NCBI RefSeq assembly: GCF_910592395.1
Contig: NC_088308.1
Span: forward strand, 19,297,501 to 19,361,500
From: Lineus longissimus
Lineage: Eukaryota > Nemertea > Pilidiophora > Heteronemertea > Lineidae
Reading direction: 5' to 3'
Length of the DNA: 64,000 nucleotides
Position numbers and translations under genes: made by a program. A model generated the notes under the pieces. The model was not told the DNA's origin and searched no databases. It was given only the letters and a program-made list of their open reading frames with translations. Below are positions 1-64,000 of the stretch, piece by piece. How positions within the stretch are numbered: the first letter of the stretch is position 1; each line of letters starts with the position of its first letter.

Positions 1-86
1 AATACTTGCTACGATTTGACAATACTTGAACATACGCCGGAATATGTAGTCGGGTTTGGGGGAATCGCGACATGGTGACCTAGAAA

Positions 87-911
87 GGCTTACTGGACTT
101 TGCGCAATATTTCGCCAAAAAAGTATTCTACGCAACGGTCCCTAGGTGACTTTTCCTATTCATAATACACAGCCTGTCCATCCTAGATCGTGGTTACATG
201 GGGAGTAATCGTTGTTAAATTAGGCCAAACGCAAAGACAGTTAACCCGGGTACCACTATGTTTACGATGCGAACAAGCCGTGTAAGTCATTATCAGCATT
301 TTTTTCATTGAACATTTGCGGGTACAGCGTCACAGGGAGCAGCATTGAACGGTAAACAGGTTCACATCATATTCAGACAACGGCTTGTAAAGGCCATACA
401 GGAAACAATTCGTATCAAAAACCGACGATCACAACTATTCGCTTGCTGAGAGTATACATTACGCGCATACATTACATTCAGACATTTGAGCTTCCAAGCT
501 TTGAGAAATAACAGGTCATATGCGAATTTGGCATGTAATTTTGGTAATTTACGTGAGTACATTTTCAACCCCGAAAAGTGTGATGAAGTTATGCTTTTAT
601 TTAGTAAAAATCGGTAGGCATGTCCAACAAGACATGTGTTTCAGCTGCCTGGTTGGGTGTGGGTCATCACTCAAAAGTCGTTCTCTGCAATGCATGCAAG
701 CACTGCGTGTGTGTTTGACTTGTGTATACAATGTACGTTACCCTCTCTACTTCAAATGAATGAACCTCATAAGGGTTTGATTAATTAATTGTTTGTCGTA
801 CCTTCTTCGATCGAGGTCCGAACAAATTTTCAGGCTAGAGTACCGGGTAAATCATAATGGTCGCTCCCCCATTTCGCTCGTTTTGTTTCGTTGCGCAAAG
901 TCCAGTAAGCC
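87..911. repeat. 21-bp perfect inverted repeat pair, 780 bp apart
   Basis: Bases 87-107 are the exact reverse complement of 891-911 (GGCTTACTGGACTTTGCGCA plus one A). Both arms also lie next to the direct word 'cctagaaagg'. This could be the termini of a decayed non-autonomous DNA transposon, but I see no clear target-site duplication and no coding remnant between the arms. Confidence 0.6.
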
Positions 912-1097
912 ACCTAGAAAGGATAAATGCCTATTCTCGCAGTGTTTTATACAGATGTACAATAACCTGGGTATAGTCTATCATTAGCGAACCTCCAGAA
1001 CGCTTTCGCAAGATGACGACGCCACTAGGTCTTTATTGGACAAGGCACACGTCAATACGCGTGAACCTGAGCCTTTATGGTAGTATATACTTTGACA

Positions 1098-1643
1098 TAC
1101 ATGTACGGTGGCCCATAGACGACATGCGTTTATTTTCAATATAATAGAAAAATTTTCTTTTTACAATGCGTTTTTTTTCTCTCGAATTACAACCGCCGTC
1201 GGTTTTATTTCTCACCGCCGAAAAAATAATTTGGAAATAATATCCACCGCGGTGGAAATAATATCCACCGCGGTGGAAATAATATCCACCCGGTGTCAAT
1301 AACGAATTAGCTCCCGCGGTGGATATTATTTCCACCGCGGTGGATATTAATTTCCACCGCGGTGGTGGGAATTATTATTTTTTACCCGGCGGTGGAAATT
1401 ATTTTTTCGGCGGTGAGAAATAAATCCGACGGCGGTCGTAATTCGAGAGAAAAAAAACGCATTGTAAAAAGAAAAATTTTCTATTATATTGAAAATAAAC
1501 GCATGTCCTCTATGGGCCACCGTAGTGCGGTGATGGCGGTTGTAATTCGTGAGAAAAAAACGCATTGTAAAAAAAAAATTTCTATCATATTGAAAATAAA
1601 CGCATGTCCTCTATGGGCCACCGTAGGCCACCGTATACATGTA
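1098..1643. mobile_element. foldback / MITE-like element with CCACCGCGGTGG palindromes
   Basis: The left arm (from about 1098: tacatgtacggtggcccata) is repeated in reverse complement on the right (to about 1643). The arms include the words 'gcgtttattttcaatat', 'ttacaatgcg' and 'ctctcgaatt' followed by a GC-rich stretch. The centre (about 1230-1400) is a run of CCACCGCGGTGG palindromes separated by AATAATAT-like spacers. The right arm carries an extra partial copy (about 1529-1625), so the element looks like a foldback with one arm duplicated. No transposase is present; it would be non-autonomous. Confidence 0.75.
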
Positions 1644-2196
1644 ATCTAAAGAAGAAACTAGGGAAAGAATCGAATCGTACAAATTATAATGTTTTTAAAG
1701 CTGCAAGACTAGTACGGATTATTACAAGAGATGAATGTCTATACTGTCCGCAGAGAAACGATCGCTGTACGGAGGGCTCACTCGGTTCTGATCAGAGAAA
1801 CGTGATAATGTCGTCGGATTTATTTCTTTATCCATTTTCGTGTTGAGTTAAGTGATGTAAACTAACTGTATAAGTGTAAAAGCTTTGCGGCTGACAGCTT
1901 GGTAATAATGCCCCCATCGGCGTATATCCGCGCAACAAGATCACGTGAATTAAAACATCACCTCTAATAGTTTACCATCCACTTAAGGTATATGAAATCG
2001 TATTCCCTTCAAGTTGTGTTCTGATGGTTTGTTCTCAATGTCTGCATCCTCGGGCTAAATTGGTGGTTCTATAGATACTGCTCAAGAGGCCTACCCAAAG
2101 CGGAAAAAAAACATTAATTGCTCTATTTGGCTCTTTTTTTGATGCGCTCAGATGAAAGTTCGGTGTTCGATTCGCCAGATTTTGCAGATTGTCGCC

Positions 2197-5100
2197 ATGA
2201 ACAGCATTGTTCGCTGGAAAATTGCACAAATCGCATTTCTTTTCATTATTGCTACCTTTTCAGATGTAGAAGTTAGAGGTGACCTAAAAGGTAAAGTAGA
2301 TTTTTGACAAAGGTGTGCATCTGCTTGTCTTAATCGGCAGTTAGAATGAAATTTAATGGTTTTATGTACGCATTTAGCGACTTCTCATCGGCAAAGATTA
2401 GTCGATGCTTATTCCCATTGGATCAACTAATCAACGAAACAAGCTGAACATTTCTGACATTTTTTGAATTCACAGCGTTATATATACATGTACTAGTATT
2501 GGTCTGGTGTTTGTCGGCTCAAAGTGGGACTAACCAACAGATAAGCATGGCTACTGCGGTCTTAAAAACATAGAAGGTGTTCAAACACATCCAAAGAGCC
2601 AGGCCATGATGGCTCGCCCGACGGATGACCCGCAGAAACGCTCGATTATATATGGACTGAGATATAGGACTTGCTGCAATGGCTGAAACCTGTGCGTGCC
2701 ATGTTCTATCAAATCACTGTGTGTTAACCTTGTCTATAGGACACGAGTCTCGAAAAATCTCTTATAGCCTTTCTCTGTAACTGCAGGACAACCGAAAATA
2801 ACCGCGAGTGATTACTGTGGACCAGGTTGGCGACGATTCCAAGATGGCTGCTACAAGCTATTCCAGATACCACAGAAGAATTTCAAGAACGCCCATAGCT
2901 CATGCGCGTGTATGAACTCTTCTATCGCAGAGATTAACAGCAATGCAGAGGCTGAGTACCTTCTAAACACGTTTGGGTATGTGTTTTTTACCCACTCTGT
3001 TGCTCGATGCTGGGCCATGACAACCTAAGCCAACATCACAAGTGATAATGCCACAGCAAGATGATCACTTGAAAGAGCATTATCTGTACTGAGTGACACT
3101 TCACTGATCGTTTTTCTCTCTTTCTACAGGGGTCCAGACCTTCGGAGATCCCCTTGGATAAAGTTGACGATTCAAAAAGTATATGGTGAGAGAAAAGGCG
3201 AAGCATTAGCAGCCCGATTAGTGCATGTCAATGGAAAAAACATCGGCGTGTTTGAAAATACGACTGAGCAAGCTCCGTATATCTGTGAACGACAATCTTT
3301 TCAAGGTTTGTGTATATAATCCTTTTTGCCTTGTGCGTATACGCGTATAGCTGAGGAGATTACTGAAAAAGCTAGACTCCATTCGGCGGATCGTACTGGG
3401 CAAAAAGTCCTTCAAAAACGAATCAAATCTAAATGTTTGATACCAAAAGAACCTCCCCTGTTAGACAGGTTTCCATCAGAACGCCCCTGCAACTGCGGTA
3501 TTGAGGGCGACTCTACTTTTTATCGGGATGTCTATGACTGCACAATCATTAATGTAGTCTGCTTGGTTCTCGCGCAAGATAACGGTCAATTATGACTTTG
3601 TATACGTTTTCCACTGCAGTTTGTTGGGAAGGGTGGAAAGAAACTGGTAACCGCTGCTTCGAGTACTTCAGCACGAGGAGGGACTTCCTTTCAGCCGAGG
3701 CGGTCTGCCGCAAGCATAACTCGCATTTAGCCAGTATTCACAGCAAGGAAGAGTTTGATCGCCTTATGAAATATGTCAGGTATGGAAACACTTCTGCGAC
3801 CACGCGTTTCTTAATTGAAATACGGATACATGTATTCCCAAACTGAATAACGAAAAATCCATGGCAAATGGATCATGAACTTCGTAAATGAATAACGAAA
3901 GTTCCAAGTGGATCACGCGCTCCGTAACTGCATAATTTTAGCTGTCCTTAAGTGTGTCCTCCCCTATTGTACGGTGGCAAACTGATGAATATCAAAGATA
4001 TCGATATGCCGCCGATATCAAAAGCGCATAAGTAGAATCCGTAGGTGCCGGACCTCTTATCCAGTGGACAGAATTTCTTTCCACAACGATACCCGCTCCC
4101 TTCCTCATGTAAAAGTGCTTTCCGAACAGTCTGTCTATGTTGTATTTCCAGACGCACGTATCGGTACTACGGAGTGTGGATAGGTCTTTCTATCAAAAAT
4201 GGTGTTATCACATGGACGGATAAGTCGAGCAGCAAATACGAACCACCATCTAGGTTCTGTTCACGTAAAGGAAGCCTCTATAGAGGAAAGTTGGTGCGGC
4301 AACACAGAACTAGAAAACACCCTGAGCCGTTTGAAGGAGTTTGCTATGTGAGCGCAGGAAATGAACCTTTTTTCTGCGAGAGAGCCAAAGGTATATGTAT
4401 GTGACTAGATCGTACACGTGACGTACATGTATGCATGTACTTGTAATTTCTATCATTGATTTAACAACATTATTTGCCGTTAGAACAATTGTTAGTCCAC
4501 ATTGACGAAGTAATGAGATACAATTTGAGTTCAACTAGTGAGAGGATATAGAATGGGCTAGATTTTTCGGTGTTATAGCCATCTCTGACTATGATAAACT
4601 TCCTCTTCGTATTTTAAAAGTAATTCTGTTACTCTAATGAATTTCCTCTTCGTATTCGCGCAATAATGTATGGTTTAACTCTTATACACTTCCTCTTCGT
4701 CTATGTGCAATAATTTTCATGATTTCACCCCAGGTGTTGGGAGATGGTCTTTGATTCCGAAGCCCGTTGGTAAGGACATACACAACGCCGGAGTGATTCA
4801 GATTTTCATCTGAGAACGAGAACGATGTGGGATTTTGGGGACGGATATCGCGTTGCCCGTTCTCAGAAATTCAATAAAAACAGTCATCCTTTGATGTGAA
4901 TTTACAACAAACTATCGACTTGACTTGACGACGTCAACCAGAGAGAAAAAATCGGCTCGTTCTCGGATTGAAATCTGAACCTCTCTACTATGTACTTAAA
5001 GTACAAGAGCGAGTAGACGATACTGTTCGTTTAGGACGTTTAGCTCATCATCGTTAGACTCCCAGAGAAGTCAATTTCGTCATCCTGATCGTCTTTTTTA

Positions 5101-8100
5101 CCGGGCGACAGGACGAGTCCGGTCCACTGCATCCGGTGCGTAATCATCGTGTACACCTGAGTCTTGTATCCAAGCTCCTGATCACCACCAGCAGCCAAAT
5201 AAATATATAGCTCTAATGTTGAAGAATGTCTTTTTGCATGTCAGGCATAATTTTCTGTACTTGTTCCAGTTTGCGGGAGAGGGTGGAAAAAGTTCGGTCA
5301 TCACTGTTATGGTTTGTTTAAGAACCACCTACGTTTCACAGCAGCAGAAGCATTTTGCCACAAGCACAAAGCTCACCTAGCAAGTATAAACAGTCTATGG
5401 GAATTGAACTTCCTCAAAAGGGATTACAAGTGAGTTGCGTATTATGTTATACAGGGTGGGCAAAAAACCAGAGAAACGTATTTCCGGACCCTCATACTCA
5501 AAGCACCAGTATACTATTGGATGAAAAAAAATCTTTCAATCCGAAAAATTTAAACCAATATATCTCTATCCGGTACGGCAGTTTTAGCTCCATTGCAACA
5601 TTTGAAGCAAATTCGTGAGTAATTCACTGAACTGGAATCGGGCCAAAATTAAATTACATTTTATGCAGTTCAATTTCCAGTAATGTTAGCATTTTTAGGC
5701 ATGCTCGATATGGCTGTCATCTATTTTTTCTTTTCTAGGCATGAATTCCCATATAGTAAGCGAATAATGAATATTTTCAAACACCGCGGAGTTGTCGGAC
5801 CCTGGACCGGAGCAGTGTTACATGGTGGGATACTGACGTGGACGGATGGTTCAAGCACTAAATTCTGGTCAAACCAACGCATCCCGAGAGGACACAATGA
5901 TGATAGCTTAATCATTGTGGCGAAGAAGTATAGGCAGTTCAAACTGAGCTTTGCAAATTCGCATAAGAAGTACCCTTTCTTCTGTGAACAGGATCCCCGT
6001 AAGTCATGATTCTGTTAAAGGTCGCTTCTCCTTCCGATTGCTTTTGGGAGTATAATGACTCCGTTACGCAAACCAACGTCGGGCGCGACAGGGAAGAGAG
6101 ACACAAGTAGACTTCGAGACGCGTCAAGTTGCCATCAAACAGTCTCCAGTTTTGCCTTTCATGAGCACTTTTATTGTACTTGTCACTTGACATGCCTTTA
6201 TGCTCGGTACATGCATGTTATATGATGAATGAAACACTAGTAATATGAAAAGAGTGGCTATCATAAACCTTTTGTTTTTGCAGGGACACCTTTCGTTGCT
6301 TATCCAAATAAAGGGAAAGAAAAGGGTACGTATCAGGGGAATTCATCAAAGTATGGGAGGTCGCTCCGCTGAAATTCGTTACCAAGGAATCAACATGAAG
6401 AAGTAATCAATGCCGCTGAATTTTGACTAGCCTAAAATGACTGGATGACCATTGGCCAAGCAGCGATATCGAGAGTTGAACTACCAGTAATTTGAGGAAC
6501 GTTGTTTTCTTCAAATAAACTGCAATCACAGGCGCACATACATGAACAGCATGTATAAGCAATGGCGTAGCATGTGTACGACTCCCGCCTTTATGAAATT
6601 ATAAACAATTTTTCAGTAAAAAAATGTGACGAAGACTGGTTAAGGTCCGGTACATTCTGTTACAAATATTTTCCCAGACCGTTGTCATTCGCACGGGCTG
6701 AGATGGAATGCACGTTCCATGCAGGACACTTAACAAGCATTACCAGCAAGGAAGAATATGAATTGGTCAACAAGATAATACCGTGAGTCCACGTTTGCCT
6801 ACTTGAAACCATTTATCAGCGAAAATCTTCGTTTTCAACATACATACGTATATATTTTAACGCAATCATCCCGGATGAACACAAAGGACAGAAAATGCTT
6901 GAGTGGACTGCAACGTATACGCTCCTGCTCGCAGGTGACTGGTAAAGATTTGTGCGGTGAATCTTCCAGCTCAGTATTTGGGAAGGAGGAAATGATTATT
7001 TGTTGGTCAGTGTGAAGTAACAAACCGTAAACAAGTTGCCCAACGGCTCTACTCTGAAATACATCATATTTAAGATACATTCTGATCAATCGAACTTTTT
7101 CCGTCGACGTTTCCAGCAACAAGCATGAAATAATGAATGCTTGGGTGGGAATGAAAACCTGGAAAGGTGAGAAGGGAGCACACTGGAGGTGGACTGATGG
7201 AGCAGCGGACAGTTACAAGTTCAAGCACGCAATTGATGAGGTCCCGAGAGGAGCCGATGTGGCAAGACTGCTCAAGTACCAAGGACAGCCACAAGGGGCA
7301 TTTGACACCACCAAGACACACGCGTACCCTTTCGTTTGTAAGAAGAGGGTAAACGCATGCAAGTATCTTAAATCTTCATTGAATTGGCACGTTTTTATGC
7401 CTGGTTCAAAGTGGAAGATCCATTTTCACGCTGAACTAGCTGATGAAATGTATTACAACTGCTTGTAATATATTCTGCAGATTTAGTAAAGTCGGAAAAA
7501 GTAGAGTTTACTGTAAGAATGATGATAACATTTCTCTGTAAACTTGTGAGGACCTCTTGAGTAATGAAACCGATGGGAAAAAATCCGAATGGCTTTGGTC
7601 ACCACGACATCATTCTCAATGCCAAATGTATCAACGGTTTTTCTCAGTGTGCGAAGATCAGTGGCAGCATTTTGACGGAGGGTGTTACCGGCTCTTCCTC
7701 AATCGACGCCCATTCCTTGACGCTGAAGCCGATTGCCATCGCTACAACTCTCATCTGACCAGCATGAACAGTGATGCCGAGTATAAATTCCTGCGTGATA
7801 TGTACAGGTCAGTATCCATTTCAGTCCTTGGAATGGCGCCTATGGTGGTGTTAAGAAAGTGCCCAACAAATATTGGATGCATTCACTACAGCATATCAAC
7901 TACACATGTACTTTCATTGAAGATGCAGACGGCATAGCTTCCCGAATCCAATATGTTGTTTTCGAGTTCCATTCTCTATAATCTGATCGTTATCATCTTT
8001 ATAGCATCCTTACAAGAAGCAGTTTGTCACTGCATTTAACCTCCTCGTGCTTGTTCGGGTTGCGCTGGAAACTGAATCTACATCATTGTGTGCGTATCCA

Positions 8101-10547
8101 ACTTGCATGTAATTATGCAACATACATGTACACTTAAATCTGATCAATGCTTTCATGTGTTTGCCCAACTTCATTGTGCCACGCAAGTTTCAGCGTTTCA
8201 TTTCATTATCTTCTTTTACAGAAACAAGCAACGTTTAGGAAAGCGTATTCTAAACATGTTCGGTAACAACATCGCAATTGTTGGCCCCTGGGTTGGCATC
8301 GTCATTCATGATGCGAACAAGGTACACTTCAGCTGGACGGATGGGTCACCCACTCTCTATAACCCGGAGGTTCATAAATACAAGTTCATACATAAGGAAA
8401 GGAACAAGCTTGCGGTGGCGAAGCTCGCAAAAGCTCACCATTTCCTCCTGTGGCCCGAGGATATGAGAAATAAGATGCCTTATATCTGCGAAAAGAAAGT
8501 CGGTGAGTTGATAAACCATTTTTTAGCTTTGGGATGCGTTTACTGTTGGTCACAGGCCATTCAGAAGCCACCATTCATGCTTCAGCAGCAGCTTCGTCAG
8601 AATCAAACCAACTAATCACAAGCAAACTCACGGAATACGTCTGGTCAATTTTACTTGGAAAAGTGGAGAATAGGCAATCATCCCCCAGTTTCTGGGCACA
8701 AATATCAATCTCGCTGCGGGTCTTGTAATCTATCACCTCCGTGTGATTCGATATCATGATTTCGATACTAACAGCAATCTGAAGCAGAATTTCTTCTGCA
8801 AGAACTTTAAAACGTTGGTTTTTATAATGGAGGTCTACATACCTGCATTATAGCTTTTTAGCAAGACTTGTTTTAGGTTTTTTAGTATCACTACGCGTGT
8901 TTATGGAGATGCGCATGTGTACAAGATTGAAAAACGATTGATGGTGGCCAACCTGCCTCGGGTGTGACCAAATCACGTAACGGGCGGTCCTGAAGCCTCT
9001 ATGACTGCGACAGAACGTATATAATATTCCTAGTTTCTGATTCTTTAATGGTATACGGGTGAACTTTAACTTGAACGACGATACGACCTATCTATTTTCA
9101 GGGGAACGCAGAAAAAACGACATTGGTTCTCGGGCAATTTCGAAGCTAAGGAAGCTGCTCCAAGGGATTGGTGAGTATGATGATCGAAAAATATTTCATT
9201 GGTTCAGCTCACTGGATCTTCATTTCGAGTTCGTTTTCCTTTTGTCTGATTTCAGCATTCAATAACCTAAAGCATTATTCTTTCCAGTGTTTAATTCTTA
9301 CAAATGACATCAGTGTTATCAGATTTAAGGGTTCTTGCATTCCCACACTCATTATTTTCAATCACGTTTCAGCTTCAGGTGAAAATGTACACAAAGTGCC
9401 CACAAAAGCGCCAGGATACACTAAACCAAAGATAGGCGGACCCACACCAAAACATGCCATTACAGGGACGACAACCAGTAAGATAACGTCCACGGCCACA
9501 ATGAAAATGACAACGCCTCCGGTTACATCAGCTGAAGAAACGACGACAACGACTACCTCTTCTGTCGTCACAACTACCCAAAGCACAACAACAACAACAA
9601 CAACTCCCACGACGAATCCGACTCCTGTCATGACCACAACAACAAGTACAACTCCTACTCCCACTAAGCATTCTAATCCTGCAGTCACAACAACCAAAAG
9701 GACAACCAATGTTCCAGAAACAACATCACAACCTCCAAAGTTAAAAGTACCAACAACAAGCACAATGCCCGCGCCAGTCACCCCATTGCGTCCATCTAAC
9801 TGGACCCTATTCCGTGACCACTTGTACGGCTGCATTCGAGAGAAGCTGTCGTTTGATGATGCTGAGAAGAGTTGCTTGAAATATGGTAGCCATCTTGTCA
9901 GTATACATAGCAACAAAGAGTACGAGTTGGTCATGCGACTGATGCCGTAAGTATAAGCCGGACTCGAAAATCAGACTTATAACCGAGTCTGCATAGCATA
10001 TCCTCCCAATTCGGTAAATTCATCGAGACTCCAGTATCCACCTTCAAACACATATATACGTCTCTTCCAATCCAGTTCAGATTTCGGATCTTCAAATTCG
10101 CCGAACGTCTCATACTGAACAAACGTATAAAACATGTTTATACATGCACTTTCTTCTGAACGCGTTTTTACAGCAGTTTTTATCAAGAGAACGTCTGAAT
10201 TGGAACCAGACGACAAGTACATGTACACGCGACAAGCATACGCATGTCTTCGGTGTAATGGATTCACAAAACGTCCCTTCCTTCCTAGCCGCACTGAGCG
10301 ATATCCTCAAGCCTGGATAGGAATGCGGGTCCATCACAGCGCCACGGGCGAAATAAGCTTTACGTGGACGGATGGGACGAAGGACGATTACAAGGCTCTG
10401 CCTATGAAACTGGACGGACGCCCCGTAGGAGCCAATGCAGCCAGGGTAGTCATTACCAGGGCAAGACCACTATTCGGGACGGTGCACGACACGAAGGGAG
10501 CCTCCAAATACTACTTCGTATGCAGGTCAGTCGAAGTGACAAAATAA
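2197..10547 (+). CDS. secreted protein with six C-type lectin domains and Thr-rich linker
   Basis: My 16-exon model is 2197-2290, 2787-2976, 3130-3305, 3620-3779, 4152-4390, 5270-5429, 5739-5998, 6284-6325, 6617-6782, 7117-7362, 7481-7512, 7648-7807, 8222-8502, 9102-9170, 9373-9946, 10289-10547. All phases agree, giving about 1035 aa. Exon 1 encodes a signal peptide (MNSIVRWKIAQIAFLFIIAT). Each C-type lectin domain is split over two exons: a first half with CxxGW...CY...A...C....HL.SI, and a second half with W(I/V/T)G, usually WTDG, and a final FxC. CTLDs lie near residues 40-153, 154-286, 287-426, 441-580, 589-735 and 903-1030. A Thr/Pro-rich, probably O-glycosylated linker (about 770-895) precedes CTLD6. 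I see no EPN/QPD or WND calcium-sugar motif, so classical sugar binding is doubtful. CTLD6 lacks the first CxxGW cysteine, and CTLD1 lacks WTDG. The 7362/7481 splice is the least certain; ending exon 10 at 7337 also keeps frame but loses the last Cys of CTLD4. The protein is presumably extracellular, in recognition or immunity. Confidence 0.85.
4591..4703 (+). repeat. degenerate ~45-bp direct repeats (TCCTCTTCGT core)
   Basis: The core TCCTCTTCGT occurs at 4601, 4644 and 4691, each in a similar T/A-rich context, inside intron 5 of the lectin gene. It is short and diverged, and I infer no function. Confidence 0.4.
4795..4980. mobile_element. MITE-like element with ~25-bp imperfect terminal inverted repeats
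   Basis: The left end at 4795-4820 (CAGATTTTCATCTGAGAACG core) is mirrored by the right end at 4956-4980 (CGTTCTCGGATTGAAATCTG core). The 186-bp span has no coding content and sits in intron 5 of the lectin gene, consistent with a miniature inverted-repeat transposable element. Target-site duplications are not obvious. Confidence 0.55.
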
Positions 10548-11957
10548 GATGTATCCATGCATGCTGAATCAGATCGGTGATTTACCCGTCAGACTTCGGA
10601 TTGTCAGTCCGGTTGTGCTTCAGTAAAACACAGTGAAACTTAAAGAAATCAGACAGACAATTCACATCATACATGTAAGCACGGCCAAATTCAATAGTGT
10701 CCCAGGGAAGACGGTTGTGTCGAGCCTGCAACCTGAAAACGATTGCACTTTCAAGGACAGAATTATGAAAAGACAAAAAGTATTCAAACTAATCTTTTAT
10801 TGTAAAAGCAATGAAATAAAAAGGTTCTTCCGAGGTAACTTTACCTCAACAGTTCTACTGCATAAAAGTTAATTCTAATTTGTTACCAAATATTCACGGC
10901 AATTGACAGATGAATTTTCATTCAAAACTATTGACGGAAAGTGAATTTCGCTCGACCTTCTAATTTCTTGTTGAAATGTCCGGCGCTGATCGGCCTGCTG
11001 AACGTGTGGACAATTTCAGTATAGGGTTCCATTCGGAAACTCGCGTTGGGGAATTCCATATAATGAATCGATGCATCAATGCTTTGGTACCGACTGAAGA
11101 GCAGGAAATCAGGGGCATAGTACGTCAATTGATCTGCAGTCAACATTCAGAGGCCTTTTTAAGGGACATGGTGACCCCGTCAGTTTAATCCAGACAGGTT
11201 AAAAACTCGCCATATTAAAGCGCACTGATCGAATCTCTAAAATAAACTAAAACATACATTCAAAGAAGTCTTTGAATGGTAAATAATGCTTGCAATATTC
11301 TTGAAAGAAGAACCCATAAAATGATTTCGATGCCTCGGTTCAAAAGCAAAATCGAAATTCAGTCCGAAAAACATTGAACGACACGTTAAAAAAAACATCG
11401 GGCTGCACTACAAGTCAGTCCGATTGTAACAATTGATTTACTTACTCAATTACAGAACAACCACGCTTTTCACGCAGTAACAAAAAAAAATAAAAAAATT
11501 TACAAGTTGATATTTCTCAGTAAGAAATAACTTTTCAAAAGTAGTAACATCTCAAATGTAGTCAACATTGATGATCATCAAATGTGGTAACATTGTAATA
11601 TTCAGTAATAACAGTTCATACATAACCTTGATGTATCCACACATAACAATGCAAGCCAATAAACGACCCCGACTAAAGGGCAGTAAAAGAAAAATCGACC
11701 GTGGCTTAAAGTCTAGCCGAACAACTAAAAAAGATACCAAAACCAACAAACCAACCTCACTCCGTAACAAACGACATCCGTATGCGATTACAGTGCACCA
11801 CACTACTCCTACATACAGTATCACAGAAAGTCACTTTGGGCGAAATAATCACTGCCCCGAGAGCTTTCCCATTGCATTCTCGGTGATGATCTCTGCACCC
11901 TTGAATCTAATCAGTCCTGGCCTTTCTGAGACACCGTGTGTACGATTACAAAATACT
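10548..11957. other. convergent intergenic stretch
   Basis: This lies between the stop codons of the convergent lectin (+) and ZP (-) genes and should hold both 3' UTRs. The lectin poly(A) signal is at 10815. For the ZP gene I see only weak minus-strand candidates (a variant ATTAAA near 11184). Short reading frames here, such as 10976-11188, show no family resemblance. Confidence 0.5.
10815..10820 (+). terminator. poly(A) signal AATAAA of the lectin gene
   Basis: AATAAA lies about 270 bases after the lectin stop codon, in a plausible 3' UTR position. Confidence 0.5.
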
Positions 11958-14900
11958 TCAGCATTCGGAAGGAGGTGGCGATGGCTGTGGAGTAAGCTGC
12001 GACTGGAAAACGGCGGCAGATTTCCTTATAACCAAGATGACCGCCACAGCCACGATTGCGATGGTCACAATGACTGATAACAGAACCGCAATGGTTATGG
12101 TCACCATTTGGGTGGAGAAAAATGCTGGAAAGATAAAATCAGGCGTTAAAAGACAACAGTGACGTGAGGTGGTCTGGGCCTTTTATAGAAAGACTGATTC
12201 AGTGAAGCGCAGATTTTTACCAGCAGTTTTCAGAAATATCTGCGAATCGCGACAATAAAAAAGCATACCTTCCTGTTTCTCTCCTTCTGAATAGAATACC
12301 CTTTCTTTATTCGCCCCCGTATAGAACTTGTCACTTGGCAGGACCCTCACAGCACGGCTGTGAAGAGACTCGGTCAGTGTGCCCAGGTCGACCTGTGGTG
12401 TGGGGGACAAGGCCATCCTCCGCCGACGCGAGGCATCCGTACAGTTACTCTGTAATAACAAGAGCAGTTGTACATTGTACTGTGTCGTGAACAAACGCTT
12501 CGTGCATACAGTACCACACTGCAAGACTGAGACCTGAACAGTCAAGCGATACAAGGACGAAGGGGGGACAGTTTAGTTCTCAGCTGCATGGTGTATTAGC
12601 CGGTACAAAAATGTGTCGGCGTGGTACCGATCATAACCGCTTACCCTGCATAAAAATAGTTAAGATCAAGGCCTCTTCTTCCGGTATGTATAGGTAATAT
12701 GTAAATGTTTTTGCATCTTATTGAGATTCAAAATATACCGCGGCTACGTTTAAAGGGAGTATTATAAGACCATGAGGTTCAGGATGATTCCAACGAAGAA
12801 CAGACCAACTTGGCCTCCTTGAGAAGTTTGGATAGTGCCCTTACCCGTGCGCACTGCCCGTTCTCGCGACACATATTCACAGAGCAGTGGAAGAATAGAT
12901 CATCTTTGCCTGTGCCAATCAAGAAGATGCGGAAGGCAATACTTAACCGTGTGTTGTCATCAGTTAGCTCGATGGAGATATTGAAACCCTTAACAGGGCA
13001 GCTGAAATGAGAAATGGTACAGAAGCAATCTTTTCCACAAGAATGATATGAGCATTGATTGCGGCAATAAGCAGGTTTAGCAATCCTTACGAAGAGCAGT
13101 TAACGATGAAGTGTAAACTGAGTAATATACTTTATTAGAGACTCTTTAAAAAGTTTTCCCGATTCCTCATGAATTACGAGTGTTGCGTAAATGAATTGCT
13201 TTAGCATGTGCACAACCCGATATAACAAATAAAAAAGTAGCCAATGTTGGGCCTTCATTTCCTTACCCATCTCTTATCATAAGGACCGATGCTCCTGTGG
13301 GCGAGGTGGGCGACGGTTCAGTGGAGGCAACACAATTCTCAACATTCATGCCAACGTAAGCGGGTGCTTCTTCAGGAACCATCGCGATGATAATCGTGGC
13401 ACGACTGCCAAGTTTTGCCCCGACGATGGTGGCATCCCGCCCATGTTCGTCTTGGACCTCCAAAGATACATCTTGTTTCACTCTTTTACCCGCCTTCGAC
13501 TTTTTCGTGTCCCTGTAAAATAAGAGAGTAGGGCGCAATGATGTCACGTGACGCGTATAAAGGCAGACCCCCCGACAGTGGGAGAAAATTGTCATTCAAC
13601 TTAAGAATTATACTGCATTCAAGGTTTATGGTAGTATTTTTCAAATTGCAAATATTCGAATTAAGAATCACTAGGCCAGCCTCGCCACTGTACATGAAAT
13701 TGCGTGCTACATTCTTACAAATAGACGGCTATTTGAACAAACGACCTCTGATTCTAAATGCCACCTTAACCTACACATTGGACGACCTTTACAGGGGGAC
13801 TATAATCAGGAGTGAGGTAGACTCCCGGGACAGTCTACTGCGTCATCCTTATTGCATCTCCTTGCGGGCGAGGTCCGGGATGACGCCGGTCCACCGCGAC
13901 CGGAGTGTATATCACCGTTAGGAGTTCGGCCCCTAACTGGAGCGCGCATGATTTGACAACGGATTGTGTGTCACACAAACGTAAAATCTGCCATTGGTGT
14001 CTTACCAGATTACAGCAACACCTCGGCCCAGATCAGCGCTGCTTGCCCGTGCTTTGGTTTCGTACGAGCAGTAGACATCGAAGCAGAGATCACTTTTACT
14101 CGGTTGACCAGAAATCTTCCGTATCCACACACGGTTCTCATAGTGTTCTTTGTTTCCCTTGAGAAGCATTTCCAAAACAAATAATTTAAAGTTTCATTGT
14201 ACTGTGCCCGGGTCGTGACGAGGGGAATCCGACAAATATAGAAAAATTCTGAATGACTGTTAAATATTACTTCGAAAATAGTGATAAAGATCCCCAAAGA
14301 AATTGATAAAATGGCTATATAATGAGATCGAAATCTTTTCCTTATAAAACAGCCGCGTATCCAATGGTTTAGGCACAGGAATGTGCTTCAAGTTCACATT
14401 ACAATTACATGTATTTGCAATATTGTATCAGCCCAAAGCAAGTTGTCTGAAACTGCCGAGTTCTCACCGCGAACAATCTTAGACTAGTTCTATATTGCTT
14501 TGCTTTGAGCGAAGACTGGCGAGGTCGAAAAATCGTTTTCAAGGCGGGTGTCAACCAGACGTCCACTTGCGCGACCGTTCCCCTCCGCGCAAGCACTGTT
14601 GACCAGGCTCGACCAGGCTTCACCATTAGAGAACAAAATTAACTGTCTCGCTTACCGAAAGATGTATCCTCCGAGTTCCGCATTGCTTTAATTCCTCGTT
14701 CTTCAGTGATATATTTAAGGACCAGCTATCGTTGCCATTTGATTCAAAAACGCAGGGCTCTTTGTCCTGCTTCCCCTCAATGTAGACTGTCGCTTCGCCT
14801 TCATAAAGGTCGAATGAGGTGATCTCGGAATCGTTAAAGGGAGTGAAGCGCACTTCCATTGAGTTTGGATGGCAGTCGACAGCAACTAAGAGAAATTGAG

Positions 14901-17900
14901 GGGAGAAACTTACTGTCAAGTTACTCTGACCTTTCAAAGCCAAAAACTTCAATGAATGTCAACAGAATATCAGCTTCTTGCATAATACCGGTGAACTATT
15001 TGTTTCATTGTTTCCGGGCTAAGAGACCATGATTTTGCGATAAAGTATCATTCGAGAAGATAAATTCCATTTCCAGTTCGTATTTCCCATGTCGACGTAT
15101 TCGAGCATGTTGACGAACATAACATGAAGATAAAAAAACACCACCGCCCAAAGTTTTTTCAGCAGACAGGCGATCAACAACATTTTTTTCTGGTCTATAA
15201 TGGGTGCCAGGCGAGGAGCCTCATACTCCGATGCAAGAACAGGCAAAGGATATTTTTTAAAAGACTTAAGAAAGTTCCACAACACTTACACATAGACAGG
15301 TTACAGTCTTTGGTGTAATCTTCTGGGTCGCTTGAGCTCCTCTCGTGCGGGCAATGGCACCCATCTCTCAGTGTGTCCCCATCCCTGTCGTAACAAGCGC
15401 CACCGTTACCTTCACAGGTCTCGCAATTAGGATCAACTCGCGTATCGATCGCGTGCACTGAAAGTTATGTAAATAGCATCTCACATGGCACATTCTGCTG
15501 GCCTCACATTTTGTCCGCCCATTTTCCCATTTTCCCTTTTTTCCTCGATCAACTGCAAACCTAGAAAGGGCGAACTAATTGGGGTTTTTTTTTCACCGAC
15601 ACACCTCGTTTAGGACCGAATCCTCTCATGGAGGGGAAAGAAAAGTTCAAATGAAGCGGAAAAAATCAAGAAAATGAACTCACCGCATTGTTGGTCGCCG
15701 TTTCCCCCAACGATTGGAATGGCTGTATAGCCTTTATTGCAAGCGCACAACGTGTGTTTACTCAGACCAGGACTTTCAACGCAGTCGGAATTTTCCCGAT
15801 AGCAGATGACCGCCTCGTCGCAGAAATCACCAATTTCGGCTGAAGCAGATCAATAGTACAATATATACTGCGAGATCAAGAAGTGCAATATATGGTAGAA
15901 CAGGGTATTTGTAGCCCCGGTTTATTTGTAGGCTCTACATTGTTTGATGCATGGGGATATAAATCAATATCATAGGCAGGGGTTACAATTAAACCGGGGC
16001 TACAAATACCCCATTCTACCTTAATGCAAATTCTGAAAATCAGGAAAGATAAATTTGGCCTGGACATAAAGAGAAAAACTAAAAAGCGCTCGGTGTGACG
16101 TATTATTCGGCTACGTAAATCAATAAAATACGGATACGTCATGAAGACGTAGGTCGGAGTAATTCCTTTTACTTTTGACCATGACTATTCCGCTTACCTA
16201 GTCCGACGTTACAACCGAGATCGAGAGCTTCTGGGTCCGACATCTGCTTGTTAGCTGGGCATATGCAATCATCCCACTTGCCATTTTCGTCAAGGTCGAT
16301 GCAACGGCCATTCGTCTCGTAACAGGGTGGGCATTTGTCAGCAGGAACACTCACGAGTTTCACTGAAAAAAAACACTGAAAATTAAGGCATTAAATCATG
16401 AGTATGAACGCCCTTGTTTCGACTATAGCTGGCCGTAGTAAATATCATTAGTTTATTGTCATTGTTAACATCCAGAGACGCGAAGCCAAGTCTGGCAGGA
16501 AAACTGAAACTGAAACCGTACGACGAAATATCGTGTATACCTATATAGGAAAACTGGGAACAAAGAGCCAAGATCAGAATCAAAGACTTTGGCTGCTCGG
16601 TTCACTCTTAGAGCTCTACTAACCGCAAGCAGAGTATTTATCGGAAACGACGTATCCCTTTTTACACGAACATTCCTCGTTGATTTGGTCACATGAAAGA
16701 CCAGCTATCCCGGATGAAGCGCATTCGTCAGTATCCGCATCGGGGTCGCAGGGAGAGCCACTTTCCACTGAAGATGAAAAATATGTCAAATTAAAAATGC
16801 ATGATTTACCAATGAACTGTTTTATTCCGGCAGGTCAAGATCGAAGAAAGTAAGTTATCATAGACACATCCTCTGTCACAAGGAGTGCAAGCCTTTACCT
16901 CGATTAATTAAAAAAAACCGAGGGCTCTTCCGTCAACTCGAATGTTATGAATTCGGCAGGCCGAATGAGGTGAACTATAATTGGCCAAATAAAAAGGCAG
17001 TTTTACAAAAAAACGACTGAAGCAAAGATTTCGGCTTGGATTTTATGGAACGAATATGGTATCAAACCAATTTTTCACTTGTGACTTGTGGAATCCACAT
17101 GTCTGGGCTACATTTTTAATATTATGCATGGACCTTTAATGCATCTGAAAATATTGACCCCCTCCATGACGTAATTTTCCTCGCACTCGCACGACTTCGT
17201 TTCCTTATTACACTCCGAGTTGGCCACTCCTGCCGAACAGTACCCAGGTGGTTTGTTTTCGCATGAATCATCAAGAACAGCTAGAAAAGAAAAGAATTGT
17301 CAGTTGCCGTCAATGTTGATCTTGTCGGTTGATGAGCCGCCAGGGTAGTTTTAAGCAGCAAGGGACGAAAAATTGCGAACAGAATCGACACGGAGAGCCA
17401 GAGAGCCTACACCACCGCAAAACTATAATACGTCACCGCTTCGGCCCATCTCGGCAAAAGAAAATAGTTATCATTCATCAGTTTATAAACTTTTTATGAC
17501 AAGTGTTCCTTGCTTTGGAATCCCGACACAATCAGTACATGTATATTTATGGATATCAAATATCATACGGTAACCATTACTTACGTTTGGCGCAGATGGC
17601 ATCATTGGTCTCGCCAAAATATCCAGCCACACATTGGCACGTTAATTCTTCGCACTTACTGTGATGAAGGGGATTCTCCCCAGAGTTGCACTCCGCATGA
17701 GATTTGCATATGTCACCAACTGCAAACATTCAAAAATACCATGCTATAGACTCAGTCAGGAGCCGTTTATCCCATATTCTATTTAGTTCGAAGCCCAATC
17801 GGATGGGCGCGACATTCTGCCACTGGCACAATAGTACTGTCACTGCCAGCCGCAACGGCCCCTGACCATATTTTACATGGGCCTGTTGTCATGATCTTGA

Positions 17901-18082
17901 TCACGAGAGAATATTCAGCATATAGGGTTGCGACTAAGTGGATGAAAGATGTTTATGATGCATCCTATGGGATAAAATGAATAATGAAAATTGACTGACG
18001 AACATAAATTACCTTGTTTTGCATGGGAAGCATTCGTTATCACGATGATGTGCAAGAAAACCACCATCAAAACCCGAAACAT
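11958..18082 (-). CDS. type I membrane protein: Cys-rich/EGF-like modules plus zona pellucida domain
   Basis: My 13-exon minus-strand model (written 5' to 3' of the gene) is 18082-18013, 17719-17585, 17280-17134, 16767-16624, 16362-16198, 15839-15684, 15457-15290, 14885-14656, 14157-14006, 13512-13267, 13001-12845, 12449-12269, 12124-11958. It is phase-consistent and gives about 705 aa. A signal peptide (MFRVLMVVFLHIIVITNASH) is followed by six single-exon Cys-rich modules to about residue 328. Four resemble EGF/EB modules; the other two (exons 5 and 7) share a CxxC...C(I/Y)D.D...D.C.CP pattern. A ZP domain follows (about 331-590): VDCHPN, FDVYCSY at the end of ZP-N, then ENCVAS, DGCP and FHCSV..C in ZP-C. 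Next come RRRR (about 598-601), a furin-type cleavage site typical of ZP polymers, a TM helix at about 657-682, and a short Pro-rich tail. ZP proteins polymerise into extracellular filaments after cleavage; that role is inferred from the family. Confidence 0.85.
15894..16020. repeat. 31-bp inverted repeat (hairpin/MITE-like) in ZP-gene intron
   Basis: The arm 15894-15924 pairs with 15990-16020 (core GGGTATTTGTAGCCCCGGTT), with two mismatches out of 31 and a ~65-base loop. It lies in the intron between the 16198 and 15839 exon ends. It is either a very short MITE or a hairpin; I see no target duplication. Confidence 0.7.
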
Positions 18083-18618
18083 TCTTGAACACTGACACTG
18101 ACAGGCTAGCCAACTGGAGAGATGCTGTAAAAATAAATACGGATTATAGAGCAGAAGACGACCAAAGAAATTATGGCGCAGTGGCGCAACGGAGAAGGAC
18201 GGCTCTGTTGAGTGTTTACAGTTCCATGACAGACGCTGGGAGTCACCAACGAGGATGACACGCGCAGTTTAGACTAAATGCCGCCAATAGACTGAAAGAA
18301 TGCCAATTCACATTGCAAAACCCACAAAAGAGTGGGACAACCGATATATCAAGAACTGTGTAGTTGTAAATGTAGAAATCTGGCACAACCGCATTTGTGT
18401 TGGGCGGGGTTCAGGTGCAGAGAACACATCTCCGATACAACGAAATTTCGGACATCTTCAAGAATAATTGTTTCTGTGATTGGAATATCGACGTAGTGTC
18501 CATGATTTCACTCCGGCCAGATATTGGTGAAAAATTCCATTAGGACAGGTTTGGCAAATCGTGAAGAATTTTTATTCTGTCTTCAAAGCTCGCCTTCTTT
18601 CTCGAGAGGGACACTCAC

Positions 18619-18678
18619 CTGTGTAAATTCCGGCTGCTGGTTTTGTTATGACGGATATGTCGGGCTCTCGCATTTATA
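18619..18678 (-). promoter_or_regulatory. TATA box and first untranslated exon of the ZP gene
   Basis: On the minus strand, GTATAAATGC (TATAAA at 18678-18673) is followed about 30-50 bases later by a short stretch ending in CACAG|GTGAGT (donor after 18619). A matching acceptor (TTTTTACAG) precedes the start-codon exon at about 18124. This suggests a short 5' UTR exon and a TATA promoter; the transcription start near 18645 is inferred. Confidence 0.55.
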
Positions 18679-19089
18679 CTCCGTGTCTTCGTGACGTAAT
18701 CTTGGAAGATTCCAAGCAGACATTCAGACACAATCAACACATTAGTGAGCTGTCGGTGAACAAAATTCACATCATAAGACCGGCAACTGTTATGCAACGC
18801 CGGTGTCATGTGAAAACTATCTCTTGACGTTTTCCAAGAATCGCGTGCACCGGACATGTCAGAGCCCTTCCTCTGTCTTGTAGATAAGTCGAAGAATCAT
18901 CTGAGCTAAGATTGTGGGAAATGACAACGTCCAATCTCGAAGGGCAACAGTGCTCAACCAAGTGACCCTGGAGCATCCTATATCCGCCCATGTCGTTGTC
19001 TCCATGATGCAATATATTCCGCCAGTCAAGTGGCGATAGCTTAGAAATACTGATGTAATGGAAGCATTACATATGGTAGGCCATGATAA

Positions 19090-19209
19090 TGGGTGATATG
19101 AATAAAGACCAGCAAATGCTTTTATCTAAATCTCCATGTACATTTACACTAGGCCTTCCTGTACAAAACCGGAGTAAAAGCATTTGCTAGTCTTTATTCA
19201 TATCACCCA
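19090..19209. repeat. 35-bp near-perfect inverted repeat (hairpin)
   Basis: The left arm 19090-19124 (core ATATGAATAAAGACCAGCAA) pairs with 19175-19209 at 34 of 35 positions; the one difference would be a G-U pair in RNA. The loop is 50 bases. Such low divergence suggests a young MITE or a source of double-stranded RNA. Confidence 0.75.
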
Positions 19210-19489
19210 AAGTCGATGCCACCGTCATACTGAGGACCAAATCACAATCATCTGATGAGACAAGACAGTCGAGGACCAGTTTTACAAAACCTAACTCCCC
19301 ACGACTGACAGGGTCCTAATCTTAGCACTGTGTGAGACAATTTACACAGCCAATATCCAAAGCATAAAAACAGGCCTTTTTAAGTCCAGTATTGATTGGG
19401 ATGCCAAATAAACCGAAGGCGAAGACACAGTCTTAATTCCATGTACTAAGGGAATAGATTGAATCATAAGAATCTTGTTTCAGTTCTGC

Positions 19490-20140
19490 ATTGGAGGATA
19501 ATATTGTACCAATTTGAAGGTAAACACGCAGGCTTTACATTCGCCACAACAATGCAGAAGACAAAGGCACAACCTACATTTCCTGCCGAGGACGGAGACC
19601 GAATCCTCGGAATCATGTTTTGTCCTGCATTGCAAGATAATATTGTACCATGGTACCTCTTGCAGGCTTCTAGCCACAACAATGCAGAAGACAAAGGCAC
19701 AACCTACATTTCCTGCCGAGGACGGAGACCAAATCCTCGGAATCATGTTTTAGTCCTGCATTGCAAGATAATATTGTACCATGGTACCTCTTGCAGGCTT
19801 CTAGCCACAACAATGCAGAGGACAAAGGCACACCCTACATTTCCTGCCGAGGACGGAGACCAAATCCTCGGAATCATGTTTTAGTCCTGCATTGCAAGAT
19901 AATATTGTGCATGGTACCTCTTGCAAGCTTCTAGCCACAACAATGCAGAAGACAAAGGCACAACCTACATTTCCTGCCGAGGACGGAGACCAAATCCTCG
20001 GAATCATGTTTTAGTCCTGCATTGCAAGATAATATTGTACCATGGTACTTCTTGCAAGCTTCTAGCCACAACAATGCAGAGGACAAAGGCACAACCTACA
20101 TTTCCTGCCGAGGACGGAGACCAAATCCTCTGAACCATGG
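19490..20140. repeat. 131-bp tandem repeat, about five copies
   Basis: The marker 'tcctgcattgcaagataata' recurs at 19624, 19755, 19886 and 20017 with a period of about 131 bases. A diverged first unit begins near 19490, and the last unit breaks off near 20140. Most units contain the palindrome GTACCATGGTAC. Units are very similar, with single-base differences such as gcagaag/gcagagg. It has satellite-like character and lies downstream of COG8. Confidence 0.9.
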
Positions 20141-20288
20141 GGTCTGGGCACCATGCAGAAGGCCAGAACGCCTTGACAACACTGTGGGTGATCCATCTGC
20201 AGGTCTAACCCATGACTTGAATCACTATGCGGAAATTCTCTTTTTGAGTCAATGATTTACCAGACAAAGGAGTGTCATTTTTAGATAA

Positions 20289-20294
20289 TTTATT
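20289..20294 (-). terminator. poly(A) signal AATAAA of COG8
   Basis: AATAAA on the minus strand lies about 375 bases beyond the COG8 stop codon. Confidence 0.5.
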
Positions 20295-20665
20295 TCATGT
20301 TCAGACTATTTACATCACAGATACACCAAGGACATTCCAGTATGTCTAAGCATATACTCCATAACAACCAGACAAGAAAAAACATTGATAGGTACATGGT
20401 TACTTTAGCCCAACAATCAAAGGGCCATTCTTGACAATGCAGCTTTCCTAGCCATTTTGTAGCAAGCAGCCACATGACCAGTTGACATCAGGACGTCATC
20501 ATTGTTACGCCTTTTGGCCAAAAACTAGAAGAGGTATTGAAGAGGCACTTTGTTGTAGAATACATAATACAGCAGTGGTGTTGCCAGCAGAGCTTCATTC
20601 TCTGCCTCTGCATGAATTCCTTTCACAATTCAATATTGGTGCATCTCTATTCATTAAGATTTTTT

Positions 20666-23600
20666 CTAGTCTCCTTTCGAACCCATTCCTTTACTAGATG
20701 GCAATTCGAGCATTGCATCATCCAACTTCATTTCAGTGATTTCTAAGTCCAGATCTAAATCTATATCTAAATCGCCTCCAAGAACTGGCCCAACAGCACT
20801 TTCATTATCACCTGAACCTGTACTATCAACAGTTTCAGATGCACTTCCATGATTGCCTGAACCTGTATGATCAACAATTTCAGTTGCTGCACCAACCAGA
20901 TCATCAGATTTAGGAACATCAGATTTAGAAATGACTGACGTATCCTCAGTTTTTACAATATCTGTCTCTTGTTGTTTTACACTACTTTCAGCAGTGCTAC
21001 TTTCAATAGGTTTGTCATCGACACTTTCAACCATGGCCTCAGACAATGCAGGCTCAAGGTCTGGTTCATTAACTTTTTGGCTGTCTAGTTTATCATCAGA
21101 TGCAGTGTCTGTATTTAGGGTAACTGGTTTAGAGTCAGAGTCCATTGCACTTGTTGGGGTATCAGCCTCCTTCGCCAGTGAACTTGGCACAGGAGATATT
21201 GCCCGAGTGGCTACTGGTTCTGGTGGTATCTCCTCTTTCTCAGGCACTAAATTCTCCATTGCTGATGTCACCTGGTTGATGTTCACAGTACCAATTTTGC
21301 CCTGAAATAGAATGCAAGACAACTGAGGACTGCAGAAGAAAAAGAAATCTACATGATACTAGTAGACTTGATCAAGGACATCCTTTACAGAACTACGCAA
21401 TGCTCTCATCAATTGAGAGGTGTTCAAAGTACTGTGGTGTCTCCCTAAGGATACAGTAGCCTCTTGGTAGAGATGTTCATTGGATGGTTCCACCACACCA
21501 AATTTGTTCCCTATGAGATGTTATAGTATAGCACAGGGACTGACCTCAAGTATACACTCCAAACATTTCCAACAGGGTCAAGAAATCTTTAATGAAATAG
21601 TCTTATTTTAATGTCACATTTGGCACTTACTAGTTTTGCCAGATCCAAGACAGTCACCCCAAGAGCCTGAGCCACTGCGGTTGGGGGAAATAAGGCCTGT
21701 AAACACTTATTGATGAATGGGAGAAGTTCTCTGGCAAAAACATGGCAGAACTGACCGAAGGCATCCTTCTCTCTGTGGTCGAATACAGACTCTTCAGCCC
21801 TGAGAGAAAGCAAAGAACAACTTTTAAAAACTCATTAGAAATCAACACGCAAAGTTTCAATTGTCATAGATACTTCTCGTGTCAGAAGTAAATGCTGCAA
21901 TTCTCAAACTGTGTTTGAGACAAGCATGCAATGTATCCTTGATATATTCTTTTTCAACAAGATTTGAGCACTCCAAATACAGTCTATCTGTCTCTCCAAC
22001 AGTGTGCCTAAACCATCTTCGATGATGTGATACATGATCATGCAAAATAAGAACTAGCATGATATCATTTTTAGAGGTGAACCTAATTCTAGTTCAATAA
22101 ACTTTAATGTACATGATACATGACTCACAATCCAAAGTTCTTCTTCAAGAATATTACGCACATGAATTAGCCAATGACTGTGCCAACACTTCAGATAGGC
22201 ACAAAGTTCTAGATTCTACATTTCAATGAAATATGTTAGAAATATCAATTTGTCAAAATGAGCTACCTGTGGAATGCCAGTATAATCCTGACCACTTCCT
22301 GGAGCGACTTCTGTACCTGCAGAGCAACACGACCAGCAAGTGATATGGGAGCACACAGCCTCAGGTCATTGAAGGCAGTCAGTATGTTGTTACAGTAGGC
22401 TGCCAACGGTTGGAAATCTAGAAGAATCATAGGAGGAGACAGGTGCAAACTCTGAAATTGAAAAGTTGTCATTGTGTTTATTGAGTCCTATCGTAAAAAC
22501 GAAAACTGAACGTCACATACAGATTTTGAAGATTGCAGACGAGGCAGACCACAACAAAGAAAGGCTTGTAAAGAAAGATGTGTAAGCACTGAGAGAATGT
22601 CTGACCAGCAAAACAAAACAAACTTGTCTCACCTGTGAGGCATATGAATATGGAGACGACACCGTAGACGTAGCAAGGAGACTGTACGACTGCATCGACT
22701 CCTCAAACCTCTTATTGGCATCCACAAGAATAGAGTGCAACCCATCCATCGCCGCTCTCTGAAAGATTGGCGGTAGGAGGCCTCTGAAGTCCGCACCCAC
22801 TCTGCTGAAGGAGAGGCCAAAGTACATGCACTGGCCGATGAGGGAGTCCAAACGACCACCAACACCTTTGTTCAGGTCCATTTGTAGAGTGTCCAAAAAC
22901 TGTGAAACCTGCGGAATAGAAGTGATGCAAAAATTATATTGCCACCGTGGATAAGTCACTACTCACTGAGCTTACCACTTGGCTTCAGACACAGTCTTAA
23001 CCACTGGCAACTACAATTTTGTATGGTATCATCAGATCTATTGTTGGCAATGGTCACAGGGATCATGCTTATACATAAAGAGTCGGTCCTCGAATCAGAA
23101 AGAAGAAATGTTACCTTCTTGACAACCCAACCATGGAAGAGTGTGGCTTCGTTTGTACTGTCATCTCTGGCTGACATCAGAGGGTCATCGTCGGAGAAGA
23201 TGGCACGATACTGGGTGATGATGTCGAACAAGTGCACACGACTTGCTTCTATTGTCTTTGTGATATGATAGTAGGCTGTAGAGTAAGAGAATAGACATTA
23301 TGGGTTTATTTGTAAAGTGAAGGAGTTTTGGAGATTTGTTCTGAGACACAGAAAAGGCAGCCTCCTTCAAATGAAAATCTCCCTTCATCCGCACCCGAAC
23401 ACCCCAATATTTCAGCAATGTCCTGGTAACATCATATAACAAAATATCATTTCAAGAACATCATACTCGGTGCTACTTACCATCATCTTTGGGGATGCCA
23501 CTCAATATACTCTGAAACCACGAATCTCTCGCCTGCAACAAAGCAAGAGAAATGCAATTTACATGCTAAATTGTGGTACTACTTGCCAAAGAAAGCAGAC

Positions 23601-25720
23601 TTTGATCACTAGACCGAATGATAAGATCAGGTGACTGGGGCCATGAAATTGCAAATGATACAGGACTGAAATGCAATAAAAACCTACCTGTAAAAATTTG
23701 ATCCTTAGTTCAGCTTCAGAGAAGACATCCAATCTCCTGAGGTATCCAATGACCCGCAGACAGGCTGGGAGCTGGATTGTCGTCCTCAACTGTTGGACGA
23801 GCTGGGTTAGCATCAGCTGGGTGGAGCCTTTCACTTCATTCACTATACCCTGTAAACAGAAATACATCAATGTTCATTTCTTTGTGTGCCCTTTCATCCT
23901 GATAAGGTCATGAAGAGCCAATCCTAAACTAACTTCTCAAAAAGGCATGTCTTCAACAACCGCTTTAAGGAACTGACATTATCAGTTCCTGAGAAGGGCC
24001 AGAAAATGGTTCCACAGTGAAGAAACATTTGCTGAAGAACTTCTGACTGTCTCCATATGAAGTCATCATGCACCCAGGTAGTAGCTCTGCATGTAGGCTG
24101 GGAACAGAAAAGATGCAGGAGGAGGCATGACAGTGGTGTCCATTTCGGGGGGGGGGGGGGTTCCATTCCATTCACCATTTATATTTACCTGAATGACAGG
24201 AATTGAAGCATGTTTCTTCTCCAGCCTCTTGACATGAGCGGCTAGCTCTAGAGCCTCTTCATAATAGCCATTCCTCACACAGGTGTCCATCAACTGGGGC
24301 ATCTCGAGTATCTCAAGGAGCTGTGTGTGACGCTGCAGGGTTAGTGAGTTCATCCGACGACTGGAAAAACAATAAGATTAATCATTTATTTGTCATTGAT
24401 GAAAAAATTCTTTAGTTGTCTCAACATGATTATGAGAATATACGGAATGTTTCTGATTTTGTTCTTTCTTCACATCCCTCAAAGGCCCATGCTCTGACTA
24501 ATTGTTTTACTGCCACATTCACCTCAAAAAGAAATGGATACTACCAAGTTTTTTACTGAAATGAAAGCAATGAAATATCGATCACTTACCTGATGTTGAT
24601 TTCTTGAGCTTTGCCCAGGAAGCCATTACATTCACTTGAGAATTCCGGCAACTTGTCCAATAGTTCACTGACATGTTTCTCTATGATCTGAAACTGGAAA
24701 CAAGAAGAAACATGTGTTTCAAGTTGGTAAAAAGTCAAAAGAATATAAATTTAGTGGGTTTTTAAAGTTCTTATAAAATTTGGCGAATTAGTTTGTCCTC
24801 TAATAAATCTATCAAAATAAGGTGTTTACATTCCTGTTATATGAATGGAAAGATCTGACAATATAAATATGTTGCGCTATATGCATAATCACAATAGAAT
24901 GTCTTACATCTTGGAATATCTCTCTGGAACATTCTGCAGTCTGTATGAATGTTTTGTAGTTGTGAAAGGCCAGATCCTGTGTCTGCTCCAAAATCTGAGA
25001 TCTTTCCTCAGCAAGCCTGTCAGGTTCTCTGGCTGAAAAAGAGAATTCCATCAAACGATAATTTTTTTAAAACTGTCCGTTTGTGAAATAAAATGTTAAC
25101 TAAAATGAATAAAATGATCGTTCATGAATGAATGAGTTGGCTGCAGTAAAGAAATTCTTACCCAATTTGTCAACGCCATAGGAACTCAGTTCTGCCAAAT
25201 ATTGAGCAAAGTCTGGGTTATCTCTCCAACTTTCTGGAATAAACAAAATAGAAGGTTGATAGGCAAAAATCACAAAAGTCAGCGTCACTGATTTTGCCAT
25301 TAGCACTACCTAGCCCTGGGCTTGGTACTGTCACCGATCAGATGATGATGCCATGACACCGACAGTCACTCACACTGTCACTGCTGTAGCACTGCACTGC
25401 CACCACTGGCACTGCAGTCTGCACTGCTGTCACTAAGTTAGAGACTAAGTCAGTGAGTGAGTAGCCTAGCTATGTGTCCTGTCACTCACTGTCAGTGCTG
25501 ATTTCAAGTAACTACTAACTTGAACTTCAGTCTTCAGAGTGATAAAAAGCAACAACTCCAATGCGAATCGTGGTGACAATTTCTTATTTCATTAGAACTC
25601 ATTACAATGTTATTCATTAACATCATTAAAAATTAATCGGGCAATTCTAGTTCTACCTGGGAAAGATTCTTTGAAAATAGTTGAGAGAATCCCCGCATCT
25701 TCCACGTCGAGGGAAGCCAT
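20666..25720 (-). CDS. COG8: conserved oligomeric Golgi complex subunit 8
   Basis: COG8 is a lobe B subunit of the COG tether, which captures retrograde vesicles at the Golgi. The 12-exon minus-strand model is 25720-25657, 25233-25162, 25032-24908, 24693-24590, 24360-24189, 23849-23688, 23532-23481, 23275-23115, 22908-22633, 22451-22267, 21799-21631, 21301-20666. It is phase-consistent and gives about 725 aa. Family hallmarks include [72 protein letters not shown] and [20 protein letters not shown], in the same order as vertebrate COG8. The start [10 protein letters not shown] fits the family N-terminus. The last exon adds a ~210-aa Ser/Thr/acidic tail ending in an alternating D-L/D-I stretch ([12 protein letters not shown]). 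This tail is longer than in the human protein (612 aa) and seems lineage-specific. The gene shares a short divergent promoter with LIG1. Confidence 0.96.
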
Positions 25721-26010
25721 TTTGCCGGCAGATGTACCACACTGGTTGTAATAACAGAAGTAAAGTAGAGATTTTAGCAGAATTGGGATAGAATAAATTT
25801 AAAATAACATAATAATTTTAATAAAGGATATTTGTTGATAATTTGGCAAAGCTAGTTGAAATTTGATGTTAGTTTTTGGGAGTAAATGCGAGAAGAATGT
25901 GTTACAGTGGGGACACCGTCCGCGGTGACCTTGAACTCGAAAATGGGTACATTTCTGGCGCGAAAGTTGCACGCCGAACATATTTCGTCCCTGCTTTGCC
26001 CCAATACGGA
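25721..26010. promoter_or_regulatory. bidirectional COG8-LIG1 promoter with E2F-like site
   Basis: Only 290 bases separate the COG8 (-) and LIG1 (+) start codons, so one compact divergent promoter must serve both, including their 5' UTRs. On the minus strand, 25966-25958 reads TTTCGCGCC, a match to the E2F consensus TTTSSCGC. Vertebrate LIG1 is induced at G1/S, so an E2F input is plausible. No TATA box is obvious. Confidence 0.6.
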
Positions 26011-29000
26011 ATGCCGCAGCCTTCTATAACGTAAGTTGTGTGATGATATGGTATTTAAGTTATCCTAGATTGTACTGAATATATAGTCAAGCGTCCCCTC
26101 TCTTTTTCAGATCGTTCTTTTCGCCGCCAAAACCGAAGGCGAAGCCAGCAAGTGACCCTGGTGACGGGTAAGACGCCATTTTTTCACGCAGCGCAATTTT
26201 GACTCCACCTAGAACATGAAAAATAACCCAGATTAGTCAAATTTGATTGTTTTGATATTTAGTTTTCAAACGGTTCAGTACCTCAGTATGCTCTTCATTG
26301 TGTTTGACCTGAAATTGATGAAAGAAATCATCAAAACTACCTCAAAATATCTATTTTGTGAAGCTCCGAATCCATGGCCCGTGCTGAAGCGTGCAGTGCA
26401 TTGAATTGCGTGTATTTACCACCGAGTACATCATGTACATGTACATTGAATGCATTGAGACTTTTAGTGTGTGGGTTGGGACAGGACCTAATTTTCAGGT
26501 GTTGTGGTGTGTTTCATGGCCAGTTTACTTTTATTGAGTTGCCTTTTACGTGTGTGTTTGCTAAGTTATCCAAGTTCGGATTATTTTAGGAAATAAAAAA
26601 AAGAACCAAAAAAACGCAGGTTCACATTTTTCATTTTATGTAGGCCTATGTCACAAAGGTTGCGTGTCATGTTAGTTCTAACATTGCGCGATATTGTCTC
26701 CCCACCTTGACTGCGTATTGTCATTTACACCATGACGTAAAATGACTTTACAACGCAATCACGGTCTTGCATTGGGGCATGCAAGTCCCAAATTCTCTCT
26801 TTTTTATGTTTCTATGGAATTCTAAGACCAACATGCACAACAACAAAAATATTCTCGAACTGTGTCTGGACTTGCTTTAAAAAATCAAGGCTGGCTGTGT
26901 GACAATAACTTCAGTTAAGAGTTTATTTGAAATATTTCCAGGAAAATATTGATTTATTGGTTTGCTTTGCACACCTGCTGTCATACAGTAGTATTATAAT
27001 GGTGGTAATGCCTGGCCAGCTTATTGTGATGTAATCCCGCTCATTCAAATGGGATTAGCCTTGTGAATGGGCAAGCAGTGCCATTGAATGGAATAAGCTG
27101 TGAAGGACAAAATACAATAATAAAGTGTTAACGATGTTGTCCTAGCTGTTGGACTCCTGTTCTGGTTGCCTTGGCGATGGTCATATCAACTTGTGCTCAT
27201 ACAATTATTAAGTTTTCTGTATGAAAAATTTAGCAAGCAAAGCCACATCAGTGAAGATAGTGTTTTGATAGCCAATAGAGCGAAATGTTTGTAATCTAAG
27301 CCAGTTGTAGTGTGGGTCTCGAGCTTTAGTTCCTAATCTGGCTGAAGTGAATTATTATGCAATACAAATTAGTGAATGAATGCTTTTGTTTACGGCAGGT
27401 TGTGGTCCCAAGGTAGTGACATATTAAATTATAATGCATCTGGTGGTATGCGTGTGTGTACACATGCATTGATCAAGGAGTGTGCACTATGTAGGTTATT
27501 TAATTGTAGTGCAGCGTGCTCTGTGCTGCCTATGCAATAAAGTTGCGTTGTAGTAGGGTAGGTTTATAATGTCATATTTAGGTGTTTTCCTGAGTGAAAC
27601 CCTGAACTTAGAATAAATATAATTGTAGCTGCTATTGCCTGTGAATTTTAGAATCCCTCCTTCTATAATTCGTCATGACACTTCTTATGCAATGCAGAAA
27701 CTTAAACAAGCAAAAAATTCCAGAAAAAGCAAGGGGAGTTGTATTGCTTGGCCTGGTTGCTAAGGAAGCATGAGAAGTAACGTGGCATTCATTCAGTTTA
27801 GTACATATTGTAGGCCTACATAGTCATAGTAATGAATAATTCCTTCTATTGTCATTTTAGTGACAAGAAGAAGCCACCAAAAACCCCTGAAAAAGTCAAC
27901 AAAAGTGGTGCTGCTGGCATTGACTTTCCAGTTGATACAGTGGGTGAAGTTGACTCCCCAATCAAAGTATCAACCAAGAAACGTGCCAGGCGTGTCATCG
28001 AAAGTGACAGCGAGGATGACTGTGAAGTCGTCGTCAAGTCGCCGGTAAAAGATGACAATCAGAATGAAGAGACGGTTCTCCCCATTAAACAAAAAGCCCA
28101 AAAGGTCACCCCTGCTAAACAGGTAGGTAATAATTTTACATCTTGGCAGTGGGTAATGACTTCTGATGTGTCTAAACAGAATTATCAATGGCAATGCCTT
28201 ACATGCAGTTAATTGTACATGGCTGCAGTAGAATGCACCTCAATACTGCCTAAAAACTGTCGGATGTCAGTTCTTACACTTGAGAGTAGAATATCAGTTT
28301 TGCAAGCCTGAAATGTGGACATAATTGCTGTTTATATGAATTACACAAAAAAAGAATGTCCTCTGTTAGAAAATTGTTTTACTTTTTAGTCTGAATGGAA
28401 GTGAGAAAAGGGCATCAAAATTATGGCACAAGTCTCCAGAGTTTGAAATATGTGTTCTCCTTTCCAGCCCCAAACACCCAATGCCAAGGCATCTCCAATG
28501 CCAACTCGACCTCCTGACTCTCCTCAACTCATGTCGCCAACAACTGGTTTACCTCTCAGGAAAACAGGTGATTGCATCAATTAATATAATAAATTATGCC
28601 AGAGCTGAATTTAATTTTCATGCAATGGCGATGGAGGCCTCTTGTTCCTGCCTGTTATTCAGGATAGAGTAAGAAAAACATCATAATTAAAAATCAATAG
28701 TGAGTACGATTATGAATAAGTTATTACAGTGATGTTGATGCTAACCCATAGATTATGGTGGATTGATTACTGAAATACATAGGTGGATTGAATCATTTGG
28801 CATTCAATTCAGTCGATCAGATAGTCCTACAACCTATGCTAGCATTGTCAGTTTCTGTGGTTCAGATGACGACACTGAAAAAAGAAATTGGCCAATTCAG
28901 CGCAGTGAAGTGAATCGCTGTGTTACTTCACATGACAAGCACCAGAATGGCAGTCACTAAGGTTGAAATGAACAAATATCTATTGTAAAAAATATGCACT

Positions 29001-32000
29001 TCTACTAGTCATAATTGCTTACCAAGTGAACTCTTTTTTAGCTAGAAAAAGCTTCAGTTATGGCACGAAGAGGAAGGCGGAATCAAGTAGCCAGGATAGT
29101 GGAATCGGTGAGGAAACGCCTTCAAAGAAAACCAGGGTGTCTACATCTCCAAGGAAGAAATGTGAAAGTAATGATGTGGACATGAAAGATGCAATGGTCG
29201 AGGAAAAGAATGTAAGCGTCTTATACTGAGTTTTGGTCCTGTCAGGAGGTTTTGAAACTCATATTCAATACTGGCTGTTGGTGGCAGTCCATTAGTATTG
29301 AGGCAAGCCTCGAAAGATTTGTGAAGAAGTATGCACAAGTACTCGTAATATTCAAGAATGGGAGAAAGAATGACATGTTTAAACACTAATCTTCCTTGAA
29401 CATGACTATGAGTTGTTTCCTTTTCCATAACATGTTAATTTTCTTACAGGGTTCGTCTCCTGCAAAAGAAGAGATAATGGAAGCGGAGCAGAGTGAGTCT
29501 ACTGAGGTTGGACGGGAAGAATCTAAAAAGGAGGATGAGTCTGGTACAGTAGTGTTTCGTCAAAATCAGCTAGCAGACAAATGCCATCCAAAGTCTTTAG
29601 GGCCTTGCAGTCGAGTTGGCTTGCAAATGTTAGAGTGATGGCTTCCAAAACTTGTAAACCACTGTCTGGCGCTTAGAATTTTTCTATCTCTGAGTGTAAA
29701 TTTGCGAATACAGGAGTTGATTATTCAGGTTATCAGTTTGATTGAGTTGACCAATCACTGTCTGCTGTACTAGAGAGATCAGGTTAAGAAGAGAGACTTG
29801 CTACCACAAACTCCTGAGGTAGACAAACAAAAATAGGAACACTGAAAGATGGTGTAATCGATGACAACAAATTAAAGTAGTATCGCAGAAAATTTATTTG
29901 AAATTGCCGCCAACTTCACATCAATCTATGATTTTCATTAATTTTCAGATGGTGACAAGTCAGAGAAGAAACCCACTAGTTCTGGGAAAGGAGCTTTTAT
30001 GAATTTCTTCGGGGGTAAGTGCAAGTCATGTGGTATAACTCTAACTTTGTATAGTCTGTGTGAGACACGATTGCAAAGACATTTTCTAGTATTTGACATA
30101 CATGTATGATAGCGTTTACACTCTGTATTAAAAGTTCTGTTCCTGCTGAAAACTATGGTTGGTACAAAGAAATGAGCTTTCTTGTAATGGAGCACTTGTA
30201 GGCCTATAAGTATAAAGGAAATATCAATGTTTGGTTGCTTTTGTCAGTTGAGTTCAGAAAGAAAGATTACAAGCCAATTTTTAAGCAGAGGCAAAGTTAG
30301 GTAAGATACTTAGGCCTACAATTTTCTACTTTGTGCATGTGCCCTGTACCAAATCAACTGATAGTGCAGTGGAGAATGATGCTGCCCGCCCTGTGCTTTA
30401 GCTTCTACTAGTGCTAGTTATACCTCCCTCTCATTCACTGGTATCTCCTGTGTGGTTGTGTGCAACTGACTAGCACCAGGTGATACCAGTGTATGCGTTG
30501 GACCGCAGGCTTTAGGAAAACTGCATGCTCATGCGATGAGAAATCTGCCTCTGCTGGTGAAAAGAAAGGAATATGTCACTATTTGTGAAGATGATTGCTT
30601 ACAAACGACCATAATTGAATGGAAAGATAGCCAAGTTGGAAAGAGGTGTCGCCATGTCAGAAGAGACGCATTTACCTGAATCATCATTTACTTTCTTCAA
30701 CCATTAGGTGCAGCTGTAGCATGTGTCGTGCAGGCAGTAGAGTCAGAAATCGCTCTGGTACAAGTTTTGCATGCCTTTGTGTCCTGGTATTCAGTGGTTG
30801 CTCTTGGGGGGAAATGGCCAAGCACCACAGTATACCAGGGCTTTCGCATGTCGTCATATACAGAAACAGACCAGACACACCAATTCGGAAGAAAAAAACT
30901 GATGGACCCCACCATTGTGTTGGCAAAAAGCTTTATTTATTCCTGGCCTAAAATTGGTAAAAACGGCCATCAGTTAGTTCAGCTCATGCTGTTCTTGAAC
31001 CCTGTTATATCTTGTGAGCTTTGGCTGTGACAAAACCAAGCACCAGGTTATATCAGGGTGCTTGCATGGCATGTACGACTGGAGCATGTGCTTTGGAATG
31101 TCAACCAACAAGATGGTCAGCTACGAAACCTGCCCTGATATATTTCCATTGTTGGAAAAGTAAGCTTATGGAAGACCAGTTTGTGCCATTGCTTTAAGAT
31201 TCCGTGAGAACTTTGTGATGGGAAATTTACTACGCAAGCCGAGAAGGTTTTAAAAGGAAGTGGAACAAACTTATGTCCGTCTAGGGGACTGGGATACCAT
31301 GTGTGCTATTTGTGATTACTGCCAAAGCACCAGGCTATTTCAGTTCTCTGGTGGACAGAGTACGCCAGTAGGCCTTCAGCATGTAGTAGGCCTAAAAAAA
31401 GATCTTCTGTGTGAGAGAAATATTCATGAATTTGATGCAGCTTCTGAGGTGGGTATGAAAATAATCAGAAAGCAGGTAGGTAAAGCATGTCTTTAGAAAT
31501 CATCTGCTTGCTGTCCACTCGGGCATGTGGCTGTGCCTTTCACAGGAACTGGTGAAACTTGCGTGCCATCTGTGGTCAAGCAAAGCACCAAGTTTGATCA
31601 GTGCGTGTGTTTGGCATTGCTTGCTATGACTGTATCTAGTTCTTCAATGCTAACCCAGTATCAGAAATGTGCAATTTTTGTGGAGGAAAATTTGAAGAAA
31701 AAAAAACAATTTTGACAATTTCGTTATGGCTTTAGTTGCAGTTTGTAAATATTTGTGTCGCTGATTGGTGTTGGAATTCCTGCTTGATTGTGACGTCTTC
31801 CCTGTGCTCTGCCAGCCTTCTCTGTGGCCTGATACAGTTTGTGTGCTGCTGGGTGTGTCGGTTGACCAAGCACCAAACTATATCAGTTCATTCAGTAAGG
31901 CATGTCATCGTCTTGAATGCTGCCCTTCCACCACTGTGAATATTGTTGGTGAAACTTCTCGAAATGTGGCGACTGCTATGTATTGTGTGCCAATTGTCTG

Positions 32001-35000
32001 TGTGACAAAGCACCAAAGTATACCAGTCTCTACTTTGAGATGTCCTCTTCCAGTCTGGTCAGTGAGTTTTATTGCCACAGAAATTTGCCCTCTGCCCCTG
32101 AAGCTGTGTGGCTAATTTTAATGTGGGTTCTCCACTGGCCCAGAACAGAGGTTCCTTCTTGCATGACTTGACTTGGAAATGTCCTAAGTCTCGTTGTCCT
32201 CGTGAACTGCTGTAGTTATGAGGCCTGTTATGATATTTGCATGACAAAACACCGGACAACACTGCTCGATTCACTCGCAAAATGTTTTGCATGTTTACTT
32301 TTTCCAGCTGAAATTCCATAAAACAGTTGCATCACAACTCCTACGTTCTGCTTTATTACAAAATGTGTGCCTTGGCCTGATGTCTCAAACTGGCTGTAGC
32401 ATGTGTGCCCTGTCTTGATAACAAGCGGCAGCATGTGTGCCTTGCTTGTTAACTTGCTGCATGTACGTGTGACTGCTTCCTGCTTGGCTTTATTTTGAGG
32501 CTTGATATCACCTGTGTGCCATTTCTTGCATTTGAGAAAGCACCATGTTATACCAGGTCTAAAACAAACCTCGTCTTCTGTTGTAAAGTCTCTGCAACTG
32601 CCTACATTTCACAGAATCCAATTGCGGAGTGTCCAAGAACATCATTATGATCTCTCTCTGTTCTTCATCTGAGTATGTCCTCTTTGCTTCTTGCCCCGCC
32701 TACATGTGTCCTGCTATACTCTGTGTTCTATTTGTATATAAGCTCAAAGCACCAGAGTATACCAGATTGCATGTTCGTACCGTCTGCTATTGTCCAGGAA
32801 TCTTGATGCATCTACTCTCGCATGTGTATAAGTGCATCTTGAAGCTTCATTTGTTTTTGCCACAGGTATAAAAAGGAAGACACTTAAAAAAAGTTGTACC
32901 ATCTTTGAGTTTGCAAATCTTCTAACCTTTCCATCTTTAAATTCCAATGTGTCGATAAGCATTGTTCTGATTTTGCTTATGTTCGAAGTTTATATTTAGG
33001 CCTAAATTCCTTGCTGTTCGCTTTATATGTTCATAATTTCAGATAAAATTTCCAGTTTTCAGAAGATACTTGTGTTAATGTGTTAATAAATGTGGATGGC
33101 GCTCGGGCTGTCCTGTGTCCTGCTGTATCTTGTGTGCTATTGTTCATCAATTCAAAGCACCAGGTTATACCAGTACATATGCCATGCCATTTCGAAAGCC
33201 ATTCTTCCGACTCAGTTTTAGGTAGAACCAATTTTAAGCAAAGTGTCTTTTCAATACGGGGTAAGTGTTGCTTTAGAACATTGATAGTTTAGGCCCAGAA
33301 TAAGAAATCTAAAATGGTATAGACATGGATTTTCTAGTTTGTGGTGGTGAAATTACAAATTTGAAGGGTAAGTTATTCTTGATCTGTCAAAATCATTGGC
33401 GCATTTGGGTGTGTTGTTAATTGTATGGTCAAGCATTGAAAATGTATGTCCCCTCTTGCATCCAATGACTGTAATTAACAATGCTTGTAGTAGCGCCATC
33501 TATCATGAAACCTGTTGTCCAGCCTCTCGTCGCATGCATGTCATGTGCCCTGGTATGTTCTGTGTGCTATTTGCTTCGATTCCAAAGCACCAGAATATAC
33601 CAGTTCACCTGGTCGCAGTGATCACCGTTCCTACATGTGCTACTATCCTCTGTATCTAAAGACCGAGTTTGAAAACTTTTGTAAATATACATGCCCCATG
33701 TTGTACTGTTCTTCTTTGATTTGAGAGATCATTGCGTGTGGTTGTTAAGGTTAATCATGAGGGGGTTGGTGACTGTTCAGAATGTCTTTGAAAAAAATAG
33801 GTGAATGGGAATGGGATGCGGTTGTTATCCAGTGGCCTTCTAGGTGTTTCCTGAAGATAACCTAGAAAGAACCTGTCGGCTTGTGAATATCTTTTATCAA
33901 TGTAACCTGAACCTGGCTTCCAACCAGTTTTGTGCACTGGAATATCCTGTGTGCTATTTGTATTTGATCAAAGCACCAGGATATACCAGTTCATAATCTG
34001 GCCCTTGCGTTTTGTGATGCTGCTACTATAATGAGTGTAGAATGCTGCCTTGCCTTGAATGATGCTTGTCCTTGCTACTTGTGCTGCATACTACTATTCA
34101 TTTTTGAGGACAAAATAAAAGACATTGGAAGAATTTGGTAGATCTTATATTTTGATAAGTGCGCCATCATGAAGAAAAAAAACGAAACATAATCATGGAA
34201 TGAAAACTAACGATGATGAATTGGAACGGATGTCTTCCTTACATGTTTACCTCTCCTGCCCAACAGCTTCGGCTGACTAGCATGTGTATGCCCGCATCCT
34301 CCTGACTCTCGCATGTACCCTCGCCTCTGCCCAGGCTGGTATACTCTGGTTGCCATTTGGTTTCATGCAAAGCACCAGGTTATACCAGGATGGGACGATG
34401 GTAAACTCCATAACTAATAAATCTCCATGCTGGATTGCCAAAGTAGCTTGGAGAACTCTTCCTGGAGCTATGTTAGTGGCTTCTGTCGTGTTGATTCTTG
34501 TTGCTGGATTTCAAACTAATCTTGCCCAACCCCCCTTTCACTTTTTGGTGACGTATGCCCTCTCCGAGTCGCAAGAAGAAAAAAAGATGTGAGAAGGAAG
34601 GATGCTGAAAGACAACCATTTTGACCTGTTGGCACTTGCACTGATATCTCCTGGTGGGTTTGTCTTAAGTATCAGAGCACCACGGTATACCAGTGTGAAC
34701 TGTCTGCATGACGACCAGCCGAGGAAGGAAGTGGATTGAAAATATTCAGGAGAAGAGGAAATGTTTAGTAGGAAGTACCCGTCATCCGTGCGATTGAGGA
34801 AAAGTGGATTCAGAATAATTAACACGGATTGAGACTTGCTGCTACATATTCTATGGCCCATTTTGGCTATTGCTACGCATACTAGGAGAAATGTAGGTTA
34901 GCTTGACCCAACCAATTTGTAGGTTAGGTGGCCAGTTTCACTGTGAAAACTAGGCCTAAATTGTGAACCCGAAGACAACTTGCCAAGTGGAATGTATGAC

Positions 35001-38000
35001 GCTGGTGAAATATTCATCTACCCATGTGGTTGTTCACGTGACTGTTGAAATGTCCTTTCATGTGAATACAAGAGGGTTATTTCGCTAAGCAATTCTTCAG
35101 TTCTAGCTCATTGGTGAAGTAGTAAGTGTACTGTAATAGACAAACTAGGTGGTACTGTTTATAGTGTGCATGACAAACTAATGTCGCTTTGCCAGTTGGT
35201 TTCTCGGGCAACTGAACTAGTTGTTGTTGCTTCTCGTAAATGGACAAGACATTAGTTGGTGGTATCTAAATTTTGATCATCTAATGGAACATCAAGGATA
35301 GCATGTTGTCTGCTGGAGCAAGGACTTTTGACCGGTCTCCTGGTTTGAGAATACTAAGTCATGCATCCTATCTAGTGTCCTGATATATTCTGGTTGCTCT
35401 TGGATACCTGACCAAGCACCAGATTATACCAGGGCAGGAGTGGGGCACGTTCAACAAAGTCCATGTAAAATACCCGAGGAATTCAAATGCAAAGTTGTGG
35501 AAGATGGTTTGCCCTTGTTCCTGAGAAATAGGCCTTGCAGAGACAAGACCACAATTGATTTTTTAAGCCTTTTAGCAGTTAAATTGTCAATGTTTGACCG
35601 CGACGCATCAAAGAACGCGTGGTGTTGTGAATCTGAAATTTAGATTATGTTATTCCGGACAGTCGGGCAAGTAAATGGTGAAAAATAAAATGGTGATTGA
35701 CCACGGAAATTTTTTTTTAATCGACAAATTAGACAGACTTTGATATTTCCACTCTTTTCAGGCAACTGGCAGAAAAAACTCAAAACACGCCCCCTATTAC
35801 CCAATTAGCAAAATTCGAAATTAATTTTTTCATCAAATAATTCCTTTATATCTGTAGACTTGCCACAACAAATATTTTTTCAATACCTCTCCAAATATGT
35901 ACTTGAGAGTAAAAAACATGCACTCGTCTAATAGATAGGCCTGGACCCTCCAACCTATGAATATTCATTAGTGGTCTTGTCTCAATGAAGGTACATTTCA
36001 GGGGTTAACATTTTGAGATTTTTTTCAAACTAATGTACATGACATCCCACAACTCTCCAACAAAGGAAAGTCATATCTGGACATTTTTGGAGAAATGAGA
36101 GACATTTCAAAGAGTGGTACAACTGTGCCAAAGCGACGAAAGAGGACAAAATCGACAAAAAGTCATGATTTTGCACCCAACAGCACCAAATTCAAAGACC
36201 TGCCCTGGCCAGAATAAGCAAGCTATGGAGCTGAAACTTTAGGATGTGATTTAGGAATATCTTTGCTGCTTAGGGCACAACTTTCAGAATCAAGGCCTAA
36301 GTAGTTTCAAAGAAATTACAAAATGAATGGCAACACAACAAGACTTGTAAAAATGAAACCGAACTTAGACCGGGGTTAGGTTGACTCTTATTTGGGTCAA
36401 ATTAAGTTTTTTTCTCATTATTTTAGCTTGTTTTGACCTTAAATCATCAGCAATACAATATTCTAAATGAATTAGAGTGATTTGAGCACATTCAAATTTT
36501 TCACTATATTGACCCAAAATGTAGTGTAAATAGAGACAAGACCACAATTGATTTTTTAAGCCTTTTAGCAGTTAAATTGTCAATGTTTGACCGCGACGCA
36601 TCAAAGAACGCGTGGTGTTGTGAATCTGAAATTTAGATTATGTTATTCCGGACAGTCGGGCAAGTAAATGGTGAAAAATAAAATGGTGATTGACCACGGA
36701 AATTTTTTTTTAATCGACAAATTAGACAGACTTTGATATTTCCACTCTTTTCAGGCAACTGGCAGAAAAAACTCAAAACACGCCCCCTATTACCCAATTA
36801 GCAAAATTCGAAATTAATTTTTTCATCAAATAATTCCTTTATATCTGTAGACTTGCCACAACAAATATTTTTTCAATACCTCTCCAAATATGTACTTGAG
36901 AGTAAAAAACATGCACTCGTCTAATAGATAGGCCTGGACCCTCCAACCTATGAATATTCATTAGTGGTCTTGTCTCTGCAATATAGCAGGTGACACTGGG
37001 AGGCCGAAAGATCTTATAGTTCAGTTCTGTTCTTTGCTTGAAGAGGGCAACACTGTATCTGTAATGTGTTCTGATAAAGATAGGTGTCTCTGCGGGCTGC
37101 ACTGCTACATATATTAGTCATCTGCAAATATTCCTTTGGGTTTCTTCAGTTATAGGACTTGTAGGGATTAACTTTAGATGTCCTGCAGCACTTAATTCAA
37201 CTTGGCAGATAACATTTTAAAAGGAAATATTCAATTCAAATGATCAAATTGATGCGGGGAAGATTGCCACATTTCTTTCTCGAGTTATAACCTGTTTTCT
37301 TGTTCAAATATAAAAAATGTTAAGTTACAAGTTTGTTTCTCTTGTTATTTTTGAGGCTGATATACTTTCAGGTAAAAGTCAAACGCAAGCTAAGAAGAGT
37401 AAAGAAACTAGTGTAAAAAACTCGGAGACTGAGAAAAGTGACTCTGGTCCCAATAAGGATGATTCAAAAACTGACCATGCTAACAAAAAGGACCTTGCTG
37501 ATAATTGTGCAACCAAAGATGCTACTAAAACTAATGGTGCGTGTGAAGACATTGGTAAAAAACCAGCAAAAAGTTCTAAAACACCTGAGACAGAAAAGAA
37601 AAAGAGAGGTCGAAAGAAAAGGGAAGACAAGAAATCAGAAAAAAATACGAAAGATGTAAAAACTGAAGATTCTGAGAGAAAGACTGATTCAGAGTCGGAC
37701 ACTAAAACTGGCATTGAGAAAGTTGAAGTGAAAAAGGAGATGGGTGCCAGTGATAAAGTGAAAAAGGAGACTGATAAAAGTGATGAAAAAGTTGAGGTTG
37801 GAAGTCAAGTCAAGTCTGCAGTGGAATCTGAGAAAAATAAGGCGGCGGCTATGAGGTAAGTTCAGTGTTTGATCCTGGATCCAATAGATTTAGATTCAAA
37901 AAGGTTTGAAACCTCTGGTTAGTACATATGTGGTGATTGGTACTAATTTGCTTGAGGGGTCAATAAAGTACAAAGAAATATTGCGTTCACTACTGTCTCC

Positions 38001-41000
38001 AATCCTTTTAAAATTTAGATTGGTTTCTGATGTCGTCGAGTGACCTCTGACTAACTGTCCAGAGCCAATTGGAATTGACCCAATTGAGTAAATTCACCAG
38101 TTTCAAGATTGGAAAAAGCAATTTTTAGTATACAAACATTTCTTGATAGCTCCACTTCCAGTGATCCGACAAGACATTCGAGGTTTTACTATGTCTTGAG
38201 ATCTTTCTGATAAGTGATATGGTTGAAATATGTCTCGGCTGGTCCTGTGTCGTGGTCTTTATCCAACCCAATACCTCTGTCGAGACAAAGTCTTACTCTT
38301 TGTCATATGTCCGATGTTTTACAATGTCTCGATCACCCTGCTAGGCTGCTGGAGTTGGCCTTTATTTATGATGTCCGGCGAGCACTTTGTTGTTGACAGT
38401 AATACTCCAGCCACGGACAAGGCCAAGGGATTATCTTGTTGATTCCATTTGCTGACAGCCTGTCTTGTCATTCCATTCCTGTTCTTGGAACAGCTGGGTG
38501 ATGTTTCGTATTTCACAATCTGCCTTGCACTAAAATTGAAAACTTTTCTATAACGAAAATAAACTAAGATTCGTGTTGAATCTTGTTTCTTTTGAGGACA
38601 ACTGGGCTTTTCTGTAAACACTACAATTCTACATATTCAAAGTTAGTTTGATGCTAGATGAATTATATCTTAGCCTCTCTCTTCAAAATGACAAGACACC
38701 TTCCTCCCCCACGGCCTAAACGCTTCCCTGTCAAATAAGGTCATTCTATAGTGTCATAAATCTGATATCATCCACGGTACAATCCCAAGAATTAGCACCA
38801 ATGACTGGTTTCATCTTCAAGTATTAAACTTTGTGGCAACTGCTGATTTAAGCATTGTCCTCCGACACCCCCTGGGGAGTCGTCAAATGAATCAGTCTTG
38901 TCCCCAATCAAACACAAAAGAGTTTGACGTCTTGTCACCATTTGTTTATGACTCACAGCCACATGGTTAATTTGAAATCCTAACAGTGCTTTCTTCAAGG
39001 TAGATTATGCTAACTTGATTACTGGAACAATAGAGGGGTTTCACTTTGCGAAATTGAGCAGATTGTGGGGTTAAGTGATATGTTAACTCTAAAGTGGTCA
39101 TACCCAGGGATTCAGGTTGTGACGTTGTCCCCCGAAGACTGATTTGTAATGAAAGAAATAGTGACATAAAAACACCTCAGACCCTTCACCTCAGTCATGA
39201 TGAAGGCTCTCCTTGGTGTATTTCTGAAGGAACGAGGAAGAAGGCAGCAGCACTGACCGATTCACAGCCCACAGAAAAGTGCTCAAGGTTTTTGCATGAT
39301 TGGAGAGCATAACTCATCCAACAGTTTTCTGCACAATGATCAGTGACAATTGCTCTGTATAATTCCTTTTTAAAAAGATTTTTATTTTTTCCACACTGAC
39401 ACATGATTATTGCAAGGCAACATTCTGTACAAAAGAAATCTTCATGAAGGTTTGATTTGCATACCAAGAGTCAAAGAATCATACGTGTCGCATAAAATTC
39501 TTGCACGAGATTCTTTCATAAATAAAAACTGCAGGATGCAATAGAAATCACCCTCTGCTCTGGGCTACTCCATACTCCCATCCCTTGCGTGACTACCCCA
39601 GAGTCGGGTCAGAAAGTGACCCAACGAGACGCACTTGATTCTGTTACCACAATGTAGCTATACAAACACAATGAAGTGTCCTCCTTCCACGTCCATTATC
39701 ACCTTTTATTCAATGGTGTCCTATTTCTATCTCTTTGCCAAGCTGTCCAGCGAGCTTTTCACCTGCTTAGTTGCAGTTTTGAATGACATCGTGGAGGTGA
39801 ATCATTCTGTTGTGTTACAAATTTACATACACTGACTTCATAGCACGACGACGAGAATATGTATATAATTTTGATTGAAAAAGACTGAATGACACATGTA
39901 CGACAACATATTCCTTTAAAATACTAGAATTCACACAACACATTTGAAAAAAGTGCTGTACAGATAGTGCTGGCCAAAGTTTATAAATTCTTGTAGATAT
40001 TTGATGCTCCATGTCCACAAATACACATAATAGCTTAAATTCCATTTACTTCCTATTCTGTGTTTCTTGTTTCTATAGAAATTCCATCGACACTAAACAA
40101 GATTTTAGGATTTCAACGCATTGTCCTGTTTTTCACTTTATTGCCTCTTTTTATTATGTTTTCATTCAGGATTTAATGATTTATCCCCAAATCTCGTTTC
40201 AACAATACAAACTATCATATTCCCTAGCTAATCCTCAAAAATTAGATACCCAGAAAAAGTGGAATAATCGTTCAAAAGTGCTGAATTCTTATTCAGCTGT
40301 ATCCAGACATGATCGTCCACATTGAGGTGAAGAATGATCGTGTTACTTCCAGTCCCGTACCCCGCACGTCCATCTCCATGCAGCGGTAACTGATGATTCT
40401 TATTTACCATAATCCATGCGAAAGCATCCCGCGTATCCTGGCCAAGAATATGCGTCATGAAAATATAAGTTCCGTTATGACGGCAAACGAAATGCGACGT
40501 GTGCACATCGAATCCGTCACCGACATTTGAAAAAATCTTATCAAATTCTACAACAGTATCCTGAGGTTCTGGTCCTAATTTCTTTCCTCTACTAGCGGAG
40601 AAGGCGATCTTTGCACCTGCACTCTGCCCAGGCTCTCCCTTGGCCCCCTTGAGGCCGTTGTAACCAGAGTTGCCAGGTTCCCCTTTGTTGCCCATGTAGC
40701 CTTGCGCACCAGCATCGCCTTTGTCACCCTTGTTTCCCTTCTTGCCGCGGATGCCGGCCTGACCAGGTCCACCTGTTGATAGGAAAGAATGCAGTATTTT
40801 GAAATGCACCAAGGCAAGGGCTGAAACTTATTTGCACTCCCAAAGCATTATGTTGAACTGGCTTGATAATCTCCATTTACTGGTAATGAGTTAGTTGATT
40901 GAGCACTTTCAGTCACAGCACTGACACATAGCATCAGTCCGGGGTGTCCAATCACTACAACACCTCCAGGCTAGAGATTGGTCCTCATCACAAGTTGTAT

Positions 41001-44000
41001 TAACAAATAACGGCATTTAAGACATAATATTAGTATACTGAGCATTGCAATCATTTTGCAGTGCATCTCTTCCACCCCCGAGACTGTGGTAGAAAGTAGA
41101 ACAAATAGTGAAGCACCCTACCCTAAGACATGAATGAATAAAATGATTCCGACTTACCTACGTCACCTGGTAAACCAGGCTGTCCGAATTCCCCCCTCTC
41201 TCCCTTTGATCCGTCTCTTCCCCTTGATCCATGCATCCCAGGCACACCAGGTACCCCTGGTGCCCCCGCAGGCCCTTGGAAACATTTACACGCGTCGCTG
41301 ATGCAGGACTTGTCTCGGGTGTCCTTGTCAGTTTTGCCATCCGGTCCTAAGATGTTCCCTAGGACGTTGGTGATGCCCATTCCTCCCATTGTCAGCAGGC
41401 ACAGGGACAGGAATGTTATGATCTGAAACTAAATAAAACAACAGCATTTTAATATAAAGTCACAGTGATTTGTCTTATTATTGAAAGTCCTGCAAAAAAT
41501 CTATGCAAAATAAAAGATGTCAAGTTTTTTTAGTTGTTAGAACTTGAAAACTTAAAAGTATTGCAGACCATCGAGGAAGTTTTTAAGTTATTCCCCATTT
41601 TTGGTTTGCTAGAGAGAAAACATTGATGAGACCCCTTAGTCTGCATTGTAAGAATGAATGAAATAGAAATAAAGCAGAAGGGAAAAAATTATATTTTAAA
41701 AGTTTTGAAAAGAAGCTATAGATGTTATTGAACTCACCAAAACTGGAGGCGTTAACTCCATTCTGGCCACTAATCCAAAAAACCACTGCGGTATGAATGC
41801 CGAGACTTCCGAGCTAAGACTGACTGCCAGCTCACAATCACAGAGAAACCTTACAGGGTTCTATAGACTGTTCTAAATCCTGCTCTTTCAGCATGATTTA
41901 AAAACAAAGAATGTTTTTCGACCGCTGTAGTGGTATCATATAATGTTCAGCTGTTGTTACGCTTGGATTATGAACCCTAGGTTATAGTTTTGAAAAGTTC
42001 TCATGATTCCAAAATCAGGTGAAAATCATTTCGACCTTGCTGGAATTATCAGCGCCTGAGGGTTTGCCACCAGAATATAATGATACCTGCAACGGTGCAG
42101 AATTGAGAATAAATTACTGCAGTTGTTCAGCAGTTTCCAAGGGTAATGATTTGGAGAGTCATTCTCTGTGTCATCTCCCGTTAACATTTCTTTTCAGTTT
42201 TGATTCCGGTTTTTCAAGTGGAGAACCTCATCGGGCTATTGAATAACTCAAAATATTCTTAGTTGGACCAAGTTTTATATCAAGCCCTTTACTTCTGAGT
42301 TGCTGCTTGATGTTGAGTGAAAACTTAGTAGTTAGAGGAAAGTAATTGTATATTTTGCCAACACCATTGCAAGTTATGTATGTTCACTGAGGAAATCAAA
42401 ACGTTTTTGATGCTGTGTTTACCCTCAAGGGTTTGAGAGCCCAGCACTTTGCCCAGGGTGAAGTGGATTTAATCTAGACGACTAGAAATTCTCCCAGGCC
42501 AGCACCTATTCCGAGGAGAGCAATGAATAAAATTTAATCAAGGGGTGATTCTGGTAATAAACTAGTCTTAGAATCAATAGCAGTGGTGATCTCTGCAGCG
42601 CTACTCATGGGTGTCGAGGAATATGTTTGTAGGTGTTTCCTTGACTCAGCTGACAGAGTCGGATTCCAGTGGCAGATCTGCATAAATCTTGGTGCCTCGC
42701 CCTTGACTAACAGATCCCTAATGAATGACACTGTCTAATCAGGTTGAGAGTCAACCGGGTGGAAATAAAAATCTGATTGAATTAACCATGTGGTCTTGAA
42801 GGATGCTCAGGCTCTTATGTCAATATGGTGGGAACCTTGGGATTGGATTTTAGAAACTGGCTTGAGGCATTCCAAGCAAATCCAAGTTGACGAGTTACAG
42901 AGAAGTGCTCTTCCTCATGGTCTATCAGAAGATGCTTATAATTGTAGTCACCAGTGTCAGTAGACCCAAGAGTGCCAAAATTCAATGGAAGCACCTGGTC
43001 CTGATGTAGCAAGTGGAATGGAAGTTTTTATTTGAATAACTGACTTGTCAACAAGCAGTCATCCCACGCTATCAGTTTATGGAATCCTACTGCAGGAAGC
43101 CCTTCGATCTGAATGGATAAGTTATGTGCCAAGCTCTTGTTACTGGCTAGTTGATATTCAACTGTTAAAACAAATGTCCTGTCTCCTTTAAAAAAGATTT
43201 CCAGTTATTTTTATAAGGACATTAATTCTTGAGAAATTTGTCGTTGATAAACATCATAACTGCCTGTCAGAAACACCCTTTATTAACTTGTTCAATCAAG
43301 TGCTTGTAATTTTTGAACACCTCGTGAAAAGCCTATTTCTAAGTCCTCAGAATACTGAATAAATTTCTAATAGTTTTAAACCTAAATCTGACTCTAAACC
43401 TAAGTCAATAAGCTTTTGTTCTAATAGTGTTCCAATGGGTGCTAATCCATTTTTAAGGGTGTCAAGATATCATAGAATGTCGTACTTGTAATTGACTATT
43501 TGACTTAGCCACGCTAATGATAACAATGTGTTGGGTTTGTGTTTATTCTCGCATTATGATCTTATCAAAGTGGATATATTTCTGTCGCCTTCAATCAGTT
43601 CCCACAACCTTGTGAAAATCAGCTTTGTTTTGGCACAAAGCGACCAGGGACAGCAGTGGATGGACGAAAGTGCATTTGGAAAAAAAATTGCAAAGATTTT
43701 GCAGTTAACACCATGACAATAATATCAGAAGTAAACTTGGCAGTACATACCTTGTAAATCTTCATCCTACACGCTTGGTGTTAATTCTCACAACTTGTTT
43801 GTTCCTTGTCTTGCCACGTATCACTGTCCCGTCATTCCTCCCTGATGTACCGTATTGATTGCAACTTTTAACAGTTGGTGTTTTACTGGCGCGCTATTGG
43901 GCGGCCCAGTGTTCTAGGGTGTCGCTAATTTATGGCACTGCTGATTAGACTGGTCGGGATCTGGGGGAAAGGATGTGATTTACACTTGAGAGTAATTGGT

Positions 44001-47000
44001 GCAGAGGTAATCGGGCATTGTTTAATCTTGAGGGATGATACTGTCGGGAGTGGTGTTATTTCCATTGCCTTGTTCTGCTGAGCTAGGAGATGCTGGACTC
44101 ACCGAAGACAAGCCTGTAGTGTTCGCATATCTTTAGGGAGCTTTATACAGAGGGCATGAGGTCTTGGAGCCTTGTGTGTCTAGAGATAACTTCTGAATCT
44201 GATAATCCAAGTCTCTGTCCGTTTCATCTTGACGTCTGATTTCGGAGTGTAGGATATGCAATCTGTCTGCTATGACACATCGTCAATAAAGCGGTGTTCT
44301 ACAAGGAGACAGGTTTCCATATCTAGAGTTCATCTTTGGGCTCTTGACATTTTGTATCTTCTTACGCTCTTGATCTGTATCTTGTGACATTTGCTGTCAC
44401 TCCGACTGTGACATGGTGTATTGTTAAAGTACTTGCATCCTGTACTGGCTGAACACTTCCCTGGACAGGCCTAACATCCGAAACAGACAGGGTTTTTTTT
44501 AACCCAGAGTATGTTTACCTCTTAGCCGCAGTGATACAGACTAGCACCTTAGATTACGAATAAAAATGCAATATGTTACTCACTGACAGCATTGTTGGAA
44601 CATTACTTCGATCAATGTTATGTCAAAGACTATAACAATCGATAAATTGAGCAAAAAAAGTATCCGCTCAGATTCACAACCTTGGTGTTTTGACATTGTT
44701 AGACTTTTGATTGTAATATAAAGACAAGAAATGTTCAAAGGTCTTGATTACGCGATCAATTGAGTCTGTATTGACTCAAAGGGAGAACAAATGATATTGC
44801 CACAATAATTGGTATGGTTGTTTTTATCATTATCATAGGCAAACGGCTGAAAAATATACCATTGGAGTTAATATTGGGATCCAATATGGATAAAAATCCC
44901 ATGGTAGGGTTTCTAGAAAAATGATCCTAAGAAGTCTATTGATAAGGAATCTTGCTATTAAAGATCTTTGGTGTCAGGATCAAAAGGTTGTGTTGTGATC
45001 TGCCGTTAGAGTCTGTTCTAGAAGTGGGGATAATCTGGTTGTTGGGTGTTGCTGTTTGCTCAGATTGAAAGAAAGGGCTGTACGATGAACGATTTCAAGC
45101 GTAAAATTCCCCAAAATGACCATGCTGTGCTCTATTTCTCTTTGCAGCTTCTTCGGTGGTCCAGCAAAGTCCACGACAATTGGTGACGATGGCAAGAGCT
45201 ACAATCCATCAGTATCCAAGTACCATCCCATTGATGATGCGTTCTGGAAGAAAGGAGAAAAGTAAGTCCTATTCGAGCACGAGCCAACTTGAACCCAAAA
45301 CCAAATTAGAAACAAGAGGAAACTGAAGTCATATCATATATTATTCAAAGACATTTTCTATCCTTGTTTGAACTCATTACCAATACAATTTCTTTTGAAA
45401 CCGTACAGAAAAAATCGAAGTGTCGCTTTCTATCCGCAGATAATACAAGCTTGGTGTTGCGTGTCATAGCTGGTGACACAAGATGTAACTTGACCTGTTG
45501 TGAGTCAACTTTCATGCAGGCGATGCTAATTATTTTCCTACTGTGGGGAGAAGAGTTTTTTTTATAAAAATGCTTTTTAACCACTTCATTCGCTATGACA
45601 GACAGCATTTGCAGTTTGTGGCATTATGACACAATGCATAGCGTGGCGAGTTAAAAATTGTAAAATCAATTTTTCCTCATTTTTTACTTCCAGAGTGCCA
45701 TATTTGGCTTGTGCCAAGACATTTGAATACATCGAAGCTCAGAGCTCTAGGTGAGGTTTCCAATCCTGATACTGGTAAAAATTCCATTCCTGGTAATGTC
45801 TTAAATTCCCAGTAACTTCCCAGGCTTGATGATAAACCTTGGTGTCACTTGTATCTGATTGCCTTGCATTGTCCTTGCCGGGGAAAACCTGTAACAGAGA
45901 CCAGTCACCTGCTGCCTTAGTGTGTTGGTCTCCGAACCAAAGTACATTGTACCTTTCAGATCCATTTTCCGACAAGAGTGCTGCCATCTTCTAATTAAGC
46001 CGAAAGTATATAACTCATTTGACAGACTGCAACAAAATTGTTGACTGCTGCCACCAGTTAGTGCCTCATGAAGATTATAAATGAAAGGCCACGAGTCCAG
46101 TTCTGTCAGAGGAACACTTTAAAATGGGAACTATTCAATGTTTGATTTCAAAATGTGTTTTTGTTTTCAGACTCAAAAACATTGAAATGCTCTGTAACCT
46201 GTTCCGGTCGATCATTGTCCTTTCGCCAGATGATCTTCTTCCCTGCCTCTACCTCTGCCTCAACCGACTGGCGCCCGCTTACGAGGGCGTCGAGCTGGGT
46301 CTTGGGGAGACCGTCCTCATGAAGGCCATCGCTCAGGCAACGGGCAGGAGCGTGGATAAGGTCAAGAGTGATGCTCAGAATAAGGGAGATTTAGGCCTGG
46401 TGGCTGAGGTAGGTTTATAGAGACAACTTGAGCTACCATTCTGTCAAGTTACAGTGATGGAGCAATAGTAATAAAAAAGCTAGTGTTAACATTCCTTTTG
46501 CAAGAAAGAAAAAAAGGGTTTGTAACAAATCTCATTATAAATCAGAGGCTATGGCTTTGGAATGATTAGTAATATTTCACCTCATTTGACACATCGAATG
46601 ATAATTTTCTTCGTAATGACTTAAGCCTGCCGTATCAGTTTCCCAGAGAAAAGGGTAAAAAATACTGTCATACTCATAAGAGCAGTAATGCTGTCCTCAT
46701 AGTCTGACTTTGAAGAGCTTTGCTATCAACCCACACCCCGGGAATATTTGTGAAAAAGCAAAAAGTTAATCAAATTGATAATTATAAGTTTCTTGTGATA
46801 TATTCCAGGCAAGTCGAGGTAACCAAAGAACAATGTTTGCACCCCCAAAACTGACAGCACGAGCTGTCTTTAACAAGTTGAAAGAAATTGCTGTCTTAAC
46901 TGGAAATGCTGTAAGTTCTGTTTCCAAATTGATTCAAAATATCTTTGTGAACTGTAAACATGTGCGGTGTCTGGATTTGAGTGCCTCTTTACTTGTATTC

Positions 47001-50000
47001 ATTGGTGTTTAAAAGACTGAACCATGCGCTGAGTGATATGTCTTGAAGGGGACCACCTCTGGAAAGAATTGGGTCATTATTGTCCCATTTGCTTTCAGGT
47101 GATGAACAAAAAAGTTGACAAGATCAAGTCCATGTTTATAGCCTGTCGCTACTCTGAAGCACGATATCTGATTAGGTGTTTAGGTGGGAAGCTGAGGATA
47201 GGTCTGGCTGAACAGTCCGTGCTGGTGGCTCTTGGTCATGCAGTTGTCCTCACACCCCCTGGGCAAGGTAAGTGGTTTAGCTCTGACAGCCAATAACATT
47301 TTGGGGGAAAGGGCAAAGGAAGTTCCAGGCCGCTTGAAAAGATAATTGACTCGCTGGAATCCGTTGTACAAGTAACTTGTATAAATTGGGGAGTGAAAGG
47401 GTTTTCTTGACTTGAGAGTCGGCCAATTACACACAAGCGTTCTTCCTCTATCATTATTAATAAGAAATATAATATAAATTTCAGAATACCCTCCAGAAGT
47501 CCTGAATGCAGGAAAGGGCCTCTCTGCAGATGCACTGAAGAAAAGATTAGAGGAGGCTGTCCTCACAGTAAAAACAACATACAGGTGAGAAATTGATATA
47601 AAACTTGATTTTGGAATCTATGAAATTACAGAAATGAGATAACCTTATTTCGATATTATAATGAATCGGGGCTTTTGATGACATACATGTAATATGACAC
47701 TTAATAGTAAATATCATGAGTCTCTGGTTGAATAGTGACATGTTGTTATAAAGCCAAGCACTGTTGTCATCTTGATTTAGATAATAAACCTCAGTCATGT
47801 GTGATCAATTATACCAACTTGCTAATTGCCCAATGTTGTTTACCACTGCTCTTGGTAAGTTTGTTTTGTATATTTTGGTTCAGTGACCAAACTTTGTTGT
47901 CATGCTTTGTTCAACATTACACCTAGTCATGCCTCAATTATTGATTATATAACAAAGTGAGTTCTGTTCAGTTGGGTAGGCCTATAGAAGGGCCTTTGCT
48001 CAACTTGTCAGTTCAGTGTGTGTGGCCAAGGGAGCAGTACAGACCTAGAACATCATATTTTCAGACAACAATTTTGACATTCCTTTGCATATTGAAACGA
48101 ACTCTGACCTTGTTATGGCGTCTGCTAATGCTCCAAGGGACCATTCAATGCCAGCTTCGAACACTGAGCCTGAAATCGACAAGAAATACATCTGCCCTGT
48201 CTGTCTGTCTGTACTGAAGGAGCCTGTCCAAACGAAATGCGGCCACCGATTTTGTCGCCATTGCTTCAAGACGTCTGCAGGAGATCGTTTTCGCACGAAG
48301 TGTCCCGTGGATAATACGTGGCTATCGACTAATAAGGATGTCTTTGAAGATGCTGCTTTTAAACGTGAACTTTTGTCTGTCAATGTGGCCTGCCCTCACA
48401 AGAATGATGGGTGTACCTGGAGTGATGAATACCGTGGACTATCCAGCCATATCCGCTCATGTGAATACGTTACGGAGACTTGCCCGTTAGGATGTGAGCG
48501 ATCGTGCTCGAGATTGACAATGCAACAACACGTACAAGCTTGCCCGAATCGTCTGGAAGCTTGTAAACTCTGTGACGACGACATCAAAGTTGGCGATTCG
48601 CTCAAACACATGATTCTTGCCTGCCCGAAATTTCCCGTGACTTGCAGTTATTGCAGCCGGCCAGATGTTGTCAGAGAACTTTTAGGGGATCATGTTGATC
48701 CCGTTCTTGGAGACTGCCCCAATGTCAATGTTCACTGCCAGTATTACACGAAGGGTTGCGAGTTTTCAGATTGCCGTAAGGACATGCAGAAACATTACGA
48801 CGAGAACATAAACCAGCACTTGCGTCTTGTGTGTGATAAGTTATCCGACACAGAAAGCAAGCTCTACTATCAGGACGGCGAGATCGACATCTTGAAACAA
48901 CGACTAACGGAAGTTCAGGCAGACTGTGCGACACAACGGGACCAGATTCGTACATTAGAAGCTGCGGCGTCACCTACTGCAGAAAACGGGGGAAACTTAT
49001 TCTGGCGGATATCACTACCAGAGGGCGATGCATTCCGCAGCCAGTCGTTTAACGTCGGAGCAAATAACAGCGGCTACAAGTTTGCCTTGGCGATTAACCT
49101 GAGCGATCTTGAGAGCGACCAGTCCGGAACTTTCTCGACAATCGCCGTGATTTTACAGAAGGGCGAACATGATGATCAGCTGCCGTTCCCGTTTACCGGA
49201 CTCTGTACCGTTACTGTCCTTGACCTCAGCGATGACGAGCAAGTGCCCTACGTGAAGAACTTCATCCTGGAACTCCCACGTGCTCACTCTGAGAACTTTG
49301 TCGAATGTCTGCAGAATAATGCTAGAAAGTACAAACTGATCAAGTTGGATCATCTGCTAGAGAACTATTCGCATGACAGTAGTGTTGTATTGAGAGTGGA
49401 TATTCAGCCCATGACCGATGGCTTGTAGAGTGACACTTGCTCCATTTGATCCTGTAAACTGTTTTCAGCCAAACTCATTGTACATCTGTGATTAGATGGC
49501 TTCGGAATGATATGTAATATTTCACCTCATTGGACTCATCAAAACATAATTCACTTCTCTATGACCAAAGTACACGTAGTTTTATGAACTTTTATAAAGA
49601 ACTTGTTGAAAAATCTTTTGAATTTTGAGAAGGAATGGTGTTATGAGCTTTTATGAAGTAAACGTAATGAAATTTTTTCACCTTTTTAGAATTGTGTTAT
49701 GTATTTTTATCAAGTACATGAAATAAAATCTCTTGAATTTTATCATCTTTCAAGATATTTTTTAGCTTAATATTTTTATCATTGTGTTGTCATGCCCAAT
49801 ATCTTGTGATTGTATTGATATTGTGATTCCATTTTCTTTATGATGTAAAAGTATAGAGGTGTATAGGAAAGGTATATTTTTAGGAATAAAAAATAGTCAT
49901 ATTAAATCTGTCTTCTTCACTGGACATCTCAAGGCCACATCTTAAGCAGTACAGCTAGTCCGTTGTGGAATTAAAGGGTCTGATGACTACGAAATTTAAT

Positions 50001-53000
50001 CCGAAGGCTAAAGAAAGTTGACAAGTGCCAAAGGTTTGTTTGATTCCTTCTCATGTGTTACTTTGGACCTACAACGTTGCCATCTTTCTTGGCTCTTGGA
50101 ACTAATGATATGAGCAGCCAGTTCTTTAAACCGTTGTACTAGTCCCAGACTCCAGAAGATGATAATTAATTGATTTCAGAACCCCTTGTTGAGAGGAGGA
50201 AGCATTGTTACCAATCCTCATGGACCCTCCTTCCATGTAGGCTGAACTATTCAGGTTGTTGTCTCAACCAAAATGCATTGTTTCTATCCAGTGAATGTCC
50301 AAACTATGATGCCATCGTCCCGGTGCTACTAAAAGATGGATGGGAGAAGCTGCCTGAAAAATGTAAGATTACGCCTGGTATCCCTCTCCGGCCGATGCTG
50401 GCGCACCCGTCCAAGGGTGTGACGGAAATCTTCAAAAGATTTGAGGATTCAGACTTCACATGTGAATGGAAATATGATGGAGAAAGAGCTCAGGTTTGTA
50501 TCTTTATTCCTGGGTGATGCTTCGATCTTTTGAATTCTAAACATTGTGGAAGTCACTGCAGTGTAAAGTAAAGTCTTCTTCTAGTCGACATTCAGCGCAT
50601 GACAGGCTGCCTGACCCTGTATTATTGAACCAAATAAGAATGCGTCATAAATCTTCAGCTATGGCTTGGGAGTGATTAGTAATATTTCACCTCATTTGAC
50701 TAATCGAATGATAATTTTCTTCTTTATGACCCAAGCCTTGTTCAATCAGTCCCTCCAAAAGGTACTGTTAAATCGATGTTGACACATTTCGATCTACATT
50801 GAATCAATGTCTCTCTTTCAGATTCATGTACTTGAGGATGGCACTGTCAATATCTACAGCCGGAACTCGGAGAACAACACATCCAAATACCCCGACATCA
50901 TTGCCAGGATGCCCAGTGTGCTGAAGGAGGGGACCAAGTCTTGCATTATCGACTCTGAGGCGGTCGCCTGGGACAGGGAACAGAAACACATCCTTCCATT
51001 CCAAGTTCTGAGCACACGGAAACGAAAGGTTAGTATAGATCTGTCCAGTGGTGACTGAATCTCACTTTCGTTACCTGATCAGTGAGGGTGGGATTAAACT
51101 TAACACCATCTACTTCTCTAACAGATCATGGTCATGCATACAGAGGAGGCTCTTTGATATTTGTCCTCTTTATCGTTCCCAAACAACTTCTCTTGCAGAC
51201 TAAGTGTCGAGGACTTGGAACTCTGTAAGACCTAACAAATCTATCAATCAAGACCTGATAAACTTCAAACTTTCTTTGACTACACCAATTGAAATTTGGT
51301 TATCAGTTTGTAATTGTGCGTCTCTATTTGTCACCAGGACGCCGATGCCGCCGAAATCAAGGTCCAAGTCTGCCTGTATGCGTTTGATCTCCTCTTCCTG
51401 AACGGAGAATCCCTGGTCCGGGAATCGTTACGAACGAGACGCGAGAAACTCAAATCCTGCCTGAATGAGATCGAGGGCGAGTTCATGTTCGCAACGGCGA
51501 TGGATTCTACTGACACGGACCAGATTAGTGAGTTCCTGGATGAGTCAATCAAGGGCAACTGTGAAGGCCTGATGGTGAAGACGCTTGATAGGGATGCAAC
51601 GTACGAGATTGCAAAACGCTCACACAACTGGCTCAAGGTGAGTTAAATGAAAATTCAGAGAAAGTTTTCAACTTCCTGTGCACTACTGTCTAATAATTAT
51701 ACCAAGTGAAGTTGCAAGATTTCATTTGTTCGGTTATCCAGTGTGATCAAAGTCAAGTACTTGGTGGCTTATTGGGCCTTGGAAGGAAATGATGCCGATT
51801 TTCAACACGGAAAGACTGGGTTATCAGTTGAAACAAGTGAAAACCATTGTAGATGTGAGGGTAATGATGGCTTTGGAATGATTAGTAATATTTCACCTCA
51901 TTTGACTTGTGGAATGATAATTCTCTTCTCTATGACCTAAGCCTGGATGTGTGCCTCCTCACTTAGAAAAAATTCTATCTCTAGTCTAACTTATCTAACC
52001 TCAGTCGTTATCTCTGAGAGGGTGTTGGGGAAAGAATAGCATATGATGTCATTTACTGAGTACTAAAGAAGATGTCTTTTCCAAAAATGTATACCAACTC
52101 TTGCGCCATTCAAAAGGGGATTTCCAAAAGTTGTTCGTATTTTAGATCTTACTTGACTCCTCCTGTATTTGCTTGCAGCTTAAGAAAGACTATTTGGAGG
52201 GTGTTGGCGATACCCTGGACGTGGTTCCGATCGGTGGTTACCATGGCACTGGCAAGAGGACGGGCAAATATGGTGGATTCTTACTGGCCTGTTACGATGA
52301 GGAGAATGAAGAGTACCAGTCTATATGTAAGGTAAGTCTTGGAAATCTTTGGATTTGGAAATGGTCGTCCTAAGATGGTGTTGACACAATGTTTTTAGGA
52401 CAGCAGTGCTGAGGACAGTGTTTATAAGCTCAGCAGAAAGATGTCCATGTCACGTTTGTACATCTGAAACCTGTTTCAATTTCTTTACAGATTGGTACAG
52501 GCTTCAAAGACGACGACCTAGAACAGCATTCCAAGTTTTTCAAGGAGCACGTTCTGGAGAAACCTCGCTCCTACTATCGGTACGACCGTGGGGTCGAACC
52601 AGACCACTGGTTCGATGCCGTCCAGGTGTGGGAGATAAAGGCAGCTGATTTGTCCATCTCTCCTGTTCACTTTGCTGCCGCGGGACTGGTGAGTAGTCTT
52701 CAAAGGCTCAGAAAAAACTCTGGTTTGTACAGTTAACATTCCATTAAGCCCCCATTTTTTCAGTGCTTTAGTGTTGACCCAATGTTATCCAAGTCTTGGG
52801 TCTTGTGTCCATTGTTCCATAATGACATGGTGCTTCTGTGAGCTGTATGTTTTCCTTTTCCCTGCAGGTTGACCCCGAGAAGGGTATATCACTCCGATTT
52901 CCACGTTTCCTCCGAATACGGGATGATAAGAAACCAGAAGAAGCTACTTCAAGTGCTCAAGTAAGTTCAGGAGATTGCAGGTCCTCAAGCTGATAGTTCA

Positions 53001-53337
53001 TTATAATCATAGGCTTTGATATACCTGGATGATGGCTCCTGTGGCCCACTCACTGTGCTAACAGTGGCAGTGGGATCAAACCTTATCCATGGTCCTTCAG
53101 AAAGTGCTCTTCATCAGGTTACACAAGATGCCATGGGGCAAGGTCCTATCTGCAACAAATGTGCGAGCTGTAATCAAGAAAAGTTTGAGAACAAGAGGAA
53201 AAGCTGTCTCAAATCAAACGATCATACCTGCTTCTGTTTTCCAGATCGCTGAAATGTACAACAGCCAGGAGCAGATAAAGAACACATCGAAACCAGCAGC
53301 AGACGACAAGGATGTTGATGAGGAGGATTTCTACTGA
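26011..53337 (+). CDS. LIG1: DNA ligase 1, replicative ATP-dependent ligase
   Basis: LIG1 seals Okazaki-fragment and repair nicks. The 21-exon model is 26011-26030, 26111-26167, 27861-28122, 28468-28567, 29042-29211, 29450-29543, 29949-30014, 37372-37855, 45148-45261, 45694-45750, 46171-46408, 46809-46910, 47099-47267, 47485-47584, 50292-50493, 50822-51028, 51338-51637, 52179-52331, 52491-52688, 52868-52960, 53245-53337. All phases agree, giving 1092 aa (human 919). Residues 3-10 are QPSITSFF, a textbook PCNA-binding PIP box formed across the exon 1/2 junction. A disordered, Lys/Glu-rich region follows to about residue 418; exon 8 (161 aa) accounts for much of the extra length. Then come the DNA-binding domain ([20 protein letters not shown] onward), the adenylation domain with KYDGERAQ (nucleotidyl Lys about 738), EGLMVKT and RSHNWLKLKKDY, and the OB fold ending [15 protein letters not shown]. 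Introns 7, 8 and 14 contain other transcription units. Confidence 0.97.
30436..30491 (+). ncRNA. miR-29-seed-like hairpin 1
   Basis: The outer stem CACTGGTATC/GATACCAGTG is perfect. The 3' arm reads TAGCACCAGGTGATACCAG, the only copy with T before the seed, as in classical miR-29. Confidence 0.65.
30783..30839 (+). ncRNA. miR-29-seed-like hairpin 2
   Basis: CCTGGTAT pairs with ATACCAGG. The 3' arm reads AAGCACCACAGTATACCAG, and the seed segment pairs with GTGGTTGCT on the 5' arm. Confidence 0.7.
30999..31059 (+). ncRNA. miR-29-seed-like hairpin 3
   Basis: The base is ACCCTG paired with the closing CAGGGT. The 3' arm is AAGCACCAGGTTATATCAG; the 5' arm is TTATATCTTGTGAGCTTTGG. Confidence 0.7.
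31288..31344 (+). ncRNA. miR-29-seed-like hairpin 4
   Basis: ACTG...CAGT closes the stem. The 3' arm is AAGCACCAGGCTATTTCAG; the 5' arm contains GTGTGCTATTTG. Confidence 0.62.
31548..31603 (+). ncRNA. miR-29-seed-like hairpin 5
   Basis: The 3' arm AAGCACCAAGTTTGATCAGT differs strongly after the seed, and the 5' arm changes with it: AAACTTG pairs with CAAGTTT. This is one of the clearest cases of paired change. Confidence 0.72.
31829..31886 (+). ncRNA. miR-29-seed-like hairpin 6
   Basis: The 3' arm is AAGCACCAAACTATATCAG; the 5' arm is CTGATACAGTTTGTGTGCT. AGTTTG pairs with CAAACT and CTGATA with TATCAG. Confidence 0.72.
31971..32028 (+). ncRNA. miR-29-seed-like hairpin 7
   Basis: GACTG...CAGTC closes the stem. 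The 3' arm is AAGCACCAAAGTATACCAG. It lies only about 140 bases after hairpin 6. Confidence 0.65.
32499..32559 (+). ncRNA. miR-29-seed-like hairpin 8
   Basis: The 3' arm is AAGCACCATGTTATACCAGG, paired with CTTGATATCACCTGTGTGC on the 5' arm with a few mismatches. Confidence 0.65.
32709..32766 (+). ncRNA. miR-29-seed-like hairpin 9
   Basis: TATACTCTG pairs perfectly with CAGAGTATA. The 3' arm is AAGCACCAGAGTATACCAG. Confidence 0.72.
33119..33174 (+). ncRNA. miR-29-seed-like hairpin 10
   Basis: This copy matches the array consensus: 3' arm AAGCACCAGGTTATACCAGT, 5' arm CTGCTGTATCTTGTGTGCTA, with about 18 pairs. Confidence 0.72.
33549..33604 (+). ncRNA. miR-29-seed-like hairpin 11
   Basis: CTGGTATGTTCTG pairs with CAGAATATACCAG; the GTTCTG/CAGAAT change is matched on both arms. 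The seed segment AAGCACCA is retained. Confidence 0.74.
33936..33990 (+). ncRNA. miR-29-seed-like hairpin 12
   Basis: ACTGGAATATCCTG pairs with CAGGATATACCAGT with one mismatch. The 3' arm is AAGCACCAGGATATACCAGT. Confidence 0.74.
34335..34389 (+). ncRNA. miR-29-seed-like hairpin 13
   Basis: CTGGTATA pairs with TATACCAG, and CTGGTTGC pairs with GCACCAG with one bulge. The 3' arm is AAGCACCAGGTTATACCAG. Confidence 0.74.
34639..34695 (+). ncRNA. miR-29-seed-like hairpin 14
   Basis: CACTG...CAGTG closes the stem. The 3' arm is GAGCACCACGGTATACCAG (G before the seed); TGGTG on the 5' arm pairs with CACCA. Confidence 0.65.
35379..35433 (+). ncRNA. miR-29-seed-like hairpin 15
   Basis: CCTGATATATTCTGGTTGCT pairs with AGCACCAGATTATACCAGG. 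This is the last copy, just upstream of the composite mobile element. Confidence 0.72.
35540..35983. repeat. left 444-bp repeat with 13-bp TIRs
   Basis: This is the first copy of the repeat that bounds the composite element. On its own it has the form of a MITE: perfect 13-bp inverted ends, AT-rich, no coding frame. Confidence 0.85.
36533..36976. repeat. right 444-bp repeat with 13-bp TIRs
   Basis: This is the second copy, in the same orientation as the left one, and I see no differences from it. Such identity implies recent duplication or gene conversion, or a template mechanism as in LTRs. Confidence 0.85.
40137..40142 (-). terminator. poly(A) signal AATAAA of the C1q gene
   Basis: AATAAA on the minus strand lies about 85 bases after the C1q stop codon. 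Confidence 0.5.
40228..43765 (-). CDS. secreted collagen-C1q domain protein, nested antisense in LIG1 intron 8
   Basis: Exons on the minus strand are 43765-43751 (MKIYK), 41422-41158 and 40772-40228; phases agree and give about 274 aa. The first two exons together make a signal peptide ([19 protein letters not shown]). An alternative first exon at 41761-41738 (MELTPPVL, donor GTGAGT) joins the same acceptor in phase and also makes a hydrophobic leader. After a Cys cluster (SCISDACKC) come collagen Gly-X-Y repeats in two blocks split by the intron, then a C-terminal C1q jelly-roll (about 130 aa, from [10 protein letters not shown] to GYLIFED) with the family pattern F...G.Y.F...I. Such proteins form trimers and act in innate recognition or in the extracellular matrix. 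The gene lies wholly inside a LIG1 intron on the opposite strand. The C1q call is firm; the first-exon choice is not. Confidence 0.88.
41738..41761 (-). other. alternative first coding exon of the C1q gene
   Basis: ATG GAG TTA ACG CCT CCA GTT TTG is followed by GTGAGT and is in phase 0 with the acceptor at 41422. It would replace the MKIYK exon at 43765-43751. Two promoters or a single true start are both possible. Confidence 0.4.
46553..46627 (+). repeat. ~75-nt dispersed element, copy 1 (LIG1 intron 11)
   Basis: It starts GGCTTTGG, ends CTTAAGCC, and contains the conserved core TAATATTTCACCTCATTTGA. The layout resembles a C/D snoRNA (terminal stem, AATGATTA near the 5' end, ATGA near the 3' end), but the boxes are non-canonical. 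Confidence 0.6.
48115..49428 (+). CDS. TRAF-type E3 ligase/adaptor (RING, zinc fingers, MATH), nested in LIG1 intron 14
   Basis: A single uninterrupted coding exon of 437 aa. The start ATG at 48115 ([10 protein letters not shown]) is the first ATG of this frame; the open frame upstream has only a TTG. Domains: RING finger at about residues 25-65 ([20 protein letters not shown]), TRAF-type zinc fingers about 85-235 with repeated C..H..C spacing, a coiled coil about 240-285, and a C-terminal MATH/TRAF domain about 293-435 ([11 protein letters not shown] ... VVLRVDIQP). The set and order match TRAF signal adaptors (TRAF6-like RING), which link receptors to NF-kB/JNK and make K63 ubiquitin chains; that role is inferred. 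A strong acceptor (CATATTTTCAG) at 48063 suggests a spliced 5' UTR exon, so the intronless CDS need not be a retrocopy. It is sense-oriented inside LIG1, with AATAAA at 49722. Confidence 0.92.
   Translation: MASANAPRDHSMPASNTEPEIDKKYICPVCLSVLKEPVQTKCGHRFCRHCFKTSAGDRFRTKCPVDNTWLSTNKDVFEDAAFKRELLSVNVACPHKNDGCTWSDEYRGLSSHIRSCEYVTETCPLGCERSCSRLTMQQHVQACPNRLEACKLCDDDIKVGDSLKHMILACPKFPVTCSYCSRPDVVRELLGDHVDPVLGDCPNVNVHCQYYTKGCEFSDCRKDMQKHYDENINQHLRLVCDKLSDTESKLYYQDGEIDILKQRLTEVQADCATQRDQIRTLEAAASPTAENGGNLFWRISLPEGDAFRSQSFNVGANNSGYKFALAINLSDLESDQSGTFSTIAVILQKGEHDDQLPFPFTGLCTVTVLDLSDDEQVPYVKNFILELPRAHSENFVECLQNNARKYKLIKLDHLLENYSHDSSVVLRVDIQPMTDGL
49498..49570 (+). repeat. ~75-nt dispersed element, copy 2 (LIG1 intron 14 / TRAF 3' UTR)
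   Basis: This is the most diverged copy: GGCTTCGG start, core TAATATTTCACCTCATTGGA, and a right end (ATGACCAAAG) that has lost the matching arm. It lies just after the TRAF stop codon. Confidence 0.55.
49722..49727 (+). terminator. poly(A) signal AATAAA of the TRAF gene
   Basis: AATAAA lies about 295 bases after the TRAF stop codon; a second AATAAA occurs near 49883. Confidence 0.55.
50663..50737 (+). repeat. ~75-nt dispersed element, copy 3 (LIG1 intron 15)
   Basis: This copy is the best preserved: GGCTTGGG and CCCAAGCC form a perfect 8-bp terminal stem, and GATTAGT pairs internally with ACTAATC. It ends about 85 bases before the next LIG1 exon, a spacing typical of intronic C/D snoRNAs. 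Confidence 0.65.
51869..51943 (+). repeat. ~75-nt dispersed element, copy 4 (LIG1 intron 17)
   Basis: GGCTTTGG start, CCTAAGCC end, and the same conserved core as copies 1 and 3. It lies about 235 bases before the next exon. Confidence 0.6.
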
Positions 53338-56300
53338 TGGTAGGTTGATCATGATTATAAGCATGATTATCACGGCTGTTGAGAGCCACCAAGTCTTCAA
53401 ACAATCAAAGGAGACTTTGATACAGTATTTCCTGTTTCTCCTTTAGGGACAATCCCTGTTGCATACTGTAAACCAGATATTTGCGATCGTTTTAGTTTCG
53501 CAACTTGGAAGGCAAACACGAACATTGAACTCCCTGTTACATTACAACTGGAATGGATTGCCATTAAATTTGGCAGCAAACGCAGAATTGAGTGTACGCC
53601 AAATCAAGGATGATGAAACGCTCTGCTGTAATGGTAATTTGCTCTCGTTGAAAGACGACTTTCGACTGGTTGTTTTATAGCCTTCCTCCTGTCTTGATAT
53701 GATTAACCCACTACATGTTGATCCACCGTCGTTGTGCGTATATCCATCCGTCACCGCCGATAAACTCCCCCTGATGGGCCGTCAGAAGAGCTGTTACTTT
53801 ATCGGTAGTCTCCCTGCATTCCCTTCCTTTCCCACGCGCCCATGTCACAACAGCACTAACATTACTCTCACTCGTGGTTGTCGCATGAGACACGCATTGA
53901 AAGCCATCATAATTGTAGACCAGGTGTTCAATGAGTAACGGTTCCAGGGATGCTACCCTGACCCAAATGCACAGTGCATGTTGTATAGAAGAAGGGTAAC
54001 CTGATCCTGAGGTTGGCACTATCAATTCACTGGGGCAAATTATTTGGGAAAAATCGTCATCGACGTCACTTCGATCAATTTTCCTCAATTATCACTTTTG
54101 AAAATATGTCATCTTTCTCTAACTCTTGGCTTGGTAACACTCTCAGCCAATCACAAGCTTTTGGTCCTTGTCTGCCTGTCTTCTGCTGTCTTCTGTCTTT
54201 GAGTGGTTGTTAGTTCTCTGTTTGAACAATAGGTGGCTCCTAGTATCTTGTCTCTCTTCATGGTTCTGTCCGCGTTCGTTGTGGCCTGTCAGTCGCCTCT
54301 CACAAACTCATCCATCCCGCTCTTTTCTAAACACTGATAGTCCTGTAATGCTGTTTAACAGTTTTACTGTTTTTTTTCTGTTTTACTGTTTTTCTGTTTT
54401 ACTGTTTTACTGTTTAACTGTTAACGGAATAAGACTATTCGATAATTCGGCCAACTCTCTGTCATACTTAACACAAATCACACTAATTCAAAAATTCATA
54501 ATGACCTTATACGTCCTTTTATTCATTTTAAGACCAAATTTTTTTGTTTTAACCAGATCTAAATGTTGTTTTTCGAAACCATTTACTTTTTCGGATAAAT
54601 TTTTTTCAGACGAGCAAAAGTAAAAATTCCTATTTTTTTCTCCTTTGTGTTTTTTCAGATAATATCCACCATGAACGTGTTGAACTTGAACTGTATGTGT
54701 ACAAAGATCTTGAGGTGTCCTAAAGGATTAAACTGGAACAAAATAACTGGTTTAGGAACATGGAAAAACTTGTTTTATTTACTGCATTTGAACAATGTGC
54801 AATGACTGTTTTCATGGCCAATACTTACAGAGAAGGATGTTGTCTTGGAGAAAAAGACTTGTGTTATTGACACAAATGGCCTTTCATTATTGTGTGCATG
54901 AAAAATGGCCTTATAAATTTGTGAAATAAGAAGACCTGGAGAAAAGTTCTTTTTCCTGGCGATGTAAAATACATTCGCAGTAGTGATGTATTTACATTGT
55001 GCATTTCGTAATGCGTCGTAGTACATTATGTCATGATGTCAATAGACTGGTATTTTGACCATCCTAGGATGCGACATGACGCTCTGGACCAAAATACCGA
55101 TCCGTTGTATTGAAATGATTAAAATGTGAAAAATGTGCATGTGCTGTGTGTTCAGTTTTAAAAATGTGGGAAAGAATATGTCTTCTAACATGACCTAGAA
55201 CTATCGACTACAATTTGGCTCTAGCCTCCAGGGTTTTGGAATCTCAACCTTGACCTTCTGCCTTAGGTTAGCAAAAAGTGCTACAGGGAGAAAGGCTATC
55301 AGTTCCCATGTCAGTTACATTGCAGTGATTTTAATCGTCTCTGCTTACATCACTTCACTCACCATGGAGATTGCCAAGCTTGCCCCAGGCTGGAAGCATC
55401 CACTCCCAACCTGTGGAATAAAAGCCTGATTAAAAAGCACTGGACCAATATGTTTTTAATCACATTCATGTTGTTTTTTTGTTGGAAGTAGCTGTGAGGT
55501 GGTTATCACATTACGAGAGATGGCACTCAAATATATTGAAATTTGTCCAATATCTTTCAAAGATGTTTGCAAAACCGGCTATCCTAGGGAGTTGTTTGAT
55601 TGCTTTATGCTAAAAAGCAATAGCCTTGGGCATTCATTCCCGTTAACTTGCCTTCCATTGACGTATAATTCATAAATTTGATCAGAAATTTTCCAAATTT
55701 TGTGATTGTAGGTGCTCATATTTTGTAATTCACAAAGTTTAGTTTTCCCTGCAGAGTTACAACTGAATTTTTTATCAGCCTACAGGCGTAAAAGATTTTT
55801 TGGTTTGCGTTTTATTTTTTTCTCAGCCTTTTATTAAAGGAGTGGTGAAGCCAAACTCTATGATACTTGATATCTGTGATTCTGAAAGCGTTATGATGAA
55901 TATGTTTTCTAAAATAGTAAATGTAATAAGTAGCCTGACTAATATCCATTTTGAGGCTACACCACACCAGTCTAAAAATACCAAAGTACCAATTCACCTC
56001 TTCCAAATGGATTTTTTTTTCCATCAATGTTTTGCGTATCTTAATGGTATCCCACGCAAGAACTTCCTGCAGTTCCTGCAATGGAGAAATTTGATACATG
56101 ACCATCATTCATGTGTCTTGTGAAATTGATAGAAATCTGTAAATAAATCAGAATATATATCAATTAAGTTAAAGGTTGTCTTTCTATTTTCAAAATTTTG
56201 ACTCAAATTGTCGGAAAGCTAAGAATGACTTGTAAATCAGAGGGGACTACTGTATCACAAAAACTGAAACGTGAACATATGGGATGGCTATTTCATCCAA

Positions 56301-57770
56301 GAATATTGAAGTGGGAGTTTGTCAAAGGATGGAACAGCCCGAGAATGGTTCACCGAGTCTTGGCGTAATGGAGAAGAATTGGATGAGGCCGTTTATGTGA
56401 CTGGAGAAGCCATTTTTAGAACTGCTGTATTTATCCAGACACCTGCCATCATGTCGCTATAATGGGATTGTCTTCATGCTATTATTCGTTGATTTATTTT
56501 GGTGCAGATATGAAAGGTAGAGCTGATTTGAGATCTAATGCCATTTTCGCCCCAAAAGTATACCTGAATAAGAAGGCAAAGACTTTTCAGTCCTCTAACA
56601 ATATATATTTTTTGCTTTTCATCAGAAATTGCCCCAACTGGTTCTGCTCTTTTGTTGTTATTCTGTTACATGTACCTATTGAAATAGTGAACCATTGGCA
56701 AGATATGATAAGAAATTTGCGATGGTATTCAGAAAGCAGACATGCCTTTTGGGAAAGAGCCATATATAAAGCTAATGAAACACCTCAACAAAAGTTTTCC
56801 CGCTAAATCTTTTGCCACAAGGTGTTTAATGATTTTCGAGAAAACTGTCCCTAACTTGTGTTGAAATGGGGAAATCCTTAACAATGCCGTCAGTTGGCCA
56901 CTTCTTGAGCTAAATTAAATTTGCATAGTACACTGGTGTCATTGTTTTGGCGGGAATAGTTTGTAGTTTTGTGTAAAAAAGTTGTACAAATTATGTTGTT
57001 GGTTACGACTAGTTGTCATCCACAATGAAATGTTCAAAAAGTATTTGTCAATCGTGCATGTTACTATTTTCATAATTTCACTGCCTCTTTATACTTTATA
57101 CCAATGTTATCTCAGATTTTGTATTTTTGTAATAATAAACTAAATCTGACAAAAAAAGTTGTTATTAATTGTATCCAACACACCTTTGGTCTTGTTTTGG
57201 CCCCAGTGGTAGTTGGCGCTAGTGTTTCTTCGAGATGAAAGTAGATTTGCGCAGCACCTTGCCCCTCAAAAAGTGCTCCTGCCTTACTTCAGAACTGCTT
57301 ATGCATTTTCTTTTACAGAAGGACGCTAACCCGACCCTTTTTCTCCGTTTACCCTGCGTGTTTTTTTGCTAATTTCCAAAATATCTTGTCAAAGTGCTCA
57401 AAAAAGCCTCCCCTCTCTTATTAAAGATAGAGATTCCTGTTACTTCAAAGTGCCAGCATGGCAGACCCTTTATCTTGATGTCATACATCACCTACTCCAT
57501 GGCAGGAAATCACGCTGCTTCCTGGAGCGCAAATTTAGCAACTGGGGTTCGTACTGCGGAAGGAAACAATAGTATGCTGGGAATATTCTCGGCAATTATT
57601 TTACTTTTTCGAGCGGAAAAGCTGACTGAAAGTTTAGGATGAATAGATATATACACTAGCACAACTTGTTATCGTCGGTCGAGAATTTGTGCTGGAAGAA
57701 ATGCACACTTGGAATAGTATCATCCTTGTCTGGTCTTGGGGTTATTGTTATTAGTTGTCTGTTGTCGATG
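53338..57770 (+). other. LIG1 3' region and gene-poor stretch
   Basis: LIG1 3' UTR begins here. A donor-like GTAGGT directly after the stop codon (TGATG|GTAGGT) hints at a spliced 3' UTR. The best poly(A) candidate is AATAAA near 55412. Reading frames such as 54168-54623 and 55800-56123 run through T-rich DNA and show no family resemblance. I find no other coding exon. Confidence 0.5.
54358..54421 (+). repeat. T-rich simple repeat (TTTTACTG)
   Basis: About eight imperfect units of 'gttttactg' or 'gtttttctg' occur here; this is a low-complexity tract. Confidence 0.8.
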
Positions 57771-58211
57771 ACTAGTCCCAGTTGAGAGTGGTATGCAGCA
57801 AAAAGCAACCAATCTATTATACTGCACTAGTCCCAGTTGAGAGTGGTATGCAGCAAAAAGCAACCAATCTATTATACTGCACTAGTCCCAGTTGAGAGTG
57901 GTATGCAGCAAAAAGCAACCAATCTATTATACTGCACTAGTCCCAGTTGAGAGTGGTATGCAGCAAAAAGCAACCAATCTATTATACTGCACTAGTCCCA
58001 GTTGAGAGTGGTATGCAGCAAAAAGCAACTAATCTATTATACTGCACTAGTCCCAGTTGAGAGTGGTATGCAGCAAAAAGCAACCAATCTATTATACTGC
58101 AGGTAGTCCCAGTTGAGAGTGGTATGCAGCAAAAAGCAACCAATCTATTATACTGCACTAGTCCCAGTTGAGAGTGGTATGCAGCAAAAAGCAACCAATC
58201 TATTATACTGC
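57771..58211. repeat. 55-bp tandem repeat, eight copies
   Basis: Units start at about 57771, 57826, 57881, 57936, 57991, 58046, 58101 and 58157, each beginning actagtcccagttgagagtg. Copies are nearly identical; unit 5 has 'caacta' for 'caacca', and the start of unit 7 is altered (aggtagtccc). It is a young minisatellite with no spacer/repeat alternation. Confidence 0.95.
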
Positions 58212-59177
58212 ACCATCCTAAAGTCCTAGTCACTTCAGTTCAAATCAATTTTTCACTGAAGGTTTGCCCAGCCCTTCAGGCTTGATATTGAGATATTCAA
58301 ATTAGTTTGTTTGAACAGACAAAAGCATTGAAAAACCATCCTGATCACCTGTGCTTCGATATGTGGCTGATGTCCCTGTATAAGAACTAGTGTACTCAAT
58401 TCAAATAGAAAGCTGCTGACAGAGGCAAAATGGTCTACTTCTGATTTTGTTTTGACAAGCCATTCAAACAGTGATGGCAGCATCTGGTGATGATGAAATT
58501 ATCTACTCAACAGGAATTGATCGAGGCCTATCCCATGATTTTTATCAGTCTTTGGTGTATGTCCAGAGTTTGATGTCATATGGAAGGTGTGTATGCCATT
58601 GGACTGAATTAAGCTTGGGCTTGCCGAGAATGACAAGAGAATGACATTTTCATTAACATTGGTCAACAAAAAGAGTATTCATAGTCCAATTCGACGTTTG
58701 AAGGGCATCTTTTTCCTCGGATAACATCATTCCATTAGGAGAGAATGAAACAATAGACAGATAACTTTCATACAAGCTCCTAGCTTGTCCAAGATCACTG
58801 CTACTGATATCGTGATCAACATTGTACAGCTGGACTTTCATGCCACGTACACTTGTGAAAATTGCAGTCCGTTTTCATAATGGCTGGCTTATTTTTCTTT
58901 AAAGCCTATCTGGCACTTTGAATTGTTTACAATCTCTTCTGAAGGAAATGATATATGTGGACACCCTCTGGCTATATTGATAATTGCATTTGCTGGTGTT
59001 GTGTTCACAGCTTGTCCAATCTCTATGTGACAACCCCACTGAAAGATGACACTAATATGAAAAGCTGGTGATTTTTATCGAGTTCGGCGACATTCAGTCA
59101 GCTTCTGAAACCCTGGGCTCCAAGAAGCTGCTCATTCACTTGGTCCTTTCTGACCCTTGTCCATTTATACTCCTTAG

Positions 59178-59310
59178 AGAAGCAACTACAGGGTTAAGTG
59201 TCTTCCTTGGTGTCTTCCCCAAGGACACGGAAGCAGCATGTGGTTCTACAGGAGTTGAACCTGCAGCTTTTGGGATATGAGATAGGCGCCTTAACCGTTA
59301 CTCCCAAGAT
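59178..59310 (+). mobile_element. SINE-like remnant
   Basis: The string 'agggttaagtgtcttccttg', then 'aaggacac', 'gagttgaacctgcagc' and 'gcgccttaaccgtta' has the wording of widespread metazoan tRNA-derived SINEs, whose typical form has 'caaggacacaacgg...ggattcgaacc...taaccgcta'. It is diverged and incomplete. The assignment rests on memory of the family, not on a search. Confidence 0.4.
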
Positions 59311-61541
59311 CCCCTGTGAAGCAAGCAACCTAATCATATGTACTGCTGATTACTTAGATCGAAGATAAATACTCTGGAACAGATGGATGATGGCTTTTGA
59401 TGATAAAGGTCAAGAAAGAAGATTTTCCTGATAAGAAATGTCAAGAAAGGAGAGACCTTGAAATCCATCAATTAATGGTTGATCAATATTCACTCAAGAA
59501 AGATAAAACCATTGCAAATATCCGCATCACTTATTGACAACTTGAGCATCGAGGCCTAGGAGCTGTTATAGCGATGATTGATTAATGTTTCATTCAAAGT
59601 CTTTATATAGGGATGGGCATCTGGTTCCCGGGATGGGCCTCTACTAGCACAGCTGTCCGTGGATTCTGTCAGTTCGGTCAATTTGATTGCAGTCTGACTA
59701 TGGCTGTTTACCCAGTATTGAAGTGACTCTGAGCTAAAGGTGGATGTTGTTTGCTCATTAATGAATTGTAAGATGTTCCTTTATCTGTTTAGTGGTGATG
59801 TCTCTGTCTGCTACAAAAGTCACTAGATACCCTCGGCAAAATGGCTAAATATAGTCATTCTCCCTGCTCAAATGTTGCCTCATAACATCTCTGTCATGAC
59901 GATAATGCATTGCCTGTTTCAAAATGCCTGTGACCAGAAACATTCATTTAAAGGACCTGGGAGATTTTTCCCGTCATTGCGTTTGAACTTTTGAACTCCA
60001 ATTTCATTCATAAACTATTTAATTTGAGAAATATTCGGACAAGTCTATTGTGGCCCGTAACCAGTTTATTCATTTGATTGGGCACCATGGTAATTCGAGT
60101 GCGAGTTCTAAAAAAAGATGTCCATCTAAAAAATCTTGGATGCTTTTCTGATTGAGCCCGCTATGACCGCCTCCACGCATACAATCAGCTCAGAGGCAAT
60201 GCTAAATCAAAGGAAGGGCCATGATGTGATAATCATGCGGAGACGTGTGCATGACTTCTTATAGAGATAAAGCGAAATCAATAATCAACGCAGAAACGTG
60301 TACAGTTCTTGTCGATTCTCACAGGGGGCAATAGCAGTTTGCTTCCTTGATGAATGTAAGATCTCGTGGTACCATATGGTACCAACATGGAGTGGAACCT
60401 CCCTCAGCAGCACACCGTCTCTATCAAGGACACTGACTTTGGTCCCAAATGGGTCAGTCAGTTCCTTTCAATTTGACCTCTCTAATCAGGACACCTCTCT
60501 ATTATGGACATCGTTTGCCAGTCCCGAAGGTGTCCCTAAAATAGATGTTCAGCTGTGCTAATGTGCTACAGCATGAATATATTTTCAAAATTCGCCCTAA
60601 CACTTTTATTAGCTGACTACTTACACTTTGAATTACCACTGGGAAGTCTTTAAATTACTGCCTTGACATCCTCCCGGCTTTACCTTGTCAGTGCCCATGC
60701 TATCATTGTCAACTCCTTCATGTCACTGGAAGCCCTCAAAATGTCATCATTGGAAATGTCACTGCTTTATTAACCTGGGAGCAGAGCAGTGACATTTCAT
60801 TCAGGATAATACCCCTTTGTTATGGGTTTGATAGGAGAATTGTGGGATGGCTATGCCTATCATAAAAATGACTATCAATCATAGCCATTGGATGAAATCT
60901 CAATCAGAATGCTGCCGGTGTAATTAGGGGAAACTGCATATCAGGGCTTTGAATTAAAATTGATTAAGATAGGTTTATGAAATGAAATTAAAATCATTAC
61001 TCAAAACACAATCTAGATGTATCAGGCAACCAAAGAAGATAAATACACAAATGTACATTCAAATACAGTATTACAGGGAAAATTGATGATATATTGGGTA
61101 AATGACTTTTAAAATTCATCAAATTACCAAAAGGAAGACCAATCTTTACCAACTCATGGCCAGCCAAGATCTCCTATTAGCCAAATGTCGTTAATCAAAG
61201 GCATATTCCTAATCATGTCAATGGCGCTTGATTGGTTTTCCTTAACTTCATCAACAGGCATCATGCTTCAGAGGGCAACGTCAATTATAAATCTCATTAC
61301 TAGGCAAAATCAGGAGCTGCTAAAAGCATTTCTTCAGAGATTTTGAGAAATTAAAGTCTCAACTGCAATACACAGTGCTGAATATATAGATAATGAGTCA
61401 TTGTTCAGAAATGAATGGTTTTTCTATTCAAAGCAAAGCTGTCTTGAGTGACTGGTGATAAGCAAAGCATCTTGCTGATTTGTACTACATGGACAGGTGA
61501 TGACGACATTCTGATACAACTATTGTTTTAGGAAGTGACTA

Positions 61542-62058
61542 TTTGGCAAGCCCGGCTTACCAAACAGTGCCTTTTTTCTGCCCTAGATGGAGAGCCGAAC
61601 TCATGCATATTCAACCATCCAGGAGCTCATTATCATTCGTGGCAACACCGTCAGCAACACTGGAGTTACAGTGAAACGCCTTTAGAAATGCACACTAATG
61701 CATTTAACATGCTTATCAGTTAAATCACGTTTATGACTTTTTTTGTAAATCCATACAGTCATGTACATGTACATGCTTCTTCATGGATTATTGACCAAAA
61801 CCCGAGTTTAGTAACAGAAATTGAATCAAGAGCGGGAAGTCAGCCATTGTTAAATATGCGCATATAAATTCGAATATGACGTCACTGCTTTCTGATTGGC
61901 CAACATGTTATAACCTCTCCGGCTCGCCAAAGAGGGTAGTATTTTTGCCCTGTTTGGCAAGCCCGGCTTGCCGAACAGAGTTGATTTTTAGTGCTGTTTG
62001 GCAAGCGGCTCTCCAAGCAGGGCAAAAACGATGCCTGTTCGGCGAGCCGCTTGCCAAA
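61542..62058. repeat. cluster of TTTGGCAAGC palindromes
   Basis: TTTGGCAAGCCCGGCTTACC at 61542 and TTTGGCAAGCCCGGCTTGCC at 61953 are near-palindromes. TTTGGCAAGCGGCTC (61997-62011) is perfectly inverted at 62044-62058. Together they could be the termini of small inverted-repeat elements. The half-site TTGGC also resembles NFI binding sites, but the spacing does not fit. Confidence 0.55.
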
Positions 62059-63072
62059 TAGACCCGGCCATTGTTTTATATAACAGATATGGCTGTAGTA
62101 CATGTAGTAAATCTAGTATTTTTAGTGGTTCTGCCAGGGTACATTTTGGGGGTAAGAAAGGCACAGTGGTGCCCCTGGGGGCTGCATAATTTGCTCAGAC
62201 TAAGAACTATCTTTTGGTCACTGGTTGCTGAAGGCCTTTAAGTGGCAGATGACGGTGACTTTGTGAGTGATTTTCATTGCAGCGATAATCATCGCAAACT
62301 GCTGTGCTAAAAATGTGCTTGTCGGCAATTCCCTTTAAAGCCGTCGATCGGTAAAGAGATGAGTCTTAGCGGTTTCTATAAAAAAAACCAGTCGATCTGA
62401 ATCAAAGGATTGATACATTTGAGACCAGCCATGGGTGAAATGTCGAGAGAGATTTCAGGAAGTCAACAAAATGTCGCTTCAATTAGTCTAATGTATCTAC
62501 GGTATGTTAAAGGGAAAGTCAGTTGCCTGAATTTAAAGTGACGCTCAATCCCATGTTGCATGAGATATAAAAGAGGTCTGGTTTTTATATACCTACAGAT
62601 AATTGCTGGAAAAAACAAGACTGTGAAAGAGAAAATCTTATTGAAATTGCTGTCACAGGGTTGTCAGAACATGAAATAAAAGTTACACCAATATTGCAAT
62701 TTGTTGAAACCACAGAATAAAAAGGCAACAAATATACATTTCGACCTCGAAGACAGCTACATGTAGGGCCATATTCTCTTTGACCAGCCCCACTGTGGCC
62801 AGTGGGGAACTTGTTATATTACAGGAAAGAAAGGTCCATTGAACATTGGCTCTTCCTTCCTGTAAGACAACACGTACCCCTTGGCCACAGTAGGAGATCT
62901 AATCAACCTGCTATCAGTATCTGCCTCAAACATCACTAATACTTTACTGCGATTGAAGTAACATCTCGGACACTCCCGAGTCTTCCTCACAGGGAATGTC
63001 AATTATACACATCGCTGGTTGAGAATATGAAAGAGGATTTCAAGAGAAGCAGGCTTGGATAGTTGATGTTTT

Positions 63073-63107
63073 TTTATGGCACTGACTGCTTCAGTCAGTG
63101 CCATAAA
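63073..63107. repeat. perfect 16-bp hairpin with 3-nt loop
   Basis: TTTATGGCACTGACTG and its reverse complement are separated by CTT. The stem is perfect and short; it is a cruciform-type palindrome of unknown role. Confidence 0.85.
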
Positions 63108-63232
63108 TAAATCAGTAGACCTTCGCAACAGGTCGATGGTTGAAAAAAAATTGCTGTCCTGAAAATAACTGAAGCAACAACTGATGCCTATATATGCTGA
63201 CTTCAATCAGAGATTCTGCGGGAAGCCAAAGT

Positions 63233-63343
63233 GACTTATGATATTGGCCAGAACGACTTGAGCACCAGAACACTGGAACATGCTCGTGATGGTATTTTTT
63301 AGCATGTTCTGGTGTTTCGGTTGTTCTGGCATTTATCATAAGC
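63233..63343. repeat. ~40-bp imperfect hairpin
   Basis: CTTATGATA, GCCAGAAC and CACCAGAACA on the left pair in order with TGTTCTGGTG, GTTCTGGC and TATCATAAG on the right. The loop is about 30 bases. It has the shape of a MITE or small-RNA precursor; the minus strand would fold equally well. Confidence 0.7.
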
Positions 63344-64000
63344 CGATGTTGCTACTCCTGAATAACGTTATAAGGTTTCTGAGACTTCGCACAACCCCTG
63401 CAGTTTCTTATATCTGCTTCTTAAGTAGCTAATATTGTATTTTTGGGGTTGGAATGATCATTTGAAATGTCAACAACAAAGTTCAAACAGGTTATCCAAT
63501 AGGATAAGATGAAAATACCAAGAGTCAAGTATTGGAAACTGCGGGCCTGGTGCTTCATTTTTCTGACAGATACATTAGTATCTAAAGATTAGTTGCTTTC
63601 AAGTTTCTTTCTTGCCATCAGAAAATTCCTTACTTGTCTTTGCTTTTTGGTGACATGTCTCAGTGAAAGGGTAACTTTTGATTTCATTTGAGTGTCTTGT
63701 TTTTTGTTTCATACCGCCAAATCATTGGCGGCTGTTTTAACTGCCAATTTTTTTGAGGCGGTTAATGATAGTGAAACAATTAAACACAGGTACATTGATT
63801 ATCAAAACAATATTCTCTGAAAAATGTTCGTTCAAAAAACATGTCTACGGACAAATTGTCATTGGCTTTATAAAAAGCAAAAGTCTCCTCTCTGCTTTTC
63901 AATTTAATCAGATGTTATTTCTCATTTAATGATGTTTTTTCATCGGTGACAATCCTAGAAGTCGCGTCTACTTCCGGCTTAGATAATACCAATTATTCCG

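Follow-up and report, generated by a model that had tools for sequence, protein, structure and literature searches.

Large clusters of a single microRNA family include miR-430 of fish, C19MC of primates, and miR-35-41 of nematodes. The locus described here, an array of 15 hairpins in a LIG1 intron of Lineus longissimus, resembles these clusters in having many related copies in one stretch, but differs in its seed family, its location in the intron of a replication ligase gene, and the complete divergence of its spacers. The mir-11~mir-998 locus in the last intron of Drosophila dE2f1 likewise harbors a miR-29-seed miRNA in the intron of a cell-cycle gene. E2f1 contains two hairpins compared to 15 related ones in LIG1, and there was no sign of homologous placement. 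Among the titles of the matches listed in the open-access literature, none points to a LIG1 intron with an array of miR-29-seed hairpins or to such an expansion in any brachiopod, nemertean, or phoronid. The titles among the matches listed for exact array-like strings were unrelated to miR-29.

The analysed window is a stretch of 64,000 nt. The first-pass annotation had described 15 hairpins in sense orientation within one intron, with AGCACCA on the 3' arm of every copy. Both statements were borne out, as 15 copies were present at 30437-35435, all on the + strand, and the motif was found in 15/15. With the register set by the 22-nt 3' arm, the hairpins have lengths of 56-62 nt. The first copy, h1, is located at 30437-30492. 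Fold and covariance model together placed h2 at 30783-30841, h3 at 31001-31059, h4 at 31288-31346, h5 at 31548-31604, h6 at 31828-31889, h7 at 31972-32029, h8 at 32501-32559, h9 at 32710-32768, h10 at 33119-33176, h11 at 33549-33606, h13 at 34335-34391, and h15 at 35379-35435. The copy h12 (33936-33992) reached the top score, 73.1 bits, with R1, a covariance model built from the 15 array hairpins, and h14 (34640-34696) had the weakest fold. AGCACCA occurred 23 times on both strands of the window compared to 8.9 expected, a count equalled in 0/100 shuffles.

The minimum free energies of the 15 flanked copies ranged from -20.3 to -33.0 kcal/mol, in agreement with the predicted value of about -20 kcal/mol or lower; the five other AGCACCA sites on the + strand folded at -8.5 to -19.1 kcal/mol. 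Compared to 300 dinucleotide shuffles per copy, the z values were -0.7 to -6.8. The fold of h14 (z -0.7) is barely better than its shuffles, 70/300 of which were equally good, and equally good shuffles were also seen for h3 (19/300), h8 (14/300), and h4 (11/300). Canonical animal microRNA genes have a local hairpin whose arms of 20-26 nt form at least 16 pairs. Between the 22-nt arms of the array hairpins we counted 15-18 pairs, with at least 16 in 14/15 copies (15 in h7), and gaps of 12-18 nt, so that the array shows the arm pairing of canonical genes. An unfiltered scan of both strands of the window with R1 recovered the 15 hairpins (52-73 bits) and their 15 reverse complements, and gave no further match better than E 0.53 and no decayed copies. 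In a scan of the same intron for further miRNA-like hairpins, 39 of 74 unbranched windows lay outside the array hairpins (best -26.9 kcal/mol), and the single region that was refolded was unexceptional (z -0.88).

The host intron extends from 30015 to 37370 on the + strand, and the array occupies its first 5.4 kb. The donor GGGG/GTAAGT after 30014 and the acceptor TTTCAG/GTAAAAG at 37371 are both present in the sequence and match in phase. The exon 5' of the array (29948-30014, + strand), encoding ...KGAFMNFFG, is based on splice sites and phase only, without homology support, while the Lys/Glu-rich exon on the 3' side (37371-37800, + strand, end approximate) was identified by tblastn and splice-site reading. 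The conserved region of LIG1 was located by tblastn at 45149-53334 on the + strand (exons 45149-45262, 45692-45751, and 46169-46408 up to 53242-53334). The earlier designation as LIG1 intron 7 fits this gene model; the number 7 stems from exons assigned by eye and assumes one unseen first exon. Mirtrons were ruled out, as the ends of the hairpins are not splice sites: h1 begins 422 nt past the donor, and h15 ends 1.9 kb before the acceptor.

Hairpins with common arms and irregular spacing could also stem from a MITE or another hairpin-forming mobile repeat that was repeatedly inserted into the LIG1 intron. In this array all 15 copies have the same orientation and lie within 5 kb of a single intron, the flanks are unconserved and lack long repeat ends, and the dispersed copies in both orientations that characterize MITEs were not seen among the places tested. 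The first-pass annotation had named hundreds of identical hairpins scattered genome-wide with target duplications as one finding that would speak against a microRNA cluster. A pattern search of the 391-Mb genome with up to one mismatch did not bear this out: of its 32 places, 13 lie in the array and 19 elsewhere, and at the 17 tested among these 19, R1 detected no hairpin with E of 1 or lower. Scanning 20 genome stretches (200 kb in total) with R1 resulted in one match of 19.3 bits. An ordinary MITE was rejected for the window array, with no dispersed copies among the tested places, and we consider a mobile repeat extremely improbable.

Other loci with the same seed exist in the genome. Its 46 AGCACCA-seed sites comprise 15 in LIG1, 28 in a second array on C20 (21 of these 28 known as 19-mers only), one diverged C20 copy, and two on C7. 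The latter are ordinary mir-29 genes, which scored 48.5 and 54.2 with Rfam mir-29 (RF00074), both above the gathering cut-off of 46.7; with R1 they reached 17-18 bits, no higher than the best match (19.3 bits) in the 200 kb of scanned genome stretches. The C20 array has 26 places with a strict 149-bp period, and 8/10 of its hairpins tested with R1 scored 23.7-32.6 bits, the other two 10.6 and 11.9 bits. The C20 array may be just a satellite-like tandem repeat in which the hairpin shape has no function, and the same could be proposed for the LIG1 array. No common sequence was detected among the spacers of the window array (best blastn E 0.19), yet the seed is unchanged in 15/15 copies and the stems covary. 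Because the spacers share nothing detectable, any repeat identity was lost long ago, and the expansion of the array is therefore old rather than recent. Sequence distance and index distance were hardly correlated (Mantel r 0.17, P 0.08), and no order of tandem duplication could be read from the copies. With diverged spacers, an invariant seed, and no decayed copies, a plain tandem repeat was rejected for the window array, and this origin appears very unlikely.

Conservation in the array is limited to the two arms and ends just outside the hairpin. Mean pairwise identity among the 15 copies was 0.78 for the 3' 22-mer and 0.65 for the 5' arm. It fell to 0.34-0.40 close to the loop and, farther than about 10 nt from the hairpin, to 0.23-0.29; the excess of mature arm and seed over loop and flanks is thus seen among paralogues only. 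Non-consensus letters were found at 0/105 positions of the seed (g2-8) compared to 14/105 of the facing 5' letters, so that constraint on the 3' arm acts on its sequence and not on the stem alone. It had been claimed that the bases after AGCACCA differ. This applies to g9-11 and g20-22, but g12-19 are 88% identical (consensus UAUACCAG). Position g1 is A in 13/15 copies, with G in h14 and U solely in h1 (UAGCACCAGGUGAUACCAGUGU). In the stems, 88.3% of cells were paired compared to 82.5% after shuffling, and double changes were seen in 7/16 stem pairs; neither value was reached by any of 500 shuffles, and the number of further pair types was reached by 3/500.

In canonical primary microRNAs, a basal stem is present below the Drosha cut. 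Despite their lack of conservation, the flanks of the array hairpins pair as a lower stem (cognate duplex -5.0 compared to -3.2 kcal/mol for swapped flanks, P 0.00045). A CNNC motif was located 16-18 nt downstream in 9/15 copies (background 0.117, P 1e-5), and the best two of 119 windows of width 3 were 15-17 nt (10/15) and 16-18 nt. Both ordinary mir-29 hairpins on C7 have CNNC at 18. Taken as a set, the array therefore shows the basal stem and CNNC of canonical animal microRNA genes. TG at -14 was present in 4/15 copies (raw count), which we enter against the microRNA reading. For human pri-miRNAs, a published study gives the share with CNNC at about this distance (16-18 nt downstream) as 59.4% (PMC9905709).

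The hairpins could instead have a role in intron processing or another RNA function, such as a splicing structure or protein docking, and yield no mature miRNA. In support of this, the transcribed strand showed an enrichment of about nine-fold for GCAUGU, which contains the Rbfox site, between and close to the hairpins, within the same 5.4 kb. By motif counts against the genome background, 19 sense GCATGT sites, candidate sites of the Rbfox type, lie at 30335-35306 on the + strand (27 GCATG, none inside hairpins). A structural function of this kind would require neither a seed of 7 nt kept invariant on a single arm nor a conserved block of 22 nt or CNNC at 16-18, and we regard it as highly improbable. 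The microRNA cluster proposed in the first-pass annotation is well supported at the sequence level by features on which that annotation had not drawn, namely the CNNC distance, the pairing of the lower-stem flanks, the arm-only conservation, and the covariation.

The relation to miR-29 was assessed separately. None of the 15 copies attained the Rfam gathering score; the best mir-29 score was 30.8 (h1, E 0.0019) compared to 46.7, and h3 gave 29.3 bits with mir-83 (E 0.034; cut-off 44). At E up to 10, sense matches to a miR-29-type family were obtained for 3/15 copies (h1, h3, and h14), and some mir-29 matches fell on the antisense strand. The fit of g9-22 to the array profile was significant for snail miR-29a (P 0.005), mosquito miR-285 (P 0.008), and the Rfam consensus of mir-83 (P 0.016) and mir-29 (P 0.020).

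The mir-29 family has nematode and insect counterparts in mir-83, miR-285, miR-995, and miR-998. All five are placed in one group in PMC2486268. The array shares with these families AGCACCA on the 3' arm, CAG at g17-19, and a similar, alignable start of the 5' arm. It differs from mir-29 by the predominant A at g1, by the consensus tail, which is not GAAAUCAG, and by its 15 copies in one intron beside the ordinary two-gene mir-29 on C7. A microRNA array that acquired AGCACCA by chance or convergence, with no descent from miR-29, would agree with the scores below the mir-29 cut-off, with the mean identity of 49% to each C7 hairpin, and with the tail test, in which the score of 1/14 control miRNAs (-1.7) was similar to those of the two Rfam consensus tails (-1.6 and -0.95). 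The shared arm, 5' start, and CAG argue against it, as do the C20 copies, which combine U at g1 with the tail of the array and of which the tandem ones score as mir-83 up to 40.5 bits. We consider convergence quite unlikely. We call the array hairpins miR-29-seed and probably miR-29-derived, a label chosen because the best score remains below the Rfam cut-off. For the same reason, an origin from miR-29 is supported, but not proven, by seed, arm, alignable 5' arm and tail, and model cross-matches.

As a whole, the locus is very probably a polycistronic intronic primary microRNA of a diverged miR-29 subfamily. We infer transcription, processing, strand choice, S-phase coupling, targets, and direction of descent as follows. 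One sense-strand primary microRNA would arise from the LIG1 intron, from which Drosha and its partner would free each of the 15 hairpins. Dicer would then generate a 22-nt 3' product, mostly beginning with AAGCACCA and carrying the miR-29/miR-285/miR-83 seed at g2-8; a start one base before AGCACCA is suggested by the invariant block and the hairpin register. Argonaute would take up the 3' strand. The 15 products would be near-redundant, with a common seed and supplementary region (g12-19) and a free centre and tail, and their output may climb with LIG1 transcription and hence with S phase. The subfamily may have originated from a copy of the ordinary mir-29 that is still on C7, followed by gain of the AUACCAG tail and multiplication at two sites, ancient in the LIG1 intron and by recent amplification of a 149-bp unit on C20. 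A speculative extension, with a small but real chance of being correct, is that the array serves as a dosage device. It would deliver the 15 miRNAs as a block in replicating cells, their release gated by an Rbfox-type protein (whose presence is assumed) on the 27 sense GCAUG sites. With all 46 AGCACCA-seed sites of the genome counted, the expansion would rank with the largest known for the miR-29 seed, and selection would act on seed and supplementary pairing and leave centre and tail free to drift.

Two modes of expansion of a single subfamily are seen in this genome: the intronic array is old and irregular, whereas the tandem array with its 149-bp unit is young. If processed, the LIG1 array would tie miR-29-seed output to a replication gene, comparable to miR-998 in fly E2f1, and would represent a natural experiment in microRNA dosage. 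Its 15 anciently diverged copies would show which mature positions are held (g2-8 and g12-19) and which are released (g9-11 and g20-22), and would thereby inform directly on the function of supplementary pairing.

The 15 array hairpins (30437-35435) are 56-62 nt long and all lie on the sense strand. R1, a covariance model built from them, was run unfiltered over both strands of the window and recovered all 15 together with their own reverse complements; everything else had E ≥ 0.53. The first-pass annotation had described 15 sense hairpins of one plan with AGCACCA on every 3' arm, and this description was borne out: the seed, g2-8 of the predicted 22-nt 3' product (g1-g22), is invariant. The fold of h14 alone was no better than that of shuffled sequences (z -0.7), and the folds of h3, h8 and h4 were modest against shuffles. 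No array hairpin matched Rfam at the gathering level. At a permissive threshold, h1 matched mir-29 (30.8 bits, E 0.0019) and h3 matched mir-83 (29.3 bits, E 0.034). The only other sense matches at E ≤ 10 were mir-963 to h12 (E 0.18) and mir-29 to h14 (E 1.8), while antisense matches of mir-29 were seen for h12, h11 and h1 (E 0.09-0.4).

Identity among the copies, calculated for 10-nt blocks, was 0.78-0.81 in the 3' arm and 0.65-0.67 in the 5' arm; it fell to 0.23-0.29 farther than about 10 nt from the hairpin. The conserved block is as wide as a miRNA duplex. Comparison of spacer against spacer by blastn gave a best E of 0.19, that is, no detectable shared sequence, and the copies have therefore been apart long enough for saturation. 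Positions g12-19 are 88% identical across the copies, and g9-11 and g20-22 drift (38% and 41% identity). The earlier statement that the bases after the seed differ thus holds for g9-11 and g20-22 but not for g12-19. None of the 105 seed letters was altered, compared with 14 of 105 in the 5' letters opposite the seed. Double changes occurred in 7 of 16 stem pairs, a level reached by 0 of 500 shuffles, which do not preserve the relatedness of the copies. Sliding the partner columns by 1-3 lowered the paired cells from 88% to 27-43%.

In 9 of 15 hairpins a CNNC motif followed the predicted 3' end by 16-18 nt, against a background of 0.117 (P 1e-5); all offsets had been scanned before this window, the literature value, was tested. 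The distance of 16-18 nt is given in PMC9905709. Among the 119 windows of width 3 in the scan, 15-17 and 16-18 were the top two. As an internal control, CNNC also stands at 18 nt in each of the two ordinary mir-29 hairpins of the genome. The flanks, which lack sequence conservation, paired better with their own partner than with swapped partners (P 0.00045, with two overhang bases taken into the 3' segment). We read the 15 hairpins as working microRNA genes because of the duplex-wide conservation, the constraint on the seed and g12-19, the varying 5' letters facing the seed, the covariation, CNNC and the flank pairing. We infer which strand is used and where the product starts, and likewise that the hairpins are transcribed and processed.

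Hundreds of identical hairpins dispersed over the genome, as in a MITE family, had been named as the observation that would speak against microRNA genes. With at most one mismatch, AAGCACCANNNTATAYCAG was found at 32 places in the whole genome (reversed-pattern control, 8), 13 of them array copies; h1 and h5 were missed due to more than one mismatch. When 17 of the 19 non-array places were searched with R1, none yielded a hairpin at E ≤ 1. The other two are both on contig C20, in stretch L053 and at C20:4608531 (- strand); the L053 place folds as a hairpin and reached only 11.9 bits with R1. On these searches we rejected a mobile hairpin family.

Exact copies of TAGCACCATTTGAAATCAGT occur twice in the genome, both on contig C7 and 2.3 kb apart. 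The two hairpins (C7:3858440-3858660 and C7:3860700-3860920) exceed the Rfam mir-29 cut-off with 48.5 and 54.2 bits and represent ordinary mir-29 genes. The array tail resembled known miR-29 relatives with P 0.005-0.02, but one of 14 control miRNAs was about level with the two Rfam consensus tails. On C20, TAGCACCAYNGGATACCAG with at most two mismatches was found at 28 places on the + strand (4614394-4618955), 26 of which follow a strict 149-bp period from 4615230 onward. The whole genome had 43 matches against 31 for the reversed control, and TAGCACCAYNGGATACCAG is therefore near background outside the C20 run. Three stretches of C20 were read (700, 700 and 600 bases); the other 21 of the 28 are represented by 19-mers only. 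L056 (C20:4615151-4615850) contains five hairpins with 28.6-32.6 bits for R1 and 31.8-40.5 bits for mir-83 (cut-off 44). L057 (C20:4614101-4614800) contains two, with 23.7 and 26.9 bits for R1 and no Rfam match at E 0.1. L053 (C20:4596501-4597100) contains three (23.8, 11.9 and 10.6 bits for R1), two of which have the altered seed AGCACAU. Unit types alternate within 700 C20 bases read. The tail AUACCAG or GUACCAG is largely common to the C20 and LIG1 copies and missing in ordinary miR-29; therefore, both sets probably stem from a single derived copy. We infer the direction of descent among these copies.

By sequence, the host gene of the array is DNA ligase 1 (LIG1). The window covers C1:19297501-19361500 of a 391 Mb genome of 30 contigs. 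A 110-aa frame matched PDB DNA ligase 1 chains with E 2.3e-42. Among the best 120 of 5877 matches to a rough joined LIG1 query, the ligases 1 of Lingula and Tubulanus matched at 75% and that of Capitella at 77% over 95%. In a tree of 26 ligases, LIG1 of the window was joined first by the nemertean Tubulanus (95/82) and next by the brachiopod Lingula (94/90); this tree is rough, with 8 of 23 inner branches starred, two corals among echinoderms and phoronids absent. We regard the source animal as a lophotrochozoan. The + strand intron 30015-37370 has donor and acceptor phases that match, and its first 5.4 kb are taken up by the array. A single TGGTGCT is present in a LIG1 coding exon (27906), for which chance is a sufficient explanation.

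Towards its 3' end, the host intron contains a direct duplication (~35540-35930 and ~36530-36920, 993 bp apart), both copies having identical reading frames. An uninterrupted TRAF6-like frame (48109-49428, +) lies in a LIG1 intron on the LIG1 strand, its top source-named match being Saccoglossus TRAF6-like (33% identity), and a C1q-collagen frame (40228-40827, -; Pfam C1q, Collagen) is nested in a LIG1 intron on the opposite strand. Upstream of LIG1, an opposite-strand gene has a Dor1-type exon (22513-22962, -; Pfam PF04124), which we take to be COG8. At ~4000-10550 (+), inspection of the reading-frame list by eye showed several frames resembling C-type lectins, one of which has a long Thr-rich stretch.

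The portion of the intron that holds the array has 19 copies of GCATGT on the + strand and one on the - strand, compared with an expectation of 2.2 derived from the remainder of the window; the + strand of the last 1.9 kb of the intron has none. Of all spacer 6-mers GCATGT was the most strongly over-represented (19 copies versus a shuffled-dinucleotide value of 2.2, with no more than 7 in any of 300 shuffles); the search was exploratory, and the enrichment holds after correction for all 4096 hexamers. Its density was 3.5 per kb per strand in the array versus 0.395 in the genome (20 stretches, 200 kb, two flanking the window), and among 60 overlapping windows as long as the array part, drawn from these 200 kb, none had more than 9. 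Sense GCATGT is thus enriched about nine-fold within 30015-35450, near the hairpins. The 27 GCATG sites lie a median of 33 nt from a hairpin versus 83 nt for random spacer positions (P 0.0002), 14 of them within 35 nt (6.1 expected, P 0.0004). The count per hairpin was weaker (a site within 70 nt at 11 of 15 hairpins, 8.4 expected). GCATG was not found in L053 and L056. GCAUG is named as the RbFox cognate site in PMC9911399. PMC6298569 reports that RBFOX proteins aid or block processing of particular pri-miRNAs, in one study independently of the motif. The array motif is a candidate Rbfox-type site, and we hypothesize that the GCAUG sites form a layer of regulation particular to the LIG1 intron.

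LIG1 expression accompanies replication. Single-family miRNA clusters are a known kind of locus. A further array belonging to this subfamily lies on C20. The closest functional parallel is miR-998 of Drosophila, which has the miR-29 seed, lies in the last intron of dE2f1 and was studied in PMC4109884. Judged by its sequence, the array is a real and old set of miR-29-seed hairpins that lies within a replication gene and shows most of the marks by which canonical microRNA genes are recognized at the sequence level.
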